Assembly: GCA_000403215.2 (NCBI GenBank)
Contig: KE159535.1
Span: 107,213 to 159,621, forward strand
Length of the DNA stretch: 52,409 bases
Direction of reading: 5' to 3'
Source of the DNA: Lachnospiraceae bacterium A4
GTDB lineage: Bacteria > Bacillota > Clostridia > Lachnospirales > Lachnospiraceae
A program made the translations under genes and the position numbers. Shown one piece after another: positions 1-52,409 of this stretch. Within the stretch, counting starts at the first letter, position 1; each line of letters begins with the position of its first letter. Below the pieces are notes generated by a model. It saw nothing but the letters and a program-made list of their open reading frames with translations. It had not been told where the DNA came from and searched no databases.

Positions 1-75
1 AACAAAAATGTTTTCCGGGATATGGAGGAAAGCAAAAAAGAAGAACATGAAAAAAGAGCGGAAATTCGGGCTTAA
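1..75 (+). CDS. C-terminal end of an unidentified protein (partial)
   Basis: A plus-strand frame enters from outside the window and stops at TAA 73-75, giving 24 residues that are highly charged (runs of E, K and R). Nothing in it identifies a family. It lies where the methyltransferase frame on the other strand stops making sense, so it may belong to the DNA that broke the methyltransferase. It is equally possible that this open stretch is accidental. Confidence 0.25.
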   Translation, partial: NKNVFRDMEESKKEEHEKRAEIRA

Positions 76-90
76 AGAGTTTCCGAGACC

Positions 91-489
91 GCTCATATCT
101 GCATATGGAGGATGAGTACAAATCAAATTTATACTACAATCTTTAATAAATGATAGTGTTCTTGCATTCCCTTCTCTGGTAAACACTTTAGAAATTTCCG
201 AACCGGTGAAATGAAGATTTGAATTAGACAATTTAATAGAATCCGGATTTATATCAACACCAATAGCATTTCTACCTAACAGTTTCGCTTCAATCAGTGT
301 TGTTCCACTCCCTAAAAACTGATCCAATATCCAATCATTTTTCTTGGAATATCGTAAGATTAAATTTCTTGGCACGTATGGCGACCAATTACCTCGGTAT
401 TTTCCAGAGTGCGTCGCCCATTTTCCCCTATCTGGAAACGACCAGATGGTAGTATCTTCTAGTTTAAAATTTTCAGGATAATACCTTAT
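91..489 (-). pseudogene. DNA methyltransferase fragment (N6_N4_Mtase type)
   Basis: Minus-strand translation gives the N-terminal half of an adenine/N4-cytosine DNA methyltransferase. It has a W-SFPDRGKWATH stretch, the SAM-binding motif FLGSGTT (about 80 residues in), and a catalytic-type THPPY motif at 103-117 in place of DPPY. After HPPYAD the frame no longer resembles the family, so the target-recognition and C-terminal parts are missing. No ATG, GTG or TTG lies in frame near the front. The codon at the right distance from a good AGGAG site (minus strand, about 497-503) is ATA at 487-489, as if an ATG had mutated. Both ends therefore argue for a dead gene, probably once part of a restriction-modification system. 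Confidence 0.7.
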
Positions 490-781
490 AAAAATCTCTC
501 CTTTTATATCATTTTATGACATTATAGCGCATACAAGCTCATCTGTCTATCGCCTATAATTAAAAGAAGTAAAAAATTATAAAATTACATAAAAAGCAAC
601 GGAACATTAATGAAATTACAATGAAATATGAGCATGTAATCAATGATTGTGGAATGTATCTATTACAAAATAATATTTTATATAAAGTCTATAAAAGAAT
701 GGTTCATAAAATAACCACAACGAAAATTTTATCCTTTGAAGATAAGGGCTTACGTGTGAGGTAAAGCTTGTAGGCGAAGTC
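490..781. other. No gene seen
   Basis: AT-rich spacer between the methyltransferase remnant and a small plus-strand frame. It holds the Shine-Dalgarno-like site of the methyltransferase remnant (about 497-503). I see no convincing coding frame, RNA structure or repeat in the rest. Confidence 0.4.
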
Positions 782-988
782 TTGGAACATACGCCTGCGG
801 AAATCTGCGTTTCGCTTGAGTTATCCATCAACTTTGAAGCCGTTACAGCGCATTATGTGAATATTGGGCTTGAACGAAGTGAGAAATTCCTTGACGCATC
901 CTATAACACAGTAGAGAACGCAGAGAGCGTGCAAAAACGTAGTGTTTATGCGGCTTCCCGGCGTTCTTCAATTCCGAAATCGACCTAA
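782..988 (+). CDS. Small uncharacterised frame, probably a gene remnant
   Basis: A 68-residue frame opening with TTG and ending at TAA 986-988. It stays open upstream to a stop at 743-745 with no better start and no ribosome binding site. The composition (GLERSEKFLDASY, then a basic serine-rich tail) looks like the C-terminal piece of a longer protein, but I cannot name the family. Its GC content is higher than that of the spacer before it, which fits a fragment of foreign or older coding DNA. It is convergent with the acetyltransferase that follows. Confidence 0.3.
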   Translation: MEHTPAEICVSLELSINFEAVTAHYVNIGLERSEKFLDASYNTVENAESVQKRSVYAASRRSSIPKST

Positions 989-1004
989 AATCAATTCGTA
1001 TGAA

Positions 1005-1457
1005 CTATAAAATTTCCACTATTTTTGTATAATACACAAACTCACTGTCTCTCTTATACACCGTATACCCCAATTTGGGATAAAAAGAATTGGTGCGAAT
1101 ATTCCAAACAGGCGTGTCAAGATACATTTCTTTTACCTCTGGAAACATTCTTTCAATTTCCCGCATCATATAAACACCATATCCTTTTCTGTGATATTCT
1201 GGACTGATAAATATTCTTCCCACGTGAAGTTTCTCCCCATCCGCAAAAAGAATCGCCGCGCCTATAATAAGTCCGTCAAGCAACAGTTTGTACAGATGAT
1301 TGGTTCTTGCCATCTTTGTGTGAAACTGTACCGACATATACCCGGGAGGTCCTCCTTTGCAAGGTGCCCCTACCGCTGCATCACTGTCAAATGAACGTTT
1401 CGAAATCCCATTGATCACCAAGGCATCTGATGTACTAGCCTTTACGAATTCAAACAT
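1005..1457 (-). CDS. GNAT-family N-acetyltransferase
   Basis: A 150-residue single-domain protein of the usual GNAT length. The acetyl-CoA pyrophosphate loop is visible as SPEYHRKGYG (about residues 86-95; the R-x-G-x-G/A signature). It is preceded by the beta-4 strand LHVGRIFI and followed by an N-x-x-S-FYPKLGY stretch typical of the C-terminal beta hairpin. These enzymes move an acetyl group from acetyl-CoA to an amine; the substrate cannot be read from sequence. The start lies 28 bases after the stop of the upstream RNA helicase gene on the same strand, so the two are probably co-transcribed. Confidence 0.85.
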   Translation of the reverse strand: MFEFVKASTSDALVINGISKRSFDSDAAVGAPCKGGPPGYMSVQFHTKMARTNHLYKLLLDGLIIGAAILFADGEKLHVGRIFISPEYHRKGYGVYMMREIERMFPEVKEMYLDTPVWNIRTNSFYPKLGYTVYKRDSEFVYYTKIVEIL

Positions 1458-1484
1458 TCTGTCTCCCCCATGAAAATAAATACA

Positions 1485-3080
1485 CTATTTCGCATTTGCA
1501 GGCTCGATATTGATCGTCTTCCCTTTTATTTTGACATTTTTCATCGCCGCGAGCACATCCGCTGCGTTCTCCTTGGGCACCTCCACAAAGGTGTACTTAT
1601 CATAGAGGTCAATCGCCCCCACCAGCTTGCCGGGGATATTCGCCTCGCCCGCGATTGCGCCTAGGATATCCTTTGCCTTGACCTTCTGCGCCTTGCCGAT
1701 ATTGATGAAAAGACGCGCCATGCCCTCCTCCTCTGCACCCGTATTGTCAAACGTGTACTCTACGCTGGCGTCACTGCCTTCATTTAACTGTCCCATATAC
1801 AGTTTGAGAAATGCCGCCGCAATGTCCATCGCCGTGTAGTCAGACTCGTTGATCTGTTTCTCGATGGTGTTAATCATTGCAGTCAGATCTTCCTCCTCGA
1901 TTACATTGCCGATTTTGTCCATAACCTTCTCGATTTTAATCTGGTTCACATCGTTGAGGGACGGCACTGGCATCGCATAGATTTTCGTCTTGCAGTAGCG
2001 CATGATGTCCTTTAGCTTGTAGACTTCCTTTCCTTTTACAAAGGTGAAGGAACGCCCTGTCCGCCCTGCGCGCCCTGTCCTGCCTATGCGGTGCACATAA
2101 TACTCATCGTCCTGCGGAATATCATAATTGAATACCGCTTCCACGTCATCCACATCAATACCGCGCGCCGCGACATCTGTCGCGATCAAAATATCGGTCT
2201 TGCCGGTTCGAAAGCTCTTCATCACACGGTCGCGCTGCGCTTGGCTCATATCTCCGTGAAGCCCTTCCGCAAAGTATCCTCTTCCTTTCAAAATCTCTGT
2301 CAGATCATCTACCATCTTCTTTGTATTGCAGAATACCAGCGACAGCTTCGGCTCATAATAATCCAGCAGGCGGCAGAGCACCTCAACCTTATCTTTTCGC
2401 TTTACATCAAGATAATACTGCTCGATTTTGGGCACAGTCAGTTCCTTTTTGACCACCTTAATCATCTTCGCATCCGGCTTCTGATAATTCTTGGTAATAT
2501 CCAGGATTGCCTGCGGCATCGTCGCGGAGAATAAAATCGTCTGCCGTTCCTTGTTTGGAATATACTCAAGCACGGTCTCGATGTCCTCGCGAAATCCCAT
2601 ATTGAGCATCTCATCCGCCTCGTCTAACACGATGGTGTCCACATGGTCACAGCGAATGGTCTTACGGCGCAGATGGTCCATCACGCGCCCCGGCGTACCG
2701 ATGATTATCTGTGTTCCCTTGAGTGCGCGAATCTGCTTGGTGATATCCTGTCCGCCGTAAATTGGCAGCACCTTGACACCGTGCATGTACTTGGCAAGCC
2801 TGCGGATTTCCTCCGCCGCCTGCACTGCAAGCTCTCTCGTCGGGCAGAGAATCAGCGTCTGCGGATGCTTGATTTCTTTTCTGACTTTCTCCAGCACAGG
2901 AATGCCAAACGCCGCCGTCTTTCCAGTTCCCGTCTGCGCCTGCCCAATGATATCTGCGCCGGTCATTGCGATGGGTATCGCCTTGCTCTGTATGGGAGAG
3001 GCCTCCTCAAAGCCCATCTCCTTCACGCCCCGAAGTATCTCAGCGCTTAAATTCAGTTCGTTAAATCGTAAAGTTTCCAT
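1485..3080 (-). CDS. deaD: DEAD-box ATP-dependent RNA helicase (DeaD/CshA type)
   Basis: A 531-residue RNA helicase that remodels structured RNA such as ribosome precursors and mRNA, especially in the cold. The motifs run in order: Q motif with GFEEASPIQ (residues 23-31), motif I AQTGTGKT (48-55), Ia PTRELA, TPGR, motif II DEAD (153-156), motif III SAT (185-187), FCNTKK, ATDVAARGID and motif VI HRIGRTGRAGR. The last ~80 residues match the DbpA/CsdA RNA-binding domain (RLFINIGK, then GAIDLYDKYTFVEV), which directs these helicases to RNA. The length fits the DeaD/CshA group with this C-terminal domain. A perfect hairpin stands 51-80 bases upstream of the start and may regulate it. Confidence 0.95.
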   Translation of the reverse strand: METLRFNELNLSAEILRGVKEMGFEEASPIQSKAIPIAMTGADIIGQAQTGTGKTAAFGIPVLEKVRKEIKHPQTLILCPTRELAVQAAEEIRRLAKYMHGVKVLPIYGGQDITKQIRALKGTQIIIGTPGRVMDHLRRKTIRCDHVDTIVLDEADEMLNMGFREDIETVLEYIPNKERQTILFSATMPQAILDITKNYQKPDAKMIKVVKKELTVPKIEQYYLDVKRKDKVEVLCRLLDYYEPKLSLVFCNTKKMVDDLTEILKGRGYFAEGLHGDMSQAQRDRVMKSFRTGKTDILIATDVAARGIDVDDVEAVFNYDIPQDDEYYVHRIGRTGRAGRTGRSFTFVKGKEVYKLKDIMRYCKTKIYAMPVPSLNDVNQIKIEKVMDKIGNVIEEEDLTAMINTIEKQINESDYTAMDIAAAFLKLYMGQLNEGSDASVEYTFDNTGAEEEGMARLFINIGKAQKVKAKDILGAIAGEANIPGKLVGAIDLYDKYTFVEVPKENAADVLAAMKNVKIKGKTINIEPANAK

Positions 3081-3130
3081 ATATAATACTTTCCTTTCGC
3101 GCCAGTGCGCCTTTTGTTTTTACACACAAC

Positions 3131-3160
3131 GAAAGCGCATGCGTAAAAGCATGCGCTTTC
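3131..3160 (-). promoter_or_regulatory. Perfect 12-bp hairpin in the leader of the RNA helicase gene
   Basis: The arms GAAAGCGCATGC (3131-3142) and GCATGCGCTTTC (3149-3160) are perfect reverse complements around a 6-base loop. The structure lies between the stop of the HD-GYP gene (3241) and the helicase start (3080), both on the minus strand. No T-run follows on the minus strand, so it is not a classic terminator. A 5' leader structure controlling the helicase mRNA is one reading; a weak terminator of the upstream gene is another. Confidence 0.55.
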
Positions 3161-3240
3161 TAATCAACTAATTCATTATATTTTTAAAAAGTCGGAAAGT
3201 CAATATTTATTTGGTATTTTGTTCTGTTTTTATTGCATTT

Positions 3241-4689
3241 CTATTCCGTAATTTTTTGCCCTGAAAGAATGCGCTTGATTTCCGATTTCACATAAGTGGG
3301 CTTATAGGGCCGCACGATATATCCTGCTGCGCCGGCTTTGCGGCAGCGCGCGACAAGACTTTTGTCATAGCTGTCTATGACAAAGAGGACGGGCACTGTA
3401 TTTCCTATTAAATCCCGAATCTTGGCAGACGCGTCAATGCCGTTCATCTCAGGCATATCCATGTCAAGTATCACCAGATCGGGCTCTGGCTGGCGCTTTA
3501 ATTGCAGCAATGCCTGTCCTACCGAAGTCAGCATACTCAGCTCGTATACATTTTGCAGAAATCCGCGAAAGGTCTGTAAATTAATCAGCATATCATCAAT
3601 AATCATAATGCGGTACTTTTTGAATGGCGTGAGCATCTTGCGGCGCTCAGACTCCTCCGCGCAGGGGTCCATGATCTCTTCATTGACGCCATGCAAAATC
3701 GTCAAATTAAAATTTTTCTGGTCGAGCATATCCATCATTGTGCCGTCCAGAAGTCTCAGCAGCGGCCGTAAATTACGGTTTCCCTTATTTTCTACAATAA
3801 TTCCCTGCCGCCCGTCTGACAACTCCACCTGCGTTCCCTTGGGATAAAATGGGACGTACAATAACAGCGCCTCCACCACCTGCCTGTCAAACATAATGCC
3901 GCCCGCGCCCATCAGAAACTCACACGCCTCAAACGGGGAGTACGGATTCTTGTACGGACGCCGTGACACCAGCGCATCATACACATCCGCCACATGCAGT
4001 ATTTTGGTGAAAATCGTCATATTGTCACCGTAGATGCCCTGCGGATAACCGCTGCCGTCCACATTCTCATGATGATACAGCACTGCCGCCTTCACCTGCG
4101 CGGAGATATCCCAGCGCTCCTTGATCATCTCATAGGAGAGTGTTGCATGTTGTTTCATAACCTCATACTCGTCATTGGTCAGACGCGCCGGCTTGTTCAA
4201 AATCTCCGGCGGAATCACGAGCTTGCCAAGGTCGTGAAGAAGCCCCGCCATCACCAACTGTTCGAGCGAAGCCTCGTTCATTTTCAACCCAAACCCAATA
4301 ATGCACGCCAGCACTGCCACATTGACGGAATGCGCGTAAGTATATCCGTCAAAACACCGCAAATCCGTCAAATCCAGTGACAGCACTCCCTTGTGCAGCA
4401 CCTGGGACACAATCTTCTTCGCCACCTCCTTACAGCCGTCAACATCGCTGTTGCGGACAGTCACAAGTCCTTCTGTCCGCAAGTCCGGGCTGATCACCGG
4501 CTCGATCTCAATATCCTCCGACAGATCATCATTGATATAAACGCCGTTAAATCCATATTCATTGAGCTTTTTGATATAAAACTTTGACAAGGTGCTGCCG
4601 CTGCATATCAGTGTATGTCCGTCGGCATCGTACATGTTGTAAGCCAGACACATGCCTGGTTTCGCATCACTCATCCTGATGTACCGCAT
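3241..4689 (-). CDS. HD-GYP domain phosphodiesterase with C-terminal receiver domain
   Basis: A 482-residue protein with three parts. The N-terminal segment (about 1-75) is of the kind that often precedes HD-GYP. The HD-GYP domain (about 110-310) shows LLHDLGK, KHA/QHA-type metal ligands, HHENVDGSGYP and HVADVYDALVSRRPYK. The C-terminal CheY-like receiver (about 360-480) shows the acidic pair IIDD, phospho-acceptor LDMDMPEMNG and conserved lysine VRPYKP. HD-GYP proteins hydrolyse cyclic-di-GMP. I chose ATG 4689 because GGAG lies 10 bases upstream; a longer frame to 4749 opens with TTG and lacks such a site. The receiver at the C-terminus is the reverse of the common RpfG-like order. Confidence 0.9.
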   Translation of the reverse strand: MRYIRMSDAKPGMCLAYNMYDADGHTLICSGSTLSKFYIKKLNEYGFNGVYINDDLSEDIEIEPVISPDLRTEGLVTVRNSDVDGCKEVAKKIVSQVLHKGVLSLDLTDLRCFDGYTYAHSVNVAVLACIIGFGLKMNEASLEQLVMAGLLHDLGKLVIPPEILNKPARLTNDEYEVMKQHATLSYEMIKERWDISAQVKAAVLYHHENVDGSGYPQGIYGDNMTIFTKILHVADVYDALVSRRPYKNPYSPFEACEFLMGAGGIMFDRQVVEALLLYVPFYPKGTQVELSDGRQGIIVENKGNRNLRPLLRLLDGTMMDMLDQKNFNLTILHGVNEEIMDPCAEESERRKMLTPFKKYRIMIIDDMLINLQTFRGFLQNVYELSMLTSVGQALLQLKRQPEPDLVILDMDMPEMNGIDASAKIRDLIGNTVPVLFVIDSYDKSLVARCRKAGAAGYIVRPYKPTYVKSEIKRILSGQKITE

Positions 4690-4942
4690 AATTTTTTTAC
4701 TCCATTGTATCTGTGCACTCTTTGCACGCGCTCTCTCATCTGTATACAAATCTGCACACTATTTTATAAATCGTTCTCTATTGCAGATAATAATAAAAGT
4801 ATATCGAAAAAAGAAGGCAAAATCAACTAAAACAAGACTTTTTGATGATTTCTCCCTTGCATAATCCCCCATATTGATTTAAACTTAGGAAATATTGAGC
4901 AAGCACTTTTCCAGAAACTGCTGCCACAGACGAGGTACCAAT

Positions 4943-6025
4943 ATGCAAACGAAAAGGCAAATAAAAAGAATTTCACTCTACAATGAATTTCACTGCACCG
5001 GCGCCGCGTGCCCGGTCAATTGCTGCCGCGGCTGGAAAGTTCCCATCGACCGCAGCATGTACTTAAAATATTTAAAAGAAAAAGGCTTCTTTGGCTTCCT
5101 GCTGCGCTGCGCAATCCATCAAAGCGGCGATATTACCGCCTTTCGAAGCACACTGCACGGCTGCCCGTTCTGGGGATTTGACCGCCTGTGCAGAATGCAG
5201 AAAAAGCGCGGTACAGACTATATGCCCGCCGTGTGTATCCAGTTTCCGCGCCAGCTCTACAACCTTGACTTTTTCTGCGAGGAGACGCTCTACCTTGCCT
5301 GCCCCGAGGCGGCAAGGCTTTTTCTGGTGTCCGTCTCTGAGCACAAACCTTTTGACTTTACTGTGACTGAGGATATCCCCGCATACGAGGTCAACACGAC
5401 CAATGATGACAGGGAATTTCTCGATTATCTGCTGCGCTCACGGGACGAACTTGCCGCGCTGCTACATGGCAAAACTGCCTTTGACAGCATGGCAGTCCTC
5501 GATTATGGGCGCGACGCGCAAAATGCCTGCCTCCACCAGACACCACTCCCCAGCCCGCTGGACTACACTTCTGACAAGCGCTATCCAATGCAAATAAAAC
5601 AGCTCAACACCCTTTTTTACAAAGGCTTTTACCACCCAAGCCTGCGGACGGTGCTGCCCTTTCTGAATCAGTTATGCCAGAAATATATCCGCACCTTCTA
5701 TCGCCTGAGCCAGCGCAATCCCGCTGCCGCCGACAAAAAACTTGCGCAGTTAAAGCAAAACCTGTATCAAAAACTGCCAAATCTCGACGAGTTCTTGCAG
5801 CAGTATTATGTGTATTATCTTTATACAAATTTTTTGGATATCTTTGAGGATTACAGCTTCTCGAAACATTTGCTGCTCGGAATTGCCAAAGCGCACATGC
5901 TCTGGGTCTTTATTGCGCTGTATGCCGAGCATAAAAAGCAGCTTACGACAGATGAGCTTGCAAAGATTATCGCGGTGTATGAGCGGAGAGCGCCTCAGAT
6001 TGAGGACGCGCTCAAGCTATTGTGA
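4943..6025 (+). CDS. FliB-like putative flagellin lysine N-methylase
   Basis: A 360-residue protein with the FliB-family N-terminal signature: an F-x-C-x-G-x-x-C-x-x-x-CC-x-GW-x-x-x-ID pattern at about residues 16-36, then further cysteines (CRMQ, AVCIQFPRQ, CEETLYLACPEA) that in this family are thought to bind a metal or Fe-S centre. Family members methylate lysines of flagellin, although many FliB-like proteins sit far from flagellar genes, as here. ATG 4943 has GAGG 8 bases upstream and gives the normal family N-terminus; a TTG at 4895 would add 16 residues without similarity. The 3' end overlaps the convergent gene by 9 bases. Confidence 0.75.
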   Translation: MQTKRQIKRISLYNEFHCTGAACPVNCCRGWKVPIDRSMYLKYLKEKGFFGFLLRCAIHQSGDITAFRSTLHGCPFWGFDRLCRMQKKRGTDYMPAVCIQFPRQLYNLDFFCEETLYLACPEAARLFLVSVSEHKPFDFTVTEDIPAYEVNTTNDDREFLDYLLRSRDELAALLHGKTAFDSMAVLDYGRDAQNACLHQTPLPSPLDYTSDKRYPMQIKQLNTLFYKGFYHPSLRTVLPFLNQLCQKYIRTFYRLSQRNPAAADKKLAQLKQNLYQKLPNLDEFLQQYYVYYLYTNFLDIFEDYSFSKHLLLGIAKAHMLWVFIALYAEHKKQLTTDELAKIIAVYERRAPQIEDALKLL

Positions 6026-6637
6026 AAATATGACGGTCTCTTTTAATGGAAACGAAAGCGCCTCCTCCCCCCATGGCATTGCAAGGTAAACCATATCCTT
6101 CGATGTCTTTTCATCAACAAAAAACGCCTCTGCCTCTGCGAACTGTTCATCCCAATCCGCAGAGGGAACTACGCGGAGTAAATGTCTCTCCATTGTGCCC
6201 TTTTGTATATCCAAAATATTGAGTTCACCATATGCAAAATACCGTCTGCCATCTGCATCTGTGCAGGCCTCCTCCAAATACCAAGGGCCCACACTTGCAG
6301 GCAGCGCCTGAACCAAGAACGTCTCATTGTCTGCAAAAGCATAACTCGCCCCCTCTCCACAGCGGTATCCAGACTCATACACCAGCTTTAACCCACCGTC
6401 TTCTATTCTGAATAAACAATATGCCTCCTCGCTCTCCCCTGAGTAGTATGCAAACAACAGATATTTCTCTGATAATGACATCCATAAGCTTCCGCCGCCA
6501 TACCCCGCTGACGGATATGGAACCAGAAAAGTCTGTCCTGCGTCCGCACAGGAATAGAGTGTGAGACAAATCTCCTCTTTATCCTCTAACACAATCCTGC
6601 GCCCGTCGTTCAATATTATCCACTGCCCCGACTTCAT
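6017..6637 (-). CDS. Hypothetical cytosolic protein
   Basis: A 206-residue acidic protein without signal peptide or membrane segments. It has many short beta-like stretches (WIILNDGRRIVLED, YLLFAYYSG, YCLFRIEDGGLKLVYESG), as in a small beta-propeller-like or DUF-type protein; I do not recognise the family. ATG 6637 is preceded by a strong GGAGGAGAG site five bases upstream, so an earlier in-frame ATG (6655) is unlikely. It begins directly after the stop of the small membrane gene upstream (6639), which suggests translational coupling. Confidence 0.6.
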   Translation of the reverse strand: MKSGQWIILNDGRRIVLEDKEEICLTLYSCADAGQTFLVPYPSAGYGGGSLWMSLSEKYLLFAYYSGESEEAYCLFRIEDGGLKLVYESGYRCGEGASYAFADNETFLVQALPASVGPWYLEEACTDADGRRYFAYGELNILDIQKGTMERHLLRVVPSADWDEQFAEAEAFFVDEKTSKDMVYLAMPWGEEALSFPLKETVIFSQ

Positions 6638-6638
6638 T

Positions 6639-6896
6639 TTATCTCTCCTCCCCACTGGAAACCTCTCTTCTCAATTGCCCCTTCCCGCACGCAGCGGCAA
6701 GCAGGCTAACCATATACACCAACCCCAAAAGCCCGAAACCCATCATCGCGTATCCCACGCCTGCCAGCGAGCCAGATAACTCATAGACTGACAAGGTGAT
6801 TGCCAGCGCGTGCAGACTGTCGCCAAACGACGATACCAACGCAGCCAGACCAGAAGCCGAAACGATTTGTTCTTTAATAATCTCATATGTATCCAT
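6639..6896 (-). CDS. Small membrane protein of unknown function
   Basis: An 85-residue protein with two hydrophobic segments (around ALAITLSVYELSGSLAGVGYAMM and LLGLVYMVSLLAAA) and a charged C-terminal tail ending GEER. ATG 6896 is the most likely start because the residues before it look like leader DNA, but no well-spaced ribosome binding site supports any of the candidate starts (6944, 6902, 6896). It lies immediately before the 206-residue unknown gene on the same strand. A broken transporter or a genuine small gene are both possible. Confidence 0.45.
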   Translation of the reverse strand: MDTYEIIKEQIVSASGLAALVSSFGDSLHALAITLSVYELSGSLAGVGYAMMGFGLLGLVYMVSLLAAACGKGQLRREVSSGEER

Positions 6897-7004
6897 TCCT
6901 CTCATTGAAAAGACAGTACACTGCTTCGAAAACAGGCAAGTCATTCATTTCGGTATTTTGAAATCAGTATACCAATTAACAGCATATGCCAAGTATACAC
7001 CCAG

Positions 7005-7014
7005 AATTTCTATA
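7005..7014. repeat. 10-bp target duplication, left copy
   Basis: AATTTCTATA stands directly outside the left end of the ISAs1-type element and recurs exactly outside the right end (9026-9035). Ten-base duplications are within the 8-10 bp range known for this family. Confidence 0.9.
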
Positions 7015-7032
7015 CAGGGTTGTTTCACGAAG
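7015..7032 (+). repeat. Terminal inverted repeat, left end
   Basis: CAGGGTTGTTTCACGAAG, the exact reverse complement of 9008-9025. Confidence 0.92.
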
Positions 7033-7064
7033 AATAATTGAAACTAATAGACACGGCATTTTTA

Positions 7065-7112
7065 CGAGGGATATGGAAGCTATACATATTTTCCATATCC
7101 CTCGACTTTTTC
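7065..7112 (+). terminator. Strong hairpin terminator inside the left end of the ISAs1 element
   Basis: CGAGGGATATGGAA (7065-7078) pairs perfectly with TTCCATATCCCTCG (7091-7104), a 14-bp stem with a 12-base loop, followed by ACTTTTTC. It would stop transcription entering the element from outside, a known way in which IS elements limit transposase expression. Confidence 0.8.
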
Positions 7113-7177
7113 GCCCTGTAGAGGTATAATATTTATATAATATAGGTATATGCTACCTATATAGAAAGGAGGATATT

Positions 7178-7549
7178 ATGACAGCAGCAGAAAAAAGATA
7201 CCCGGATTGGGTGCAGGAGCAGCGGACACGGGGAACTACAGTGAAAAAGAAAGGGGATACCTATTATCTCTATAAGCGGACATCCAGGCGCGTCCCCGGA
7301 AAGAAATACCCCCAGCCGGTAGATACCTATATTGGTATCATCACACCAGAAGGGGTCATAAAAAGCGGAAAGAAAAAAATATCCCTGAGCAGGCGTATGT
7401 ATAAAGAACACGGAGTGGGGCTGCAGGAACTGCAGGTGCTGAAAAGCATTTACCTGCTGTACATTGGAAAAGAAAGGGCGGTATCAAAGATCAGCCCGGA
7501 ACAGGAACAGTTGTTGGGAAAAACGGGAGTGGACCTTTCCATGTGCTGA
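7178..7549 (+). CDS. IS accessory protein or N-terminal part of the transposase
   Basis: A 123-residue basic protein opening at ATG 7178 after AAAGGAGG, ending at TGA 7547-7549. The pattern KKGDTYYLYKRTSR followed by a short YIG-I-TPEGVI stretch resembles the small N-terminal module seen in front of several clostridial transposases. It overlaps the transposase frame (7464-8834) in a different phase. The two could be made as a fusion by ribosomal frameshifting in the overlap, or separately. The role is inferred only from position and composition. Confidence 0.7.
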   Translation: MTAAEKRYPDWVQEQRTRGTTVKKKGDTYYLYKRTSRRVPGKKYPQPVDTYIGIITPEGVIKSGKKKISLSRRMYKEHGVGLQELQVLKSIYLLYIGKERAVSKISPEQEQLLGKTGVDLSMC

Positions 7550-8834
7550 AAACGGATTCCGGACAAAGCCGCTTGTGGAATATATGAGGGCGGTGCCGGA
7601 CCCCAGGTGTGGCAGGGAAACAAAACATGACCATGCGGAAGTGCTGGTATGCCTGGTGGCCGGTTTCCTGGCGGGGAGGACGACCATACGCCGGAGCCTG
7701 AAATGGTGTAAAAAGCATTTGGAAGAATTGAGGGAATATCTTCCATTAAAGAATGGCATCGCCTCCCCATCCACAGCATGCCGTCTCCTGTCAGGGATCG
7801 ATGAGGAACTGTTTGCGCTGGAATTCATGGAATGGATCGGGGAAATCATGGATACGAAAGGGATCCACCTTGCGGTTGACGGGAAGGCACTGCGGGCTGG
7901 AATGGAGAAAGTGAAGAATTTCCGGGCACCGATGATTCTGAATGCGGTGGATGCGGCAACGGGGCTGGTGGCAGCGCAGATGCCCATAAAGAATAAGGAC
8001 TGTGAGATCAAAGCGATACCGGAGTTGTTGAAACTGTTGGATATCAAGGGAAGCGTCGTCACGGCAGACGCGGTGGGAACCCAGACGCAGATCATGGAAC
8101 AGATCCTGTCCCAGGAGGGGCATTTTGTACTGATGGTCAAAAAGAACCAACCGCAGTCTTATGAGGAGATCGTAAAATATTTCGGGGAAATGTCAGAAGA
8201 CCATAAAAGAACGAAGGAGGACGAGAACTACAGACCAAGATATCCCGGGATGCAGGAGAAATATGAAGAAATCAGCCGGAAGGAGAGGAACCGTGACAGA
8301 CAGGAATACCGGTGGTACAGCGTATGCCGGGAATGCAGCCTCCTGACAAAGACGCAGAAAGAATGGCCCTTTGTAAAAACAGTGGGATTAGCCAGGCAGA
8401 TACGGATACCAGTAGAAAGGGACGGGCAGGGAAACGACATTACGCCGGATATAAAAACTTTTCTGGAAAAAGGTTCAAGGCGGAGGCCGAAACCGGTCCA
8501 GGATGAAGAGACAGGGAAAGATATCCAGGAAACAGGGATGATCTCGGACATGGAACTGACAGCAGAAGAAATGGGGAGGATAAAAAGGGAACACTGGGCG
8601 GTTGAGAACCGTCTGCACCATGTACTGGATGATGCATTCCGTGAAGACAGGTCACCGGCAAAGAAATCAAAGCACAATCTGGCGCTGATCAGGAAGTTTG
8701 CCTATAACATCCTGCGGATAGCCATACTGTATGGTGACTGTGCGGAGATCATGACAGAAGCCATGGATGATTTCAGCGATGACCTTCTTTTGAGAAAGAA
8801 ATATGTCTTCAGCGGAATTGAGAGTTTTTATTGA
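7464..8834 (+). CDS. ISAs1-family transposase
   Basis: The DDE transposase of the element. The family pattern starts at EYMRAVPDPRCGRETKHDH. First catalytic Asp is in LAVDGKALR, second in VVTADAVGTQ, and the Glu lies in the family signature HWAVENRLHHVLDDAFREDRS. The frame opens with TTG 7464 with no clear ribosome binding site; the first ATG is 7584, just before VPDPR. Either that ATG starts the enzyme, or it is made by frameshifting from the preceding frame within 7464-7549. It appears intact from PDPR to the stop. Confidence 0.9.
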   Translation: MEKKGRYQRSARNRNSCWEKREWTFPCAENGFRTKPLVEYMRAVPDPRCGRETKHDHAEVLVCLVAGFLAGRTTIRRSLKWCKKHLEELREYLPLKNGIASPSTACRLLSGIDEELFALEFMEWIGEIMDTKGIHLAVDGKALRAGMEKVKNFRAPMILNAVDAATGLVAAQMPIKNKDCEIKAIPELLKLLDIKGSVVTADAVGTQTQIMEQILSQEGHFVLMVKKNQPQSYEEIVKYFGEMSEDHKRTKEDENYRPRYPGMQEKYEEISRKERNRDRQEYRWYSVCRECSLLTKTQKEWPFVKTVGLARQIRIPVERDGQGNDITPDIKTFLEKGSRRRPKPVQDEETGKDIQETGMISDMELTAEEMGRIKREHWAVENRLHHVLDDAFREDRSPAKKSKHNLALIRKFAYNILRIAILYGDCAEIMTEAMDDFSDDLLLRKKYVFSGIESFY

Positions 8835-9007
8835 TATAAAATAAGTATATAGGATTTGAAAAAAAGTGTAAATAAGATAGAGGGGATGTTTTGCGCATTT
8901 TTTCAGATGTGGACAACTGAAAAGAAAAAAAGCTGTGAAGGCGGCAGGATGTCCAGATTCCGAACAGACTGACAGCAAGTTCATAATAAATGATGTCGTT
9001 TGGAAGC

Positions 9008-9025
9008 CTTCGTGAAACAACCCTG
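9008..9025 (-). repeat. Terminal inverted repeat, right end
   Basis: Exact reverse complement of 7015-7032; the 10-bp target duplication AATTTCTATA follows at 9026-9035. Confidence 0.92.
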
Positions 9026-9141
9026 AATTTCTATAAAAACAGACTTTCATTTTCGTGATTTTAGGCGTATACTATAAATGTAAGGAACTATTCCTGCACA
9101 GGTGCCTCATGTTTTGTGTCAAAATATAAAATTGATTTATC

Positions 9142-9174
9142 AGAGCAGATGAAAATGGCTGCTCTATTCTTTTA
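9142..9174 (+). terminator. Short hairpin with T-rich tail
   Basis: AGAGCAG (9142-9148) pairs with CTGCTCT (9159-9165), followed by ATTCTTTTA. It lies between the IS element and the HTH gene with no gene in front of it on this strand. It could end a short RNA starting near the TATACT-like box at about 9069-9074, or be left over from a gene the IS displaced. Confidence 0.45.
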
Positions 9175-9323
9175 TGCACAGCCCCACAAAACGAAAATAT
9201 GCGGCGAACAGCATGTCAGGAAAACGCGCGAAATTGTATAATTTCCTTGGTGGTGTTTCCAGCCAGCAGGCAGTATACTGAATAAAGCTTCTAACAACCA
9301 AGCAACGCGCAAGGAGGATTTAT

Positions 9324-9458
9324 ATGAAATTAGGAAACAGTTTATTTCACGCACGCAAAAAAAGCGGGTTGACGCAGGAGGAGGTCGCAGACAAACTGGG
9401 GGTAAGCCGCCAGACCATCTCCAAAGGGGAGAGCCGCAAACAGAAGGCAGCCACATGA
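9324..9458 (+). CDS. Truncated XRE-family HTH protein (44 aa)
   Basis: ATG 9324 follows a perfect AAGGAGG site. The residues read as a standard Cro/CI-type HTH: LTQEEVADKLGVSRQTISK at about 16-34. In full-length relatives a WE dipeptide and a long C-terminal part follow; here the frame changes to GESRKQKAAT and stops at 9456-9458. The stop overlaps the start of the next gene as ATGA (9455-9458), so translation is coupled. It may be a cropped regulator kept as a leader for the membrane gene, or the relic of an HTH-membrane fusion. The recognition helix is complete but dimerisation parts are absent. Confidence 0.7.
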   Translation: MKLGNSLFHARKKSGLTQEEVADKLGVSRQTISKGESRKQKAAT

Positions 9459-10477
9459 CGCGGTGGTATTCACTCCTGCATCTCATGGTGGACGGCGTCT
9501 GCGCCTTCGCCATGTTTGGCAGCTTCCTGACCTCTCAAAATCAGCCAATGGACTTTTTGCTGTACAACTTCTGCGCCTTTGCACTGCAAATGCCGCTTGG
9601 CGTTCTGCTGGACTGCAAAGCGCCCAAAGCCAAAAACACCGTGCCCTGTCTTGTGGCAGTCCTCGGTGTCCTGTGCACCCTCCTCGGCACAATCACCCAT
9701 CCGGTTGTGCTGGGGACGGGCAATGCCCTGTTTCATATTGGCGGCGGTGTCGGCACAATCTATGAGGACAACGAGCAGCACTGGTGCGGCAAAGGACTCG
9801 GCATCTTTGTCGCACCGGGGGCACTTGGCCTGTACCTCGGAACACTCGCAGCCAAAAATGGAATTGCAAAATACTGTCTGTGGGCTGTCTGTATTTTGAT
9901 GCTCGCGTGCTGCGCCGCTGCCTTTAAGCAGGCAAAAAGTAAGCCACACACTGCTGCCGCCCAAACCAGCATTGCGGACAATCCACAGCAGCCAAAAATA
10001 GCAGGCATTCTCCCGCTGTGCTGCCTGCTCGTTGTGCTTCTGCGCTCGTATCTTGGCATGACAGTCACCTTTTCATGGAAAACTTCCATGCTGGGCGGAC
10101 TGGCTGCCGTGCTGGCTGTTGTCCTCGGAAAAGCCGCCGGTGGTGTTCTGGCAGCGCGGTACGGCATTGTGAAGGTATCAACCATATCCTTACTCATGGC
10201 AGCCATCGCATACTTAGGGGCGCACCTGATGCCCTTTGGCGTTGCTGCGCTGTTTTTGTTTAATATGACAATGCCCATTACACTATATCTCATGATTTGC
10301 CAATTTCCCAATATGCCGGGATTTTCCTTTGGCTTTCTGACCTTTGGGCTGTTTCTTGGCTTCCTTCCCGCCTGCTTTGGACTCTCCGCCAGATCAGACG
10401 GACACGTGGCAGCCTGCGTGGGCAGCGTGCTCTCCCTGATTATTTTATACGCTGGAATCCATAGATGGCGGGCTTAG
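9455..10477 (+). CDS. Polytopic membrane protein (MFS-like, unknown)
   Basis: A 340-residue protein with about ten hydrophobic segments and few charged residues outside loops, as in a small major-facilitator-type carrier. A hydrophilic linker rich in A, Q and P (about residues 158-182) splits it into two halves. I recognise no substrate motif. The ATG overlaps the stop of the truncated HTH gene. The next gene starts 25 bases downstream with its own strong AAGGAGG, so the HTH, this gene, 10503 and possibly 10966 look like one operon of envelope proteins. Confidence 0.65.
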   Translation: MTRWYSLLHLMVDGVCAFAMFGSFLTSQNQPMDFLLYNFCAFALQMPLGVLLDCKAPKAKNTVPCLVAVLGVLCTLLGTITHPVVLGTGNALFHIGGGVGTIYEDNEQHWCGKGLGIFVAPGALGLYLGTLAAKNGIAKYCLWAVCILMLACCAAAFKQAKSKPHTAAAQTSIADNPQQPKIAGILPLCCLLVVLLRSYLGMTVTFSWKTSMLGGLAAVLAVVLGKAAGGVLAARYGIVKVSTISLLMAAIAYLGAHLMPFGVAALFLFNMTMPITLYLMICQFPNMPGFSFGFLTFGLFLGFLPACFGLSARSDGHVAACVGSVLSLIILYAGIHRWRA

Positions 10478-10502
10478 TACACTGGCTTTTAAGGAGGTTT
10501 TC

Positions 10503-10856
10503 ATGACACACTGGCTTTTAAAAATGTTTGGCACTGCCCTGCTGTTTACCCTCCTTATCGAGCTGGCAGTGGCCGTTTTATACAAAATCCGTTCCCGCCA
10601 AAAGCTGCTGCTGGTAGTGCTTGTCAATATCCTCACAAATCCTCCAGCCGTGCTGCTGCACTGGCTGGGAAGCCTCTATCTGCCAGCACTCCCTGATCTG
10701 TGGCTGCAGCTTGGGTTAGAACTTCTGGTTATACTCGCAGAAGCATTGATTTATCATAGCTTCTCCACCAAAAAAGAATGGCAGCTTCAGCACCCTGTAC
10801 TGTTATCGCTAACAGCAAATACGTGCTCATGGCTCGCTGGGTTCTTCCTCTTATAA
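10503..10856 (+). CDS. Small membrane protein of unknown function
   Basis: A 117-residue protein with four predicted hydrophobic segments: LLFTLLIELAVAVLY, LLVVLVNILTNPPAVLL, LGLELLVILAEALIYH and PVLLSLTANTCSWLAGFFLL. ATG 10503 follows AAGGAGG at 10491-10497. The NILTNPPAV motif is the most distinctive feature; I do not know the function. It is flanked by other exported or membrane proteins of the same operon, which suggests an envelope role. Confidence 0.65.
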   Translation: MTHWLLKMFGTALLFTLLIELAVAVLYKIRSRQKLLLVVLVNILTNPPAVLLHWLGSLYLPALPDLWLQLGLELLVILAEALIYHSFSTKKEWQLQHPVLLSLTANTCSWLAGFFLL

Positions 10857-10965
10857 CACGTTTCCTGTTTACAGCAAAGCTGTCAAAGCCGCATCGGGCG
10901 TGCGCCAGCTTTCGCTGATATATTTACTTTGAACGCCCGTGAGAACAAAAATTGGAGGTATCTCA

Positions 10966-11781
10966 ATGAAAAAATGTTTTATTGTGCTCAGTATTCTGTT
11001 GTGCTGTATGCTGTATGCGTTTCCCGTGCAGGCAGATCTCATCTGGGGGCCCGATGATAACTTCTACAACCGCCATGCCAGAGAATGCACGCATATCAAC
11101 CGTATGTTCACCGCAAATGGTCCAGACGGCGTTGTCATTGTATACCAAAGCCCCGAATCGCCGCAAATCATCACCCGCTTAGACAATGGCACCCAAACCC
11201 GTATCTCCTTTACCTATCAAAGCGCCGATGGCGTCCTCTGGGGCATTTATGAAAACGCTGACCAGACAGGCTGGCTGCCAATGGATTATATGAATGTGAT
11301 CTATGACAGTATTTCCTTTGCCGAAGAATACGCCGCGGAGATTGTCTCTGAATCTGGCATTCTGGACACCCTGTATCAGAACAAGGAGATCTATCTCTGG
11401 AAATATCCCGGTTCCGAGACATATGACATGATACAGACAGGCAACTTCCTCCCGTCATACGAAAGTGTCTATCTTGATGAAAAGAACAGATGTTGGGGAA
11501 ATGTCGGCTATTATTACGGCATGCGCAATGTCTGGATCTGCATTGACGCACCCGACGCGGATTTTGATACGCTCTATCCCTCCGGCGCGCCGGCAAGAGG
11601 CACTGCGCAATTTGATCAAGTGGAAACAGACGCCGCCGAGTCCATACAGTCCCCTTCAAAAACCACCAAACGGATTGTTCCCAAACAAAATACTGCGGTG
11701 GTCATGCTGACAGTCTTATTAGTACTTGCTGTCATGCTTGCCACCGCAGGTTTATTGCGAAAATTCAAACAAAAAGAGTAA
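10966..11781 (+). CDS. Exported, membrane-anchored protein of unknown function
   Basis: A 271-residue protein. It has a signal peptide (MKKCFIVLSILLCCMLYAFPVQA), an extracellular region with two SH3-like stretches ending in WLPMDY and in the WGNVGYYYG-RNVWICID segment, a serine/threonine/proline linker and a C-terminal membrane helix (TAVVMLTVLLVLAVMLATAGLL) with a basic tail. It is thus a type I anchored surface protein. ATG 10966 has GGAGG 8-9 bases upstream; an in-frame start at 10939 lacks one. It is the last gene of the 9.3-11.8 kb group and ends two bases before the convergent chemotaxis gene. Confidence 0.75.
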   Translation: MKKCFIVLSILLCCMLYAFPVQADLIWGPDDNFYNRHARECTHINRMFTANGPDGVVIVYQSPESPQIITRLDNGTQTRISFTYQSADGVLWGIYENADQTGWLPMDYMNVIYDSISFAEEYAAEIVSESGILDTLYQNKEIYLWKYPGSETYDMIQTGNFLPSYESVYLDEKNRCWGNVGYYYGMRNVWICIDAPDADFDTLYPSGAPARGTAQFDQVETDAAESIQSPSKTTKRIVPKQNTAVVMLTVLLVLAVMLATAGLLRKFKQKE

Positions 11782-11782
11782 A

Positions 11783-13912
11783 TTAAGCGTTCTTTTTCAA
11801 ATGGAAGCGGTTCACCAGTTCATGCAGGCGCTTGGACTGGTCTGACAGCTCCGCACTCGTCGCTGCACTGTTCTGCGCAAACGAGGAATTTGACTGGACT
11901 ACGTTGCTGATTGAATCAACATTTGTTGTAATCTGCTCTAGTACTCCCTTCTGATTCTGTGAGGCGTTGCTGATTTTTTCCATCGAAGATAAGATCTCCT
12001 CCGCCCCCTTTACCACTGTCATCAGCGATTTTGCCGTGTTGTCCGCAATAGTCATGCCATTCTCAACTGCCTTCTGGGACGTTGCAATCAGAGACGCTGT
12101 CTGGTTGACCGCCTGCGCACTCTTTGACGCCAGCTCACGGATTTCATTCGCCACCACAGCAAAACCTTTTCCTGCCATTCCTGCCCTCGATGCCTCAATG
12201 GAGGCATTCAAAGACAGCAGATTGGTCTGCGCCGCAATATCTTCAATCGTCTTGACAATCTTCTCAATCTCTCCAGAAGAATGGCTGATCTCCGACATTG
12301 CCTGTATTAAATGCTCCATCTCTTTGTTGCTCTCCTCAATATGATGGTTCACCTCGGAAACGAAATTATTTGCTGTCTGCGCGTCCTTCGCATTTGCTGA
12401 CACGTCCTGCGACAAGCTCTCAATTGACGCTGCAAGCTGGTCGATCGCCGATGCCTGCTCTGTCGCGCCATCTGACAGAATCTGAGCGCCGGAGGACACA
12501 TTCTCAGAGCTTGCGGACACTTCATCGGCAGAAATAACAATCTCTTGCAGCGTTTCATTCAGCGATTCAGAAATCTTCTTAATGGATACCTGAATTGGTA
12601 TAAAATCACCTATGTAATCCTGACTGATATTGATATCCATATTGTTATCCGCCATCTGAGAAAGCTGCTCCGAGATATCCTTCACATAATTATTGATGAT
12701 GGTACTGATATGGTTAAACGCCTGCGCCAGCCGCCCCAGCTCATCCTCCGACTGGATATCAATGTGAATATTCAAATCTCCGGCTTCCAGCTTCCCAGCA
12801 CCTTCCGTAATCACCTGAATCGGATCAAGCGCACGCCTGATAATGCGGTTCACGGATCTTAGCAGCAAATATCCAAACACCAGTACTATAAATGTCAGTT
12901 TCCCGGCGCCCTCAATTATCGGTCCGTAAAATTCCATACCATTGACTGTCATGTGCAGTGTCCAATGTGTTTTGTTGTTCACAGTCAGCGGGATTGTCAC
13001 ACAGACACCGCCTCTTCTTGTGCCATAATTTTTCCTTGCCTTAATCAGCGCACGGCTGCTGCGAAGCTCTCCCTCGGGCATATCATTCAGCTTGTGCACA
13101 TCCGCCTCCATGGTCTTATACCCCGCCTCGGAGGCAGTTTTTCCAACTGTTGTATTATCGGCAGAGTCCACCAGAATTGTATTGTCCTCCGCGAGCGCTA
13201 CCAGATGCGCCGACTTATAATCCGTGCTGATCAGAAGCTGCTCCTGCATCTTATCAAGCGCCACATCAACACCGCACACGCCGAGAAACTCGCCCTGCGC
13301 ATCCCACAACGGCGCAATGATGCTGATCATCATAATGTTCTTTCCCATCAACTCATACACATAAGGGTCCATAATATACGGTTCCCCGCTCTGTTTGATC
13401 TGCTTCCAGTACTCTTTATCATAATTATCAAAGGCATCTTCATGCTTCTCAAAAACATATCCTGTCTTTTCCTCATTCGGATAGACAACTGCCTCATACG
13501 CCATATCTTTTTTGTGGACACTGTACGGCACACCGTCCGCATCTGCAATGGCATTTTGCTCAAAATAAGCAAATGCGGTCGTAAATCCATCGCCGCCCTC
13601 CAAAAGTCCCACCAAAGCGGTATCAATCGCCCCTCTCTGCTCAGTTGGATCCAGTGTGGAAATATTTCTGAGCGCGCCCGCAAAGCCGATCACTTTTCCA
13701 TACGCCTCCTCAATATCACTCACCAGCAAAAAAGCATTTTCATAAGCAACTGCTGACAGCTTTTCCCTGTTCACCCGCACCAGCGACTTTGCAGAGAGCA
13801 AAGCAGACATCATAATTGTAAGCAAAAAAATAACAGCCGTAATCCCTGCCATCTTTGTGATAATCTTTTGGCTAAGGCTGTTTTTGTCCTTAAAATTCCA
13901 TTGCTTAGACAT
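11783..13912 (-). CDS. Methyl-accepting chemotaxis protein (Cache-type receptor)
   Basis: A 709-residue chemoreceptor. An N-terminal membrane helix (about 18-42) is followed by a large extracellular double-Cache-like sensor (about 45-315; the [13 protein letters not shown] stretch is typical), a second helix ([11 protein letters not shown]), a HAMP linker ([22 protein letters not shown]) and the cytoplasmic signalling domain. The hairpin tip is recognisable as [33 protein letters not shown], which contacts CheA and CheW. ATG 13912 is 6-7 bases after GGGGGA; the ATG two codons earlier is too close to it. The upstream region carries one copy of the ~97-bp direct repeat. Confidence 0.95.
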
Positions 13913-13945
13913 AGTCATTCCCCCATGAAATCATTTTTGTACCAC

Positions 13946-14042
13946 GCTCTCCCCTGTATCAATTCCCTGCATTTCTGACAGGTTCTCAGCCGCAGTATCA
14001 TATTTTTTCTTATGATACATTATTATATCTATAATTTTCCAA
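13946..14042. repeat. ~97-bp direct repeat, copy 1
   Basis: The stretch starting GCTCTCCCCTGTATCAATTC and ending TATAATTTTCCAA recurs in the same orientation at 19302-19397 with about six or seven differences, including one indel. Copy 1 lies just upstream of the chemotaxis gene and may hold its promoter. Together the copies bracket the ATPase/helicase cassette. Confidence 0.9.
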
Positions 14043-14108
14043 GAAGTCAATCATTTCGGGGATTGTATGCAAAGACTTGATAATTTTTAATCTGCATGCC
14101 TGACAACA

Positions 14109-14153
14109 AAATCTGAGCCATACTGTATCTTAGGATCAAGATGGCTCAGATTT
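14109..14153 (-). terminator. Terminator of the ATPase operon
   Basis: AAATCTGAGCCAT (14109-14121) and ATGGCTCAGATTT (14141-14153) are perfect 13-bp reverse complements with a 19-base loop. On the minus strand the stem is followed by TTGTTGT, giving a T-rich tail. It lies 67 bases after the stop of the 402-aa ATPase gene, as expected for its transcript end. Confidence 0.75.
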
Positions 14154-14219
14154 GCTTTCAGCTATGCTGTATGATGGCGCTTCATTTCACCTCGCCAATG
14201 GTACCGATCAATAACCCGT

Positions 14220-15428
14220 TTAGGGAACTATAGGAAAATCATCAATAGCCGGTACATCTTCCTCAAACGTCTCCTCCCCAAGCTCATTGACCGCAGTATT
14301 TCCCGCTTTCCCATACTGATAAAGCTGGTCTAAGAACTCAATTGCCGCGCGGATCTTGGTGCGCAGCAGATATCCGCCCGACTGGGTGGAAGCTGCCAGC
14401 GAAGCGGCAGATAAATTCGGCGTCCATTCATAAGCCTTGCCATGAAAATCCTGTATTTTGCACAGCACCTCGTTGATTTCTTCTTTCGTCAAGGGCAGCA
14501 GCTGGGGCGCCTTTGTCAGCATATCCAATACCGATCTGGCTGGTTCCTGTTCCTCTGGATAGATCTCCTCAAGATTCATATACTCATGTTTCCCTTCTAT
14601 GACGTCCTCCACATAAGACGCACTGAGCGCAAAAATACTGAACGTCATTTCCGGACACTGGTCCGGCAGCAGGAACCCAGCCATATTCCGGTAAGCATTC
14701 AGACGCGCTTTCCTGCCAAGACGCCCCATAAGCTCCGTCTCATCAATCAAAATCGCCCATCCTTTATATCCCATCTGCGTAAAAAGGTGGCTCATAAATG
14801 AAATATAATCCCTGCAATGCTTGGTTTTGGTAAAATTCACATTGTACTTTACAGGCTGGTTAAAAATGCGCCGATAAATCTTTTTCAGTGATGCATTTGC
14901 GACAAAGTCCCCCTCTAAATCCGCCTGCAGAAGGAACTTTTCATCCGCATCCTCCGTATTGAGATAAGATCGAAACAGATAGTACAATTTATCTGTCTCG
15001 AGCTGCTTGGCCGCATATAAAAGCATCTCATTTGCTGTCGGACTCTTGGCCGATATCTTGTCCAGTTCACTCAAAAATCCAGGCTGCTCACGCTGGGGAA
15101 GATAGGTGCTCTGTATCAATTTCTGATACACCAGATAGAGCTTGTCCATCGGCGTCTCCTTGCTCAGTGACAAATAGGAAACTACCATGTTATTAGAATG
15201 GGCAAGATTAAACACCGTATTCAGCAGATGCGTCTTGCCTTCCCCATATTTTCCGCAAATCACCATTCCGCTTGATTTTCCCTGCTCACATACCTGATCC
15301 AGATGGTCTGAGATTTCCTTCATAATTTTCGGACGTGCCTCTGAAAAATACTGTCCCACAGCACGCGACGGCACCCCCGACCGCAGTGCTTCGATCATAT
15401 GCCTTGCCTCAAAATCATACATCAGCAT
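14220..15428 (-). CDS. BrxD-like (DUF2791) P-loop ATPase
   Basis: A 402-residue ATPase. The N-terminal ALRSGVPSRAVGQYF and the P-loop CGKYGEGKTHLLN (about residues 58-70) are the hallmarks of the BREX ATP-binding protein family (BrxD, DUF2791). A Walker B-like WAILIDETELMGRLGRKAR follows near residue 225. In known systems such ATPases work with a helicase in anti-phage defence (BREX type 2; a related ATPase is one of the Shango proteins). It is the last gene of a three-gene operon and overlaps the end of the preceding ATPase gene by 14 bases, so the two are translationally coupled. No PglZ, PglX or TerB partner is seen nearby. Confidence 0.8.
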   Translation of the reverse strand: MLMYDFEARHMIEALRSGVPSRAVGQYFSEARPKIMKEISDHLDQVCEQGKSSGMVICGKYGEGKTHLLNTVFNLAHSNNMVVSYLSLSKETPMDKLYLVYQKLIQSTYLPQREQPGFLSELDKISAKSPTANEMLLYAAKQLETDKLYYLFRSYLNTEDADEKFLLQADLEGDFVANASLKKIYRRIFNQPVKYNVNFTKTKHCRDYISFMSHLFTQMGYKGWAILIDETELMGRLGRKARLNAYRNMAGFLLPDQCPEMTFSIFALSASYVEDVIEGKHEYMNLEEIYPEEQEPARSVLDMLTKAPQLLPLTKEEINEVLCKIQDFHGKAYEWTPNLSAASLAASTQSGGYLLRTKIRAAIEFLDQLYQYGKAGNTAVNELGEETFEEDVPAIDDFPIVP

Positions 15429-16578
15429 CCACCTCCTGCATCGTCATTTGGATTAATTGCGGAATGCCCACTGCCCCTGTGTGTGCCCGTTCGATCAACT
15501 GCTCTGCGCATTCCAGATTCAACGGACGCACCAAAGCACTGTTCTGCACCCCTGCAATACTCTCGGACATCGCCACAATCACCTCTGGTGTATACTCCTG
15601 CATCGCAAGACGATCCATATCAATCATATCGGCAAAACGGTTAAACCGTTCTCCTACAATCTCATTTTGTATACGCATCCACAATGCCTGATAAGACTTG
15701 ATCCCTGCATTCTCATTGTCGAGCAGTTCTCGGTCAAAAGCATACACAAACATAATATTCTTCATACTGTCAATATCATCAATCAGCTGACGGACGCTCT
15801 CATACGTATCTTCCCGCTTTACCTTTGTATAATGTATCGCTTCCAGACTGGAACGGCTGGTCAGAATCTCCATATCATCAATCGTGACAAACAGACCCGA
15901 ATGACCGCCCATGCGGACCAGTTCCGCCAGTGAACGGAGCATATGCCTGGCATTATATTTGGTAATGCGGCTCGGATAAAAATCCAGTGCACGCAGCTGA
16001 GACAGTTTTATGGACCGGTCTCCCTCCAGCCACGCCATCAGCAGTTCCTTATTCTGCTCCTCCAGTATAGGATAGCCTAAAATACTTCCCGTGAGCATGC
16101 TGCATGCCAGCGCAAAATTATTGTCCATCAGCGGATTATCCAGAAAGGTTTTCCGCAGCAGCGTACGAATCTCGCGTTTGGTGATCGCATCTACCGAATC
16201 AATCTGGGAAAGATAGTCGATAAAGCGCATTCCTTCCGGTATCTTTTCATACTCAAACCCCATCTGCTGTACCACCTTGCGGCTGACTGCCGCCAGACAC
16301 GCCATGACATCGCACTGTCTGAAAATCTCCACATAGATGTCCTTAAAATCATGCAGCCAGATATCCTTTGCAGAAAACTGGGCTGTCTTATAATTTTCCT
16401 TATCAGCAACTGCTGTCATCAGCTTCAGGAAATGCGTTTTTCCGCTTCCCGGACGCCCTGTTATGAATTTGATCTTACTGCCGCCATCCCTTATGTATTC
16501 CTGAAAATATTTCTCCTGCCAGAAATCAGTCAGAAATTCAACTCCGCACAGAAGCTGTTCCCCGAAATCATCTTCCAT
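15415..16578 (-). CDS. Second P-loop ATPase of the cassette (DUF2791-like)
   Basis: A 387-residue ATPase with a Walker A at GRPGSGKTHFL (about residues 41-51) and a Walker B-like LFVTIDDMEIL near residue 232. The order of parts and length parallel the 402-residue neighbour, so the two are probably diverged paralogues that could form a hetero-oligomer. I place it near the BrxC/BrxD group with less certainty. ATG 16578 is preceded by a GGAGG-like site, 20 bases after the stop of the upstream 255-aa gene; its 3' end overlaps the next ATPase gene by 14 bases. The tight packing argues for a fixed stoichiometry. Confidence 0.75.
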   Translation of the reverse strand: MEDDFGEQLLCGVEFLTDFWQEKYFQEYIRDGGSKIKFITGRPGSGKTHFLKLMTAVADKENYKTAQFSAKDIWLHDFKDIYVEIFRQCDVMACLAAVSRKVVQQMGFEYEKIPEGMRFIDYLSQIDSVDAITKREIRTLLRKTFLDNPLMDNNFALACSMLTGSILGYPILEEQNKELLMAWLEGDRSIKLSQLRALDFYPSRITKYNARHMLRSLAELVRMGGHSGLFVTIDDMEILTSRSSLEAIHYTKVKREDTYESVRQLIDDIDSMKNIMFVYAFDRELLDNENAGIKSYQALWMRIQNEIVGERFNRFADMIDMDRLAMQEYTPEVIVAMSESIAGVQNSALVRPLNLECAEQLIERAHTGAVGIPQLIQMTMQEVDADV

Positions 16579-16598
16579 ACTGCGCCTCCCTTCACCAT

Positions 16599-17366
16599 TT
16601 ACTCATAAAAACGAATCGTTGCCAGAAACTGTTCTTTTCCATCCCTGCCCAAAATGCGAATCGCCTTCTGCCCAACCCGGGTCGGACCGAACTGGAACTT
16701 TTTCCCGTTTTTCGTTTCCTCTATTCCGGAGATATAGAGTCTTGCAAGGTCGAATGCGAAGCTCTGCTGGTCATAATCCTTCCGGAAACGGCTCATAGGC
16801 GCTAATACTTTATACAGATTTGTCAGATAAATATCAGACTGCGGCTGCCTGTTATATTTTAAAATTGCCAAATCATACGCATCCGACAATTCACTTGCAA
16901 AAGCCATGGCGTTAAACGGAGCCTTGTTCAGTCTGTCCTGTCCATTCTTTACGATATCCACAAAACTTTCCGGGCGCATGCACTGCACCTTTTTCCGGTC
17001 AAGATAAAGATCCTGATTTTCCGTATCGACCTTTACGCGGTAGGGAAACATTTCATAAACCGGAGATTCCCCACGGACATCCACACCTTTTTCTGCGCAG
17101 GCCGCAAGAATCTGTGCCGCAAATTCCCCACTCTCAAAATATCCTTTTGCATCAAACCCGTCTGCTGATGCCTTCATGGCTTTCACAGAGTCAGCAAGCG
17201 CCGAAACAGCCTGCACCATAGTCTCCATGTCCTTGACAAGACTCTTGACATCTCCGCCCTCCACCTCACGGTTCACCGCTTTAAACAGCTTCTGCAGGGC
17301 AGCCAGTCCGTCCTTTACATTTTTCTGCTGCGGCAGCAGATCCTGATAAAAATCTTCGTAATTCAT
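16599..17366 (-). CDS. Hypothetical protein, first gene of the ATPase operon
   Basis: A 255-residue soluble protein I do not recognise. The N-terminal ~75 residues (from LLPQQKNVKDGLAALQKLFKA to AVSALADSVKAMKASADG) look helical and coiled-coil-like. The rest is mixed, with a C-terminal beta-rich end (KFQFGPTRVGQKAIRILGRDGKEQF). ATG 17366 has GGGAG five bases upstream and a good promoter further up. It is the first gene of a unit with two P-loop ATPases and divergent from a helicase, so it may be an adaptor or effector; no nuclease motif is visible. Confidence 0.65.
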   Translation of the reverse strand: MNYEDFYQDLLPQQKNVKDGLAALQKLFKAVNREVEGGDVKSLVKDMETMVQAVSALADSVKAMKASADGFDAKGYFESGEFAAQILAACAEKGVDVRGESPVYEMFPYRVKVDTENQDLYLDRKKVQCMRPESFVDIVKNGQDRLNKAPFNAMAFASELSDAYDLAILKYNRQPQSDIYLTNLYKVLAPMSRFRKDYDQQSFAFDLARLYISGIEETKNGKKFQFGPTRVGQKAIRILGRDGKEQFLATIRFYE

Positions 17367-17431
17367 TCATTCTCCCATCTGTGCACCATTGCACCTAAAA
17401 ATTTATTTATCATACGTTACAAACTATAAAA

Positions 17432-17460
17432 AGTATATATGAAACGACATATTTTTTCAA
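17432..17460 (-). promoter_or_regulatory. Sigma-A-type promoter of the ATPase operon
   Basis: On the minus strand TTGAAA (17455-17460) and TATACT (17432-17437) are spaced by 17 bases, facing the 255-aa gene. It is back-to-back with the helicase promoter, only eight bases between the -35 boxes, so a single bound protein could control both. Confidence 0.7.
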
Positions 17461-17468
17461 TATTTTGT

Positions 17469-17496
17469 TTGAAAGAAGTCCATTTTCTGATATAAT
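17469..17496 (+). promoter_or_regulatory. Sigma-A-type promoter of the helicase gene
   Basis: TTGAAA (17469-17474), a 16-base spacer and TATAAT (17491-17496). Transcription would start near 17503, which excludes the in-frame TTG at 17465 and supports ATG 17534 as the helicase start. Confidence 0.75.
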
Positions 17497-17533
17497 ATTT
17501 TATCATTTACCACAAACTCAAAGGATCAAAATT

Positions 17534-19072
17534 ATGCAGCAAGAACTTTATCCATGGCAGGAGGATTGTCTCAAACGTTGGTTTGCGAACAATGGCAGAG
17601 GAATGGTGCAGGCTGTGACCGGTTCCGGCAAAACGCTTCTGGCGCTCACTGCCGCCAAACGGCTGTCAGAGAAAACAGACCGGGAACTGCGCGTGAAAAT
17701 CGTTGTTCCGACGAGCACACTCATGCATCAATGGAATCACACGTTAAGGAACTTCCTTGATGAAAATACATCAAAAATGATCGGACTGCGCGGAGGAGGA
17801 TACAAATCCGCAGCAGACTGCCGCTATATGATCTATGTGATAAACTCTGCGCGCTATGAGCTTGCACGGCAGATTTTATCAGAGCTTCACCATAAAAAGG
17901 CTGTCCTGCTCATTGCTGATGAATGCCATCATTATACAAGCAGGCAGAATCAGCTAATCTTTGAATTTCTGCCGCATTTACAACCTGATGAAAAGCATTT
18001 CTTTTCCCTGGGACTATCCGCTACGCTGCCCGCCGGCCAGGCAGGTCATGAACTTGCCGCAGCGCTTGGACGCAGAATATACAGTTATGAAATGGAGGCT
18101 GCGGCAGCGCGGCGCACCGTGTGCCCATACAATATCTTCCATATCGGACTCTCTTTCCAGCGCGATGAATGGGCGGAATATCAGGAGCTTTCTGATCGAA
18201 TGTCTGTCCTTTACTTCAGACTGCTGTCAGCGTTCCCGGAACTTGGCAGATTCAATCAGCAAGAGCGTTTCGAGCTGCTTCGCAGTCTGTCAGGTAACAA
18301 AAACAAAGGGATCGCGGACGCAGCACGCCAGTATATCCGCCTTTCATTTATCAGGAAAAATCTGGTCTGCATGGCTTCGGAGCGGCTGGACTGCGCATAT
18401 GACCTGATAAAATCTCTGGGTATCCACGATAAAATCCTAGTATTTGGCGAACGCATCCGTCAGGCCGAGGAGCTGTATACACGCCTGAGAAACGACTATC
18501 CCGGCAAAGTGGGACGATATCATTCCAAACTGGGAAACCAGGCAAACAAAAATGCTATGGAACGTTTCCGCCTTGGCGATATCCGAATCCTGATCGCCTG
18601 CAAAGCCATTGACGAGGGCGTCGATGTACCCGACACGGCGATCGGCATCATTCTGTCCGGCACTTCAACTCAACGGCAAAGAGTCCAGCGCCTCGGACGC
18701 ATTATTCGTCAAAAAGAGGGCAAAGAAAGCGCGCTGCTGTATTATCTGCATATTACAGAATCCTCGGAAGATGCCTGCTTTCTTCCAAATGCCAGCAAAA
18801 ACCGTATTTTTGATTTGGAATATCTGCCAAATACAGGTTCTTTTATGAACCATCATTATATGAAAAATGCGCGAATCCTCATAGAACGAATGAAGGAGGC
18901 CAATCTGCCGGAGAAACAAATACAGGAGGCCATACGCTGTTTTGATCTTGGCGTCATCAAGGCCGACTGGATGATTGAAATACATGCAATCGAACAGCAT
19001 ATTCAAAATGCCAAAACTACCAAAGAAAGGAATTATTGGATGTGTATGAAAAAGATGGCGGAACTTCAATAA
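17534..19072 (+). CDS. SF2 DNA/RNA helicase (ResIII/DECH-box) of the ATPase cassette
   Basis: A 512-residue superfamily 2 helicase. It shows PWQEDCLKRW (Q-like), motif I VTGSGKTLLA (about residue 35), motif II LIADECHHYTS (DECH box), motif III LSATLPAG, then in the C-terminal RecA domain DKILVFGERI, RILIACKAIDEGVDVPD (motif V) and QRVQRLGRIIR (motif VI). No nuclease or extra domain is attached. ATG 17534 has AAAGGA 8 bases upstream. It diverges from the ATPase operon with back-to-back promoters. In BREX type 2 and Shango a helicase accompanies a related ATPase, so I infer a DNA-targeting defence role; the substrate is unknown. Confidence 0.85.
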   Translation: MQQELYPWQEDCLKRWFANNGRGMVQAVTGSGKTLLALTAAKRLSEKTDRELRVKIVVPTSTLMHQWNHTLRNFLDENTSKMIGLRGGGYKSAADCRYMIYVINSARYELARQILSELHHKKAVLLIADECHHYTSRQNQLIFEFLPHLQPDEKHFFSLGLSATLPAGQAGHELAAALGRRIYSYEMEAAAARRTVCPYNIFHIGLSFQRDEWAEYQELSDRMSVLYFRLLSAFPELGRFNQQERFELLRSLSGNKNKGIADAARQYIRLSFIRKNLVCMASERLDCAYDLIKSLGIHDKILVFGERIRQAEELYTRLRNDYPGKVGRYHSKLGNQANKNAMERFRLGDIRILIACKAIDEGVDVPDTAIGIILSGTSTQRQRVQRLGRIIRQKEGKESALLYYLHITESSEDACFLPNASKNRIFDLEYLPNTGSFMNHHYMKNARILIERMKEANLPEKQIQEAIRCFDLGVIKADWMIEIHAIEQHIQNAKTTKERNYWMCMKKMAELQ

Positions 19073-19109
19073 ATTATCTGGGGCAAAATACACCTGCACA
19101 CGAAGCTGC

Positions 19110-19300
19110 TGTTCACTGCGTTCCAGTTAAATATACCAATATCCATTTTTTATTTTCATGAAGATGCGGATGGCAGTATGACAATCATTGACGGAATGCA
19201 GAGATTAACTGCCATATATCAATTTATGGATCATCAGTCCCGTTTGCACGGCCTGCAATATCTTTATGAATATCAAGGATATCTATGTGAAGAATTACCT
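19110..19300 (+). pseudogene. DUF262 (GmrSD N-terminal-like) fragment
   Basis: The frame reads LNIPISIFYFHEDADG, then IIDGMQRLTAIYQFM, then HGLQYLYEYQGYLCEELP. This matches the DUF262 pattern with the DG-x-QRLT nucleotide-binding motif of GmrSD-type restriction enzymes and related defence proteins. Nothing of the family remains after ELP: the sequence switches at 19301/19302 into copy 2 of the direct repeat. There is no start or upstream part either. It is a relic of another defence gene at this site. Confidence 0.65.
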
Positions 19301-19301
19301 A

Positions 19302-19397
19302 GCTCTCCCCTGTATCAATTCCCTGCATTTCCGACAGGTTCTCAACTGCAGTATTATATTTTTTCTTAGATACACTATTATATCTATAATTTTCCAA
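19302..19397. repeat. ~96-bp direct repeat, copy 2
   Basis: Nearly identical to 13946-14042 in the same orientation. Its left edge cuts the DUF262 fragment. The pair brackets 14043-19301, which holds the ATPase/helicase cassette and the DUF262 remnant. Confidence 0.9.
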
Positions 19398-19406
19398 AAA
19401 ACAAAA

Positions 19407-19455
19407 GGCAGAATTGCCCAAAATCACCGTTGGCCAATTCTGTCCCTTGTTTTTT
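19407..19455 (+). terminator. Hairpin terminator after the helicase region
   Basis: GGCAGAATTG (19407-19416) pairs with CAATTCTGTCC (19435-19445), with one bulged base, and a CTTGTTTTTTT tail follows. It would end plus-strand transcription from the helicase. The distal arm CAATTCTGTCCCTTG recurs elsewhere in the window. Confidence 0.7.
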
Positions 19456-19666
19456 TAGAAATCTTTGATAACATTAGAGTATATACATAAGGATCTGTAG
19501 AAAAATAACTGACGCATCTTGACTTGGCTATTCCTCCGATTATGCATGCCAAAAAGCCTCGCCGCAGCCCACTGCGCCTACGTTTTTGACAATTGCTTTA
19601 GCAATTCCAACTCGAAGAAATATCCTGCGCAATCTGCATCACTTATTTCCCTACAATTTCTAAGAA
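19456..19666. other. Spacer with a GC-richer foreign-looking segment
   Basis: The stretch 19530-19630 is richer in GC than its surroundings and looks like a piece of coding DNA or a mobile-element end, but it is broken by stops in all frames I read. It includes a small ATTGC-TTTA-GCAAT inverted repeat (about 19593-19606). It forms the upstream region of the exported-peptide gene, so any promoter for that gene should lie here; I see no clear -35/-10 pair. Confidence 0.4.
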
Positions 19667-19684
19667 ATGGAGGTTTGTTATAAC

Positions 19685-19852
19685 ATGAAAAGTTCTAAAT
19701 TTACAAAATGGCTGGTTTTGTTTGCGCTGATTATATTTATTCAAAATGGGGCAGTCATTGTGCAAAATACTGGCAATGCTGGTGAGGCAGGTTCTGAGGA
19801 AAGCGTGATGCCTTATAGTGATTTTCCTGAGCAGGATGTTCCCTATGACTGA
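19685..19852 (+). CDS. Small exported peptide, candidate signal for the adjacent regulator
   Basis: A 55-residue precursor. A basic N-terminus (MKSSKFTKW) is followed by a hydrophobic core (LVLFALIIFIQNGAVIV), a small-residue region and an acidic C-terminal tail ending YSDFPEQDVPYD. This layout is that of Phr/PapR-type pro-peptides. ATG 19685 has GGAGG 11 bases upstream; an in-frame ATG at 19667 has none. The stop overlaps the last 10 bases of the convergent tandem-HTH regulator gene. Peptide and regulator pairs of the RNPP type are often adjacent, so I infer a quorum-sensing pair; the mature peptide is unknown. Confidence 0.6.
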   Translation: MKSSKFTKWLVLFALIIFIQNGAVIVQNTGNAGEAGSEESVMPYSDFPEQDVPYD

Positions 19853-21690
19853 TGTAGTTTCTCACATAAGAACTTCTCAATATATATTTGACGACAAAAA
19901 TGACTAAATGCTATGCATTGACGCAGGCCTTCAGTCATTTTGTCTTTTGATATCTTGTCCCCCTCATTTATTGCCTGCTCACTTTCATTCCATAATATAT
20001 CATACAATGAATTACTAACTGCCCATAATCTTTTACATTTCAATGATTCTTTAATTATTTTTTTATCTATGTTAATAGCAGTTTGATGTTTATCCATATT
20101 CCCCAACTCATTTGCCATGCTCACCATAACAAATTCGTACATTGAAATACAGTCAGACAACTCTTTTTTTCTCTCATACTGCTCAAAAAAACGTAGTAAT
20201 AATTTAATATACTCTCCCTTTTCTGTTTTTTCCAATCCCCTCATCCTTTTGCGAATACATGACATTTCCATCTCTGTCAAAAAAATTTCATTTATATCCG
20301 GTAGGTCATCTATGTTTAAAGTACATCGAAGGGCTTTCTCTTCTCTGAGTGCAAACTCTTCTTTGTTTATCTTCCCCTCCATCCAGTCTAATGAAGCTTC
20401 TATGTCAATAAAATATTGTTTGTTTTCTGGTATATTTAAAGAAATCTTTTCTTCTATCTGATTGAATAGATATCTGGCTTTTTTTACATCAAAATTGTTG
20501 CGGCATATATTTAACTCTTCGTATAGCCTTACAACATCCTCATCATCTGTCACAAGCCGCACCCTCTGATACTCCTTGGATAACCCAAGCCTGCGCATCA
20601 CTGCGCCCAGCATGTTCTGCTGCATATTTCTTTTCATTCTTTCTGTCCTGCGCAACGTCTTAGGAACACAGATACCTTTGCACAGTTCTTCCTGTGTCAG
20701 ACCATACATTTTCCTTCGAATCCGTAACACATCCCCGATATAAAATACCCATCTTTGCCGATACAAATACACGCAATCCTGCATATATACAGGAACATCA
20801 TACTCACAATAGAGCTTCCTAAATAATTCAATCAGCTCTGTGTTTTCTATGTATTCCTCTTGATTTGTTTCAATAATCTCAAATAACTTGCATTTTGCCT
20901 CTAATAGCTCAATCAAATAAAAAGCTCTTCCAGTATTGCGCAGCATCTCAATTGCACAATTACAAACTTGAAGGCTTTCCTCAACCCACTCTGGTGAAGA
21001 TAAAACGGAACCTGAGAATACTTCCCGCAAATAATAATACACTATTTTGGGATAAATCTTCACTTTTGACAGTTCATCATAAACGGAATCTGAGACATAT
21101 GTCATTAATGCGGCACATTTCTGCAAAAATTTTTCATCTTTATGATAAAACTCATACTCCAAAATCATATTGACTTCCTGTATCGACAACAGGCTTTTTC
21201 CCAAATTTAATTGCTCTATATCAGGTACCGTCAGCTTTACCGCCTGTTCATAGCACGCCCCAATCTCCAGCAAATCCGCTTTCTGCTGTTTTAACACCTC
21301 CGCTTTCATTACAAGGCAAAACTGTTGTTTTAATTTGTCCTTGGACAATTTCTGTCTGCCATACTCTGCAATGAATTGCTGCGCTTTTATTGTTTCTTGC
21401 TGTTCCACTGCCAGCATGATATTCCGCTGGCACTCCCATGTTCTGTAATCATCAATATCCAGCAAATTTTCATACAAATCGCTTGCAATCCCCAGCCGCC
21501 CCAAAAGACGGTCTCTCATATTCTTGTGAACCGGGCGCTGCCCTTTTTCAATTCTTGCAAGCTGACTTGCCGACATCAATCCCTCGGCTAACTGCTCAAG
21601 ATATATATTCCGCTCCTTCCGCACCCTCTGTAAAAAGCTTGCAAACGCTGGATCTGATTCCCTCAGTGCTTTTTGTGTGTCCTGTTTCAT
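19843..21690 (-). CDS. Tandem-HTH transcriptional regulator with helical repeat region (RNPP-like)
   Basis: A 615-residue protein with two Cro/CI-type HTH regions. The first is at about residues 16-70 (LEQLAEGLMSASQLARIEKG) and the second near 317-375 (GDVLRIRRKMYGLTQEELCK, then a TLRRTERM segment). Each is followed by a long all-helical stretch, as in TPR-like peptide-binding domains. The arrangement reads as an internal duplication of an HTH-TPR regulator. A gene for a small exported peptide overlaps it tail-to-tail. ATG 21690 has AGGA 8 bases upstream. An IS4-family element sits only 52 bases upstream and separates the gene from its original upstream DNA. Confidence 0.75.
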   Translation of the reverse strand: MKQDTQKALRESDPAFASFLQRVRKERNIYLEQLAEGLMSASQLARIEKGQRPVHKNMRDRLLGRLGIASDLYENLLDIDDYRTWECQRNIMLAVEQQETIKAQQFIAEYGRQKLSKDKLKQQFCLVMKAEVLKQQKADLLEIGACYEQAVKLTVPDIEQLNLGKSLLSIQEVNMILEYEFYHKDEKFLQKCAALMTYVSDSVYDELSKVKIYPKIVYYYLREVFSGSVLSSPEWVEESLQVCNCAIEMLRNTGRAFYLIELLEAKCKLFEIIETNQEEYIENTELIELFRKLYCEYDVPVYMQDCVYLYRQRWVFYIGDVLRIRRKMYGLTQEELCKGICVPKTLRRTERMKRNMQQNMLGAVMRRLGLSKEYQRVRLVTDDEDVVRLYEELNICRNNFDVKKARYLFNQIEEKISLNIPENKQYFIDIEASLDWMEGKINKEEFALREEKALRCTLNIDDLPDINEIFLTEMEMSCIRKRMRGLEKTEKGEYIKLLLRFFEQYERKKELSDCISMYEFVMVSMANELGNMDKHQTAINIDKKIIKESLKCKRLWAVSNSLYDILWNESEQAINEGDKISKDKMTEGLRQCIAFSHFCRQIYIEKFLCEKLHQS

Positions 21691-21741
21691 TTGGTCTGTC
21701 CTACTCCTTTTGTAATAAAATAATATAATATCCTATATTTT

Positions 21742-21747
21742 ACTACA
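21742..21747. repeat. 6-bp target duplication of the IS4-family element
   Basis: ACTACA directly before the left inverted repeat; the second copy stands at 23360-23365 directly after the right one. Confidence 0.75.
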
Positions 21748-23359
21748 ACTTGAGAGTAAAAAGTTTTTTGTAAAAAAATAACCCTTCAGGATGAATTTAT
21801 GGTATCTTTAAGTTACCAACACTTAAGAAAGATACAAGCCACCAGAAGAGTTATTCTGTGTATAAGTTTACCATACTTTCTAGTGGTTTTCCATACGATT
21901 ATGATGAATTTTATTAATAAAGTCCTGTGCCATTTTGAATCCTGTTTTTCCCGTAAAGCATCTTTTGGCTGGTTTGTTACCATTACCCTGGGTCTGATGC
22001 TGCGTTCCGACAAGCTTGGTATTACTTCTGTTATCCGCGATCTTGCGCTTTGTCCGGGCTGTTATGGTTCCATGATCCATTTTTTTCGCTCATCCTCCTG
22101 GTCGCTGGAAAATCTACGTCTGCGCTGGTTTTCGGCGGTGAAGGAATACTCCCCACTTTATCAGGAAGGCGGTTTCCATGTCCTTGTGGGGGACGGGGTA
22201 AAGCAGTCCAAAGAAGGGCGGCGGATGCCCGGAGTGAAGAAACTGTTTCAGGAATCCGAAAACTCTGCTAAACCAGAGTATATCCACGGGCATATGTTCG
22301 GTGGTCTTGGTATCTTGGCTGGCAATGAACGCAGCTGGGCATGTATCCCCTTAAGCATCCGGCTCCACGACGGCCTTCAGGCTGCCAGGGAGTGGAAGGA
22401 CGCGGCTGTTTCCAGCTCCTCCCATGTAATACAGATGGTAGAGGATGCTTATCAGGCTGCCCTCACATTTGGGGATTCCCTGCTCCTGCTGGACAGATAC
22501 TTTCTCACCGTTCCAGCTCTTGAAAGACTGCAGTCCCTTAACAGCAGTGGAGACATACGCATGGAGATCGTTACTAAAGCAAAAAAGTCTGCTGTCGCAT
22601 ATGAAAAGCCAGGCCCCCGTAAATCCAGAAGGGGACGGCCGCCCAGGAAAGGAGCCGCTGTCCACCTGAAGGAAGCATTCCTCTCCCGTAAAGAAGAATT
22701 TCAGGACGCAGAAATTGAACTTTATGGCAGGAAAGAATCTATCCGCTATCTATGCCTGGATCTGCTGTGGGGGCAGAAGCTGTACCAGCAGCTACGTTTT
22801 GTTCTGGTAGAAATGAATGGAATCCAGAGTATTCTTGTGAGTACCAGCCTGGAACTGGAACCGCTTTCCGTCATCCGTCTGTACAGTTACCGGTTTCGGA
22901 TCGAATGCACCTTCAGGGAGCTGAAACAGCAGACCGGAGCATTCTGTTATCATTTTTGGTCAAAGCATATGCCTAAACTGAGCTATTACCAGAAGAAAGA
23001 AGAGGCCAGCCCCCTGGAAAAGGTGGTGGAAGAAAAGGAGCACAGTAATATACTGAAAACAGTACGGGCCATAGAAGTACATATGGTCTTATCCTGCGCA
23101 GCCATGGGTATCCTGCAGAGTCTTTCCATTCTCATGTCAGGGGAATTTTCACCCGGCCAGTTCCGTTACCAACGGACACCTTCCAAAGGAAGGGTATCGG
23201 AGGCTGCACTTATGGCCTACATGAGAAAATATTTTTTCCTGTTTACGGAAAAACATCCGGAATTACAAATAACACAAATAATTCGGAACCAACAAGATAC
23301 GTCAGGAACCTATGAGGATTCACTGGCTTCTTAATAGTGCAAACTTTTTACTCTCAAGT
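21748..23359 (+). mobile_element. Complete IS4-family insertion sequence (~1612 bp)
   Basis: The ends read ACTTGAGAGTAAAAAGTTT (21748-21766) and its reverse complement (23341-23359), flanked by ACTACA duplications. It carries one transposase gene, intact by eye. It lies in the upstream region of the tandem-HTH regulator, in the opposite orientation to it. Confidence 0.88.
21799..23334 (+). CDS. IS4-family DDE transposase
   Basis: A 511-residue transposase. First catalytic Asp is in HVLVGDGVKQSKEG, second in LLLLDRYFL, and the Glu falls in YSYRFRIECTFRELK, which matches the IS4-family YREK signature (Y-x2-R-x3-E-x6-K). The gene fills the element between its inverted repeats. ATG 21799 follows an AGGA eight bases upstream. 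There is no frameshift or stop, so the element may be active. Confidence 0.9.
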   Translation: MVSLSYQHLRKIQATRRVILCISLPYFLVVFHTIMMNFINKVLCHFESCFSRKASFGWFVTITLGLMLRSDKLGITSVIRDLALCPGCYGSMIHFFRSSSWSLENLRLRWFSAVKEYSPLYQEGGFHVLVGDGVKQSKEGRRMPGVKKLFQESENSAKPEYIHGHMFGGLGILAGNERSWACIPLSIRLHDGLQAAREWKDAAVSSSSHVIQMVEDAYQAALTFGDSLLLLDRYFLTVPALERLQSLNSSGDIRMEIVTKAKKSAVAYEKPGPRKSRRGRPPRKGAAVHLKEAFLSRKEEFQDAEIELYGRKESIRYLCLDLLWGQKLYQQLRFVLVEMNGIQSILVSTSLELEPLSVIRLYSYRFRIECTFRELKQQTGAFCYHFWSKHMPKLSYYQKKEEASPLEKVVEEKEHSNILKTVRAIEVHMVLSCAAMGILQSLSILMSGEFSPGQFRYQRTPSKGRVSEAALMAYMRKYFFLFTEKHPELQITQIIRNQQDTSGTYEDSLAS

Positions 23360-23598
23360 ACTACAAAAAAACGACATAATTCTTCCATAAAATGTTGATT
23401 CTATTATCTTATAAAATATTTACTCAAATACTTTTCCATAAATACTGCTATCAAAAATGATTGACCAATTCTGTCCCTTGCATTCTAAATACAAACATGA
23501 TATTCTAATATATATTGTTTATGAACCAAACACAGTTAACATTACTTGCGTGAAGTATTTTGCAGATATACCTCAATTAAACAAGGAGATGTTTTGAA

Positions 23599-23933
23599 AT
23601 GGTACTTTCAAACAAAAGAATCGACGCAATAAAAAGAAAAGCAAATAACATTATTAATTACAGCAGATGTAATAATCCCTTTGATATCGCTGCTCTTTAT
23701 GATATAGATGTTCAATTTATTGATATTATTGATGATGGAATACATGCATATTCCAATAGTCAGACGGGTATTATAACAGGTACTTGGATTCAGAACTGAC
23801 AGACGAAACCATAAAAGAATATGAAGCAAATATTTTTGCAATAACGCTAATGCCGCAAATTGCAGCGGGAAACAATCTTTTTACCTATCGTCCAGAGCGA
23901 CTAAACCGTTACATTCATAATAAAATAAGATAA
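23599..23933 (+). pseudogene. ImmA/IrrE-type metallopeptidase, internally deleted
   Basis: ATG 23599 follows AAGGAG. The first 60 residues (IDAIKRKANNIINY, then NPFDIAALYDIDVQFIDI) match the N-terminus of ImmA/IrrE proteins. At about 23785 the sequence jumps in another frame to YLDSELTDETIKEYEANIFAITLMPQ, the part that in intact proteins follows the zinc helix. The HEXXH motif between them is gone and the frame is broken, so no protease can be made. Intact relatives cleave repressors or antitoxins. It is the upstream neighbour of the three-gene PIN operon. Confidence 0.75.
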
Positions 23934-24041
23934 GATCCGATGTTATGAAATAAGCCAAATCTTATATCATCAACAACTCTTTTTCACATATATCATATAA
24001 TTTTTTTAATTAATGAAAAAATTAGGAAGGAACTGAAAAGT

Positions 24042-24671
24042 ATGAATATCCCTGAAGATTTTAGATATCAAAGTGCATGGGAAGATTTTAGAAATGCTAC
24101 AGATTATTTTATAGAATGTCTGCGTAATAATAGTGCCCATTTACTATATGGATGTGTCAAAAACATATTTATTGATATTCCAGATGAAAATCCAGTATAC
24201 AACAAAATTATTATTACCGAAGTAAGTTCACTTATAGAAGAAGTCTTAGACAGTTCTTACGATAAGTACGACTTGGAGAATTTTCTAAAAAATAGGTATT
24301 CTGATAACGAAATACATCAAAAAGATATAGAGGATATTTTAAATATTGTCGATAAAAAATATCAGTATATCGTAGAAAATATAATTGATGATGAAATGAT
24401 AAAAAGATATTTCTTTAAAGAAAATACAATCCTCAGCAAACTTTCATCCATTAAGACAGACATAAATAAATATATTATTGACAATGGGGAAGAAGTAAAA
24501 TATGCTTTAATCAAAATGAGTGTCAATGATAAATTACCCAACTTTGCATATTCAAGGCAGATGGCTGGACTGACCGACAGCAGTGGGAGAACGCTTGAAT
24601 TTGTATGTGACATGAATGACCTAGCATATTTGATTGAACAATTAGAGCTTATCAAAAAAAAGCTACGTTAA
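24042..24671 (+). CDS. Uncharacterised protein with possible COMM-like C-terminus
   Basis: A 209-residue soluble acidic protein. The first ~140 residues look all-helical (FRYQSAWEDFRNATDYFIECL, DIEDILNIVDKKYQYIV). The last ~55 (YALIKMSVNDKLPNFAYSR, SGRTLEFVCDMNDLAYLIEQL) have the beta-strand then helix layout of COMM-type domains; this is a weak resemblance. It carries AAGGAACTGAAAAGT before ATG 24042 and is the first gene of a three-gene operon that ends in a PIN-like nuclease. A partner or antitoxin role is an inference from position only. Confidence 0.6.
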   Translation: MNIPEDFRYQSAWEDFRNATDYFIECLRNNSAHLLYGCVKNIFIDIPDENPVYNKIIITEVSSLIEEVLDSSYDKYDLENFLKNRYSDNEIHQKDIEDILNIVDKKYQYIVENIIDDEMIKRYFFKENTILSKLSSIKTDINKYIIDNGEEVKYALIKMSVNDKLPNFAYSRQMAGLTDSSGRTLEFVCDMNDLAYLIEQLELIKKKLR

Positions 24672-24689
24672 GTCTATAAGGAGACAGTG

Positions 24690-25247
24690 ATGGATAATAA
24701 TCAAACATTTGTTGCTTACTATATGCAGAAAAATGATCTTCCCTCTAGCCATGAATCATTCAAAGACGTTGTAAAGCATGACAAGGACATACTGCAGAAT
24801 AAATATTTAATGAAAGAGAATCCGATAAAGTCAAACTTTAATTACGTGATTACCGTTCCCTTTAATCCATCCGCAAAGCAAGAATACTCAAAAGGAAAAG
24901 GCATAATAAACGTAAATCTTGATAAAATGCTAGATGTTCTAGAGAATATGGAAGATAATGACGATATTCGAATCCAAATCCAGTATGTTACCAGAATCAT
25001 TAAGCAATTAGATATTTTATATAAAAATGGTTATATCAGCAATAACAAAAGAAAAGTAATTGTACTTTTTAGAAGTGTACTAAAGTTAAACCGTGATAAC
25101 AGTGTATTTAGTGATAAACAGCTTGAAGAATTTAAGAAAATACTAAAACTCATTCGCGGCTATGAAACAGAAGATACGAACTTGGTTCTGTCAGTTGAAA
25201 AAGATTTAAGAGAAGCTGGATTGAGGACAATGGTATCATGGGAGTAA
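24690..25247 (+). CDS. Uncharacterised protein, second gene of the PIN operon
   Basis: A 185-residue soluble protein, lysine- and asparagine-rich, that I do not recognise. It has a beta-like NFNYVITVPF segment, then helices (VNLDKMLDVLENM, IQYVTRIIKQLDIL). ATG 24690 stands six bases after AAGGAG; a GTG directly before it is less well spaced. It lies 18 bases after the first gene and three bases before the PIN-like gene, so the three are surely co-expressed. It may bind and restrain the nuclease. Confidence 0.6.
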   Translation: MDNNQTFVAYYMQKNDLPSSHESFKDVVKHDKDILQNKYLMKENPIKSNFNYVITVPFNPSAKQEYSKGKGIINVNLDKMLDVLENMEDNDDIRIQIQYVTRIIKQLDILYKNGYISNNKRKVIVLFRSVLKLNRDNSVFSDKQLEEFKKILKLIRGYETEDTNLVLSVEKDLREAGLRTMVSWE

Positions 25248-25250
25248 TAC

Positions 25251-26003
25251 ATGAAGGCACTATTGGATACAACAATACAGATTGACCGCATATTTGGATC
25301 AGATAGACGAATTGCTCGAATTAATGAAGTTTTAAAAGGAAAACAATTAATTTCCTCAACATATGTTTTAGGAGAATATTATAAGAATATCGTCAATGAT
25401 TTTGTAACTTTATATAACATATTTTTGCAGGAGAACGACATAAAACAGACCGGATGCAGAATCACGGAAAATATTCTTGGACGCAGTCAATCGCGTATTT
25501 TTAAATTGTTTAATAATATAGCTGCTAATTGCAGTTATGATTTAGATTTAATCAAGGATAGTCTGGAAAATTATGTAGACATTTTAATTGGACGTTTTAA
25601 CGAAGACCTTATTGATATATTAGATAATACAAATTGTTACCGTGCTAAAGCAACTGTTATATATGAAGATGGTATTCCTATTTTGAAAAATATTTTATGT
25701 TCCAAAAAGAACAAACAATGCTGCATATGTGAGTTTTGGGAAAAACGCCAAAATGAATTAAAAAAACTGCTGAAAAACCCAGAATATAATGACGATTTAA
25801 AAAACATCATTAAAAGTGCATTGTTAGATCCAAATCAATTTAAAGGAATCAACTGTATGAAATTAGGCGATACTGTGATTGCTTCTGAAATCCTGGGTTT
25901 AACAGATACTGTGATTTGCAACAGTAATAAAAAAGATTTCGAACCGATATGTAAATCGCTAAATCTAAAACTGCTCTCGCCCGATTATTCGGAACGATCA
26001 TAA
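25251..26003 (+). CDS. PIN-like nuclease, putative toxin or effector
   Basis: A 250-residue protein that starts and ends like a PIN domain: first acidic residue in LLDTT (Asp6), Glu42 in VLGEYYKN, then Asp207 in KLGDTVIASE and a final acidic site near Asp229 (NSNKKDF). Between them lies an unusually long insert (about 55-200) with a cysteine cluster (Cys150, 157, 158, 160), perhaps a metal site. PIN domains cut single-stranded RNA; many are toxins. At 250 residues it is about twice the size of a VapC toxin. It starts three bases after the previous gene. The identification rests on motif placement. Confidence 0.6.
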   Translation: MKALLDTTIQIDRIFGSDRRIARINEVLKGKQLISSTYVLGEYYKNIVNDFVTLYNIFLQENDIKQTGCRITENILGRSQSRIFKLFNNIAANCSYDLDLIKDSLENYVDILIGRFNEDLIDILDNTNCYRAKATVIYEDGIPILKNILCSKKNKQCCICEFWEKRQNELKKLLKNPEYNDDLKNIIKSALLDPNQFKGINCMKLGDTVIASEILGLTDTVICNSNKKDFEPICKSLNLKLLSPDYSERS

Positions 26004-26011
26004 ATGCAAAT

Positions 26012-26058
26012 ACAGGGCAGAATTGATCAATGAATACGAATTTGTTCTGCCCTCCTGT
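26012..26058. terminator. Bidirectional terminator between the PIN operon and RADAR
   Basis: AGGGCAGAA (26014-26022) pairs with TTCTGCCCT (26045-26053), and ACAGG/CCTGT bases outside extend the stem with a bulge. It lies between two convergent genes (stops at 26003 and 26061), so it can serve both, although its tails are only weakly T-rich. Confidence 0.6.
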
Positions 26059-26060
26059 AT

Positions 26061-28772
26061 CTATATTCTTTGAATTAATTCTGTCAGATTTCTCACTAAT
26101 GCCAGATCAGACTCCTCATGATGAATAAAAGAACTGTTCAGCCCATTTCTGCGTACCCTGTCTATCCAGAGCAGTGCCGCCTCCCTGCTGATACCTTTTT
26201 CCAGCATTCCATAATAAATATATGCCAGCTCATTTGACACATTTGTATTAAAAACCGCAGGATCATCTGAATTTATACAAACTATTATATTTTGTTCATC
26301 ATTTAACTGATTTAGTTGATAAAACTGATTTTCATACAATATATCTAAATCAGCAATTGCTGTGTTTGAAGAGGGGTTCACCTCCAAAACAATTCCCTTT
26401 TGACCTAATTTTTTCTTGAGAATTTTCTGCAATTCTTCTATGATCAGTATATCCTGTTGGGTAATCTCGCAATGAATGGGCTTTTCCATCTTTTTTACAA
26501 ACACTTTACAATGCCTTGCTGCGGTTACAAGTTCAGGTCTCCATTGAATCGGCTCTTCATCAGCTAATTTTCTGCACAGTTCTCTCTCCGCCACCATAAA
26601 TGCATCACATGATATAATATCATCTTTAAAAGAAAACAGCTTACGATATCCGTCTATCAGCAGCTCTGTCGCAATACCTTCTTTATCTCCTCCATATATT
26701 TTTCTCGAAAGCTCATAAATCCGCTTTTCCATAAAAGTAAGTATTGCTGCCTGAAAATTGCTGTAATGATTGCTCAATGTATCATATGCCCATAGATAAT
26801 TCTCCAGTGCTTCAAGTTGTGGAAGTATAACTACTGGATTCTGTTCTCTCCATTTTTGCGGATTGAGTCCAAGCGCAATTCCATGGCCAATTCGGTCTCC
26901 TGCATGAAACTTTAAGTGTTCTACAACCTCATCTATTCGGCGTAAACCAGAAAGTATATGGCGAAAATCTTCTCCAGCATGAAAAGTGAAACCAAGACTC
27001 TGCATATAATTTCTGTCATTAGAGCTTCTGCCAATTAAGTCAATACTGCTGTCTCGCGCCTTTTCAAAAATCGGCGCAAAAACCCATACAGGGGTCGCGT
27101 TTTCCAGACTTGCTGCATCTATTCCAACCAAATACTTACTCAACTCTGTAAATTCACTACGCAGTTGTGTAAATGCATCGATCTGCTTTCTATACGACTG
27201 TTGAAGCTGTCCAAATTGAAAATACGAACAATCCAGTTTCCCATTGTGGAAACACTTCTCTAAAGCGGTCTCATCCTCCCGTTTCAGAAAATGAATTACT
27301 AATCCTGCCTGCGGGATTCGCTTATAGGGCACTCCATTATTACAATAATCTTCTGTAATGATTTTATGATAGGCCTTCAGAAAATGAACAACATCCTTTT
27401 TAAATTCGCTGTAAGCCTCTGGCATAGATGTTCGAAATTCAATCTTGCGCAAATCTCTGTTCTGTAGCTGTTCTCTGAGTGCTGTCTCCCAAAAGTTGTT
27501 TATATTCGCATGATTCAATGCAGAATTTACTCGATAATGCTCCTGTTGAAAATAATCCAGCCCTTTAATCGTTTTTTGCTGGACACTTTTATGAAACAAA
27601 TAATTTCTAACACGCAGATATTGCATGATACAGCGTTTTATATCAACTTCCTTCTGATCATCTTTCTGGCTGACTGGCTGTTGAATGTTTGTTACAGCTT
27701 CCAGCAAAATCCGCAACACATGATATAAAAATATATTTTCGTCTAATGTATGAATTTCACTATCATTTTCCAGCACCAATGTACAGAATTTTCCCTCAAA
27801 AACATCTTTGGGCAGATTTTTGGTCAAGCCATTCCACAAATTTACAAAATAAGAAATTATATTTTTTTCGTTATCCTTTGCACTATACTGCCCATGCCAA
27901 AATTCAAGTTTAAACCGGTTTTCAAACGGCTGTCCCTCTTGAAAATCATGCACAAGCCCCAGCACTTCGTCCTGAATATCTTTTTTGAGTAGTTCGTTTC
28001 CCTTTCCAGTCATAGCAAAAATCAGATATGCTCTCACAATTCCACATCCCAATATGCGAAACAATACGCGCGCATTCTGTTCCTCTGTGCCATTCACGAA
28101 CTTCATATTTTGAAAATACTTCCCCTTCTTTGCTGTTAATGGTTCCATCAAGGAATCCCAAATACTAGGAAATGTTCTGGAAACTCCCTTGTGCAGATGG
28201 TTTTCAGCGACGCCTGTCTCCAATATACGCGCAAGCTGCTGGTCTGCTACCTCTATATTTCCATAAAAATTATCAAGACAATTTATATTTGGACACTTTT
28301 GATTCATAATCATATAAACAATCGCAACCACATCCATCGGAATATGACTGCTCAAATTATGAAATAGTGTCACCTTATTGCTTCCTGCAAATCCGCCAAA
28401 CAGTTTTTCATCTTCTTCATTTTTCCAATACTTAAAAACAATCTTTCCATCTCTATGAGAAATCAAGGCCCTTGCCATCCTGCAAACTGTATGTTGATAC
28501 AACTCTAATTCATCTCTATAACCCTCAGCATCATAAAGATAGCATTTCTCCAAGTACAGGTAGATCTCATCATAGGAATAAATATTGTAATTTTGCTGAA
28601 TGTAGACAATCAGCCGACTTCTCAAACGATCCAAGATCTGTTTTGCCGCTTTGTGTTCACACACTTTTACAGTTTCTATATATTCTCTGATCAGTTCTTG
28701 ACGAAACATATCCATAGAGACAAACGGATAACACAGAACGCCTAAAAACCGATTAATGGAATCATTGATCAT
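26061..28772 (-). CDS. rdrB: RADAR adenosine deaminase-like protein RdrB
   Basis: A 903-residue protein with all catalytic signatures of the adenosine deaminase superfamily spread over a very long chain: metal-binding H-x-H in ENHLHKG (192-194), FHAGE (597-601), RIGHG (627-631), EVNPSSN (797-803) and NSDDP (834-838). Ordinary adenosine deaminases have ~350 residues; the large insertions, the size and the preceding ~900-residue ATPase identify RdrB of the RADAR anti-phage system. RADAR converts adenosine to inosine in nucleotides or RNA during infection. It starts 11 bases after rdrA stops, with AAGGGGG upstream. All metal-site residues look intact, so the enzyme should be active. Confidence 0.9.
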   Translation of the reverse strand: MINDSINRFLGVLCYPFVSMDMFRQELIREYIETVKVCEHKAAKQILDRLRSRLIVYIQQNYNIYSYDEIYLYLEKCYLYDAEGYRDELELYQHTVCRMARALISHRDGKIVFKYWKNEEDEKLFGGFAGSNKVTLFHNLSSHIPMDVVAIVYMIMNQKCPNINCLDNFYGNIEVADQQLARILETGVAENHLHKGVSRTFPSIWDSLMEPLTAKKGKYFQNMKFVNGTEEQNARVLFRILGCGIVRAYLIFAMTGKGNELLKKDIQDEVLGLVHDFQEGQPFENRFKLEFWHGQYSAKDNEKNIISYFVNLWNGLTKNLPKDVFEGKFCTLVLENDSEIHTLDENIFLYHVLRILLEAVTNIQQPVSQKDDQKEVDIKRCIMQYLRVRNYLFHKSVQQKTIKGLDYFQQEHYRVNSALNHANINNFWETALREQLQNRDLRKIEFRTSMPEAYSEFKKDVVHFLKAYHKIITEDYCNNGVPYKRIPQAGLVIHFLKREDETALEKCFHNGKLDCSYFQFGQLQQSYRKQIDAFTQLRSEFTELSKYLVGIDAASLENATPVWVFAPIFEKARDSSIDLIGRSSNDRNYMQSLGFTFHAGEDFRHILSGLRRIDEVVEHLKFHAGDRIGHGIALGLNPQKWREQNPVVILPQLEALENYLWAYDTLSNHYSNFQAAILTFMEKRIYELSRKIYGGDKEGIATELLIDGYRKLFSFKDDIISCDAFMVAERELCRKLADEEPIQWRPELVTAARHCKVFVKKMEKPIHCEITQQDILIIEELQKILKKKLGQKGIVLEVNPSSNTAIADLDILYENQFYQLNQLNDEQNIIVCINSDDPAVFNTNVSNELAYIYYGMLEKGISREAALLWIDRVRRNGLNSSFIHHEESDLALVRNLTELIQRI

Positions 28773-28783
28773 TTGTATCCCCC

Positions 28784-31597
28784 TTAGGAAAATAGTGTTT
28801 CAAAATAATCAGCATCAACCTTCTCCACTAGATTTTCATTCAAAGCTGCAATAAAGTTATTCATTGCATTCTTATCTGCCCGCTCGTTTGCAGCAACCAA
28901 TATTTTATTAATCTCTGCCAACAGCTTTGCACCTTCTACCATATTATTTACCGTAACAGATGCCGTCTTATATTTATATAAACATTGCAGCAGAAATATA
29001 AAGTATGGACGTTGTTTTGTCCACGCTCCCTCTTGATCTGTGAAAGCAAACACCTCCTGCATCGCATTCAGCATTTTTTGTGCTTCATATCTTCCATAAC
29101 GGACGCGGGCATTTCCAGCTAATTTCTGAAGCGTCTGACAAATTTCATTATAACTTTCAAATGTTATTCCATTTTCGAAGGTATCATCCCATAAAGCTGT
29201 AATTATATTCTCTTTCGCTTCTTTCGCCTTTGTTTTGCTTACACCATCGTATGCCCCGTTAAATGCCTTCCAACTGTCTACGACATTTTGGGATTGTAAT
29301 TTCCATTCCCTCTTATCTTCAAAAAAATCGTTAACATTTTCTTTTAAACCATTACTGATTTCAACTAAAAAATTGTCAATCTCCCCTCTGATATAATCCA
29401 TCACAACTCCCTCTACTACTTCTGCATTCCAGAGCCCTCTGGTGTCAATCTCTTTCAATACAGCAATTCTTGCCTTAGCATCTGTTTTTTTCGGTGAGTG
29501 CCCTTCTTCCTCTTCTGGTAAATTTTCCTCTGTTAGCATCACCCATTCCTCTCTTATTTTATCTTCCTTCTGCTCTCTTAATAATTGCGCTATTGTATTT
29601 TGCAAAATGCGCTTCATATGCTGCTTTTCCTCAATATTTTCCAAAGTATTTGATTTTTCCCGCCAAACCACATCCTGCGTTTCTTGATCAAATAATTCCA
29701 TTATCACATTCTGCGCAACTGAACTTGACAGCCTTTTTTGAATGTGTGTAAATTCCAGTCTAAACTCAGCATACAAATCTGCTGCCCTTGATGTAATATC
29801 ATTTCCGCCGATTATTGAGAGTGCACGCCAAAAGGCAATGATCACATCACGCTCTAACTGTATTGTATAATTTGTACCATCAATATCTAAGCGAAGGATT
29901 CTGTCCAGTGGGAGATTTTTATAATACGCCAAATTCAATACCAAATCCCCCTTCTGCAAAAAAGTTTTGTTTAAAGAGTATAAGTTAATCCCGTCATAAT
30001 TTACAATTTTTAAATCCTGTCCTTTGATATTTTTCCATCTCTTTGTTGAAACATCTATGACTTTTTCTGCAATTTCCGGATTGAAAAACAGATCTTGCAT
30101 AGCCTTATGTTTCAGACGAGTATAGTTTTCATCTGTTTTTGTAATTTTTGCATATTTACTGTTTCCATACAAAAGTCTTGCGGCGAAATCACTTAAAATA
30201 AACAGTGCAAAACGTTCTACAGGATCCTTTATAATGTACTTTTCCCCTAATTCACTTGCGTTTTCTCTATATATTATCGTACTCGCATTATCAAAAAAAA
30301 CCATACTATTTTCACAAGAATCGCCGACCACAAACATCTTCTTCTGTATATCATCACGATACTGATTATAAACCTTTTTTGCTGCGATAATTGTGTCCAG
30401 CAATAGTTTTCTCTCTTCTAAATACTCCCTTTTAGGATCTTCTTCACTTTTACTATTTGCGGCTCTTTTTGCAATAATATCATTTAATACATTATAAACA
30501 TTATTAAGGCCTCTTGATGTATCATCAAACAAATGATATGTGTAGGGAAGAACATGATCATCGCCCGACTCATCTTGATAGACAAAATAAAATGGATCAA
30601 TCCATCCATTCAATGCCTTTCCCAATAAATCAGAAAACCGAATCCCTTCTCCTTGATGCTCTGGTGACTCTGCGATATAATAATTTTTCTTTCCTTCCAG
30701 TGACCACTGTTTTATATTGTATCTGTATGCAGGCGGCAATATTTTCTTTAAATATTCATACGCAAGCTGTTTTTTACTTTCCAACAATGTCTGTTCACCA
30801 ATCTGACTTTGCAGGAAATCTCCTTCCGACACATTTTCTCTGCGAATAAAATCCAGCGTCAACGCCTCTTCGAATGTATTAAGATCTCCTGAGATTATCG
30901 TAACAATATTCTGATTAGATACGTAGGAAAGCAATGTTTTTACTACATCTGCACATCGGTATGTACTCAAGTCGATATCATCAATAAACAAAAATAAAAG
31001 GCTTTCACTTTTTTTACTTTGTTCAGGATTAACCAGCACATTTACTAGGTCATTGAACTTTTCAATAAACTCATTGTCCGAATTGAACACTTTTGCAGAA
31101 CGATTTACATAATCATTTTCTGTTGTATAATCCTTGAGCAGAATATTCCGGTATTCTTTCTGAATATATGTGTATTGACGAATCACATCTTCACATTTTT
31201 CCCGAAGCTCCCCTTTATGAATACACCATTGTTTTCCGCCCTTTCTTGCCTCATCTTTATTGATTATATCATTGAGCATCCCAAGGATTGCAGCCATCAG
31301 CGTCCCCGGCTCAGACATATTTTCTGGAACAATAATTGGCAATATAATATCTTTTTCTAATCTTTCTCTGTTTTCTTTTTCCAATTTCTCCTTAATCGTC
31401 TTTAATATAGATGTTTTGCCGGCACCCCTCACACCGATAATACCGATATTATTCGTTTTTTGACTTAACGCTTCTGAATACAATTCCTTTTCCGCCCGAA
31501 AACGTTCAATTTGGGTATAAACCTGATCATATGCTGGCAGAATAAGCCGAGCTTCTGCTGTTGTCAAACTTCTTGCACCAATCTTATTTGTATTCAT
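28784..31597 (-). CDS. rdrA: RADAR ATPase RdrA
   Basis: A 937-residue ATPase. Walker A is GVRGAGKTS (55-63) and Walker B FLFIDDIDLS (202-211), within an AAA+/STAND-like N-terminal module, followed by ~600 mostly helical residues without recognisable motifs. Size and position directly before the giant deaminase match RdrA of RADAR, which forms ring-shaped assemblies that work with RdrB. ATG 31597 has AAGGAG seven bases upstream, and only 11 bases separate it from the membrane-protein gene before it. The three genes form one operon. Confidence 0.88.
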   Translation of the reverse strand: MNTNKIGARSLTTAEARLILPAYDQVYTQIERFRAEKELYSEALSQKTNNIGIIGVRGAGKTSILKTIKEKLEKENRERLEKDIILPIIVPENMSEPGTLMAAILGMLNDIINKDEARKGGKQWCIHKGELREKCEDVIRQYTYIQKEYRNILLKDYTTENDYVNRSAKVFNSDNEFIEKFNDLVNVLVNPEQSKKSESLLFLFIDDIDLSTYRCADVVKTLLSYVSNQNIVTIISGDLNTFEEALTLDFIRRENVSEGDFLQSQIGEQTLLESKKQLAYEYLKKILPPAYRYNIKQWSLEGKKNYYIAESPEHQGEGIRFSDLLGKALNGWIDPFYFVYQDESGDDHVLPYTYHLFDDTSRGLNNVYNVLNDIIAKRAANSKSEEDPKREYLEERKLLLDTIIAAKKVYNQYRDDIQKKMFVVGDSCENSMVFFDNASTIIYRENASELGEKYIIKDPVERFALFILSDFAARLLYGNSKYAKITKTDENYTRLKHKAMQDLFFNPEIAEKVIDVSTKRWKNIKGQDLKIVNYDGINLYSLNKTFLQKGDLVLNLAYYKNLPLDRILRLDIDGTNYTIQLERDVIIAFWRALSIIGGNDITSRAADLYAEFRLEFTHIQKRLSSSVAQNVIMELFDQETQDVVWREKSNTLENIEEKQHMKRILQNTIAQLLREQKEDKIREEWVMLTEENLPEEEEGHSPKKTDAKARIAVLKEIDTRGLWNAEVVEGVVMDYIRGEIDNFLVEISNGLKENVNDFFEDKREWKLQSQNVVDSWKAFNGAYDGVSKTKAKEAKENIITALWDDTFENGITFESYNEICQTLQKLAGNARVRYGRYEAQKMLNAMQEVFAFTDQEGAWTKQRPYFIFLLQCLYKYKTASVTVNNMVEGAKLLAEINKILVAANERADKNAMNNFIAALNENLVEKVDADYFETLFS

Positions 31598-31608
31598 AAT
31601 ATTTCTCC

Positions 31609-32223
31609 TTATCTATCGTACTTCTGTACAAACCAGCATATTGCGTATCCTCTGCTCCTCTCCGCAAAACGAATCCAACGTCTCGCAAACAACACCACAC
31701 TGACCGCCCCTATTATGATTTCTGTCATATTTTGTTGTCCAACCCCTATTCCCATCGCCAATACAGATACCACCACCATATTTTTATATAACAGTTCTGC
31801 GGAAGCATAATTGTGCAGGCGGCTATATTGTGAATCTGCCTGTATTTCACTGTACATAAATGTCGTATATCTTCTGGCCATCGCACCTGCGCTATCATTC
31901 AGAGGACTCTCTATCAACTTTGCCTTTTGGAGTGCATCATTTATCTTTGCATCTGAAATCCCATAAATTTTGCAAATATTTTCCCAATATTTATTTATCA
32001 TATTATCGCCTAGCACTTTGTTCAGCAGACATACTATACAATCTGCCAACTCTGTAAACACCACTCCCACCACATAACCCAAAACGATCAGCAGAACTAA
32101 TCCGCCTAGAGTAAGATTATCCGCCAAATATGATAGATCTCCATTATATAACAACAAGGCGATTACTCCCGGAAGTGTATAACCAAACAAATCATATAAT
32201 GTTAATTTTTGTAATAATTCCAT
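31609..32223 (-). CDS. RADAR-associated membrane protein (Csx27/RdrD-like)
   Basis: A 204-residue protein with four predicted membrane helices in two pairs: LFGYTLPGVIALLLY and GLVLLIVLGYVVGVVF near the N-terminus, then MVVVSVLAMGIGVG and EIIIGAVSVVLF near the C-terminus, around a ~75-residue soluble middle. Some RADAR loci add a membrane protein, either a SLATT protein (RdrC, two helices) or a Csx27-like one (RdrD). Four helices favour the latter, but I cannot confirm it by alignment. ATG 32223 has AGGAG nine bases upstream. As first gene of the operon it may act as a membrane-located accessory. Confidence 0.7.
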   Translation of the reverse strand: MELLQKLTLYDLFGYTLPGVIALLLYNGDLSYLADNLTLGGLVLLIVLGYVVGVVFTELADCIVCLLNKVLGDNMINKYWENICKIYGISDAKINDALQKAKLIESPLNDSAGAMARRYTTFMYSEIQADSQYSRLHNYASAELLYKNMVVVSVLAMGIGVGQQNMTEIIIGAVSVVLFARRWIRFAERSRGYAICWFVQKYDR

Positions 32224-32266
32224 ACTCTTTCTCTCCTGTTCTCTAAAGAGAAACGTTATAACATTA

Positions 32267-32313
32267 AAATCTGATGCAACTTTTCTGGAATGAAAGTGTA
32301 TGACATCAGATTT
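32267..32313 (-). promoter_or_regulatory. Hairpin in the leader of the RADAR operon
   Basis: AAATCTGATG (32267-32276) and CATCAGATTT (32304-32313) are perfect reverse complements with a 27-base loop. On the minus strand a TTAATG follows, 44 bases before the membrane-protein start. It could end an upstream transcript or attenuate the operon. A palindromic TTCTCT-AA-AGAGAA (about 32239-32252) next to the ribosome binding site might be an operator. Confidence 0.5.
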
Positions 32314-32593
32314 ATATTTTTCCTGTATTCACTTTGCTCTCTTAATTATATACCCTATATACAACTTCGCACTGCATTTTACAGCAATACTATACAAACA
32401 CTGCTTCACCAAATTTGACTCTGTGATCTCTTTGTTCTTCAAAATATTCTTTATCCGTTCTAAGCATCCTCTAATTTCTCCACATAAAAATACCTGAAAA
32501 CATTTTTATAGAAATACAAACACCACTATAAATATTTTTCTGAACAAACAAAACTGCATCATACTCAAATCTGACGCCATCTAACACATTGCC

Positions 32594-32776
32594 TTATCTA
32601 CGGTAGATGACAGCAAGCTTATCTGCCAGTTCCATTGCCTTCTTATAATTATCACCAGCTATTGCCCTATTCATGTATGTTGTCAGATAACCTAGGCATT
32701 TCCACTCAACAATATATTCATCGTATTTGGTTGAAATACTATTATAGACTGCAGCGTTTTTATCCGATGAGATCAT
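32594..32776 (-). CDS. Small uncharacterised gene upstream of RADAR
   Basis: A 60-residue soluble protein with two predicted helices (DEYIVEWKCLGYLTTYMNRAI and YKKAMELADKLAVIY). AAGGAG stands eight bases before ATG 32776, so it is probably a genuine small gene. I do not recognise it. It lies ~370 bases upstream of the RADAR operon in the same orientation. It could be a leader gene or a leftover of another module. Confidence 0.5.
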   Translation of the reverse strand: MISSDKNAAVYNSISTKYDEYIVEWKCLGYLTTYMNRAIAGDNYKKAMELADKLAVIYRR

Positions 32777-32889
32777 GCTTCGTTCTCCTTGTATTTTGTT
32801 TTTCGTTTTTTATTTTTATTATATAGCGCTTCTTGGGAATGGACAAGGGACAGAACTGTCCAAACTATTTGTCAATTTGTAAATAATCC

Positions 32890-33039
32890 CACAGAAGAGA
32901 AATAAGGTATCTTTTTCCAACGGATCAAGCCGTATTTTAGCCTTACCATAGCGGCTAGAGCGTCGAGCTCCTTGCGCAGGTCTGATTTTCCCACGATCAG
33001 TATCACTTTTTTAAAAGTAAATCCGTTTTCAGTCAGCAT
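32890..33039 (-). pseudogene. IS66 TnpB fragment
   Basis: The frame from ATG 33039 reads NGFTFKKVILIVGKSDLRKE, then LDALAAMVRLKYGL, the TnpB signature (family consensus DLRKGIDGLA). Then a one-base loss shifts the rest (DPLEKDTLFLFCG in the next frame). Everything beyond about 32890 is gone. The start overlaps the stop of tnpA (ATGCTGACTGA), as in intact IS66 elements. Confidence 0.7.
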
Positions 33040-33444
33040 GCTTTTTGGCCCTCAAAACTATGGAAATCTGTTCCTCATCTACACCATTGCTTAAATCTAT
33101 AGAAAAATCTCCATAACGGATGCAGACGGAAGGAGGGGACTAACAGGTTGCATTGTTCCCTGTGCCTCTGTCCGCCGACCCAGATCTTTCCATAAGGGTG
33201 GCCTGTGCGGAAGGGATTTCAACAAAACTTGTTTCCTCCGCTTGGTCGGATGACAGAGGCAGTAAATACTGTTCTTCCCAATGCTCAAGAAGATACGCCC
33301 TGACCCGTTTTTACCATCGGAAAAAGTGGTGTGGTCAATGTCGTGCATGCTACACCAGTCCCCTTTGCTTATCCCGCTCTTTGCCTGCTCTTCAATGATA
33401 GATATCCATTGCTTTATCCGAAGTTCCATTACTCTTATATCCAT
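33029..33444 (-). pseudogene. IS66 TnpA (OrfA), frameshifted
   Basis: ATG 33444 follows AGGAGG. The frame begins ELRIKQWISIIEEQAKSGIS as in IS66 accessory proteins, then shifts after DHTTF (about 33325). The correct continuation in another frame reads RVRAYLLEHWEEQYLLPL and finally VCIRYGDFSIDLSNGVDEEQ, ending at TGA 33029. Internal stops confirm decay. Confidence 0.7.
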
Positions 33445-33513
33445 AAAGAAAGCCTCCTGTTTGATAGTATTCAAAAATATACTATCAGATCAGGAGGCAA
33501 ATCATAAGACGCT

Positions 33514-33547
33514 GATTATTTGCCGCTTACGATTATTTGTCGCTTAC
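33514..33547. repeat. 17-bp tandem repeat of an IS66-like terminus
   Basis: GATTATTTGCCGCTTAC (33514-33530) is followed directly by GATTATTTGTCGCTTAC (33531-33547), one mismatch. Each looks like an IS66 end (GTAAGCG when read on the minus strand), as if two IS66 elements had ended here. Confidence 0.7.
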
Positions 33548-33589
33548 GAAGATTCCATCGGTAATGACGAATCAGAAGAAAATAAAAAT

Positions 33590-34083
33590 GAGGGAGACAC
33601 TTACACCAGATGCAACCTGCGCACCGGCAAATATCCCTTATCTCCATGATGTTTCACTGATGAATTGGGTACAAAATATGATCTGAGCATGGACAGCGAA
33701 GAATATGGCCGTATTTTTAAAAACATCATTCGAAGCATATAATGAAAGCAGCTACCTGATAAAAGCAGTGGAACTGGCCATTACCCTAAACGTGTGCTGG
33801 CAGACCAAGTGCCGACGCAAAAGGTGATAAGAACCAAGAGTATCAGGATAATACAGATAGAAACGAAATGGAACGCAACTTTAGCTTAGGTAAACGTTGC
33901 TATGGTATGGGCTGCATTGTCACCAAACTGACGGAAACCCAACTTACGTCTATCGCATTATCTATATTCATGACGAATCTGTTTAAGATTCAGAAACAAA
34001 TACTTTGTGTTTTTTTACAAATGATTCAATTTTTACATAGATGGGTTGAATACAAAAGATGGAATTTGCAAATATCTGCTTAA
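33590..34083 (+). pseudogene. IS5/IS1182-like transposase remnant
   Basis: Pieces of a DDE transposase in several frames. The clearest is the C-terminal end at 33868-34083: MERNFSLGKRCYGMGCI, then LTSIALSIFMTNLFK. This contains the conserved Glu region E-x-x-F-S-x-x-KR-x-x-GMG of that group. Upstream pieces (around 33655-33740, FTDELGTKYDLSMDSEEYG) are out of frame. No ends are recognisable. Confidence 0.6.
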
Positions 34084-34164
34084 TCAGCAGACACTATATA
34101 AAATATCCATTGTGTAAAACAACCATTGATGTAAATAGGTATTTGTGTTTTCTTTACCGCGAAA

Positions 34165-35625
34165 CTATTTGTGTTTTCTAATATTTGTCATCCTATGTAA
34201 CATATCTAACAATAAACTATCTTTTAAAATATATAATATCGATAAATAAATTAATCCACCTAATCCCACATACAAAAAAGTAAATAAGATTGTCGGGCTC
34301 ATTAATTGTCTAAATGCCATCAGCAAAATCGCCATTATAATGACTGAAATTACATATTTCCACACACCTCCAAGTATATCCTTCCATTTAAAGTCTTTTC
34401 TCATATATATTAAATACACTAGCTGGCACATTGTTATGCTTCCTTCTGCTATTACAGAAGCGATAACTGCACCTATGGCGAAATATCCCGGAATCAGAAC
34501 CAAATTCATGCACAAATTAATGCAAGAGCCTATAATAACAGTTGTAGTAGTGATGATCTGTTTTTTTACAGGTCCCAAATACTGTACACCAATTACATTA
34601 CTAAATCCAACAAATAATACAAGTATGCATCCTAATCTTATCAATATTATTACTTCATCAAACCCATCCCCCATATACCAAGGAACAAAAAGTTCTGCAA
34701 CCATTGCCAATCCAACTGTTATTGGCAGCCCCATAGCCCACGTAAATCTAAAAGATTTATTCATATAACATTTAATACCTTCTATATCTCCTTTGGCAAA
34801 TGCATATGATATTTTAGGTACCATAACCGTAACTAACGATGTAACTATTGTCATGCACAATCTAATAATTCCCATTGCCTGTTCATAAAAACCGTTTTGA
34901 ATAGATGTGTCTGTGTATAAGCCAATCATTGTTTTATCAAAAACAGTATAAATCTGAGTAGCTACTGCCGGAATAAAAAGTTGAAAAGCTCCCCCTATAT
35001 GGAGAAATGGATTTAATTCTTTTAATGGTACTTTCGTTATGCTATTTTTTATTGTATATAAGAGTATAATATTACCAACAACCGGAAATAGAGCAAGTAG
35101 CAATATATATTTTATTAAATCATTAGTATCATTAACAAACAAAAAAATACAAATTAGATTTAAAATTTTAGCTGCTGAATTTGCCAAAAATATCTTACCA
35201 AATTCTTCCATTCCCTGAAAATACCATGATACATCAGTAATAATTCCAATAATATATAATGATTGAATAAAAAAAACATGTATGTCCTGACTATGCAAAA
35301 TAACACAGAAATATATTATTAATGCAATTACACTTAAAATAAAACGCAAGAAAAATACTTCAAGAAAAATTTTGCTTCTCTTTTCTATATCATCCTGACA
35401 ATATGCTATCTCACGTTGAGCATATACAGTAGTTCCAAATGCAGCAAATATTGTAAAATAGCTTACAATAGACAGCGTATAACTGTATACACCTATTCCC
35501 TCTGCTCCAATGACTCTTGAGATATATGGTGTCGTTATTAAAGGAATAACAATTAATAACAATTGATAAAATAAATTATAAATATAGTTTTTACTAATAT
35601 TTTTTTTTGTTTCACTTTTGTTCAT
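34165..35625 (-). CDS. Polysaccharide flippase (Wzx/MATE-like)
   Basis: A 486-residue membrane protein with about 12-14 helices, the usual size for oligosaccharide flippases. The N-terminus IYNLFYQLLLIVIPLITTPYISR followed by GAEGIGVYSYTLSIVSYF is characteristic of the Wzx/RfbX family. It should move lipid-linked glycan units across the membrane. It is the last gene of the minus-strand polysaccharide cluster and starts one base after the GT90-like gene stops, so the two are tightly coupled. Confidence 0.9.
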   Translation of the reverse strand: MNKSETKKNISKNYIYNLFYQLLLIVIPLITTPYISRVIGAEGIGVYSYTLSIVSYFTIFAAFGTTVYAQREIAYCQDDIEKRSKIFLEVFFLRFILSVIALIIYFCVILHSQDIHVFFIQSLYIIGIITDVSWYFQGMEEFGKIFLANSAAKILNLICIFLFVNDTNDLIKYILLLALFPVVGNIILLYTIKNSITKVPLKELNPFLHIGGAFQLFIPAVATQIYTVFDKTMIGLYTDTSIQNGFYEQAMGIIRLCMTIVTSLVTVMVPKISYAFAKGDIEGIKCYMNKSFRFTWAMGLPITVGLAMVAELFVPWYMGDGFDEVIILIRLGCILVLFVGFSNVIGVQYLGPVKKQIITTTTVIIGSCINLCMNLVLIPGYFAIGAVIASVIAEGSITMCQLVYLIYMRKDFKWKDILGGVWKYVISVIIMAILLMAFRQLMSPTILFTFLYVGLGGLIYLSILYILKDSLLLDMLHRMTNIRKHK

Positions 35626-35626
35626 A

Positions 35627-36520
35627 CTATATCCTGCTTACATATTCTAAAATCGCATCTTTTAAATACACAATTGCATTATCTCTCTTCAAATTTTCCA
35701 ATGCAAATTTTTGCGCATTATAGGCTATTTCAGCTACTTTCTCAGGATTTTGTTCTGCCCAGTTTAATTGTTCCACTAAATCTGACAAGTCTTCCTTCAC
35801 CGGAATATAATGCTCATATGGCACAATTTTGTCATACCAATATTCCTTTAATTCTCTGTCAACCAAAAATAATGGCCGCCCTGAGAAAAGCAATAATTTG
35901 GTTCGACCACTATACCCTCTCCCTTGAATGTCTATTAAATATTTATATTGTGTGTGATCAATAAGAGACACATATTTCGTAGCGTCTTTTACAGTTCCTC
36001 CTACCGAATTGTCTTTCCTAATCCAGTTCATGCCATATATTTCCATACGTTCATCACTCTCTGCTATCTGACATAAAGTCTCTCTCGTCGGATGTGTCTT
36101 TACATTACCTATCCAAAATAATGTATTATATATCGGCATATCTTTTGATTTTTTGACCATTGTTCTCCAGCACTCTTCATAGTCATTTATTCCAGCCTCT
36201 TTCCAATTTAAAAATACAAAATCCGGAATCAAAATAACATTATCTTGCTTATTTCTCCTGCAATATGCCATTGCTAATTTGTTTTTTTTAGGAAAATCTT
36301 CACAATTAATCACTATATGAACATTCTTATTTATTTGTGTTCTTACTTCTTCAAATGCTCGCATAAATAAGGTTAAATTCTTTATTCCTCTGTCTTCAAA
36401 CTTTTGATAATTTTTTATCTTTAGCACGCGCGACTTATAATTAAAATTAATATAAACATATGGTTTAATAATTATATTTTTTAGTGCTTCAATGTAACTT
36501 ACTATTTTTGCCATAACCAT
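35627..36520 (-). CDS. Glycosyltransferase, GT90/CAP10-like
   Basis: A 297-residue protein. The C-terminal half has the CAP10/GT90 hallmark: YKYLIDIQGRGYSGRTKLLL, then SGRPLFLVDRE and WYDKIVPYEHYIPVKEDLSDL. In this family the arginine-rich loop binds the nucleotide sugar; relatives transfer xylose or related sugars to surface glycans. ATG 36520 is used here (a second Met two codons later is also possible). It lies between a GT2 gene and the flippase in one operon. Confidence 0.8.
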   Translation of the reverse strand: MVMAKIVSYIEALKNIIIKPYVYINFNYKSRVLKIKNYQKFEDRGIKNLTLFMRAFEEVRTQINKNVHIVINCEDFPKKNKLAMAYCRRNKQDNVILIPDFVFLNWKEAGINDYEECWRTMVKKSKDMPIYNTLFWIGNVKTHPTRETLCQIAESDERMEIYGMNWIRKDNSVGGTVKDATKYVSLIDHTQYKYLIDIQGRGYSGRTKLLLFSGRPLFLVDRELKEYWYDKIVPYEHYIPVKEDLSDLVEQLNWAEQNPEKVAEIAYNAQKFALENLKRDNAIVYLKDAILEYVSRI

Positions 36521-36539
36521 TTCGTCTCTCTTATCCCTT

Positions 36540-37433
36540 TTATTTTTCTATCTTTGGATTAAATATAATTCCTGCAAAAAAACCTTTACAAATTATCGCC
36601 AGTCTTTTCAATTTACATGACTTTGACAATAAAATGACACGAATAAAATCTCCTATCGTGCGTAGTAAAAATACTAGTATTCCATCCCATCCATATTTCT
36701 TTGCTATATAAGTTAGATTTCTCACATTATAGTAATGCCTGTCCAATCTGTCAATTGATTCGGTCACGATATCAACATTAGCGTTCCTTGGCATTTTATG
36801 GATAACAACACTATCAAAGTCCCAATAACCATTTTTTACATTTGACAATCTAAGCGTATACTCACAATCATCTCCATAAATAAAAAATTCCTTGATTGGT
36901 AAACCTACTCTCTTTGCAATATCCATATTGACAAATAATGATACAAAAGAAGCTGTCTTGACAAATAGCAAATGATTTTCAAGCAGATCAAATTTACTAA
37001 ATAATTCTCTTTTTACCCCCGGAATATTCATCCTGCATAATTTTCCATCTGTCCACTTAACATAGCTGCACAAAAAGGAGAACTCATCTTTCAGAATCTG
37101 TGCTTTATTTACCAATGACTCATACGCTTTTTCCATAGGAACCGTATCATCATCCATTATCCAGCAATACCTGTAGTTTTTCCGGTAAATAATTCTCAGC
37201 CCATAAGAAAAACCTCCGGCTCCGCCCAAATTACTGTCAGTGTTGTAATAAAATATATTGCTGTTATTTTCCATATATTTTTCTACCAGTTCTGCTGTTC
37301 CATCACTACTGGCATTATCAACAATATAAATATCTAAATCATTTCGTGTTTGGTTTAATAAAGCCTCAATATTTTCCTTTAATAAATTAACACGATTATA
37401 TGTCACAACTAAAACTGCTGTTATTTTTTCCAT
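36540..37433 (-). CDS. GT2 glycosyltransferase (galactofuranosyl/rhamnosyl-like)
   Basis: A 297-residue GT-A fold enzyme. AVLVVTYNRVNLLKENIEAL at the front binds the nucleotide, DNASSDGT and YNTDSNLGGAGGFSYGL follow, and the metal site is WIMDDDTVP (about residues 90-98). The GGAGGF segment and DDDT are typical of the GlfT2-like subgroup that adds galactofuranose or rhamnose. The C-terminus has a hydrophobic amphipathic tail, suggesting membrane association. Confidence 0.85.
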   Translation of the reverse strand: MEKITAVLVVTYNRVNLLKENIEALLNQTRNDLDIYIVDNASSDGTAELVEKYMENNSNIFYYNTDSNLGGAGGFSYGLRIIYRKNYRYCWIMDDDTVPMEKAYESLVNKAQILKDEFSFLCSYVKWTDGKLCRMNIPGVKRELFSKFDLLENHLLFVKTASFVSLFVNMDIAKRVGLPIKEFFIYGDDCEYTLRLSNVKNGYWDFDSVVIHKMPRNANVDIVTESIDRLDRHYYNVRNLTYIAKKYGWDGILVFLLRTIGDFIRVILLSKSCKLKRLAIICKGFFAGIIFNPKIEK

Positions 37434-37466
37434 AAATTCACTCCGAAATCAAATACCATTAATATT

Positions 37467-38447
37467 TCAGACCAAGCCAACACTATGTAACAATAAATAT
37501 CCGGTAACAGCAAGATAAATCTTGAGTGGCTCGCCTTCAATTTTCCTCCACAAATGTTTGTTTTTGTAATACTTTGGATAATAAGATTTTAATAGCCAAA
37601 ACAACTCTTTTTCTCTTTTTTTATGTTCTTTTCTTTTGCTGTCTTTAAAGGTAAATATACAGTACCATACCACATATCTTGTAATGTAATATTCCTGTTC
37701 TGCATAAGGCGTTTTTATTCCTTCATCTTCCCTATACATTTTAATGATAGCGTTTAATAGCAGACTGGGATCATTTTGTTCTGTAACCCGGTTTTGCTTA
37801 CTATTTGAAACAGAACTACTATTAAATACCCATTTATATCCACAGTTGTTTTTCAATACAATTATATGGTTAGTATGTGCATATGCCTTAAGATTAAAAA
37901 ATACGTCCTCTCCTATCTTAGTCTCCAAGAAGTATATATTATTATCAATCAAAAACTGTCTGCGGTACAAGTGCGCCCAAGGAGACACGACAACATATTT
38001 ATCCCAATTTTTCCCTTTTAGGACTTCATGCCTGATCACTTTACCATTATCTGCAACTCTATCATATCCACCTACTAAAACATCTACCTTGTATCCACTT
38101 TTTTCACTATTTTGTATCGATAAAACATATTTTTTTATATAGTCCCTTGAAATGTAATCATCTTGATCTATAAATCCTATCCATTCCCCATCAACCATTT
38201 GTATTCCAATATTTCTAGTTCGTGAGACACCTTGATTTTCTTGTCTTAAAAACTTAATCTTACATCTTATTTTTTTCTCCAGCTTATCTAAATATGTTTC
38301 AATGATTTCTGATGAATCATCATTTGATCCATCGTCTATAATCAATAAGTTAAAATTCTCATAGCTCTGCCTAATTATACTATTTAAACACCGTACAATT
38401 CCTTGTGAGCCATTATATACTGGCAATATCAATGACACCTTGCTCAT
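37467..38447 (-). CDS. GT2 glycosyltransferase
   Basis: A 326-residue enzyme: VSLILPVYNGSQGIVRCLNS, IIDDGSNDDSSEI, GVSRTRNIGI and FIDQDDYIS (the DxD metal site). The C-terminal region is family-variable and probably recognises the acceptor. I place the start at ATG 38447 because GT2 proteins begin just before this; an in-frame TTG at 38489 would overlap the previous gene and lacks a site. It forms part of the polysaccharide operon, 33 bases before the next GT2 gene. Confidence 0.85.
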   Translation of the reverse strand: MSKVSLILPVYNGSQGIVRCLNSIIRQSYENFNLLIIDDGSNDDSSEIIETYLDKLEKKIRCKIKFLRQENQGVSRTRNIGIQMVDGEWIGFIDQDDYISRDYIKKYVLSIQNSEKSGYKVDVLVGGYDRVADNGKVIRHEVLKGKNWDKYVVVSPWAHLYRRQFLIDNNIYFLETKIGEDVFFNLKAYAHTNHIIVLKNNCGYKWVFNSSSVSNSKQNRVTEQNDPSLLLNAIIKMYREDEGIKTPYAEQEYYITRYVVWYCIFTFKDSKRKEHKKREKELFWLLKSYYPKYYKNKHLWRKIEGEPLKIYLAVTGYLLLHSVGLV

Positions 38448-38478
38448 GATTTTCTTAATACCTCTAAAATAAATAATA

Positions 38479-39462
38479 TTATAATGCAATCAAAAACAAT
38501 AGTAATTTGTCAAAATGCAATTTTTCAGCAATAATATATACCCATAATACAAATCTGTTTTTAAACATTTCTTCTGAAAGTCTATTTAAGCCAATCCATT
38601 TATTTTTTTTATAATGCGGAAAGCATGTTGTTAAAATACTCTTACGTAAAGAATAAAACTTATTAATGTTAGACATCCCTGCATGTCTTAAATTATACAG
38701 CATATTAATTGTTATCCCCTGTACATATAAATACTCTATAATATTATACGCATCTGACTTATACGGAATATTTTTTACTTCTTCCCACAAGTCAAAGTAA
38801 TTTTTCACATATCCTTCATACTTTTTCAATGTATTACCTGACTTTTTTGTTATGGAATTAGGATTCAATACATAATTGTATCCTGTATAATTAATAATTT
38901 TAACTTTTGGATTTTTCATCATGCATCTTTCATTAAAAAATCCGTCCTCATATGTTCTGATTCCATGAAAATCCAAATTATTATCAGCCAAAAAACTTCT
39001 ACGATACATTCTTATGCAAGCAGATGGATAGATCCAAGGGGTATTCTTCGAATCACTAATTCTTATTGGCGTAATTTTTCCATCTCTATCACGATTATAA
39101 CTACCCATTACAATGTCAATACCATCCGCCGTTGCTGCCTTTATATAGGTACTTACATAGTCTGTATTTATATAATCATCACTATCTATAAATAATATAT
39201 ACTCTCCTTTTGCCTTGGAAATACCATAATCTCTCGCATATCCCAATCCACCATTTTTTTCATAAGTGTAATAGTACACATTCTCATATTTTTTTTCATA
39301 ATCATGTATAATTGAAGCAGAATTATCCGGTGAGCAGTCATCGATACACAGAATTTCAATATGGGTATAGTCCTGTAATAATATTGAATCCAGACATCTG
39401 CCTATGTACTTTTCAACATCATAAACAGGCACGATTATTGTGACCAAATTTGACTCATCCAC
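38479..39462 (-). CDS. GT2 glycosyltransferase
   Basis: A 327-residue enzyme with VTIIVPVYDVEKYIGRCLDS, CIDDCSPDNSA, GLGYARDYGI and LFIDSDDYINTDY (DSDD metal site), then a mid-region YEDGFFNERCMM, where the ED pair is the likely catalytic base. It resembles EpsJ-like enzymes of exopolysaccharide loci. It starts 26 bases after the preceding gene. Confidence 0.88.
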   Translation of the reverse strand: MDESNLVTIIVPVYDVEKYIGRCLDSILLQDYTHIEILCIDDCSPDNSASIIHDYEKKYENVYYYTYEKNGGLGYARDYGISKAKGEYILFIDSDDYINTDYVSTYIKAATADGIDIVMGSYNRDRDGKITPIRISDSKNTPWIYPSACIRMYRRSFLADNNLDFHGIRTYEDGFFNERCMMKNPKVKIINYTGYNYVLNPNSITKKSGNTLKKYEGYVKNYFDLWEEVKNIPYKSDAYNIIEYLYVQGITINMLYNLRHAGMSNINKFYSLRKSILTTCFPHYKKNKWIGLNRLSEEMFKNRFVLWVYIIAEKLHFDKLLLFLIAL

Positions 39463-39488
39463 TTTTTCACCAACCTTTTTAACGCTAT

Positions 39489-40274
39489 TTATATCTCATT
39501 CGATTTTTCACCCTGCTTATAAAAATGCGCTATTATTTTTGCAATCCATTTCGGCCAAAACTTACAAAACATTTCATAATCTTCCTTTGTCCTGTCATTA
39601 TCAGCTATAATTGCAGTAGTTGCTGAATCCTCATGTATCCGATGTGCCATTAATGGCTCCTTGCAATACACAAACTGACCCTTTATTTTAGAAATCATTT
39701 CAAAAGCTTCCCAATCTTCATTAGACCGGAAGTGATTCTTAAAAATAACGTTTGGAAGGTTTCCTCTAAAATATGCCACAGAAGGGCAGCAAATTGGGTT
39801 TCCTGTCGAGAGAACCATTCTTCGCACTAAAATACTCCCCCTTAAAATATTAAAACGTAAAGGGAATAGCATTATCCTTTTTATCTTTAGCAAGCTATTT
39901 TCCTTTATTATTTTCTTATTTCTCAATTCATAATAATCGCAAAAAAATATTAATGGTCTTTTCGCTGTCCGTGTCATCTTTTCCAGTGTTTCTGTATACT
40001 TTTCAAAATAAATATCATCCTGATGTGCAATTGTGACACACGGTGTCTTAGACTTTGCATATGCAAAATTCCAATCTTGAGTGATACCTTTTTCCCCATC
40101 ATTGATATAAACTGGTATATGATACTTGCTACAAAGTTTCAAAATGTGTTCACATGGTGTAGATGTCACCAAGATAACTTCTGATGCAACCGTCTGGCAA
40201 AGGGTGGACTGTATACATTCCTCTAAATATGGGCTTTCCTTATAGGCGCAAATTACAAACATGTGTTTATTCAT
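39489..40274 (-). CDS. GT2-like glycosyltransferase
   Basis: A 261-residue protein with a compact GT-A fold: MFVICAYKESPYLEECIQST at the front, then GEKGITQDWNFAYAKSKTP and the metal site AHQDDIYFEKY (about residues 83-92, a QDD variant). The SNEDWEAFEMI segment probably carries the catalytic Asp/Glu, and HRIHEDSAT follows. It is shorter than the other GT2 enzymes of the cluster. The sugar is unknown. Confidence 0.8.
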   Translation of the reverse strand: MNKHMFVICAYKESPYLEECIQSTLCQTVASEVILVTSTPCEHILKLCSKYHIPVYINDGEKGITQDWNFAYAKSKTPCVTIAHQDDIYFEKYTETLEKMTRTAKRPLIFFCDYYELRNKKIIKENSLLKIKRIMLFPLRFNILRGSILVRRMVLSTGNPICCPSVAYFRGNLPNVIFKNHFRSNEDWEAFEMISKIKGQFVYCKEPLMAHRIHEDSATTAIIADNDRTKEDYEMFCKFWPKWIAKIIAHFYKQGEKSNEI

Positions 40275-40316
40275 TACACTATACCTTTTTCACAGTGCAT
40301 TTTCTGTCAAAAGTGA

Positions 40317-40661
40317 TTACTGCTGCCCTGCTTTTCCTTTCTCTCTTATTGCAAGTTCCTCCACCAGATTTTTTAATCTGTCTTCTAGCTGTGACACTCT
40401 GATTGATAACAAAAAACATCTGATCAGTAGCAAGAAAATCATTAACAAAAAAATGAAATTAACCGGCGCTTGAAATCCTATAAGTGCCGCAAGAAAACTT
40501 GCTATTTCCGGGAATACGCTCAACATAATAAAAAGCACTGCCAATCCAATCCAAAAAACTGTATCCATCACTTGTATTTGTGACTTTTTTAATTTCCTGG
40601 CTATATATGTACATGTCAGTACAGATGCAACAAACAGCAAAATCCTTAATGCCATTGACAT
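40317..40661 (-). CDS. DUF2304 small membrane protein
   Basis: A 114-residue protein with an N-terminal helix (ALRILLFVASVLTCTYIA), two further helices (MDTVFWIGLAVLFIMLSVFP, FIFLLMIFLLLIRCFLL) and a C-terminal coiled-coil-like tail (VSQLEDRLKNLVEELAI). This is the DUF2304 layout. Such genes normally follow a DPM1-like polyprenyl-phosphate glycosyltransferase, as here: the ATG starts one base after that gene stops, and its ribosome binding site lies inside it. It probably anchors or activates the transferase. Confidence 0.85.
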   Translation of the reverse strand: MSMALRILLFVASVLTCTYIARKLKKSQIQVMDTVFWIGLAVLFIMLSVFPEIASFLAALIGFQAPVNFIFLLMIFLLLIRCFLLSIRVSQLEDRLKNLVEELAIREKGKAGQQ

Positions 40662-40662
40662 T

Positions 40663-41355
40663 TTACAAATCCTTCTTTCTAAACCACTGAACTATTAATA
40701 TTGATGAACACATATGAAACATATACTTTATGCTCCCCGAAATATTAAGATAACTTTCGCCAGCAGTTCTTTCATTCATATGCACTTGATGTTCCTCCAC
40801 CTTGGCTCCGCACCGAATCAAAAATGCGATGGTATCCGGCTCTGGACCATAATTCATTGATGTAGCAAGTTTTTTAATCATCTGCTTACCATACAATCTC
40901 ATTCCTGATGTTGAATCCTTAATCTTCTTACCTGTAGTCAGTAAAATACATAATTCAATCAGTGAATTTCCAAGCATTCTAAGCGTAAATGGTTTCTTCT
41001 TCTCTACGAAACGGCTTCCTATCACAACATCTAATTTTTTTTCTTCTGCATGCCTGACCATATCTTCTATGTACTCGGGATTATGCTGCCCATCTCCGTC
41101 ATACTGTATTGCATAATCATATCCATGATAATATGCGTACTTCATTCCAGTCTGAAATGCTCCGGCAAGCCCTAGGTTAATCGGCAAATCGACCATGTTA
41201 TAATGATTTTGACTACATATCTCCGCCGTATTATCTTTTGATCCATCATTGATCACAACGTAGTCAAATCTAGCATAATTACTTTTCAAGTTTTCTACAA
41301 CATTTTCAATATTTTCCGCTTCATTGTATGCTGGAATAATAATTAGTACTTTCAT
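40663..41355 (-). CDS. DPM1-like polyprenyl-phosphate glycosyltransferase
   Basis: A 230-residue GT2 enzyme: VLIIIPAYNEAENIENVVEN, INDGSKDNT, NLGLAGAFQTGMKYA and the metal site QYDGDGQHNPEYI (about residues 86-98). The size, the absence of C-terminal membrane helices and the coupled DUF2304 gene identify the branch that charges undecaprenyl phosphate with a single sugar for use outside the membrane. AAGGG precedes ATG 41355. A 328-base AT-rich gap precedes it, so it may have its own promoter. Confidence 0.88.
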   Translation of the reverse strand: MKVLIIIPAYNEAENIENVVENLKSNYARFDYVVINDGSKDNTAEICSQNHYNMVDLPINLGLAGAFQTGMKYAYYHGYDYAIQYDGDGQHNPEYIEDMVRHAEEKKLDVVIGSRFVEKKKPFTLRMLGNSLIELCILLTTGKKIKDSTSGMRLYGKQMIKKLATSMNYGPEPDTIAFLIRCGAKVEEHQVHMNERTAGESYLNISGSIKYMFHMCSSILIVQWFRKKDL

Positions 41356-41683
41356 AAAATTAACCCTTACTGTCTTTTATCCACTGACTGTAACACTATA
41401 CACCCTTTTATATTTCCTCAATACACATCTGTTTTAATTTGCTGACTACGCAATAATGCAATATCTGACTCCTTTAATTAAGACGTATATCTCAAATACA
41501 GAAATAATATTCGTATACACCTTTTCCATATTCTAACGTATTCTATCACAAATTTACAAAAAATGCGATAATAATATGCAACTTTCATAGAATTACCATT
41601 TACACTAAATAAATACTATCCAACATCAATTTTATATAAAATAATACAAAAGCAACACATAATTTCTAAATATTACACTAATA
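41356..41683. other. AT-rich intergenic gap within the polysaccharide cluster
   Basis: A 328-base gap between the acyltransferase stop and the DPM1-like gene. No frame, repeat or terminator stands out. It is the only long gap in an otherwise tight operon, so it likely holds a promoter for the downstream half; no single -35/-10 pair is clearly best. Confidence 0.4.
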
Positions 41684-42730
41684 CTATGCGATATATTTGC
41701 CGACTACAGGAATTCTCATCAGCAAAGCCGAAAAAAAATAACTCAAAACAACTACAATCGCCGAAATAACAGGAACGGATAATATACCTATAAATGAAAA
41801 AGTGCTAAATCCAACCTTCCAAAAAATCAATATAAATAAAAAATGAACTCCATAAACTCCTCTTGATTTGTTAGAAATTTCAGCTATTGCTTTATAAATG
41901 TTATTTTCACTTAAATGAACATTTCTAATTGCCAAAAACAGGGCAGCACTAGTTAAGTAGACCCATGGCATTGTATACGACCAAAACCTTTCATTCAGAG
42001 TCTGAGTATATACACAATCCCATATAACCAAACCAATTGTCATAACTGTTCCAAGTACTCCAAATAAATATACTAATTTTCTATGTTTATTGTCTATATT
42101 ATATTTATCAATATAGGCCCCTAACAAAAAATATCCTACATATCCAACCGAAAATCCGGATTTTACTTTATTAAAAATATTCGTAAACATTCCCATGACT
42201 TGAAACTGTCCCAAAAATTCGCATATACTTCCAAGAATAAAACAAGCTGTAACAATATACGCTAACTGTTCTTTAGTAGAATTTTGAACTGCTGGCTTTA
42301 ATAGCGGGACCAATATATATAATCCAATAAGGGAATACAAAAACCATAAATGCGCCTGTGTATCTCCTCTGATAATTTCTATTAATATATCTATAATTTT
42401 CGATGCCGAAAATTCATTCCTCGATATTTGAACTACTTTATACACCAATGCCCAAAAAAGAAGAAAAAGAACCAATTTTTTTATAGAGTTCGAGTATAGT
42501 GCCTTAATTTGTTTTTCCTTTTTAGAATTCAGAAACAGGCAGCCCGAAATCATAAAAAAAACAGGCACCGAAAATCTAAATAGACCTTCATAAATCGTAA
42601 ATACAATCCAGTTTGTGGATCCTACATATCCATACCAGTTTTGAGCGCTCACATGAATAAAAATAACTCCAATTGCTGCCAACGCCCTCAAAATATCAAT
42701 ATATTGCTTTCTGTTCTCTAAGCCACTCAT
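41684..42730 (-). CDS. Acyltransferase family 3 membrane protein
   Basis: A 348-residue protein with about ten membrane helices. It shows the family start YIDILRALAAIGVIFIHVSAQ with the catalytic-type His, then RFSVPVFFMISGCLF and the arginine of KSRGVYGVHF near the C-terminus. Such enzymes (OafA/WecH group) put acetyl or other acyl groups on surface glycans. ATG 42730 has GAGGTG nine bases upstream and stands 26 bases after the DUF2142 gene. Confidence 0.88.
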   Translation of the reverse strand: MSGLENRKQYIDILRALAAIGVIFIHVSAQNWYGYVGSTNWIVFTIYEGLFRFSVPVFFMISGCLFLNSKKEKQIKALYSNSIKKLVLFLLFWALVYKVVQISRNEFSASKIIDILIEIIRGDTQAHLWFLYSLIGLYILVPLLKPAVQNSTKEQLAYIVTACFILGSICEFLGQFQVMGMFTNIFNKVKSGFSVGYVGYFLLGAYIDKYNIDNKHRKLVYLFGVLGTVMTIGLVIWDCVYTQTLNERFWSYTMPWVYLTSAALFLAIRNVHLSENNIYKAIAEISNKSRGVYGVHFLFILIFWKVGFSTFSFIGILSVPVISAIVVVLSYFFSALLMRIPVVGKYIA

Positions 42731-42756
42731 CTGTAATCACCTCATTTAAGTGCATA

Positions 42757-45700
42757 TTAAGCATATACAATAATCATAGAAATAACATTTATCACAGCCA
42801 GTCCTGTTACCAAAATTGGTGCGGCACCATTAATCACTTTATCAGTCTTTTCACTTCCTGAACACAATATCACCGACAGTAAAGGAAGAATAGGTATCAT
42901 ATATCTAGAGCTTATTCCCCATATTGAACCATAATCAGGAGGTGTCCATGTATAGCCAACTACAATAATCAAAAACCATACTCCACAAAAAACCAATAAT
43001 GCATATGCCTTTTCTTTATTTGTCAATATTTTTTTTGAAAAAAGCAAAACAAATAGCGAAAGCCATAAATACCTATTTCCTAATTGGTATTTTAAACCGT
43101 TTACCCCTTCTGGAATATCAGCTTTTAAAATTGTTTTATATCTGTCCCATATTACGCCTGCAATCTCCACAGGATGTTTTAAAGCATATGATAAATGTGT
43201 CTCTTTCTGTTCCTCACCATGCCCTTCAATTATCACTGTATCTTCCTGTTCATAACTTGACAAAGTATCTTTTATTACATTCCAGTTCGCAGTTACTTTA
43301 TAACTTGCAATACCCACCAAAAATATAGCCACTGTAATCCCCAGCATCACAAACATTCTTTTATATTTTACAGTAATATAAGGAAAATTACCCGGTTCAA
43401 GCAAAAGGCTCAATGCAACCAGTACTAAATATGGTAATTTTATTACTGCTATAATGCTAAATAAAAAGGCTAAAAACATAAATGTTTTTTTATTTACTAC
43501 CTTCTGGTTTCTTTTAATATATATAATATATGCAACACAAAGCATGGTCATTGATGCAAGAACACTGTCCCTATTGCATGATACACTAATCCAAAATGCA
43601 TTCGGTGCAAAATGAAGTAACAAAAATAAGTTCTTATAACATGGAAGCATACGCATACATATATATGTAACAAATACAGCAAACAACATATTCCCAATGC
43701 GTGCAAAATAATAAATCCACACTGCATTTAAACCTAATATTTTTGCAATAAAAGCTAATATAATCTGCGGAATATATCCTACGAATAAAGCCGCCTCTGT
43801 AGCAACAATTGATACAACACTCTTTTCATTAGAACCAGGCTTAAACAACAATCGTACCAGCTCGTCAATACAGGTCTGCCGATTATGTTCAGCAAAATAT
43901 GACTTGTTATCATAGTTAAAATTTATATCTGTCATTCGCAACCGATTTAATTCATATGGAACCTCTATTAGTGCTGCTTCACCTTCAGATCCAGGTATAA
44001 CATTTCCCTTTGCCCCCTCCCAGTCAACAGATGTATAAGCCGCTGTATCACTTGAAACAATATCATAAACTCGCAAAAAATGTCTGTATTCATCATCGGT
44101 AGTGCATGGTGTAAGTACAAAACAAGAAATGACACCCAATATAACAGATATTAGTAAAAAAGTACGAGGCTGAAAACCTAAACGCAGTATCCATAATACA
44201 GCAGCCACCAGCAGGACTGAAATAAGTACCACTACAGCTATGTACATATTTTTGTACACAAATACCATTGTCTGTCTTTGCTGAATCTCTCCACTGTCAT
44301 TCATAATAAAACGAATTGGCTCTTCAGATTCAATATACATCGAAATCACATACTCTTTTCCAAATTCCAGCTCCAATTCCCTGCAATCTATAGTAATCGC
44401 ATACCACTCACCATAATAATAGTTCAATACATTTACTAATGGTTCTGTTGTTTCTACTATAACAGCCCCCTCTCCATCTTCAATTTTATATTTTATACTG
44501 CCCTCTAAGCCATCTGAATACTCAATCATAAACTGTTGTGTTAATACATGTTTTCCATGCACCGTAAAACTACAAAGTACATCCTCTGCAGCATCTGTTG
44601 GCTGACCATTTTCAATGTACGCCATATACTCTAGTTCCTTGCGTTGATTAATATTATTAATTACACTAAAATCAGTTTTAATTACTTGTGCAAGAACTAA
44701 CAATGCGCATATATATTTTATATCTATGCAGCTTCTTTCCATATTTAATCCATTTTTATTCTTTATATACTTTCTTATCATTAAAATAGCGGCAAAAAAT
44801 AATATGGAAAAAATCGCCACACACGCCATATATAGGATTTTATTCTTATAATCCAGCCCCACTATTCCTGTTTTAAAAATAACTATTGGATCGACACCTA
44901 TCGCTTTATAACTTATAAGGCTCGTATCATCAAAAAGGCTGTCCATGTCATATTGCACAATGAAATAATCCGTCCAATTGTCGCTGGATATAATTTGTTT
45001 ATAACCTATTTGTTTTATCTCTATGCTTTTAATTCTAAATATATTGACACCATCTGTATCAAGCCTTAGTTCATTAATATTAATTTTAGGTATAGTTAAA
45101 ACTACCTTGCCGCTATCAGAAACTCTTTGCGAAAAGCTCCTATCCTCTGACCATTCCTCTCCCTGGTTCTTATAAAATAACTGAATCCCCCCAATCCCTT
45201 CTAATGGGACATAATTAATTACTACCTTCGTCGTATTCAACTCAAAAACGCCATTAAGAAATCCAATTGAAAGTATAATGCTTATTAAAAAAATGATACA
45301 GAAAGGTCTTACCTTATTATCCTTTTTTATACATTCATATAAATGTCTTTTATTAACACCAATTTTTCCTTTATATGCCCCGCCTTTCCTTTTCATGCAG
45401 CCCCATGCCCAATACATGCCCGCAAAAAACACAACTGAAAAAATAATTTGCAGCATTACCTGATAAACTTTGCATCTTACATTAGAAGCTGAAAGTCCTG
45501 TAGTAAAAATAACTATTGGATCTGCCCCTACTGCTTTAAAACTTATAAATTCTTGGTCATCAAAAATGCTATCCATATTATATTGAGCTTGATAAAAACG
45601 GGACCAATTATCACTATTTATAATCTGTTTATAACCAATCTGGCTTATCTCTATGCTTTTAATCTTAATTATCTCAACACAATCTGTATCAAGCCTAAGT

Positions 45701-45963
45701 TCATTAATATTCGTTTCTGGAATTGTGAATACTGCACGTCCTTTCGCAGAAATTTTGTAGTGAAAACTCCTGTCTTCTGACCACTCCAAATCCTCACTTT
45801 TATAAAACAATTGGATATAGCCATTTTCATCTGATGGTACTACATAATTTATTATCACTTTTGTTTTATTTAAATCAACAACATGATTGAAAAATCCAAT
45901 TGATGTCAAAATACTAATTGCAAAAATTATTATAAATGATACTGCCCTATTATTTTTAATCAT
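42757..45963 (-). CDS. DUF2142 membrane protein with duplicated N-terminal module
   Basis: A 1068-residue membrane protein. Residues ~1-190 and ~215-400 are copies of one module (helix, then a beta-sandwich-like outer region, then helix): LNKTKVIINYV with WSEDRSF recurs ~210 residues later as LNTTKVVINYV with WSEDRSF. A third jelly-roll-like region (~440-560) follows. The C-terminal ~500 residues have ten or more helices and match DUF2142, a GT-C-like group found with surface-glycan genes (CTTDDEYRHFLRVYDI, then LHFAPNAFWISVSCNRDS). It may add a lipid-linked sugar to the glycan outside the cell. ATG 45963 has GAGGT seven bases upstream. Confidence 0.82.
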   Translation of the reverse strand: MIKNNRAVSFIIIFAISILTSIGFFNHVVDLNKTKVIINYVVPSDENGYIQLFYKSEDLEWSEDRSFHYKISAKGRAVFTIPETNINELRLDTDCVEIIKIKSIEISQIGYKQIINSDNWSRFYQAQYNMDSIFDDQEFISFKAVGADPIVIFTTGLSASNVRCKVYQVMLQIIFSVVFFAGMYWAWGCMKRKGGAYKGKIGVNKRHLYECIKKDNKVRPFCIIFLISIILSIGFLNGVFELNTTKVVINYVPLEGIGGIQLFYKNQGEEWSEDRSFSQRVSDSGKVVLTIPKININELRLDTDGVNIFRIKSIEIKQIGYKQIISSDNWTDYFIVQYDMDSLFDDTSLISYKAIGVDPIVIFKTGIVGLDYKNKILYMACVAIFSILFFAAILMIRKYIKNKNGLNMERSCIDIKYICALLVLAQVIKTDFSVINNINQRKELEYMAYIENGQPTDAAEDVLCSFTVHGKHVLTQQFMIEYSDGLEGSIKYKIEDGEGAVIVETTEPLVNVLNYYYGEWYAITIDCRELELEFGKEYVISMYIESEEPIRFIMNDSGEIQQRQTMVFVYKNMYIAVVVLISVLLVAAVLWILRLGFQPRTFLLISVILGVISCFVLTPCTTDDEYRHFLRVYDIVSSDTAAYTSVDWEGAKGNVIPGSEGEAALIEVPYELNRLRMTDINFNYDNKSYFAEHNRQTCIDELVRLLFKPGSNEKSVVSIVATEAALFVGYIPQIILAFIAKILGLNAVWIYYFARIGNMLFAVFVTYICMRMLPCYKNLFLLLHFAPNAFWISVSCNRDSVLASMTMLCVAYIIYIKRNQKVVNKKTFMFLAFLFSIIAVIKLPYLVLVALSLLLEPGNFPYITVKYKRMFVMLGITVAIFLVGIASYKVTANWNVIKDTLSSYEQEDTVIIEGHGEEQKETHLSYALKHPVEIAGVIWDRYKTILKADIPEGVNGLKYQLGNRYLWLSLFVLLFSKKILTNKEKAYALLVFCGVWFLIIVVGYTWTPPDYGSIWGISSRYMIPILPLLSVILCSGSEKTDKVINGAAPILVTGLAVINVISMIIVYA

Positions 45964-46086
45964 ATTTCTACCTCAGAGACCAGTTTGTCATAACCCCTTC
46001 CATTTCTGTAATTTCATTTTCCATACTCTTCTTTAGAGATTCACAATTATAAATGGTTTAATTATTTGCATCCAGTATTATAGAAA

Positions 46087-48129
46087 TTAAAATCCACCCT
46101 TAATTTTTCTCAAAAAAATATAAATCTTCGGATGATTATTTTCCAAATACCTTTTAAATCTGTAATATTTACTTCCTTCAGAATTAACTTTTTTTGAAAC
46201 AACATACATTCGATGCACATCCTCTATGTAACGCATGTCCTCCCATCGCCTTTTTAATATATTGTTATCCACATCAGTCTTTAAAACTTCCTCTAAAAAT
46301 TTCTCCAGTTCTTCTGCCACTGTTTTCCATGTACGCACTTCTTTTTTTCCATTTTTATATACCGGAACCGGGCTTTTATCAACCTCAGCAATAACATCCT
46401 TTAAATCTTCAAGTTTATCAAACAAAAAGATATTATCCGAAAAATTGTCAAATGCTTTTTTTAGCTCTCTATTCAACTCATTATTTGTAGCAATTACTTT
46501 TTTATCATATTTTATTCCATCCAATATCGGAAGGCCAAAGCCTTCGTACACGCTTGGAAATAAAATTGCTTTTGCATTATTAACTAATAAGCTTATAAAC
46601 CCATCTGATAATCTACCACTTTTATAGCCATAAATATTTGTATTTATGCTTCCACTCTCACTACTTCCCAATATAATAAAATTTTTATTTATTTCTTTCA
46701 AATATGGCAAAGTTTCCTTTAAAAACTTGTGCTTATAAAAGTTTCCAAACACCATATAGTAATCATCAAACGGTATCTCATCATCACTTGTAGCCACCTC
46801 TTCCTCATTTACACCATGGTAAATTACTTTAACATTAATCTCTCTTTCTTCAAACTCTTTATGGAAATACCCGATTGTATCATCTAACGAAAATTGGCTG
46901 ATTGATGTCATCGCTGCACAATATTGTATTGATTTTCTAAAAATATCAAGCCTTTCATAGTCATCAACTAAAATGTAATTACTCCTTATACTAATCACAT
47001 CCTGCATGCAGAAAACATATTTCAGGCTCACCCTATTTAACAGAAAAAGATGCTCAATATGTATAATCTGCGATGGGGAGAACGCCAAGTGGAATGTCCC
47101 CGTAATATTATATGGATACCACACATTTGGAAATTCCTCTGACAATCCAAACAGTTTATCAGCTGCATCATTTATTAACACATGAATATCATATTTTCTA
47201 TTATAAAGTTTATAAAATTCGTTAAAGATTGTAAGACCATACTGTGCAGTTCCATTATAAGCCGCCGGAACTTCATACAAACTAAACAATATTCTTTTCT
47301 TTTCATACACGCTGTCCACTATTAAATCGGCAAAATACTCTATAGGATCAATATTATGATTAAAATACTTTTGTACAATACTGTCATAATAAGGATATCT
47401 CTTAATCAAAGTTTTTCTGTTGTTGATATCCAATTCATTTTTGGCATCTCCAAAAGATTTAGATTCAAAATGATATACATATGACCGGTTTGACATCACA
47501 ACATTATAACCATATTGGTTTATTCGCATACAAAAGTCATTTTCCTCATTATAACCCAGTCCATACTTTTCATCAAACAAGCCAAATTTATCTATCAATT
47601 CTCTTTTAATTAAAAACGCAAACCCAACTCCCGTAGGAATAATGCTAAATCGCGGCAATTTATCCTTCATTTGACAAAACACAGAATAACTGACTTTTTC
47701 ATCCAATAGTTTTCCCATGTTATTTTTGACAGGCATTGTTAAAATTGTCGCATTGTTACTTCTCGGACAGACAACACCATGTTTCTCATATAAATATAAC
47801 ACATCAAGCATTTCCTCCAAAAAACCTTCTGTCACTTCTGTGTCTGAATTAAGAAGCAAAACATCATTGTCTGTTGTGTCCAATTCCTTTACTGCTCTAT
47901 TACACGTCTTAACAAAACCCATATTCTGCAAATTTCTATCATAATAAAAATTTTCAAAACCTATAATACTCTCAGAAATCTTTGTTTCCATCAGCTCCCA
48001 GTCAGGTCCCATATCATTTACAATAACAACCTTATGCCTACAATCCAAATATTTTTTAAGAGAGCCCAAGCACTTCTCCAATGTATTCCAGTCTTTATAT
48101 ACTGGTATAACAACAGTAACCGATTTCAT
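46087..48129 (-). CDS. Bifunctional glycosyltransferase (GT2 + GT4)
   Basis: A 680-residue protein. Residues ~1-250 are a GT2 domain: VTVVIPVYKDWNTLEKCLGS, NMGFVKTCNRAV, LLNSDTEVTEGFLEEML (metal site) and GLGYNEENDFCMR (catalytic base region). Residues ~270-610 are a GT4-type GT-B domain, with the C-terminal signature AILFPSVYEGFGLPILDGI (the E-x7-E motif). Such fusions can add two sugars in turn and are common in rhamnan or mannan-like glycan loci. ATG 48129 has GAGGTG nine bases upstream. It is the first clear gene of the cluster. Confidence 0.9.
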   Translation of the reverse strand: MKSVTVVIPVYKDWNTLEKCLGSLKKYLDCRHKVVIVNDMGPDWELMETKISESIIGFENFYYDRNLQNMGFVKTCNRAVKELDTTDNDVLLLNSDTEVTEGFLEEMLDVLYLYEKHGVVCPRSNNATILTMPVKNNMGKLLDEKVSYSVFCQMKDKLPRFSIIPTGVGFAFLIKRELIDKFGLFDEKYGLGYNEENDFCMRINQYGYNVVMSNRSYVYHFESKSFGDAKNELDINNRKTLIKRYPYYDSIVQKYFNHNIDPIEYFADLIVDSVYEKKRILFSLYEVPAAYNGTAQYGLTIFNEFYKLYNRKYDIHVLINDAADKLFGLSEEFPNVWYPYNITGTFHLAFSPSQIIHIEHLFLLNRVSLKYVFCMQDVISIRSNYILVDDYERLDIFRKSIQYCAAMTSISQFSLDDTIGYFHKEFEEREINVKVIYHGVNEEEVATSDDEIPFDDYYMVFGNFYKHKFLKETLPYLKEINKNFIILGSSESGSINTNIYGYKSGRLSDGFISLLVNNAKAILFPSVYEGFGLPILDGIKYDKKVIATNNELNRELKKAFDNFSDNIFLFDKLEDLKDVIAEVDKSPVPVYKNGKKEVRTWKTVAEELEKFLEEVLKTDVDNNILKRRWEDMRYIEDVHRMYVVSKKVNSEGSKYYRFKRYLENNHPKIYIFLRKIKGGF

Positions 48130-48325
48130 TTGTTTTTCACCTCAACTACTAAGTTATAAATAAAATTTTGAATATAGCATAACATAAAATTAATAATTTA
48201 TCTACTTTTTATAATTGGAAAAATGCACATATTTGTTAGAAACTTTTATATTATTTTGCAATATTAACCAATAATCCCCCTGCAATGGATTCTTTATCCA
48301 ACATTCTTGAAAATCTGTATATACA

Positions 48326-48359
48326 AAATCTGCCTCCGCTTAACCACAGAGACAGATTT
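48326..48359 (-). terminator. Terminator of the 34-aa membrane peptide gene
   Basis: AAATCTGCCTC (48326-48336) and GAGACAGATTT (48349-48359) pair over 11 positions (one is a G-U pair in the minus-strand RNA) with a 12-base loop. On the minus strand a TTGTATATA tail follows. It lies 67 bases after the stop at 48426. Confidence 0.65.
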
Positions 48360-48425
48360 ATTGATATATTTCAAAACTTTTAATAAGCTAATATAACACT
48401 ACACAAGCAAAAATTACATAAAATC

Positions 48426-48530
48426 CTACTGTGGCTGCATGTTGAATAATTTGGTCAATATATACGACACTGCATAAAAAGCTACTATAAGCATTCCAAT
48501 AATTTCAATCTTTAATTTATCAATTCTCAT
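48426..48530 (-). CDS. 34-aa single-pass membrane peptide
   Basis: MRIDKLKIEIIGMLIVAFYA and 14 more residues: a basic start, one membrane helix (IIGMLIVAFYAVSYILTKLF) and a polar end. ATG 48530 has GGGGGGAGG three bases upstream and a terminator stands downstream, so it is a real small gene. A longer frame to 48680 runs into the IS1182 element and is only an artificial extension. The IS sits 13 bases upstream of the ATG and cuts the gene off from its original promoter. The function is unknown; small membrane peptides can be toxins or transporter partners. Confidence 0.55.
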   Translation of the reverse strand: MRIDKLKIEIIGMLIVAFYAVSYILTKLFNMQPQ

Positions 48531-48542
48531 TGCCCTCCCCCC

Positions 48543-50629
48543 AGGCTGTCCGAAAACCCACAATTTTTGGCCATTTTGGGCACAAAAAATGCCAGGTTTT
48601 TCGGACATTATTTGTCCGTTTATAGTTACCTGACCTCGAAAACTGAATAAAATACGCTTTTTTGTTGTTATTTTTCCCATTATGCTGCAACAAGTGCCAT
48701 CAGTTCTTCAAATGAGAACATGTTACACGCCCTGGACAGGTTATATCCCATGGCCATGAGCGCAAATTCCCCACCTACTTTCTGTTTACCCTTTAACAGA
48801 AAGCAGGCTGCTCCCATTGCTCGTTTTATTGTTCCAAACGGATGCTCTGAAATACACATCCGCTGGTTCATTTTTTCCCTGTCCGGCCTGAGTTTAAACC
48901 TGACTACCTTTTTCTTTTCAAAATGGTACTTTGCCTTCTTCTGGTTCTTTTTTCCTGGTTTCTCTGTTTCTTCTTCTGAGTTTTCCGCTTCTTCCGGTTT
49001 CCACCACTTTGCTTTCTTTTCCAGGCTGTCTTTGCCAAAATCCGTTTCCTTCCAGTTCGTGTTTCCCTTCCCGTTCACACACTTATCACGGTATGGGCAT
49101 CCCTTGCACGCCTGCCTGTTGGCATATCTTGTCGCCCCATTTTTTTTGATGCTTTTTCTCCTGAGGATTTCCCCTCCGGGACAGTAAACCAGATCCCTTT
49201 CCGGATCCCTGACAAAATACCCTTCCCCTGCACGGTTTTTCATTTCCTCTTCTGTTCCATAGGGGCTCTCCACTTTTTGTTCCGGCCCGTCCGAAACTTT
49301 TCTCCTTACCTCTGCTACCTCCATACCTTCTATTACATCCGCATATGCTTCCGGCACCACTCCCGCATGAAGACATCTCTTCAGTTCTTCTGCATTCGTG
49401 CCTGCTGTATTTAACTCCCCTGCTTCCTCATACTCGATCTCCAGTTCATATGTGTCCTGTCCGTCTGGCAGAATGACATTAGGAATAATTCCTTTCTCAA
49501 GACATGACACCATATCTTCGGCCTGTTCGTATCCCTTATCTGCCACAGCTTCAATAATCCTGTCCCCGGCTTCCTGTTTAATGGACTCCGCTGTCGGAGC
49601 AATTAATCCATGGTCTGTTGCCTGGTTTGTCGCCAGGTAATCCATGATCAGGTGCGTCTCTGAATCCACTGCTGTCTGGACATTGTACGACACGTCCATT
49701 CCATTTTTATTTTTCATCAGCCGCGCATCTGCATCTGTCAGTGAAATCTGCGTGTGGTTTTCTTTCTCCATCAGTTCCCTGTATGAACGGTATTTCTCCA
49801 GTCTTTCCTCTGCCTCCTTCAGTTTTGCTTCCAGTTCTTCCCTGGTCAGCGTTCCACTGGCAGCCTCCTCCTCTTTATCCGCTTCCTCTATCAGCCGCAG
49901 GTATTCCTGTGTGTGGTCTTCCAGCCACTTTATCCTGTCATCCAGTTTCATAATGGTAAAATTGCTGTCTTTTCCATTCCAGGCTTTAAACTTACTCCCA
50001 TCTATAGACACGTATCCTGTTTCCAGATCTACGGTTACCCTTTTTAGAAATTCCTTAAATACTTCCTTTAAATTGTCTGCATTGTCTTTCCTGAAATCAG
50101 ATATCGTGCGGAAGTCAGGACGGAGTCCGCCAAGCATCCACATAACTTCAATGTTTGTGACGCATGCCGCCTCAAGTTTTCTGGATGACCGGATGTTATT
50201 GCGGTATCCGTATAGATATAGTTTCAGCATACTCTGCGGATCATAACATGGCCTTCCTTCAAAACTTGGTTCTGTTTTTTCGAATCCCATCTCTTTTAAG
50301 TCTATGTGATCCACAAAACAATCGATTACTCTTGCAATACTATCCCATTCCACCATGGAATCAAGTGTATTTATTACCGCCTGGTTTCTATTGATAGGTT
50401 TTACTATATATGGCATGGAAAACACCCCGCTAAACTGGAACTTTTAAGATACTCCCATTATACCAGATATTGGTGGAAAAGTCCCACATATTTGTTTATT
50501 TAGCGTACTTTATTCAGTTTTCAAGGTGCATTTATAAAAATCGCTCTGTAAGCGTTTTTTAGCTCTGTTTGGGCGATAATCCTACGTTTAAAATCCTGTT
50601 ATCGCCTCTCAGGGGTTTTCGGACAGTCT
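48543..50629 (-). mobile_element. IS1182-family insertion sequence (~2.09 kb)
   Basis: The ends read AGGCTGTCCGAAAACCC (from 48543) and, on the other strand, AGACTGTCCGAAAACCCC (from 50629). The flanks end and begin in runs of C, so a CCCCC target duplication is likely but the exact edge is uncertain. An inner inverted repeat of ~25 bases (48631-48655 and 50508-50532, three mismatches) lies on both sides of the transposase gene. Small hairpins lie in the right arm (CGCT-AGCG-TTTTTT at ~50544; GGCGATAA/TTATCGCC at 50573-50606). Confidence 0.82.
48680..50416 (-). CDS. IS1182-family transposase
   Basis: A 578-residue DDE transposase. Its N-terminal DUF772-type region reads EGRPCYDPQSMLKLYLYGY, and LRPDFRTISDFRKDN follows. 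Then come the first Asp in VSIDGSKFKA, the second in AVADKGYEQAED, a CXXC-rich insert (KGCPYRDKC) and the Glu region EHPFGTIKRAMG. ATG 50416 stands eight bases after GCGGGG; a GTG three codons earlier is possible. No stop or frameshift interrupts it, so it may still be active. Confidence 0.93.
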   Translation of the reverse strand: MPYIVKPINRNQAVINTLDSMVEWDSIARVIDCFVDHIDLKEMGFEKTEPSFEGRPCYDPQSMLKLYLYGYRNNIRSSRKLEAACVTNIEVMWMLGGLRPDFRTISDFRKDNADNLKEVFKEFLKRVTVDLETGYVSIDGSKFKAWNGKDSNFTIMKLDDRIKWLEDHTQEYLRLIEEADKEEEAASGTLTREELEAKLKEAEERLEKYRSYRELMEKENHTQISLTDADARLMKNKNGMDVSYNVQTAVDSETHLIMDYLATNQATDHGLIAPTAESIKQEAGDRIIEAVADKGYEQAEDMVSCLEKGIIPNVILPDGQDTYELEIEYEEAGELNTAGTNAEELKRCLHAGVVPEAYADVIEGMEVAEVRRKVSDGPEQKVESPYGTEEEMKNRAGEGYFVRDPERDLVYCPGGEILRRKSIKKNGATRYANRQACKGCPYRDKCVNGKGNTNWKETDFGKDSLEKKAKWWKPEEAENSEEETEKPGKKNQKKAKYHFEKKKVVRFKLRPDREKMNQRMCISEHPFGTIKRAMGAACFLLKGKQKVGGEFALMAMGYNLSRACNMFSFEELMALVAA

Positions 50630-50758
50630 CCCCCTCGTCTACTTGCCTGCCTCTTTATTTAGTTTTATTTGTCCCCATATCCGTAATTATTGGATTTTGC
50701 ATCAGAAAATTTCAGCATTTTAATCTGTTAAATATAGACAGCCCTATCCATTATCCTT

Positions 50759-52388
50759 CATAAATAAATACCTACTCATACTTCGCATACTAAAAACAGG
50801 CATATCATTGGAAGCTATGCCACCTTGGGTATCTGAAAACGGTTTTTCCAGTTTTCAGGCAGTTTGCTGATAAAGAGACATACCAATTCTGCTATCTGCG
50901 TTTCTGATGCGTTATAGTACTCCCTTATACTACCAAGCAGCGTATCTATCATAAGTACGATAGCGCAGTCGATGAATTCGTTAATGATCTCACGCTGTAC
51001 GCCGTAAAACAGATCCTCAAGACTTCGGCTGTCACTGTTTCTGAAACGTTCAACAGCAAGTATCATGTATCGTATGGCTACAACCACCATATGCGATGTG
51101 AGTGCATCATAACTCGTGCTGTGGCATTCTGTCCGCAGTTTCAGATAGCTCTTTGTGAGTTTGAAATAGGTTTCGATCTGCCAGCGCAGCATGTACGTTT
51201 CCAGGATTTCCCTCTCGGACAGGGAAGTGTCCGTGCACACGAAACACACCCAGTCCTTGCGGTTGCTGCGGTTCCGCGCATATACAAGTTTTGCCAGGAT
51301 TGCGTTCCCTTCGCTGCCTGTTACGGTGACATTTACCGAAAGCAGGTATCTGGATTTCCCCCTCCTCTTTTTGCTGCGGGAATAGATTTCCTTTACATCC
51401 AGCCTGCTCTGCTTTCCGGTTTCAGGATCTGTCCACAGATACTTTGTACTGTTTTTCTTAATCATGGCAATTGTATCCACGTCCATTCCTTTAAGTTCCA
51501 CCAGCTGGACCGGATTGGAAAACCATGTGTAAAACAGTACAAAATCGAAGGGAATCCCTGCTTTTTTTGCTTCTTTTACCATGCGGCATACAGTGTCTGT
51601 CCCTTTTTCTTTTGCAGCTGCCCTGCGCCTCCCCCGGATGGTACGCCTGTCAACAGGAATATCCGGGCCGGTCATGAGGTTCTCGTCACGGGTAGTCAGA
51701 AGTATCTGGGAAAACGGGAGAAATATTTCACTGTTTGTCCATCCGCCCGTCATCATCCGGTATCCGGTGCGTATCCTGTGGTCATTGTGGTCAAACACTT
51801 TTCCGCACAGGTCTGTGCCCTTTCCACCGGTACGGGCGTACAGGGAATCATCAAATATGAGGGCGCATTTATGTTTTTTATCCGTCTGCGATTCCAGATC
51901 CCGGATCACACCGGCTGCCGTCTCCTGCTGAAGGCGTTCCCAGTTGGCTTTTGGCATCAGGTCAAAGCGGTAGAAAGTGTCCTTTTTATAGTCACGGAAA
52001 AAGTTCCCCGTCTCAAACATACGGTACGGGCTTGCCGCAGTGAAACCAGCCAGGATCTTATCTGTCAGCAGCTGTCCGGCGCTTACACATTTTTCAAGGA
52101 ATTTAGACTCCTTAACGGTTGTTCCTATGAGACGTGAAATCGGGTTGTCTGCATATTCATAAACGGACTTTTCCGTAACACTGTCAACGATTTTGGTAAT
52201 CCCGCATTTTCTTAGTAACGAAGATCCAATATATTTATCCATAAAATTTGAAATACTATCAAGTAATTCCTTGCTATTATCAAAAATTTCTGCTATGCTT
52301 TTCATTGGTATAGGTCTCCTTTTGCTGATGATTTTTATTGCGATTTCATTATAGCAAAGATGAAGTACCTATACCATTTTTATTTATG
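50759..52388 (-). mobile_element. IS4-family insertion sequence at the window edge
   Basis: CATAAATAAA (50759-50768) recurs inverted at 52379-52388 and gives plausible ends about 1.63 kb apart, with further partial matches just inside (CTTC near positions 25-30 of each arm). I find no clear target duplication, so the ends are provisional. The element holds one transposase gene. It is a different type from the IS4-family element at 21.7 kb. Confidence 0.65.
50815..52305 (-). CDS. IS4-family DDE transposase
   Basis: A 496-residue transposase. First Asp in CALIFDDSLYARTG, a long beta-strand insert with arginine-rich RRTIRGRRRAAAKEK, the second acidic site in the DFVLFYTWFSN region and the Glu in YMLRWQIETYFKLTK, which matches the YREK signature (Y-x2-R-x3-E-x6-K). 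The GGAGACC-like site upstream of ATG 52305 is well placed. No interruption is visible. Confidence 0.88.
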   Translation of the reverse strand: MKSIAEIFDNSKELLDSISNFMDKYIGSSLLRKCGITKIVDSVTEKSVYEYADNPISRLIGTTVKESKFLEKCVSAGQLLTDKILAGFTAASPYRMFETGNFFRDYKKDTFYRFDLMPKANWERLQQETAAGVIRDLESQTDKKHKCALIFDDSLYARTGGKGTDLCGKVFDHNDHRIRTGYRMMTGGWTNSEIFLPFSQILLTTRDENLMTGPDIPVDRRTIRGRRRAAAKEKGTDTVCRMVKEAKKAGIPFDFVLFYTWFSNPVQLVELKGMDVDTIAMIKKNSTKYLWTDPETGKQSRLDVKEIYSRSKKRRGKSRYLLSVNVTVTGSEGNAILAKLVYARNRSNRKDWVCFVCTDTSLSEREILETYMLRWQIETYFKLTKSYLKLRTECHSTSYDALTSHMVVVAIRYMILAVERFRNSDSRSLEDLFYGVQREIINEFIDCAIVLMIDTLLGSIREYYNASETQIAELVCLFISKLPENWKNRFQIPKVA

Positions 52389-52409
52389 AAAGTATTGATT
52401 TTATTTTTT

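What the first reader, a model, noticed from the sequence alone, without database searches (positions are those of the whole stretch)
14220..19072. Compact two-ATPase plus helicase cassette, possibly an undescribed defence system
A BrxD-like ATPase (GKYGEGKTHLL), a second P-loop ATPase overlapping it by 14 bases and a 255-aa unknown protein form one operon. It is divergent from a DECH-box helicase, with back-to-back sigma-A promoters (17432-17460 and 17469-17496). BREX type 2 and Shango pair a related ATPase with a helicase, but no PglZ, PglX or TerB-domain gene is present here. The double ATPase and the 255-aa protein do not fit either system as I know it.
Basis: partly seen in the sequence, partly recalled or inferred. 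Interest (0 to 1): 0.8.

Follow-up and report, generated by a model that had tools for sequence, protein, structure and literature searches.

The report
Portable three-gene partner of DNA motors
A small protein of unknown kind and two related ATPases, one of which seems to have lost its power to burn ATP, form a portable bacterial gene trio that often sits beside one of many different DNA-unwinding machines, CRISPR's among them, and so probably helps them act on invading DNA, although this has not been tested.

Summary
In detail: U255, ATP387 and ATP402 form one operon, divergent from an SF2 helicase (HEL). Both ATPases are BrxC/BrxD-family; U255 matches no family; no named system fits. Of 80 related loci 67 hold all four genes and 11 others run out of contig. 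Wherever the contig allowed, U was followed by two such ATPases, while the neighbouring DNA motor changes: PbeA/XPB-like helicase, SNF2, Ski2/Lhr-like, SngB-SngC, SF1-PLD, BrxL (19 loci) and, in two CRISPR loci (types I-D, I-B), Cas3, the trio lying between cas3 and cas1. ATP402 keeps Walker B 'DE' in 67 of 67 readable rows, ATP387 in 5 of 68: one active and one apparently hydrolysis-deficient ORC/Cdc6-type subunit. Best reading: a defence module that loads or licenses a DNA motor on invading DNA. Trio, portability and asymmetry are shown; loading and defence are inferred. Against: 11 of 47 uncut loci outside the HEL clade show no motor, another (L179) only a BREX neighbour; known defence genes are sparse around the Lachnospiraceae-type copies; nothing was tested on phage.

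The parts
14220..15428 (-). ATP402: active-type ORC/Cdc6-like AAA+ ATPase (PF10923), third gene of the trio
   Evidence: PF10923 97 bits; Walker A GKYGEGKTH, Walker B ILIDETELM; DE in 67 of 67 readable rows of 68; AlphaFold2 model pLDDT 82.6; best Foldseek neighbours RdrA, BrxC, Cdc6, none at E<=0.001
15415..16578 (-). ATP387: partner AAA+ ATPase (PF10923) with the catalytic Walker B Glu replaced (TIDDMEIL), second gene of the trio
   Evidence: PF10923 107.8 bits; second Walker B acid is Glu in only 5 of 68 aligned rows
16599..17366 (-). U255: protein of unknown family, N-terminal helical hairpin plus alpha/beta part, first gene of the trio
   Evidence: no family at useful scores; model pLDDT 87.6; no PDB fold at E<=0.001; homologues followed by two BrxD-type ATPases wherever the contig allows
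17534..19072 (+). HEL: SF2 helicase (ResIII/DEAD + Helicase_C; PbeA/XPB-like) without the N-terminal part of PbeA; 512 aa from ATG
   Evidence: Pfam; PADLOC PbeA 209.4 bits, matching only PbeA 252-632 of 672; TIGR04095 154 bits, cut-off 600
17432..17460 (-). promoter-like site for the trio
   Evidence: 10 of 12 consensus matches, spacer 17
17469..17496 (+). promoter-like site for the helicase
   Evidence: 11 of 12 consensus matches, spacer 16, TG before the second hexamer

Best explanation
The trio is a heteromeric AAA+ module of the ORC/Cdc6 type that serves a DNA motor encoded beside it. ATP402 hydrolyses ATP; ATP387 binds nucleotide in most lineages but is largely hydrolysis-deficient and plays a structural or regulatory part; U255 is the adaptor, its helical hairpin holding the ATPases and its alpha/beta part contacting DNA or the motor. 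On invading DNA the complex loads or licenses the motor (here the SF2 helicase HEL; elsewhere BrxL, SNF2, Ski2-like, SngBC or Cas3), which then unwinds, translocates on or blocks that DNA, so that replication of the invader fails; where the motor has a nuclease (Cas3-HD, the HD of Cas10d in type I-D, SF1-PLD) the DNA is cut. Shown: one conserved trio, exchangeable motor, clade-wise pairing with a motor type, catalytic asymmetry of the motifs. Inferred: complex formation, the roles given to the parts of U, loading, the target, and defence itself.
For: Trio order kept in 14 of 14 phylum-wide loci (L172 cut inside ATP402) and in 39 of 40 further loci, the other being cut. A motor lies beside it in 35 of 47 uncut loci outside the HEL clade: BrxL 19, SngBC 5, Ski2-like 4, SNF2 4 (in two of these one small gene lies between), Cas3 2, SF1-PLD 1. 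Motor type follows the tree of the trio: 7 changes for 7 motor states, the least possible being 6 (quick tree). In two CRISPR loci the trio lies between cas3 and cas1 on one strand. ATP402 keeps the catalytic Glu; ATP387 has lost it in 63 of 68 rows. ATP402's best fold neighbours are RdrA, BrxC and Cdc6. Published passages: BrxL is MCM-like and other factors may load it (PMC10164562); BrxD may load or activate BrxHI (PMC12839542).
Against: 11 of 47 uncut loci have no motor recognised beside the trio with the references used, and L179 has only a BREX locus nearby; L038 in the HEL clade has none either; two of the 11 (L181, L237) carry an HTH gene instead. Around the 80 genome-contig loci flanks are not conserved, and a sample of 100 of 354 near-flank ORFs gave few defence matches at E<=1e-20 (25 of 36 families shown). 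Only two CRISPR loci, in two genomes of one family; in one of them (L178) the script found no array on the contig. The homology of U to the Desulfomonile protein is weak by profile (23% probability). ATP402's fold matches are all above E 0.001. A Walker B 'DD' can in principle still hydrolyse.
Confidence: 0.5

Rival explanations
1. Sensor and switch the other way round: the motor surveys DNA (stalled forks, ends, R-loops) and the trio is the downstream AAA+ switch that triggers arrest or cell death, as a Hachiman-like or RADAR-like abortive system without a recognisable nuclease.
For: The cassette here has no recognised nuclease domain; ATP402's best fold neighbour is the RADAR ATPase RdrA; a helicase as sensor is described for Hachiman (start of the abstract of PMC12278908 in the listing).
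Against: The trio pairs with motors that carry nuclease partners of their own (Cas3-HD; SF1-PLD), which suits an aid to the motor better than a separate killer; U has no fold match that suggests a toxin, which is weak evidence.
Confidence: 0.2
2. Divergent Shango/BREX-2 relative: merely a BrxD-BrxHI or SngB-SngC dyad whose ATPase duplicated and whose third subunit drifted away.
For: ATP387 aligns with a SngB over 273 columns (E 3.9e-13), ATP402 less well (1.4e-6); both match SngB and BrxD profiles at 50-75 bits; the Desulfomonile cassette has a SngC-like helicase (phmmer 3.1e-32).
Against: U has no similarity to two SngA proteins; five loci carry SngB-SngC and the full trio together, so the trio is not a worn Shango; HEL matches a SngC only in the N-terminal helicase part (E 2.7e-4).
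Confidence: 0.1
3. Not defence: an accessory DNA-repair or replication-restart module for host or mobile elements.
For: Few known defence genes around the genome contigs copies; varied sites; ORC/Cdc6-type ATPases and helicases serve replication and repair too (established knowledge).
Against: Patchy presence (8 of 36 own-genus genomes, own included; 13 of 298 others in the phylum sample); place inside two CRISPR operons and pairing with BrxL and SngBC.
Confidence: 0.17
4. Phosphorothioate-dependent restriction in the manner of PbeABCD, HEL being PbeA.
For: HEL's best PADLOC and NCBIfam profiles are PbeA and TIGR04095.
Against: Only the helicase part matches; no PbeB-D match among the window proteins scanned; DndC reaches its cut-off in 0 of 11 cassette-bearing genomes (6 of 11 have sub-threshold matches).
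Confidence: 0.03

Closest known systems
BrxD-BrxHI dyad of type 2 BREX
   Same: BrxD-family ORC/Cdc6 ATPase next to an SF2 helicase; loading or activation of the helicase has been proposed (PMC12839542, passages)
   Different: Two ATPases, one degenerate; a U protein; no PglZ, PglX or PglW match in the window proteins scanned; motor not fixed
Shango (SngA-SngB-SngC)
   Same: BrxD-like ATPase with a helicase; SngB related to ATP387 and ATP402
   Different: No SngA/TerB; second ATPase; five loci hold SngB-SngC plus the trio
BrxL of type 1 and type 4 BREX
   Same: BrxL directly follows the trio in 19 loci
   Different: No recurrent BREX partner around it: no match to the type 3 BrxC, PglXI, PglZ or BrxA references, and among 74 flank ORFs of 16 of the 19 loci no PADLOC family matched more than 2 (the two best are SNF2 genes; 59 of 84 families were not shown, so single partners cannot be excluded)
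Type I-D and I-B CRISPR-Cas
   Same: Trio inside two such loci, between cas3 and cas1
   Different: The trio is not named in the passages I read on I-D (PMC10212523) or in the 2025 classification (PMC12669027)
Active plus inactive Orc/CDC6 pair with KAP NTPase (PMC10853773, passage)
   Same: Pairs an active Orc/CDC6 protein with one whose Walker B is disrupted
   Different: Described there with KAP, not with U or a helicase; whether the ATPases are close relatives was not tested
PbeABCD
   Same: HEL resembles the helicase part of PbeA
   Different: N-terminal part of PbeA missing, no PbeB-D match in the window proteins scanned, no DndC over cut-off
ORC-Cdc6 loading of MCM (PMC10164562 compares BrxL with MCM; the rest recalled)
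   Same: Heteromeric active and inactive AAA+ subunits beside an MCM-like ring in the BrxL loci
   Different: Bacterial, accessory; ring loading not shown

Membership tests
BREX type 2 | BrxD equivalog | tested here: not met
   NCBIfam NF033438 50.9 and 72.7 bits against cut-off 350
BREX type 2 | PglZ, PglX, PglW, BrxC in the locus | tested here: not met
   No PglZ, PglX or PglW match among the 10 window proteins scanned with PADLOC, and BrxC only as 14.7 and 11.6 bits on the ATPases themselves; for HEL 25 of 51 families were shown; other window ORFs were not scanned with PADLOC
Shango | SngA with TerB domains | tested here: not met
   No TerB match; U vs two SngA proteins: hhalign probability 0.1
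Shango | SngB ATPase | tested here: inconclusive
   PADLOC SngB 55.2 and 60.4 bits, partial stretches
Shango | SngC helicase | tested here: inconclusive
   HEL profile vs a SngC: 169 columns of the N-terminal helicase part, E 2.7e-4, probability 42%; SngC not among the best 25 of 51 PADLOC families
PbeABCD | PbeA with its N-terminal nuclease (HKD, per PMC10853773) | tested here: not met
   HEL's match starts at PbeA position 252; no nuclease domain in Pfam
PbeABCD | Dnd modification genes in the genome | tested here: not met
   DndC over cut-off in 0 of 11 genomes
PF10923 BrxC_BrxD ATPase family | curated gathering score | tested here: met
   97 and 107.8 bits against 22.2
Anti-phage defence system | protects cells from phage or plasmid | not testable with these tools
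   needs plating assays
CRISPR-Cas accessory module | CRISPR array or cas operon beside it | tested here: not met
   Not in the window: no array by script, and in PADLOC only helicase-domain Cas3 matches of HEL and a Csx27-like protein at 31609-32223. Met elsewhere only in L177 (operon and array) and L178 (operon, no array found)

The most novel reading that the evidence does not exclude
Bacteria carry a portable ORC/Cdc6-like motor loader for immunity: one active and one dead AAA+ subunit plus a new adaptor family, plugged into unrelated immune motors (SF2 helicases, MCM-like BrxL, SngBC, Cas3). It would be the missing loading factor for BrxL and would give some type I CRISPR systems a dedicated loader for Cas3, a bacterial counterpart of ORC-Cdc6-MCM turned against invaders.
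Probability: 0.33. Interest if true: 0.93.

Novelty: categorically new. Interest (0 to 1): 0.8.

Why it matters
Defence genes are usually filed by system. Here one three-gene core, with a protein family absent from the libraries searched, keeps changing the motor it serves, across CRISPR, BrxL and free-standing helicases. If it loads or licenses them, it answers how BrxL is put on DNA (raised as a possibility in PMC10164562), predicts that some type I CRISPR systems use a dedicated AAA+ helper for Cas3, and gives a marker (U followed by two BrxD-type ATPases) with which to find many unannotated systems: 43 of 154 genomes of one class have a match to U.

Tried and rejected
Rejected: Shango (no SngA), BREX 2 (no partners, BrxD below cut-off), PbeABCD (no nuclease, no DndC). 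Rows dropped before counts: the ninth hit (G057), a proA-like gene by my reading; G680 (60-codon frame); G928 (66 codons). Of the 47 match rows I read 42 (39 newly fetched, 3 held before) and left 5 (G982, G986, G1054 and two of G1073). The 'BREX-3 association' of L179 was not counted as a motor: its sisters L181 and L237 carry a related HTH gene and the trio, and no BREX reference matched beside them. Lone BrxD-family genes (L150-L152; own genome G000:C37, L155, beside mfd and pth) were set aside as another branch. Foldseek gave no fold for U at E<=0.001. Viral contigs (0 of 8 pattern matches confirmed with A2), phages and plasmids gave no relative; the U of L179 found Desulfomonile alone. 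The control on motor density (50 motor matches within 1.5 kb in 183.7 kb, 0 beyond 4 kb in 301.3 kb, 69 loci) is biased, since the reference motors were taken from neighbours; I lean on the tree instead. In that tree L044 and L255 are long branches whose join is unsure, and the script left out L244 and L248.
Full report
What is there. In transcription order the minus-strand operon is U255, ATP387, ATP402; HEL is divergent and the promoter-like sites between them are there. Both ATPases belong to PF10923. U255 matches no family in Pfam or NCBIfam at E<=0.1 and only AbiEii at 0.076 in PADLOC. HEL is an SF2 helicase nearest to PbeA in PADLOC and to TIGR04095 and XPB in NCBIfam, but lacks the N-terminal part of PbeA. 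U255 is predicted well (pLDDT 87.6, pTM 0.68): two long helices (3-37, 40-69) that I read as a hairpin, then an alpha/beta part; no solved fold matches at E<=0.001, and a sequence search of solved structures gave 43 weak matches, largely designed or natural coiled coils and helical bundles aligned to the first 70 or so positions.

Is the quartet conserved? In the window's own genus 8 of 36 genomes, the window's included, have U255 (a ninth hit outside the genus was a chance match). In a sample of the family 8 of 299 genomes have strong ATP387 homologues (394 bits or more, own included). A scan of genome contigs (one genome for each of 84,980 species) gave 231 related stretches, of which the best 80 were kept. 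Of these 80, 67 have all four genes, a few partial (for example L055, L092): 63 in the window's arrangement, 3 with HEL downstream on the same strand, 1 with HEL in front on the same strand. Of the other 13, 11 end within about 730 bases on the side where the missing gene would lie, and 2 (L095, without U; L125, without U) look incomplete. The flanking genes are not shared (the best cluster of flank ORFs is seen in 13 of 80 loci), so the block sits at many sites. In these loci it is not in rich defence islands: of 100 ORFs sampled from 354 of at least 150 aa within 3.5 kb, PADLOC at E<=1e-20 showed mad3 in 4 and PDC-S05, PDC-S23 and PDC-S27 in 1 each among the 25 families listed of 36. In the window itself a divergent RADAR-like pair lies about 7 kb from HEL.

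The unit is the trio. A profile of U found it in 15 of 299 genomes of the phylum (own included; one is a 60-codon fragment that I dropped). The 14 loci in the 13 other genomes all have U, then ATP387, then ATP402, on one strand (L172 ends inside ATP402). In another class 43 of 154 genomes have a match to U; smaller samples gave 5 of 20 with one fragment, 2 of 15 and 5 of 63. Forty loci fetched show U followed by two BrxD-type ATPases in 39, the fortieth being cut. Three more are again HEL type, L258 being cut before ATP402. Outside the phylum, Sphaerochaetaceae carry the HEL type (L124), and a Desulfomonile tiedjei plasmid carries genes for a 279-aa protein, two BREX-type ATPases and a DEAD helicase in a row on one strand. 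There the ATPases pair one to one with ours (hhalign E 6.1e-14 and 1.5e-15; the crossed pairs are weaker, 2.6e-4 and 7.2e-11); the 279-aa protein is related to U only weakly by profile (E 9e-4, 23%), but its gene was the only plasmid hit of the U of L179 (E 2e-4 in 7.3 billion bases), and it finds four clostridial U proteins in reverse.

The motor changes. For 52 loci outside the HEL clade (L044, L148, L175-L184, L218-L257) I read what lies beside the trio: BrxL 19, SngB-SngC 5, Ski2/Lhr-like helicase 4, SNF2 helicase 4 (in L175 and L176 a small gene lies between), Cas3 2, an SF1 helicase with PLD nuclease 1, next to a type 3 BREX locus without a motor in contact 1 (L179; BREX genes), no motor recognised with the references used 11, cut by the contig end 5. 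So 35 of 47 uncut loci have a motor beside the trio. The BrxL labels rest on the L183 protein (BrxL_N and BrxL_ATPase in Pfam) and phmmer scores of 341-683 bits in the other 18 loci. To see whether these are simply BREX loci I scanned 74 flank ORFs of 200 aa or more from 16 of the 19 BrxL loci: no PADLOC family matched more than 2 of 74 at E<=1e-10, the top ones being two SNF2 genes, with 59 of 84 families not shown. A recurrent BREX partner is thus absent; a single one cannot be excluded.

On a tree of the trio (67 loci, quick method) the seven motor states need 7 changes, the least possible being 6, and 12 changes if 'none' and 'BREX-3' are counted as states: motor types are nearly clade-specific, with SNF2 in two places. 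That is the pattern of a functional pairing that is now and then replaced, and it is firmer than my density control, whose references came from the same neighbourhoods.

CRISPR. In L177 the order on one strand is cas10d, cas11d, cas7d, cas5d, cas3d, U, ATP387, ATP402, cas1, a cas2-like frame (read by eye), cas4, cas4, and beyond them a CRISPR array whose commonest 20-mer has 85 copies. In L178 it is cas8b, cas7b, cas5b, cas3 with HD, U, ATP387, ATP402, two frames that I read as a HEPN/nucleotidyltransferase pair, cas1, a cas2-like frame, cas4; there the script found no array on the contig, which begins 391 bases beyond cas4. Between the two loci cas1 and the shared cas4 are 93% identical, U 75%, ATP402 60%, ATP387 56%, while no effector or cas3 protein matched at E<=1e-3. 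The effector halves were thus exchanged over one adaptation half, and the trio diverged more than the adaptation genes did, which suits a tie to the effector and Cas3 side. These are two loci in two genomes of one family, so the case is real but narrow. Gaps of 443 (L177) and 200 (L178) bases separate the trio from cas3, and 457 bases (L177) or the HEPN-like pair (L178) separate it from cas1, so it may have its own promoter.

One live and one dead ATPase. ATP402 has Walker B DE in 67 of 67 readable rows of 68. ATP387 has DE in 5 of 68 (the four Ski2-like loci and L171), otherwise DD 29, DN 22, DG 6, DI 3, DH 1, DQ 1, GG 1; its P-loop lysine is lost in the two Cas3 loci and three SNF2 loci. Many of these rows are related, so they are not 68 independent events. 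In the 80-locus set the pattern is the same: ATP387 D 52, N 14, 12 unreadable by my regular expression; ATP402 E 75, 5 unreadable. The DD class could keep some activity; DN and DG should not (established knowledge of AAA+ proteins). ATP402's model (pLDDT 82.6) has as best fold neighbours RdrA, BrxC and Cdc6, with ORC subunits further down, none at E<=0.001.

How it probably works. Shown: conserved trio, exchangeable motor, clade-wise pairing, catalytic asymmetry, presence in CRISPR operons and beside BrxL. Inferred: that the three proteins form one ORC/Cdc6-like complex, that it puts or licenses the motor on invading DNA, and that this is immunity. The inference leans on two published suggestions: that BrxD may load or activate BrxHI (PMC12839542, passages) and that BrxL, MCM-like, may be loaded by other factors (PMC10164562, passages). 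In the window the motor is HEL and no nuclease is recognised, so blocking or unwinding invader DNA is likelier than cutting it. I give this 0.5; the rivals are listed with their tests.

What is known. The ATPase-helicase dyad idea belongs to BREX 2 and Shango; an active plus inactive Orc/CDC6 pair has been described with a KAP NTPase (PMC10853773, passage). I found no description of U, of the trio, or of its place in CRISPR or beside BrxL: searches (listings), the outline and passages of PMC12839542, and passages of PMC12669027, PMC10952713, PMC10212523, PMC10164562, PMC10853773 and PMC10910872. No paper was read whole and no supplement was seen. Subscription papers and preprints are mostly not held, so prior description cannot be excluded. 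I file it as categorically new as a module, while saying plainly that its ATPases belong to a known family and that its function is untested.

Noticed in passing
window 26061-32223 (-): Divergent RADAR-like pair: RdrB-like deaminase (NF041744 185.9 bits, cut-off 800) and RdrA-like ATPase (NF041743 51.9 bits, cut-off 600) with a Csx27-like 204-aa protein (19.2 bits, cut-off 65); all far below the curated cut-offs.
   Followed up: partly
window 24042-26003 (+): Three small unknown genes between an IS-type transposase gene (21799-23334) and the RADAR-like genes; only weak PDC-M21B and PDC-M10B matches for two of them.
   Followed up: no
window 19843-21690 (-): 615-aa protein with two HTH_3 stretches next to the helicase gene; no match beside the cassette in the seven same-genus stretches searched.
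   Followed up: partly
L178:3651-4359: HEPN/nucleotidyltransferase-like pair between the trio and cas1 of the type I-B locus, read by eye from translations; PADLOC gave nothing for the HEPN-like frame.
   Followed up: no
L233, L253, L257: Near the trio and BrxL lie a gene weakly like a DEAD helicase and an SNF2-like gene, so a larger assembly may exist in that clade.
   Followed up: partly
L155 (G000:C37:118000-132000) and L150-L152: Lone BrxD-family ATPase genes; in the window's own genome one lies near mfd and peptidyl-tRNA hydrolase genes, suggesting a housekeeping branch of PF10923.
   Followed up: partly
L175:10899-11480, L176:10858-11418: A 186-193-aa protein without PADLOC match (the L175 one also without Pfam match) sits between the trio and the SNF2 helicase in two loci.
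   Followed up: no
L235:9774-13289: SMC-like AAA_27 protein directly upstream of a trio that has an SNF2 helicase downstream.
   Followed up: no
window helicase residues 410-512 and homologues: C-terminal region with a strongly conserved NYWxCM motif and no Pfam domain there.
   Followed up: no
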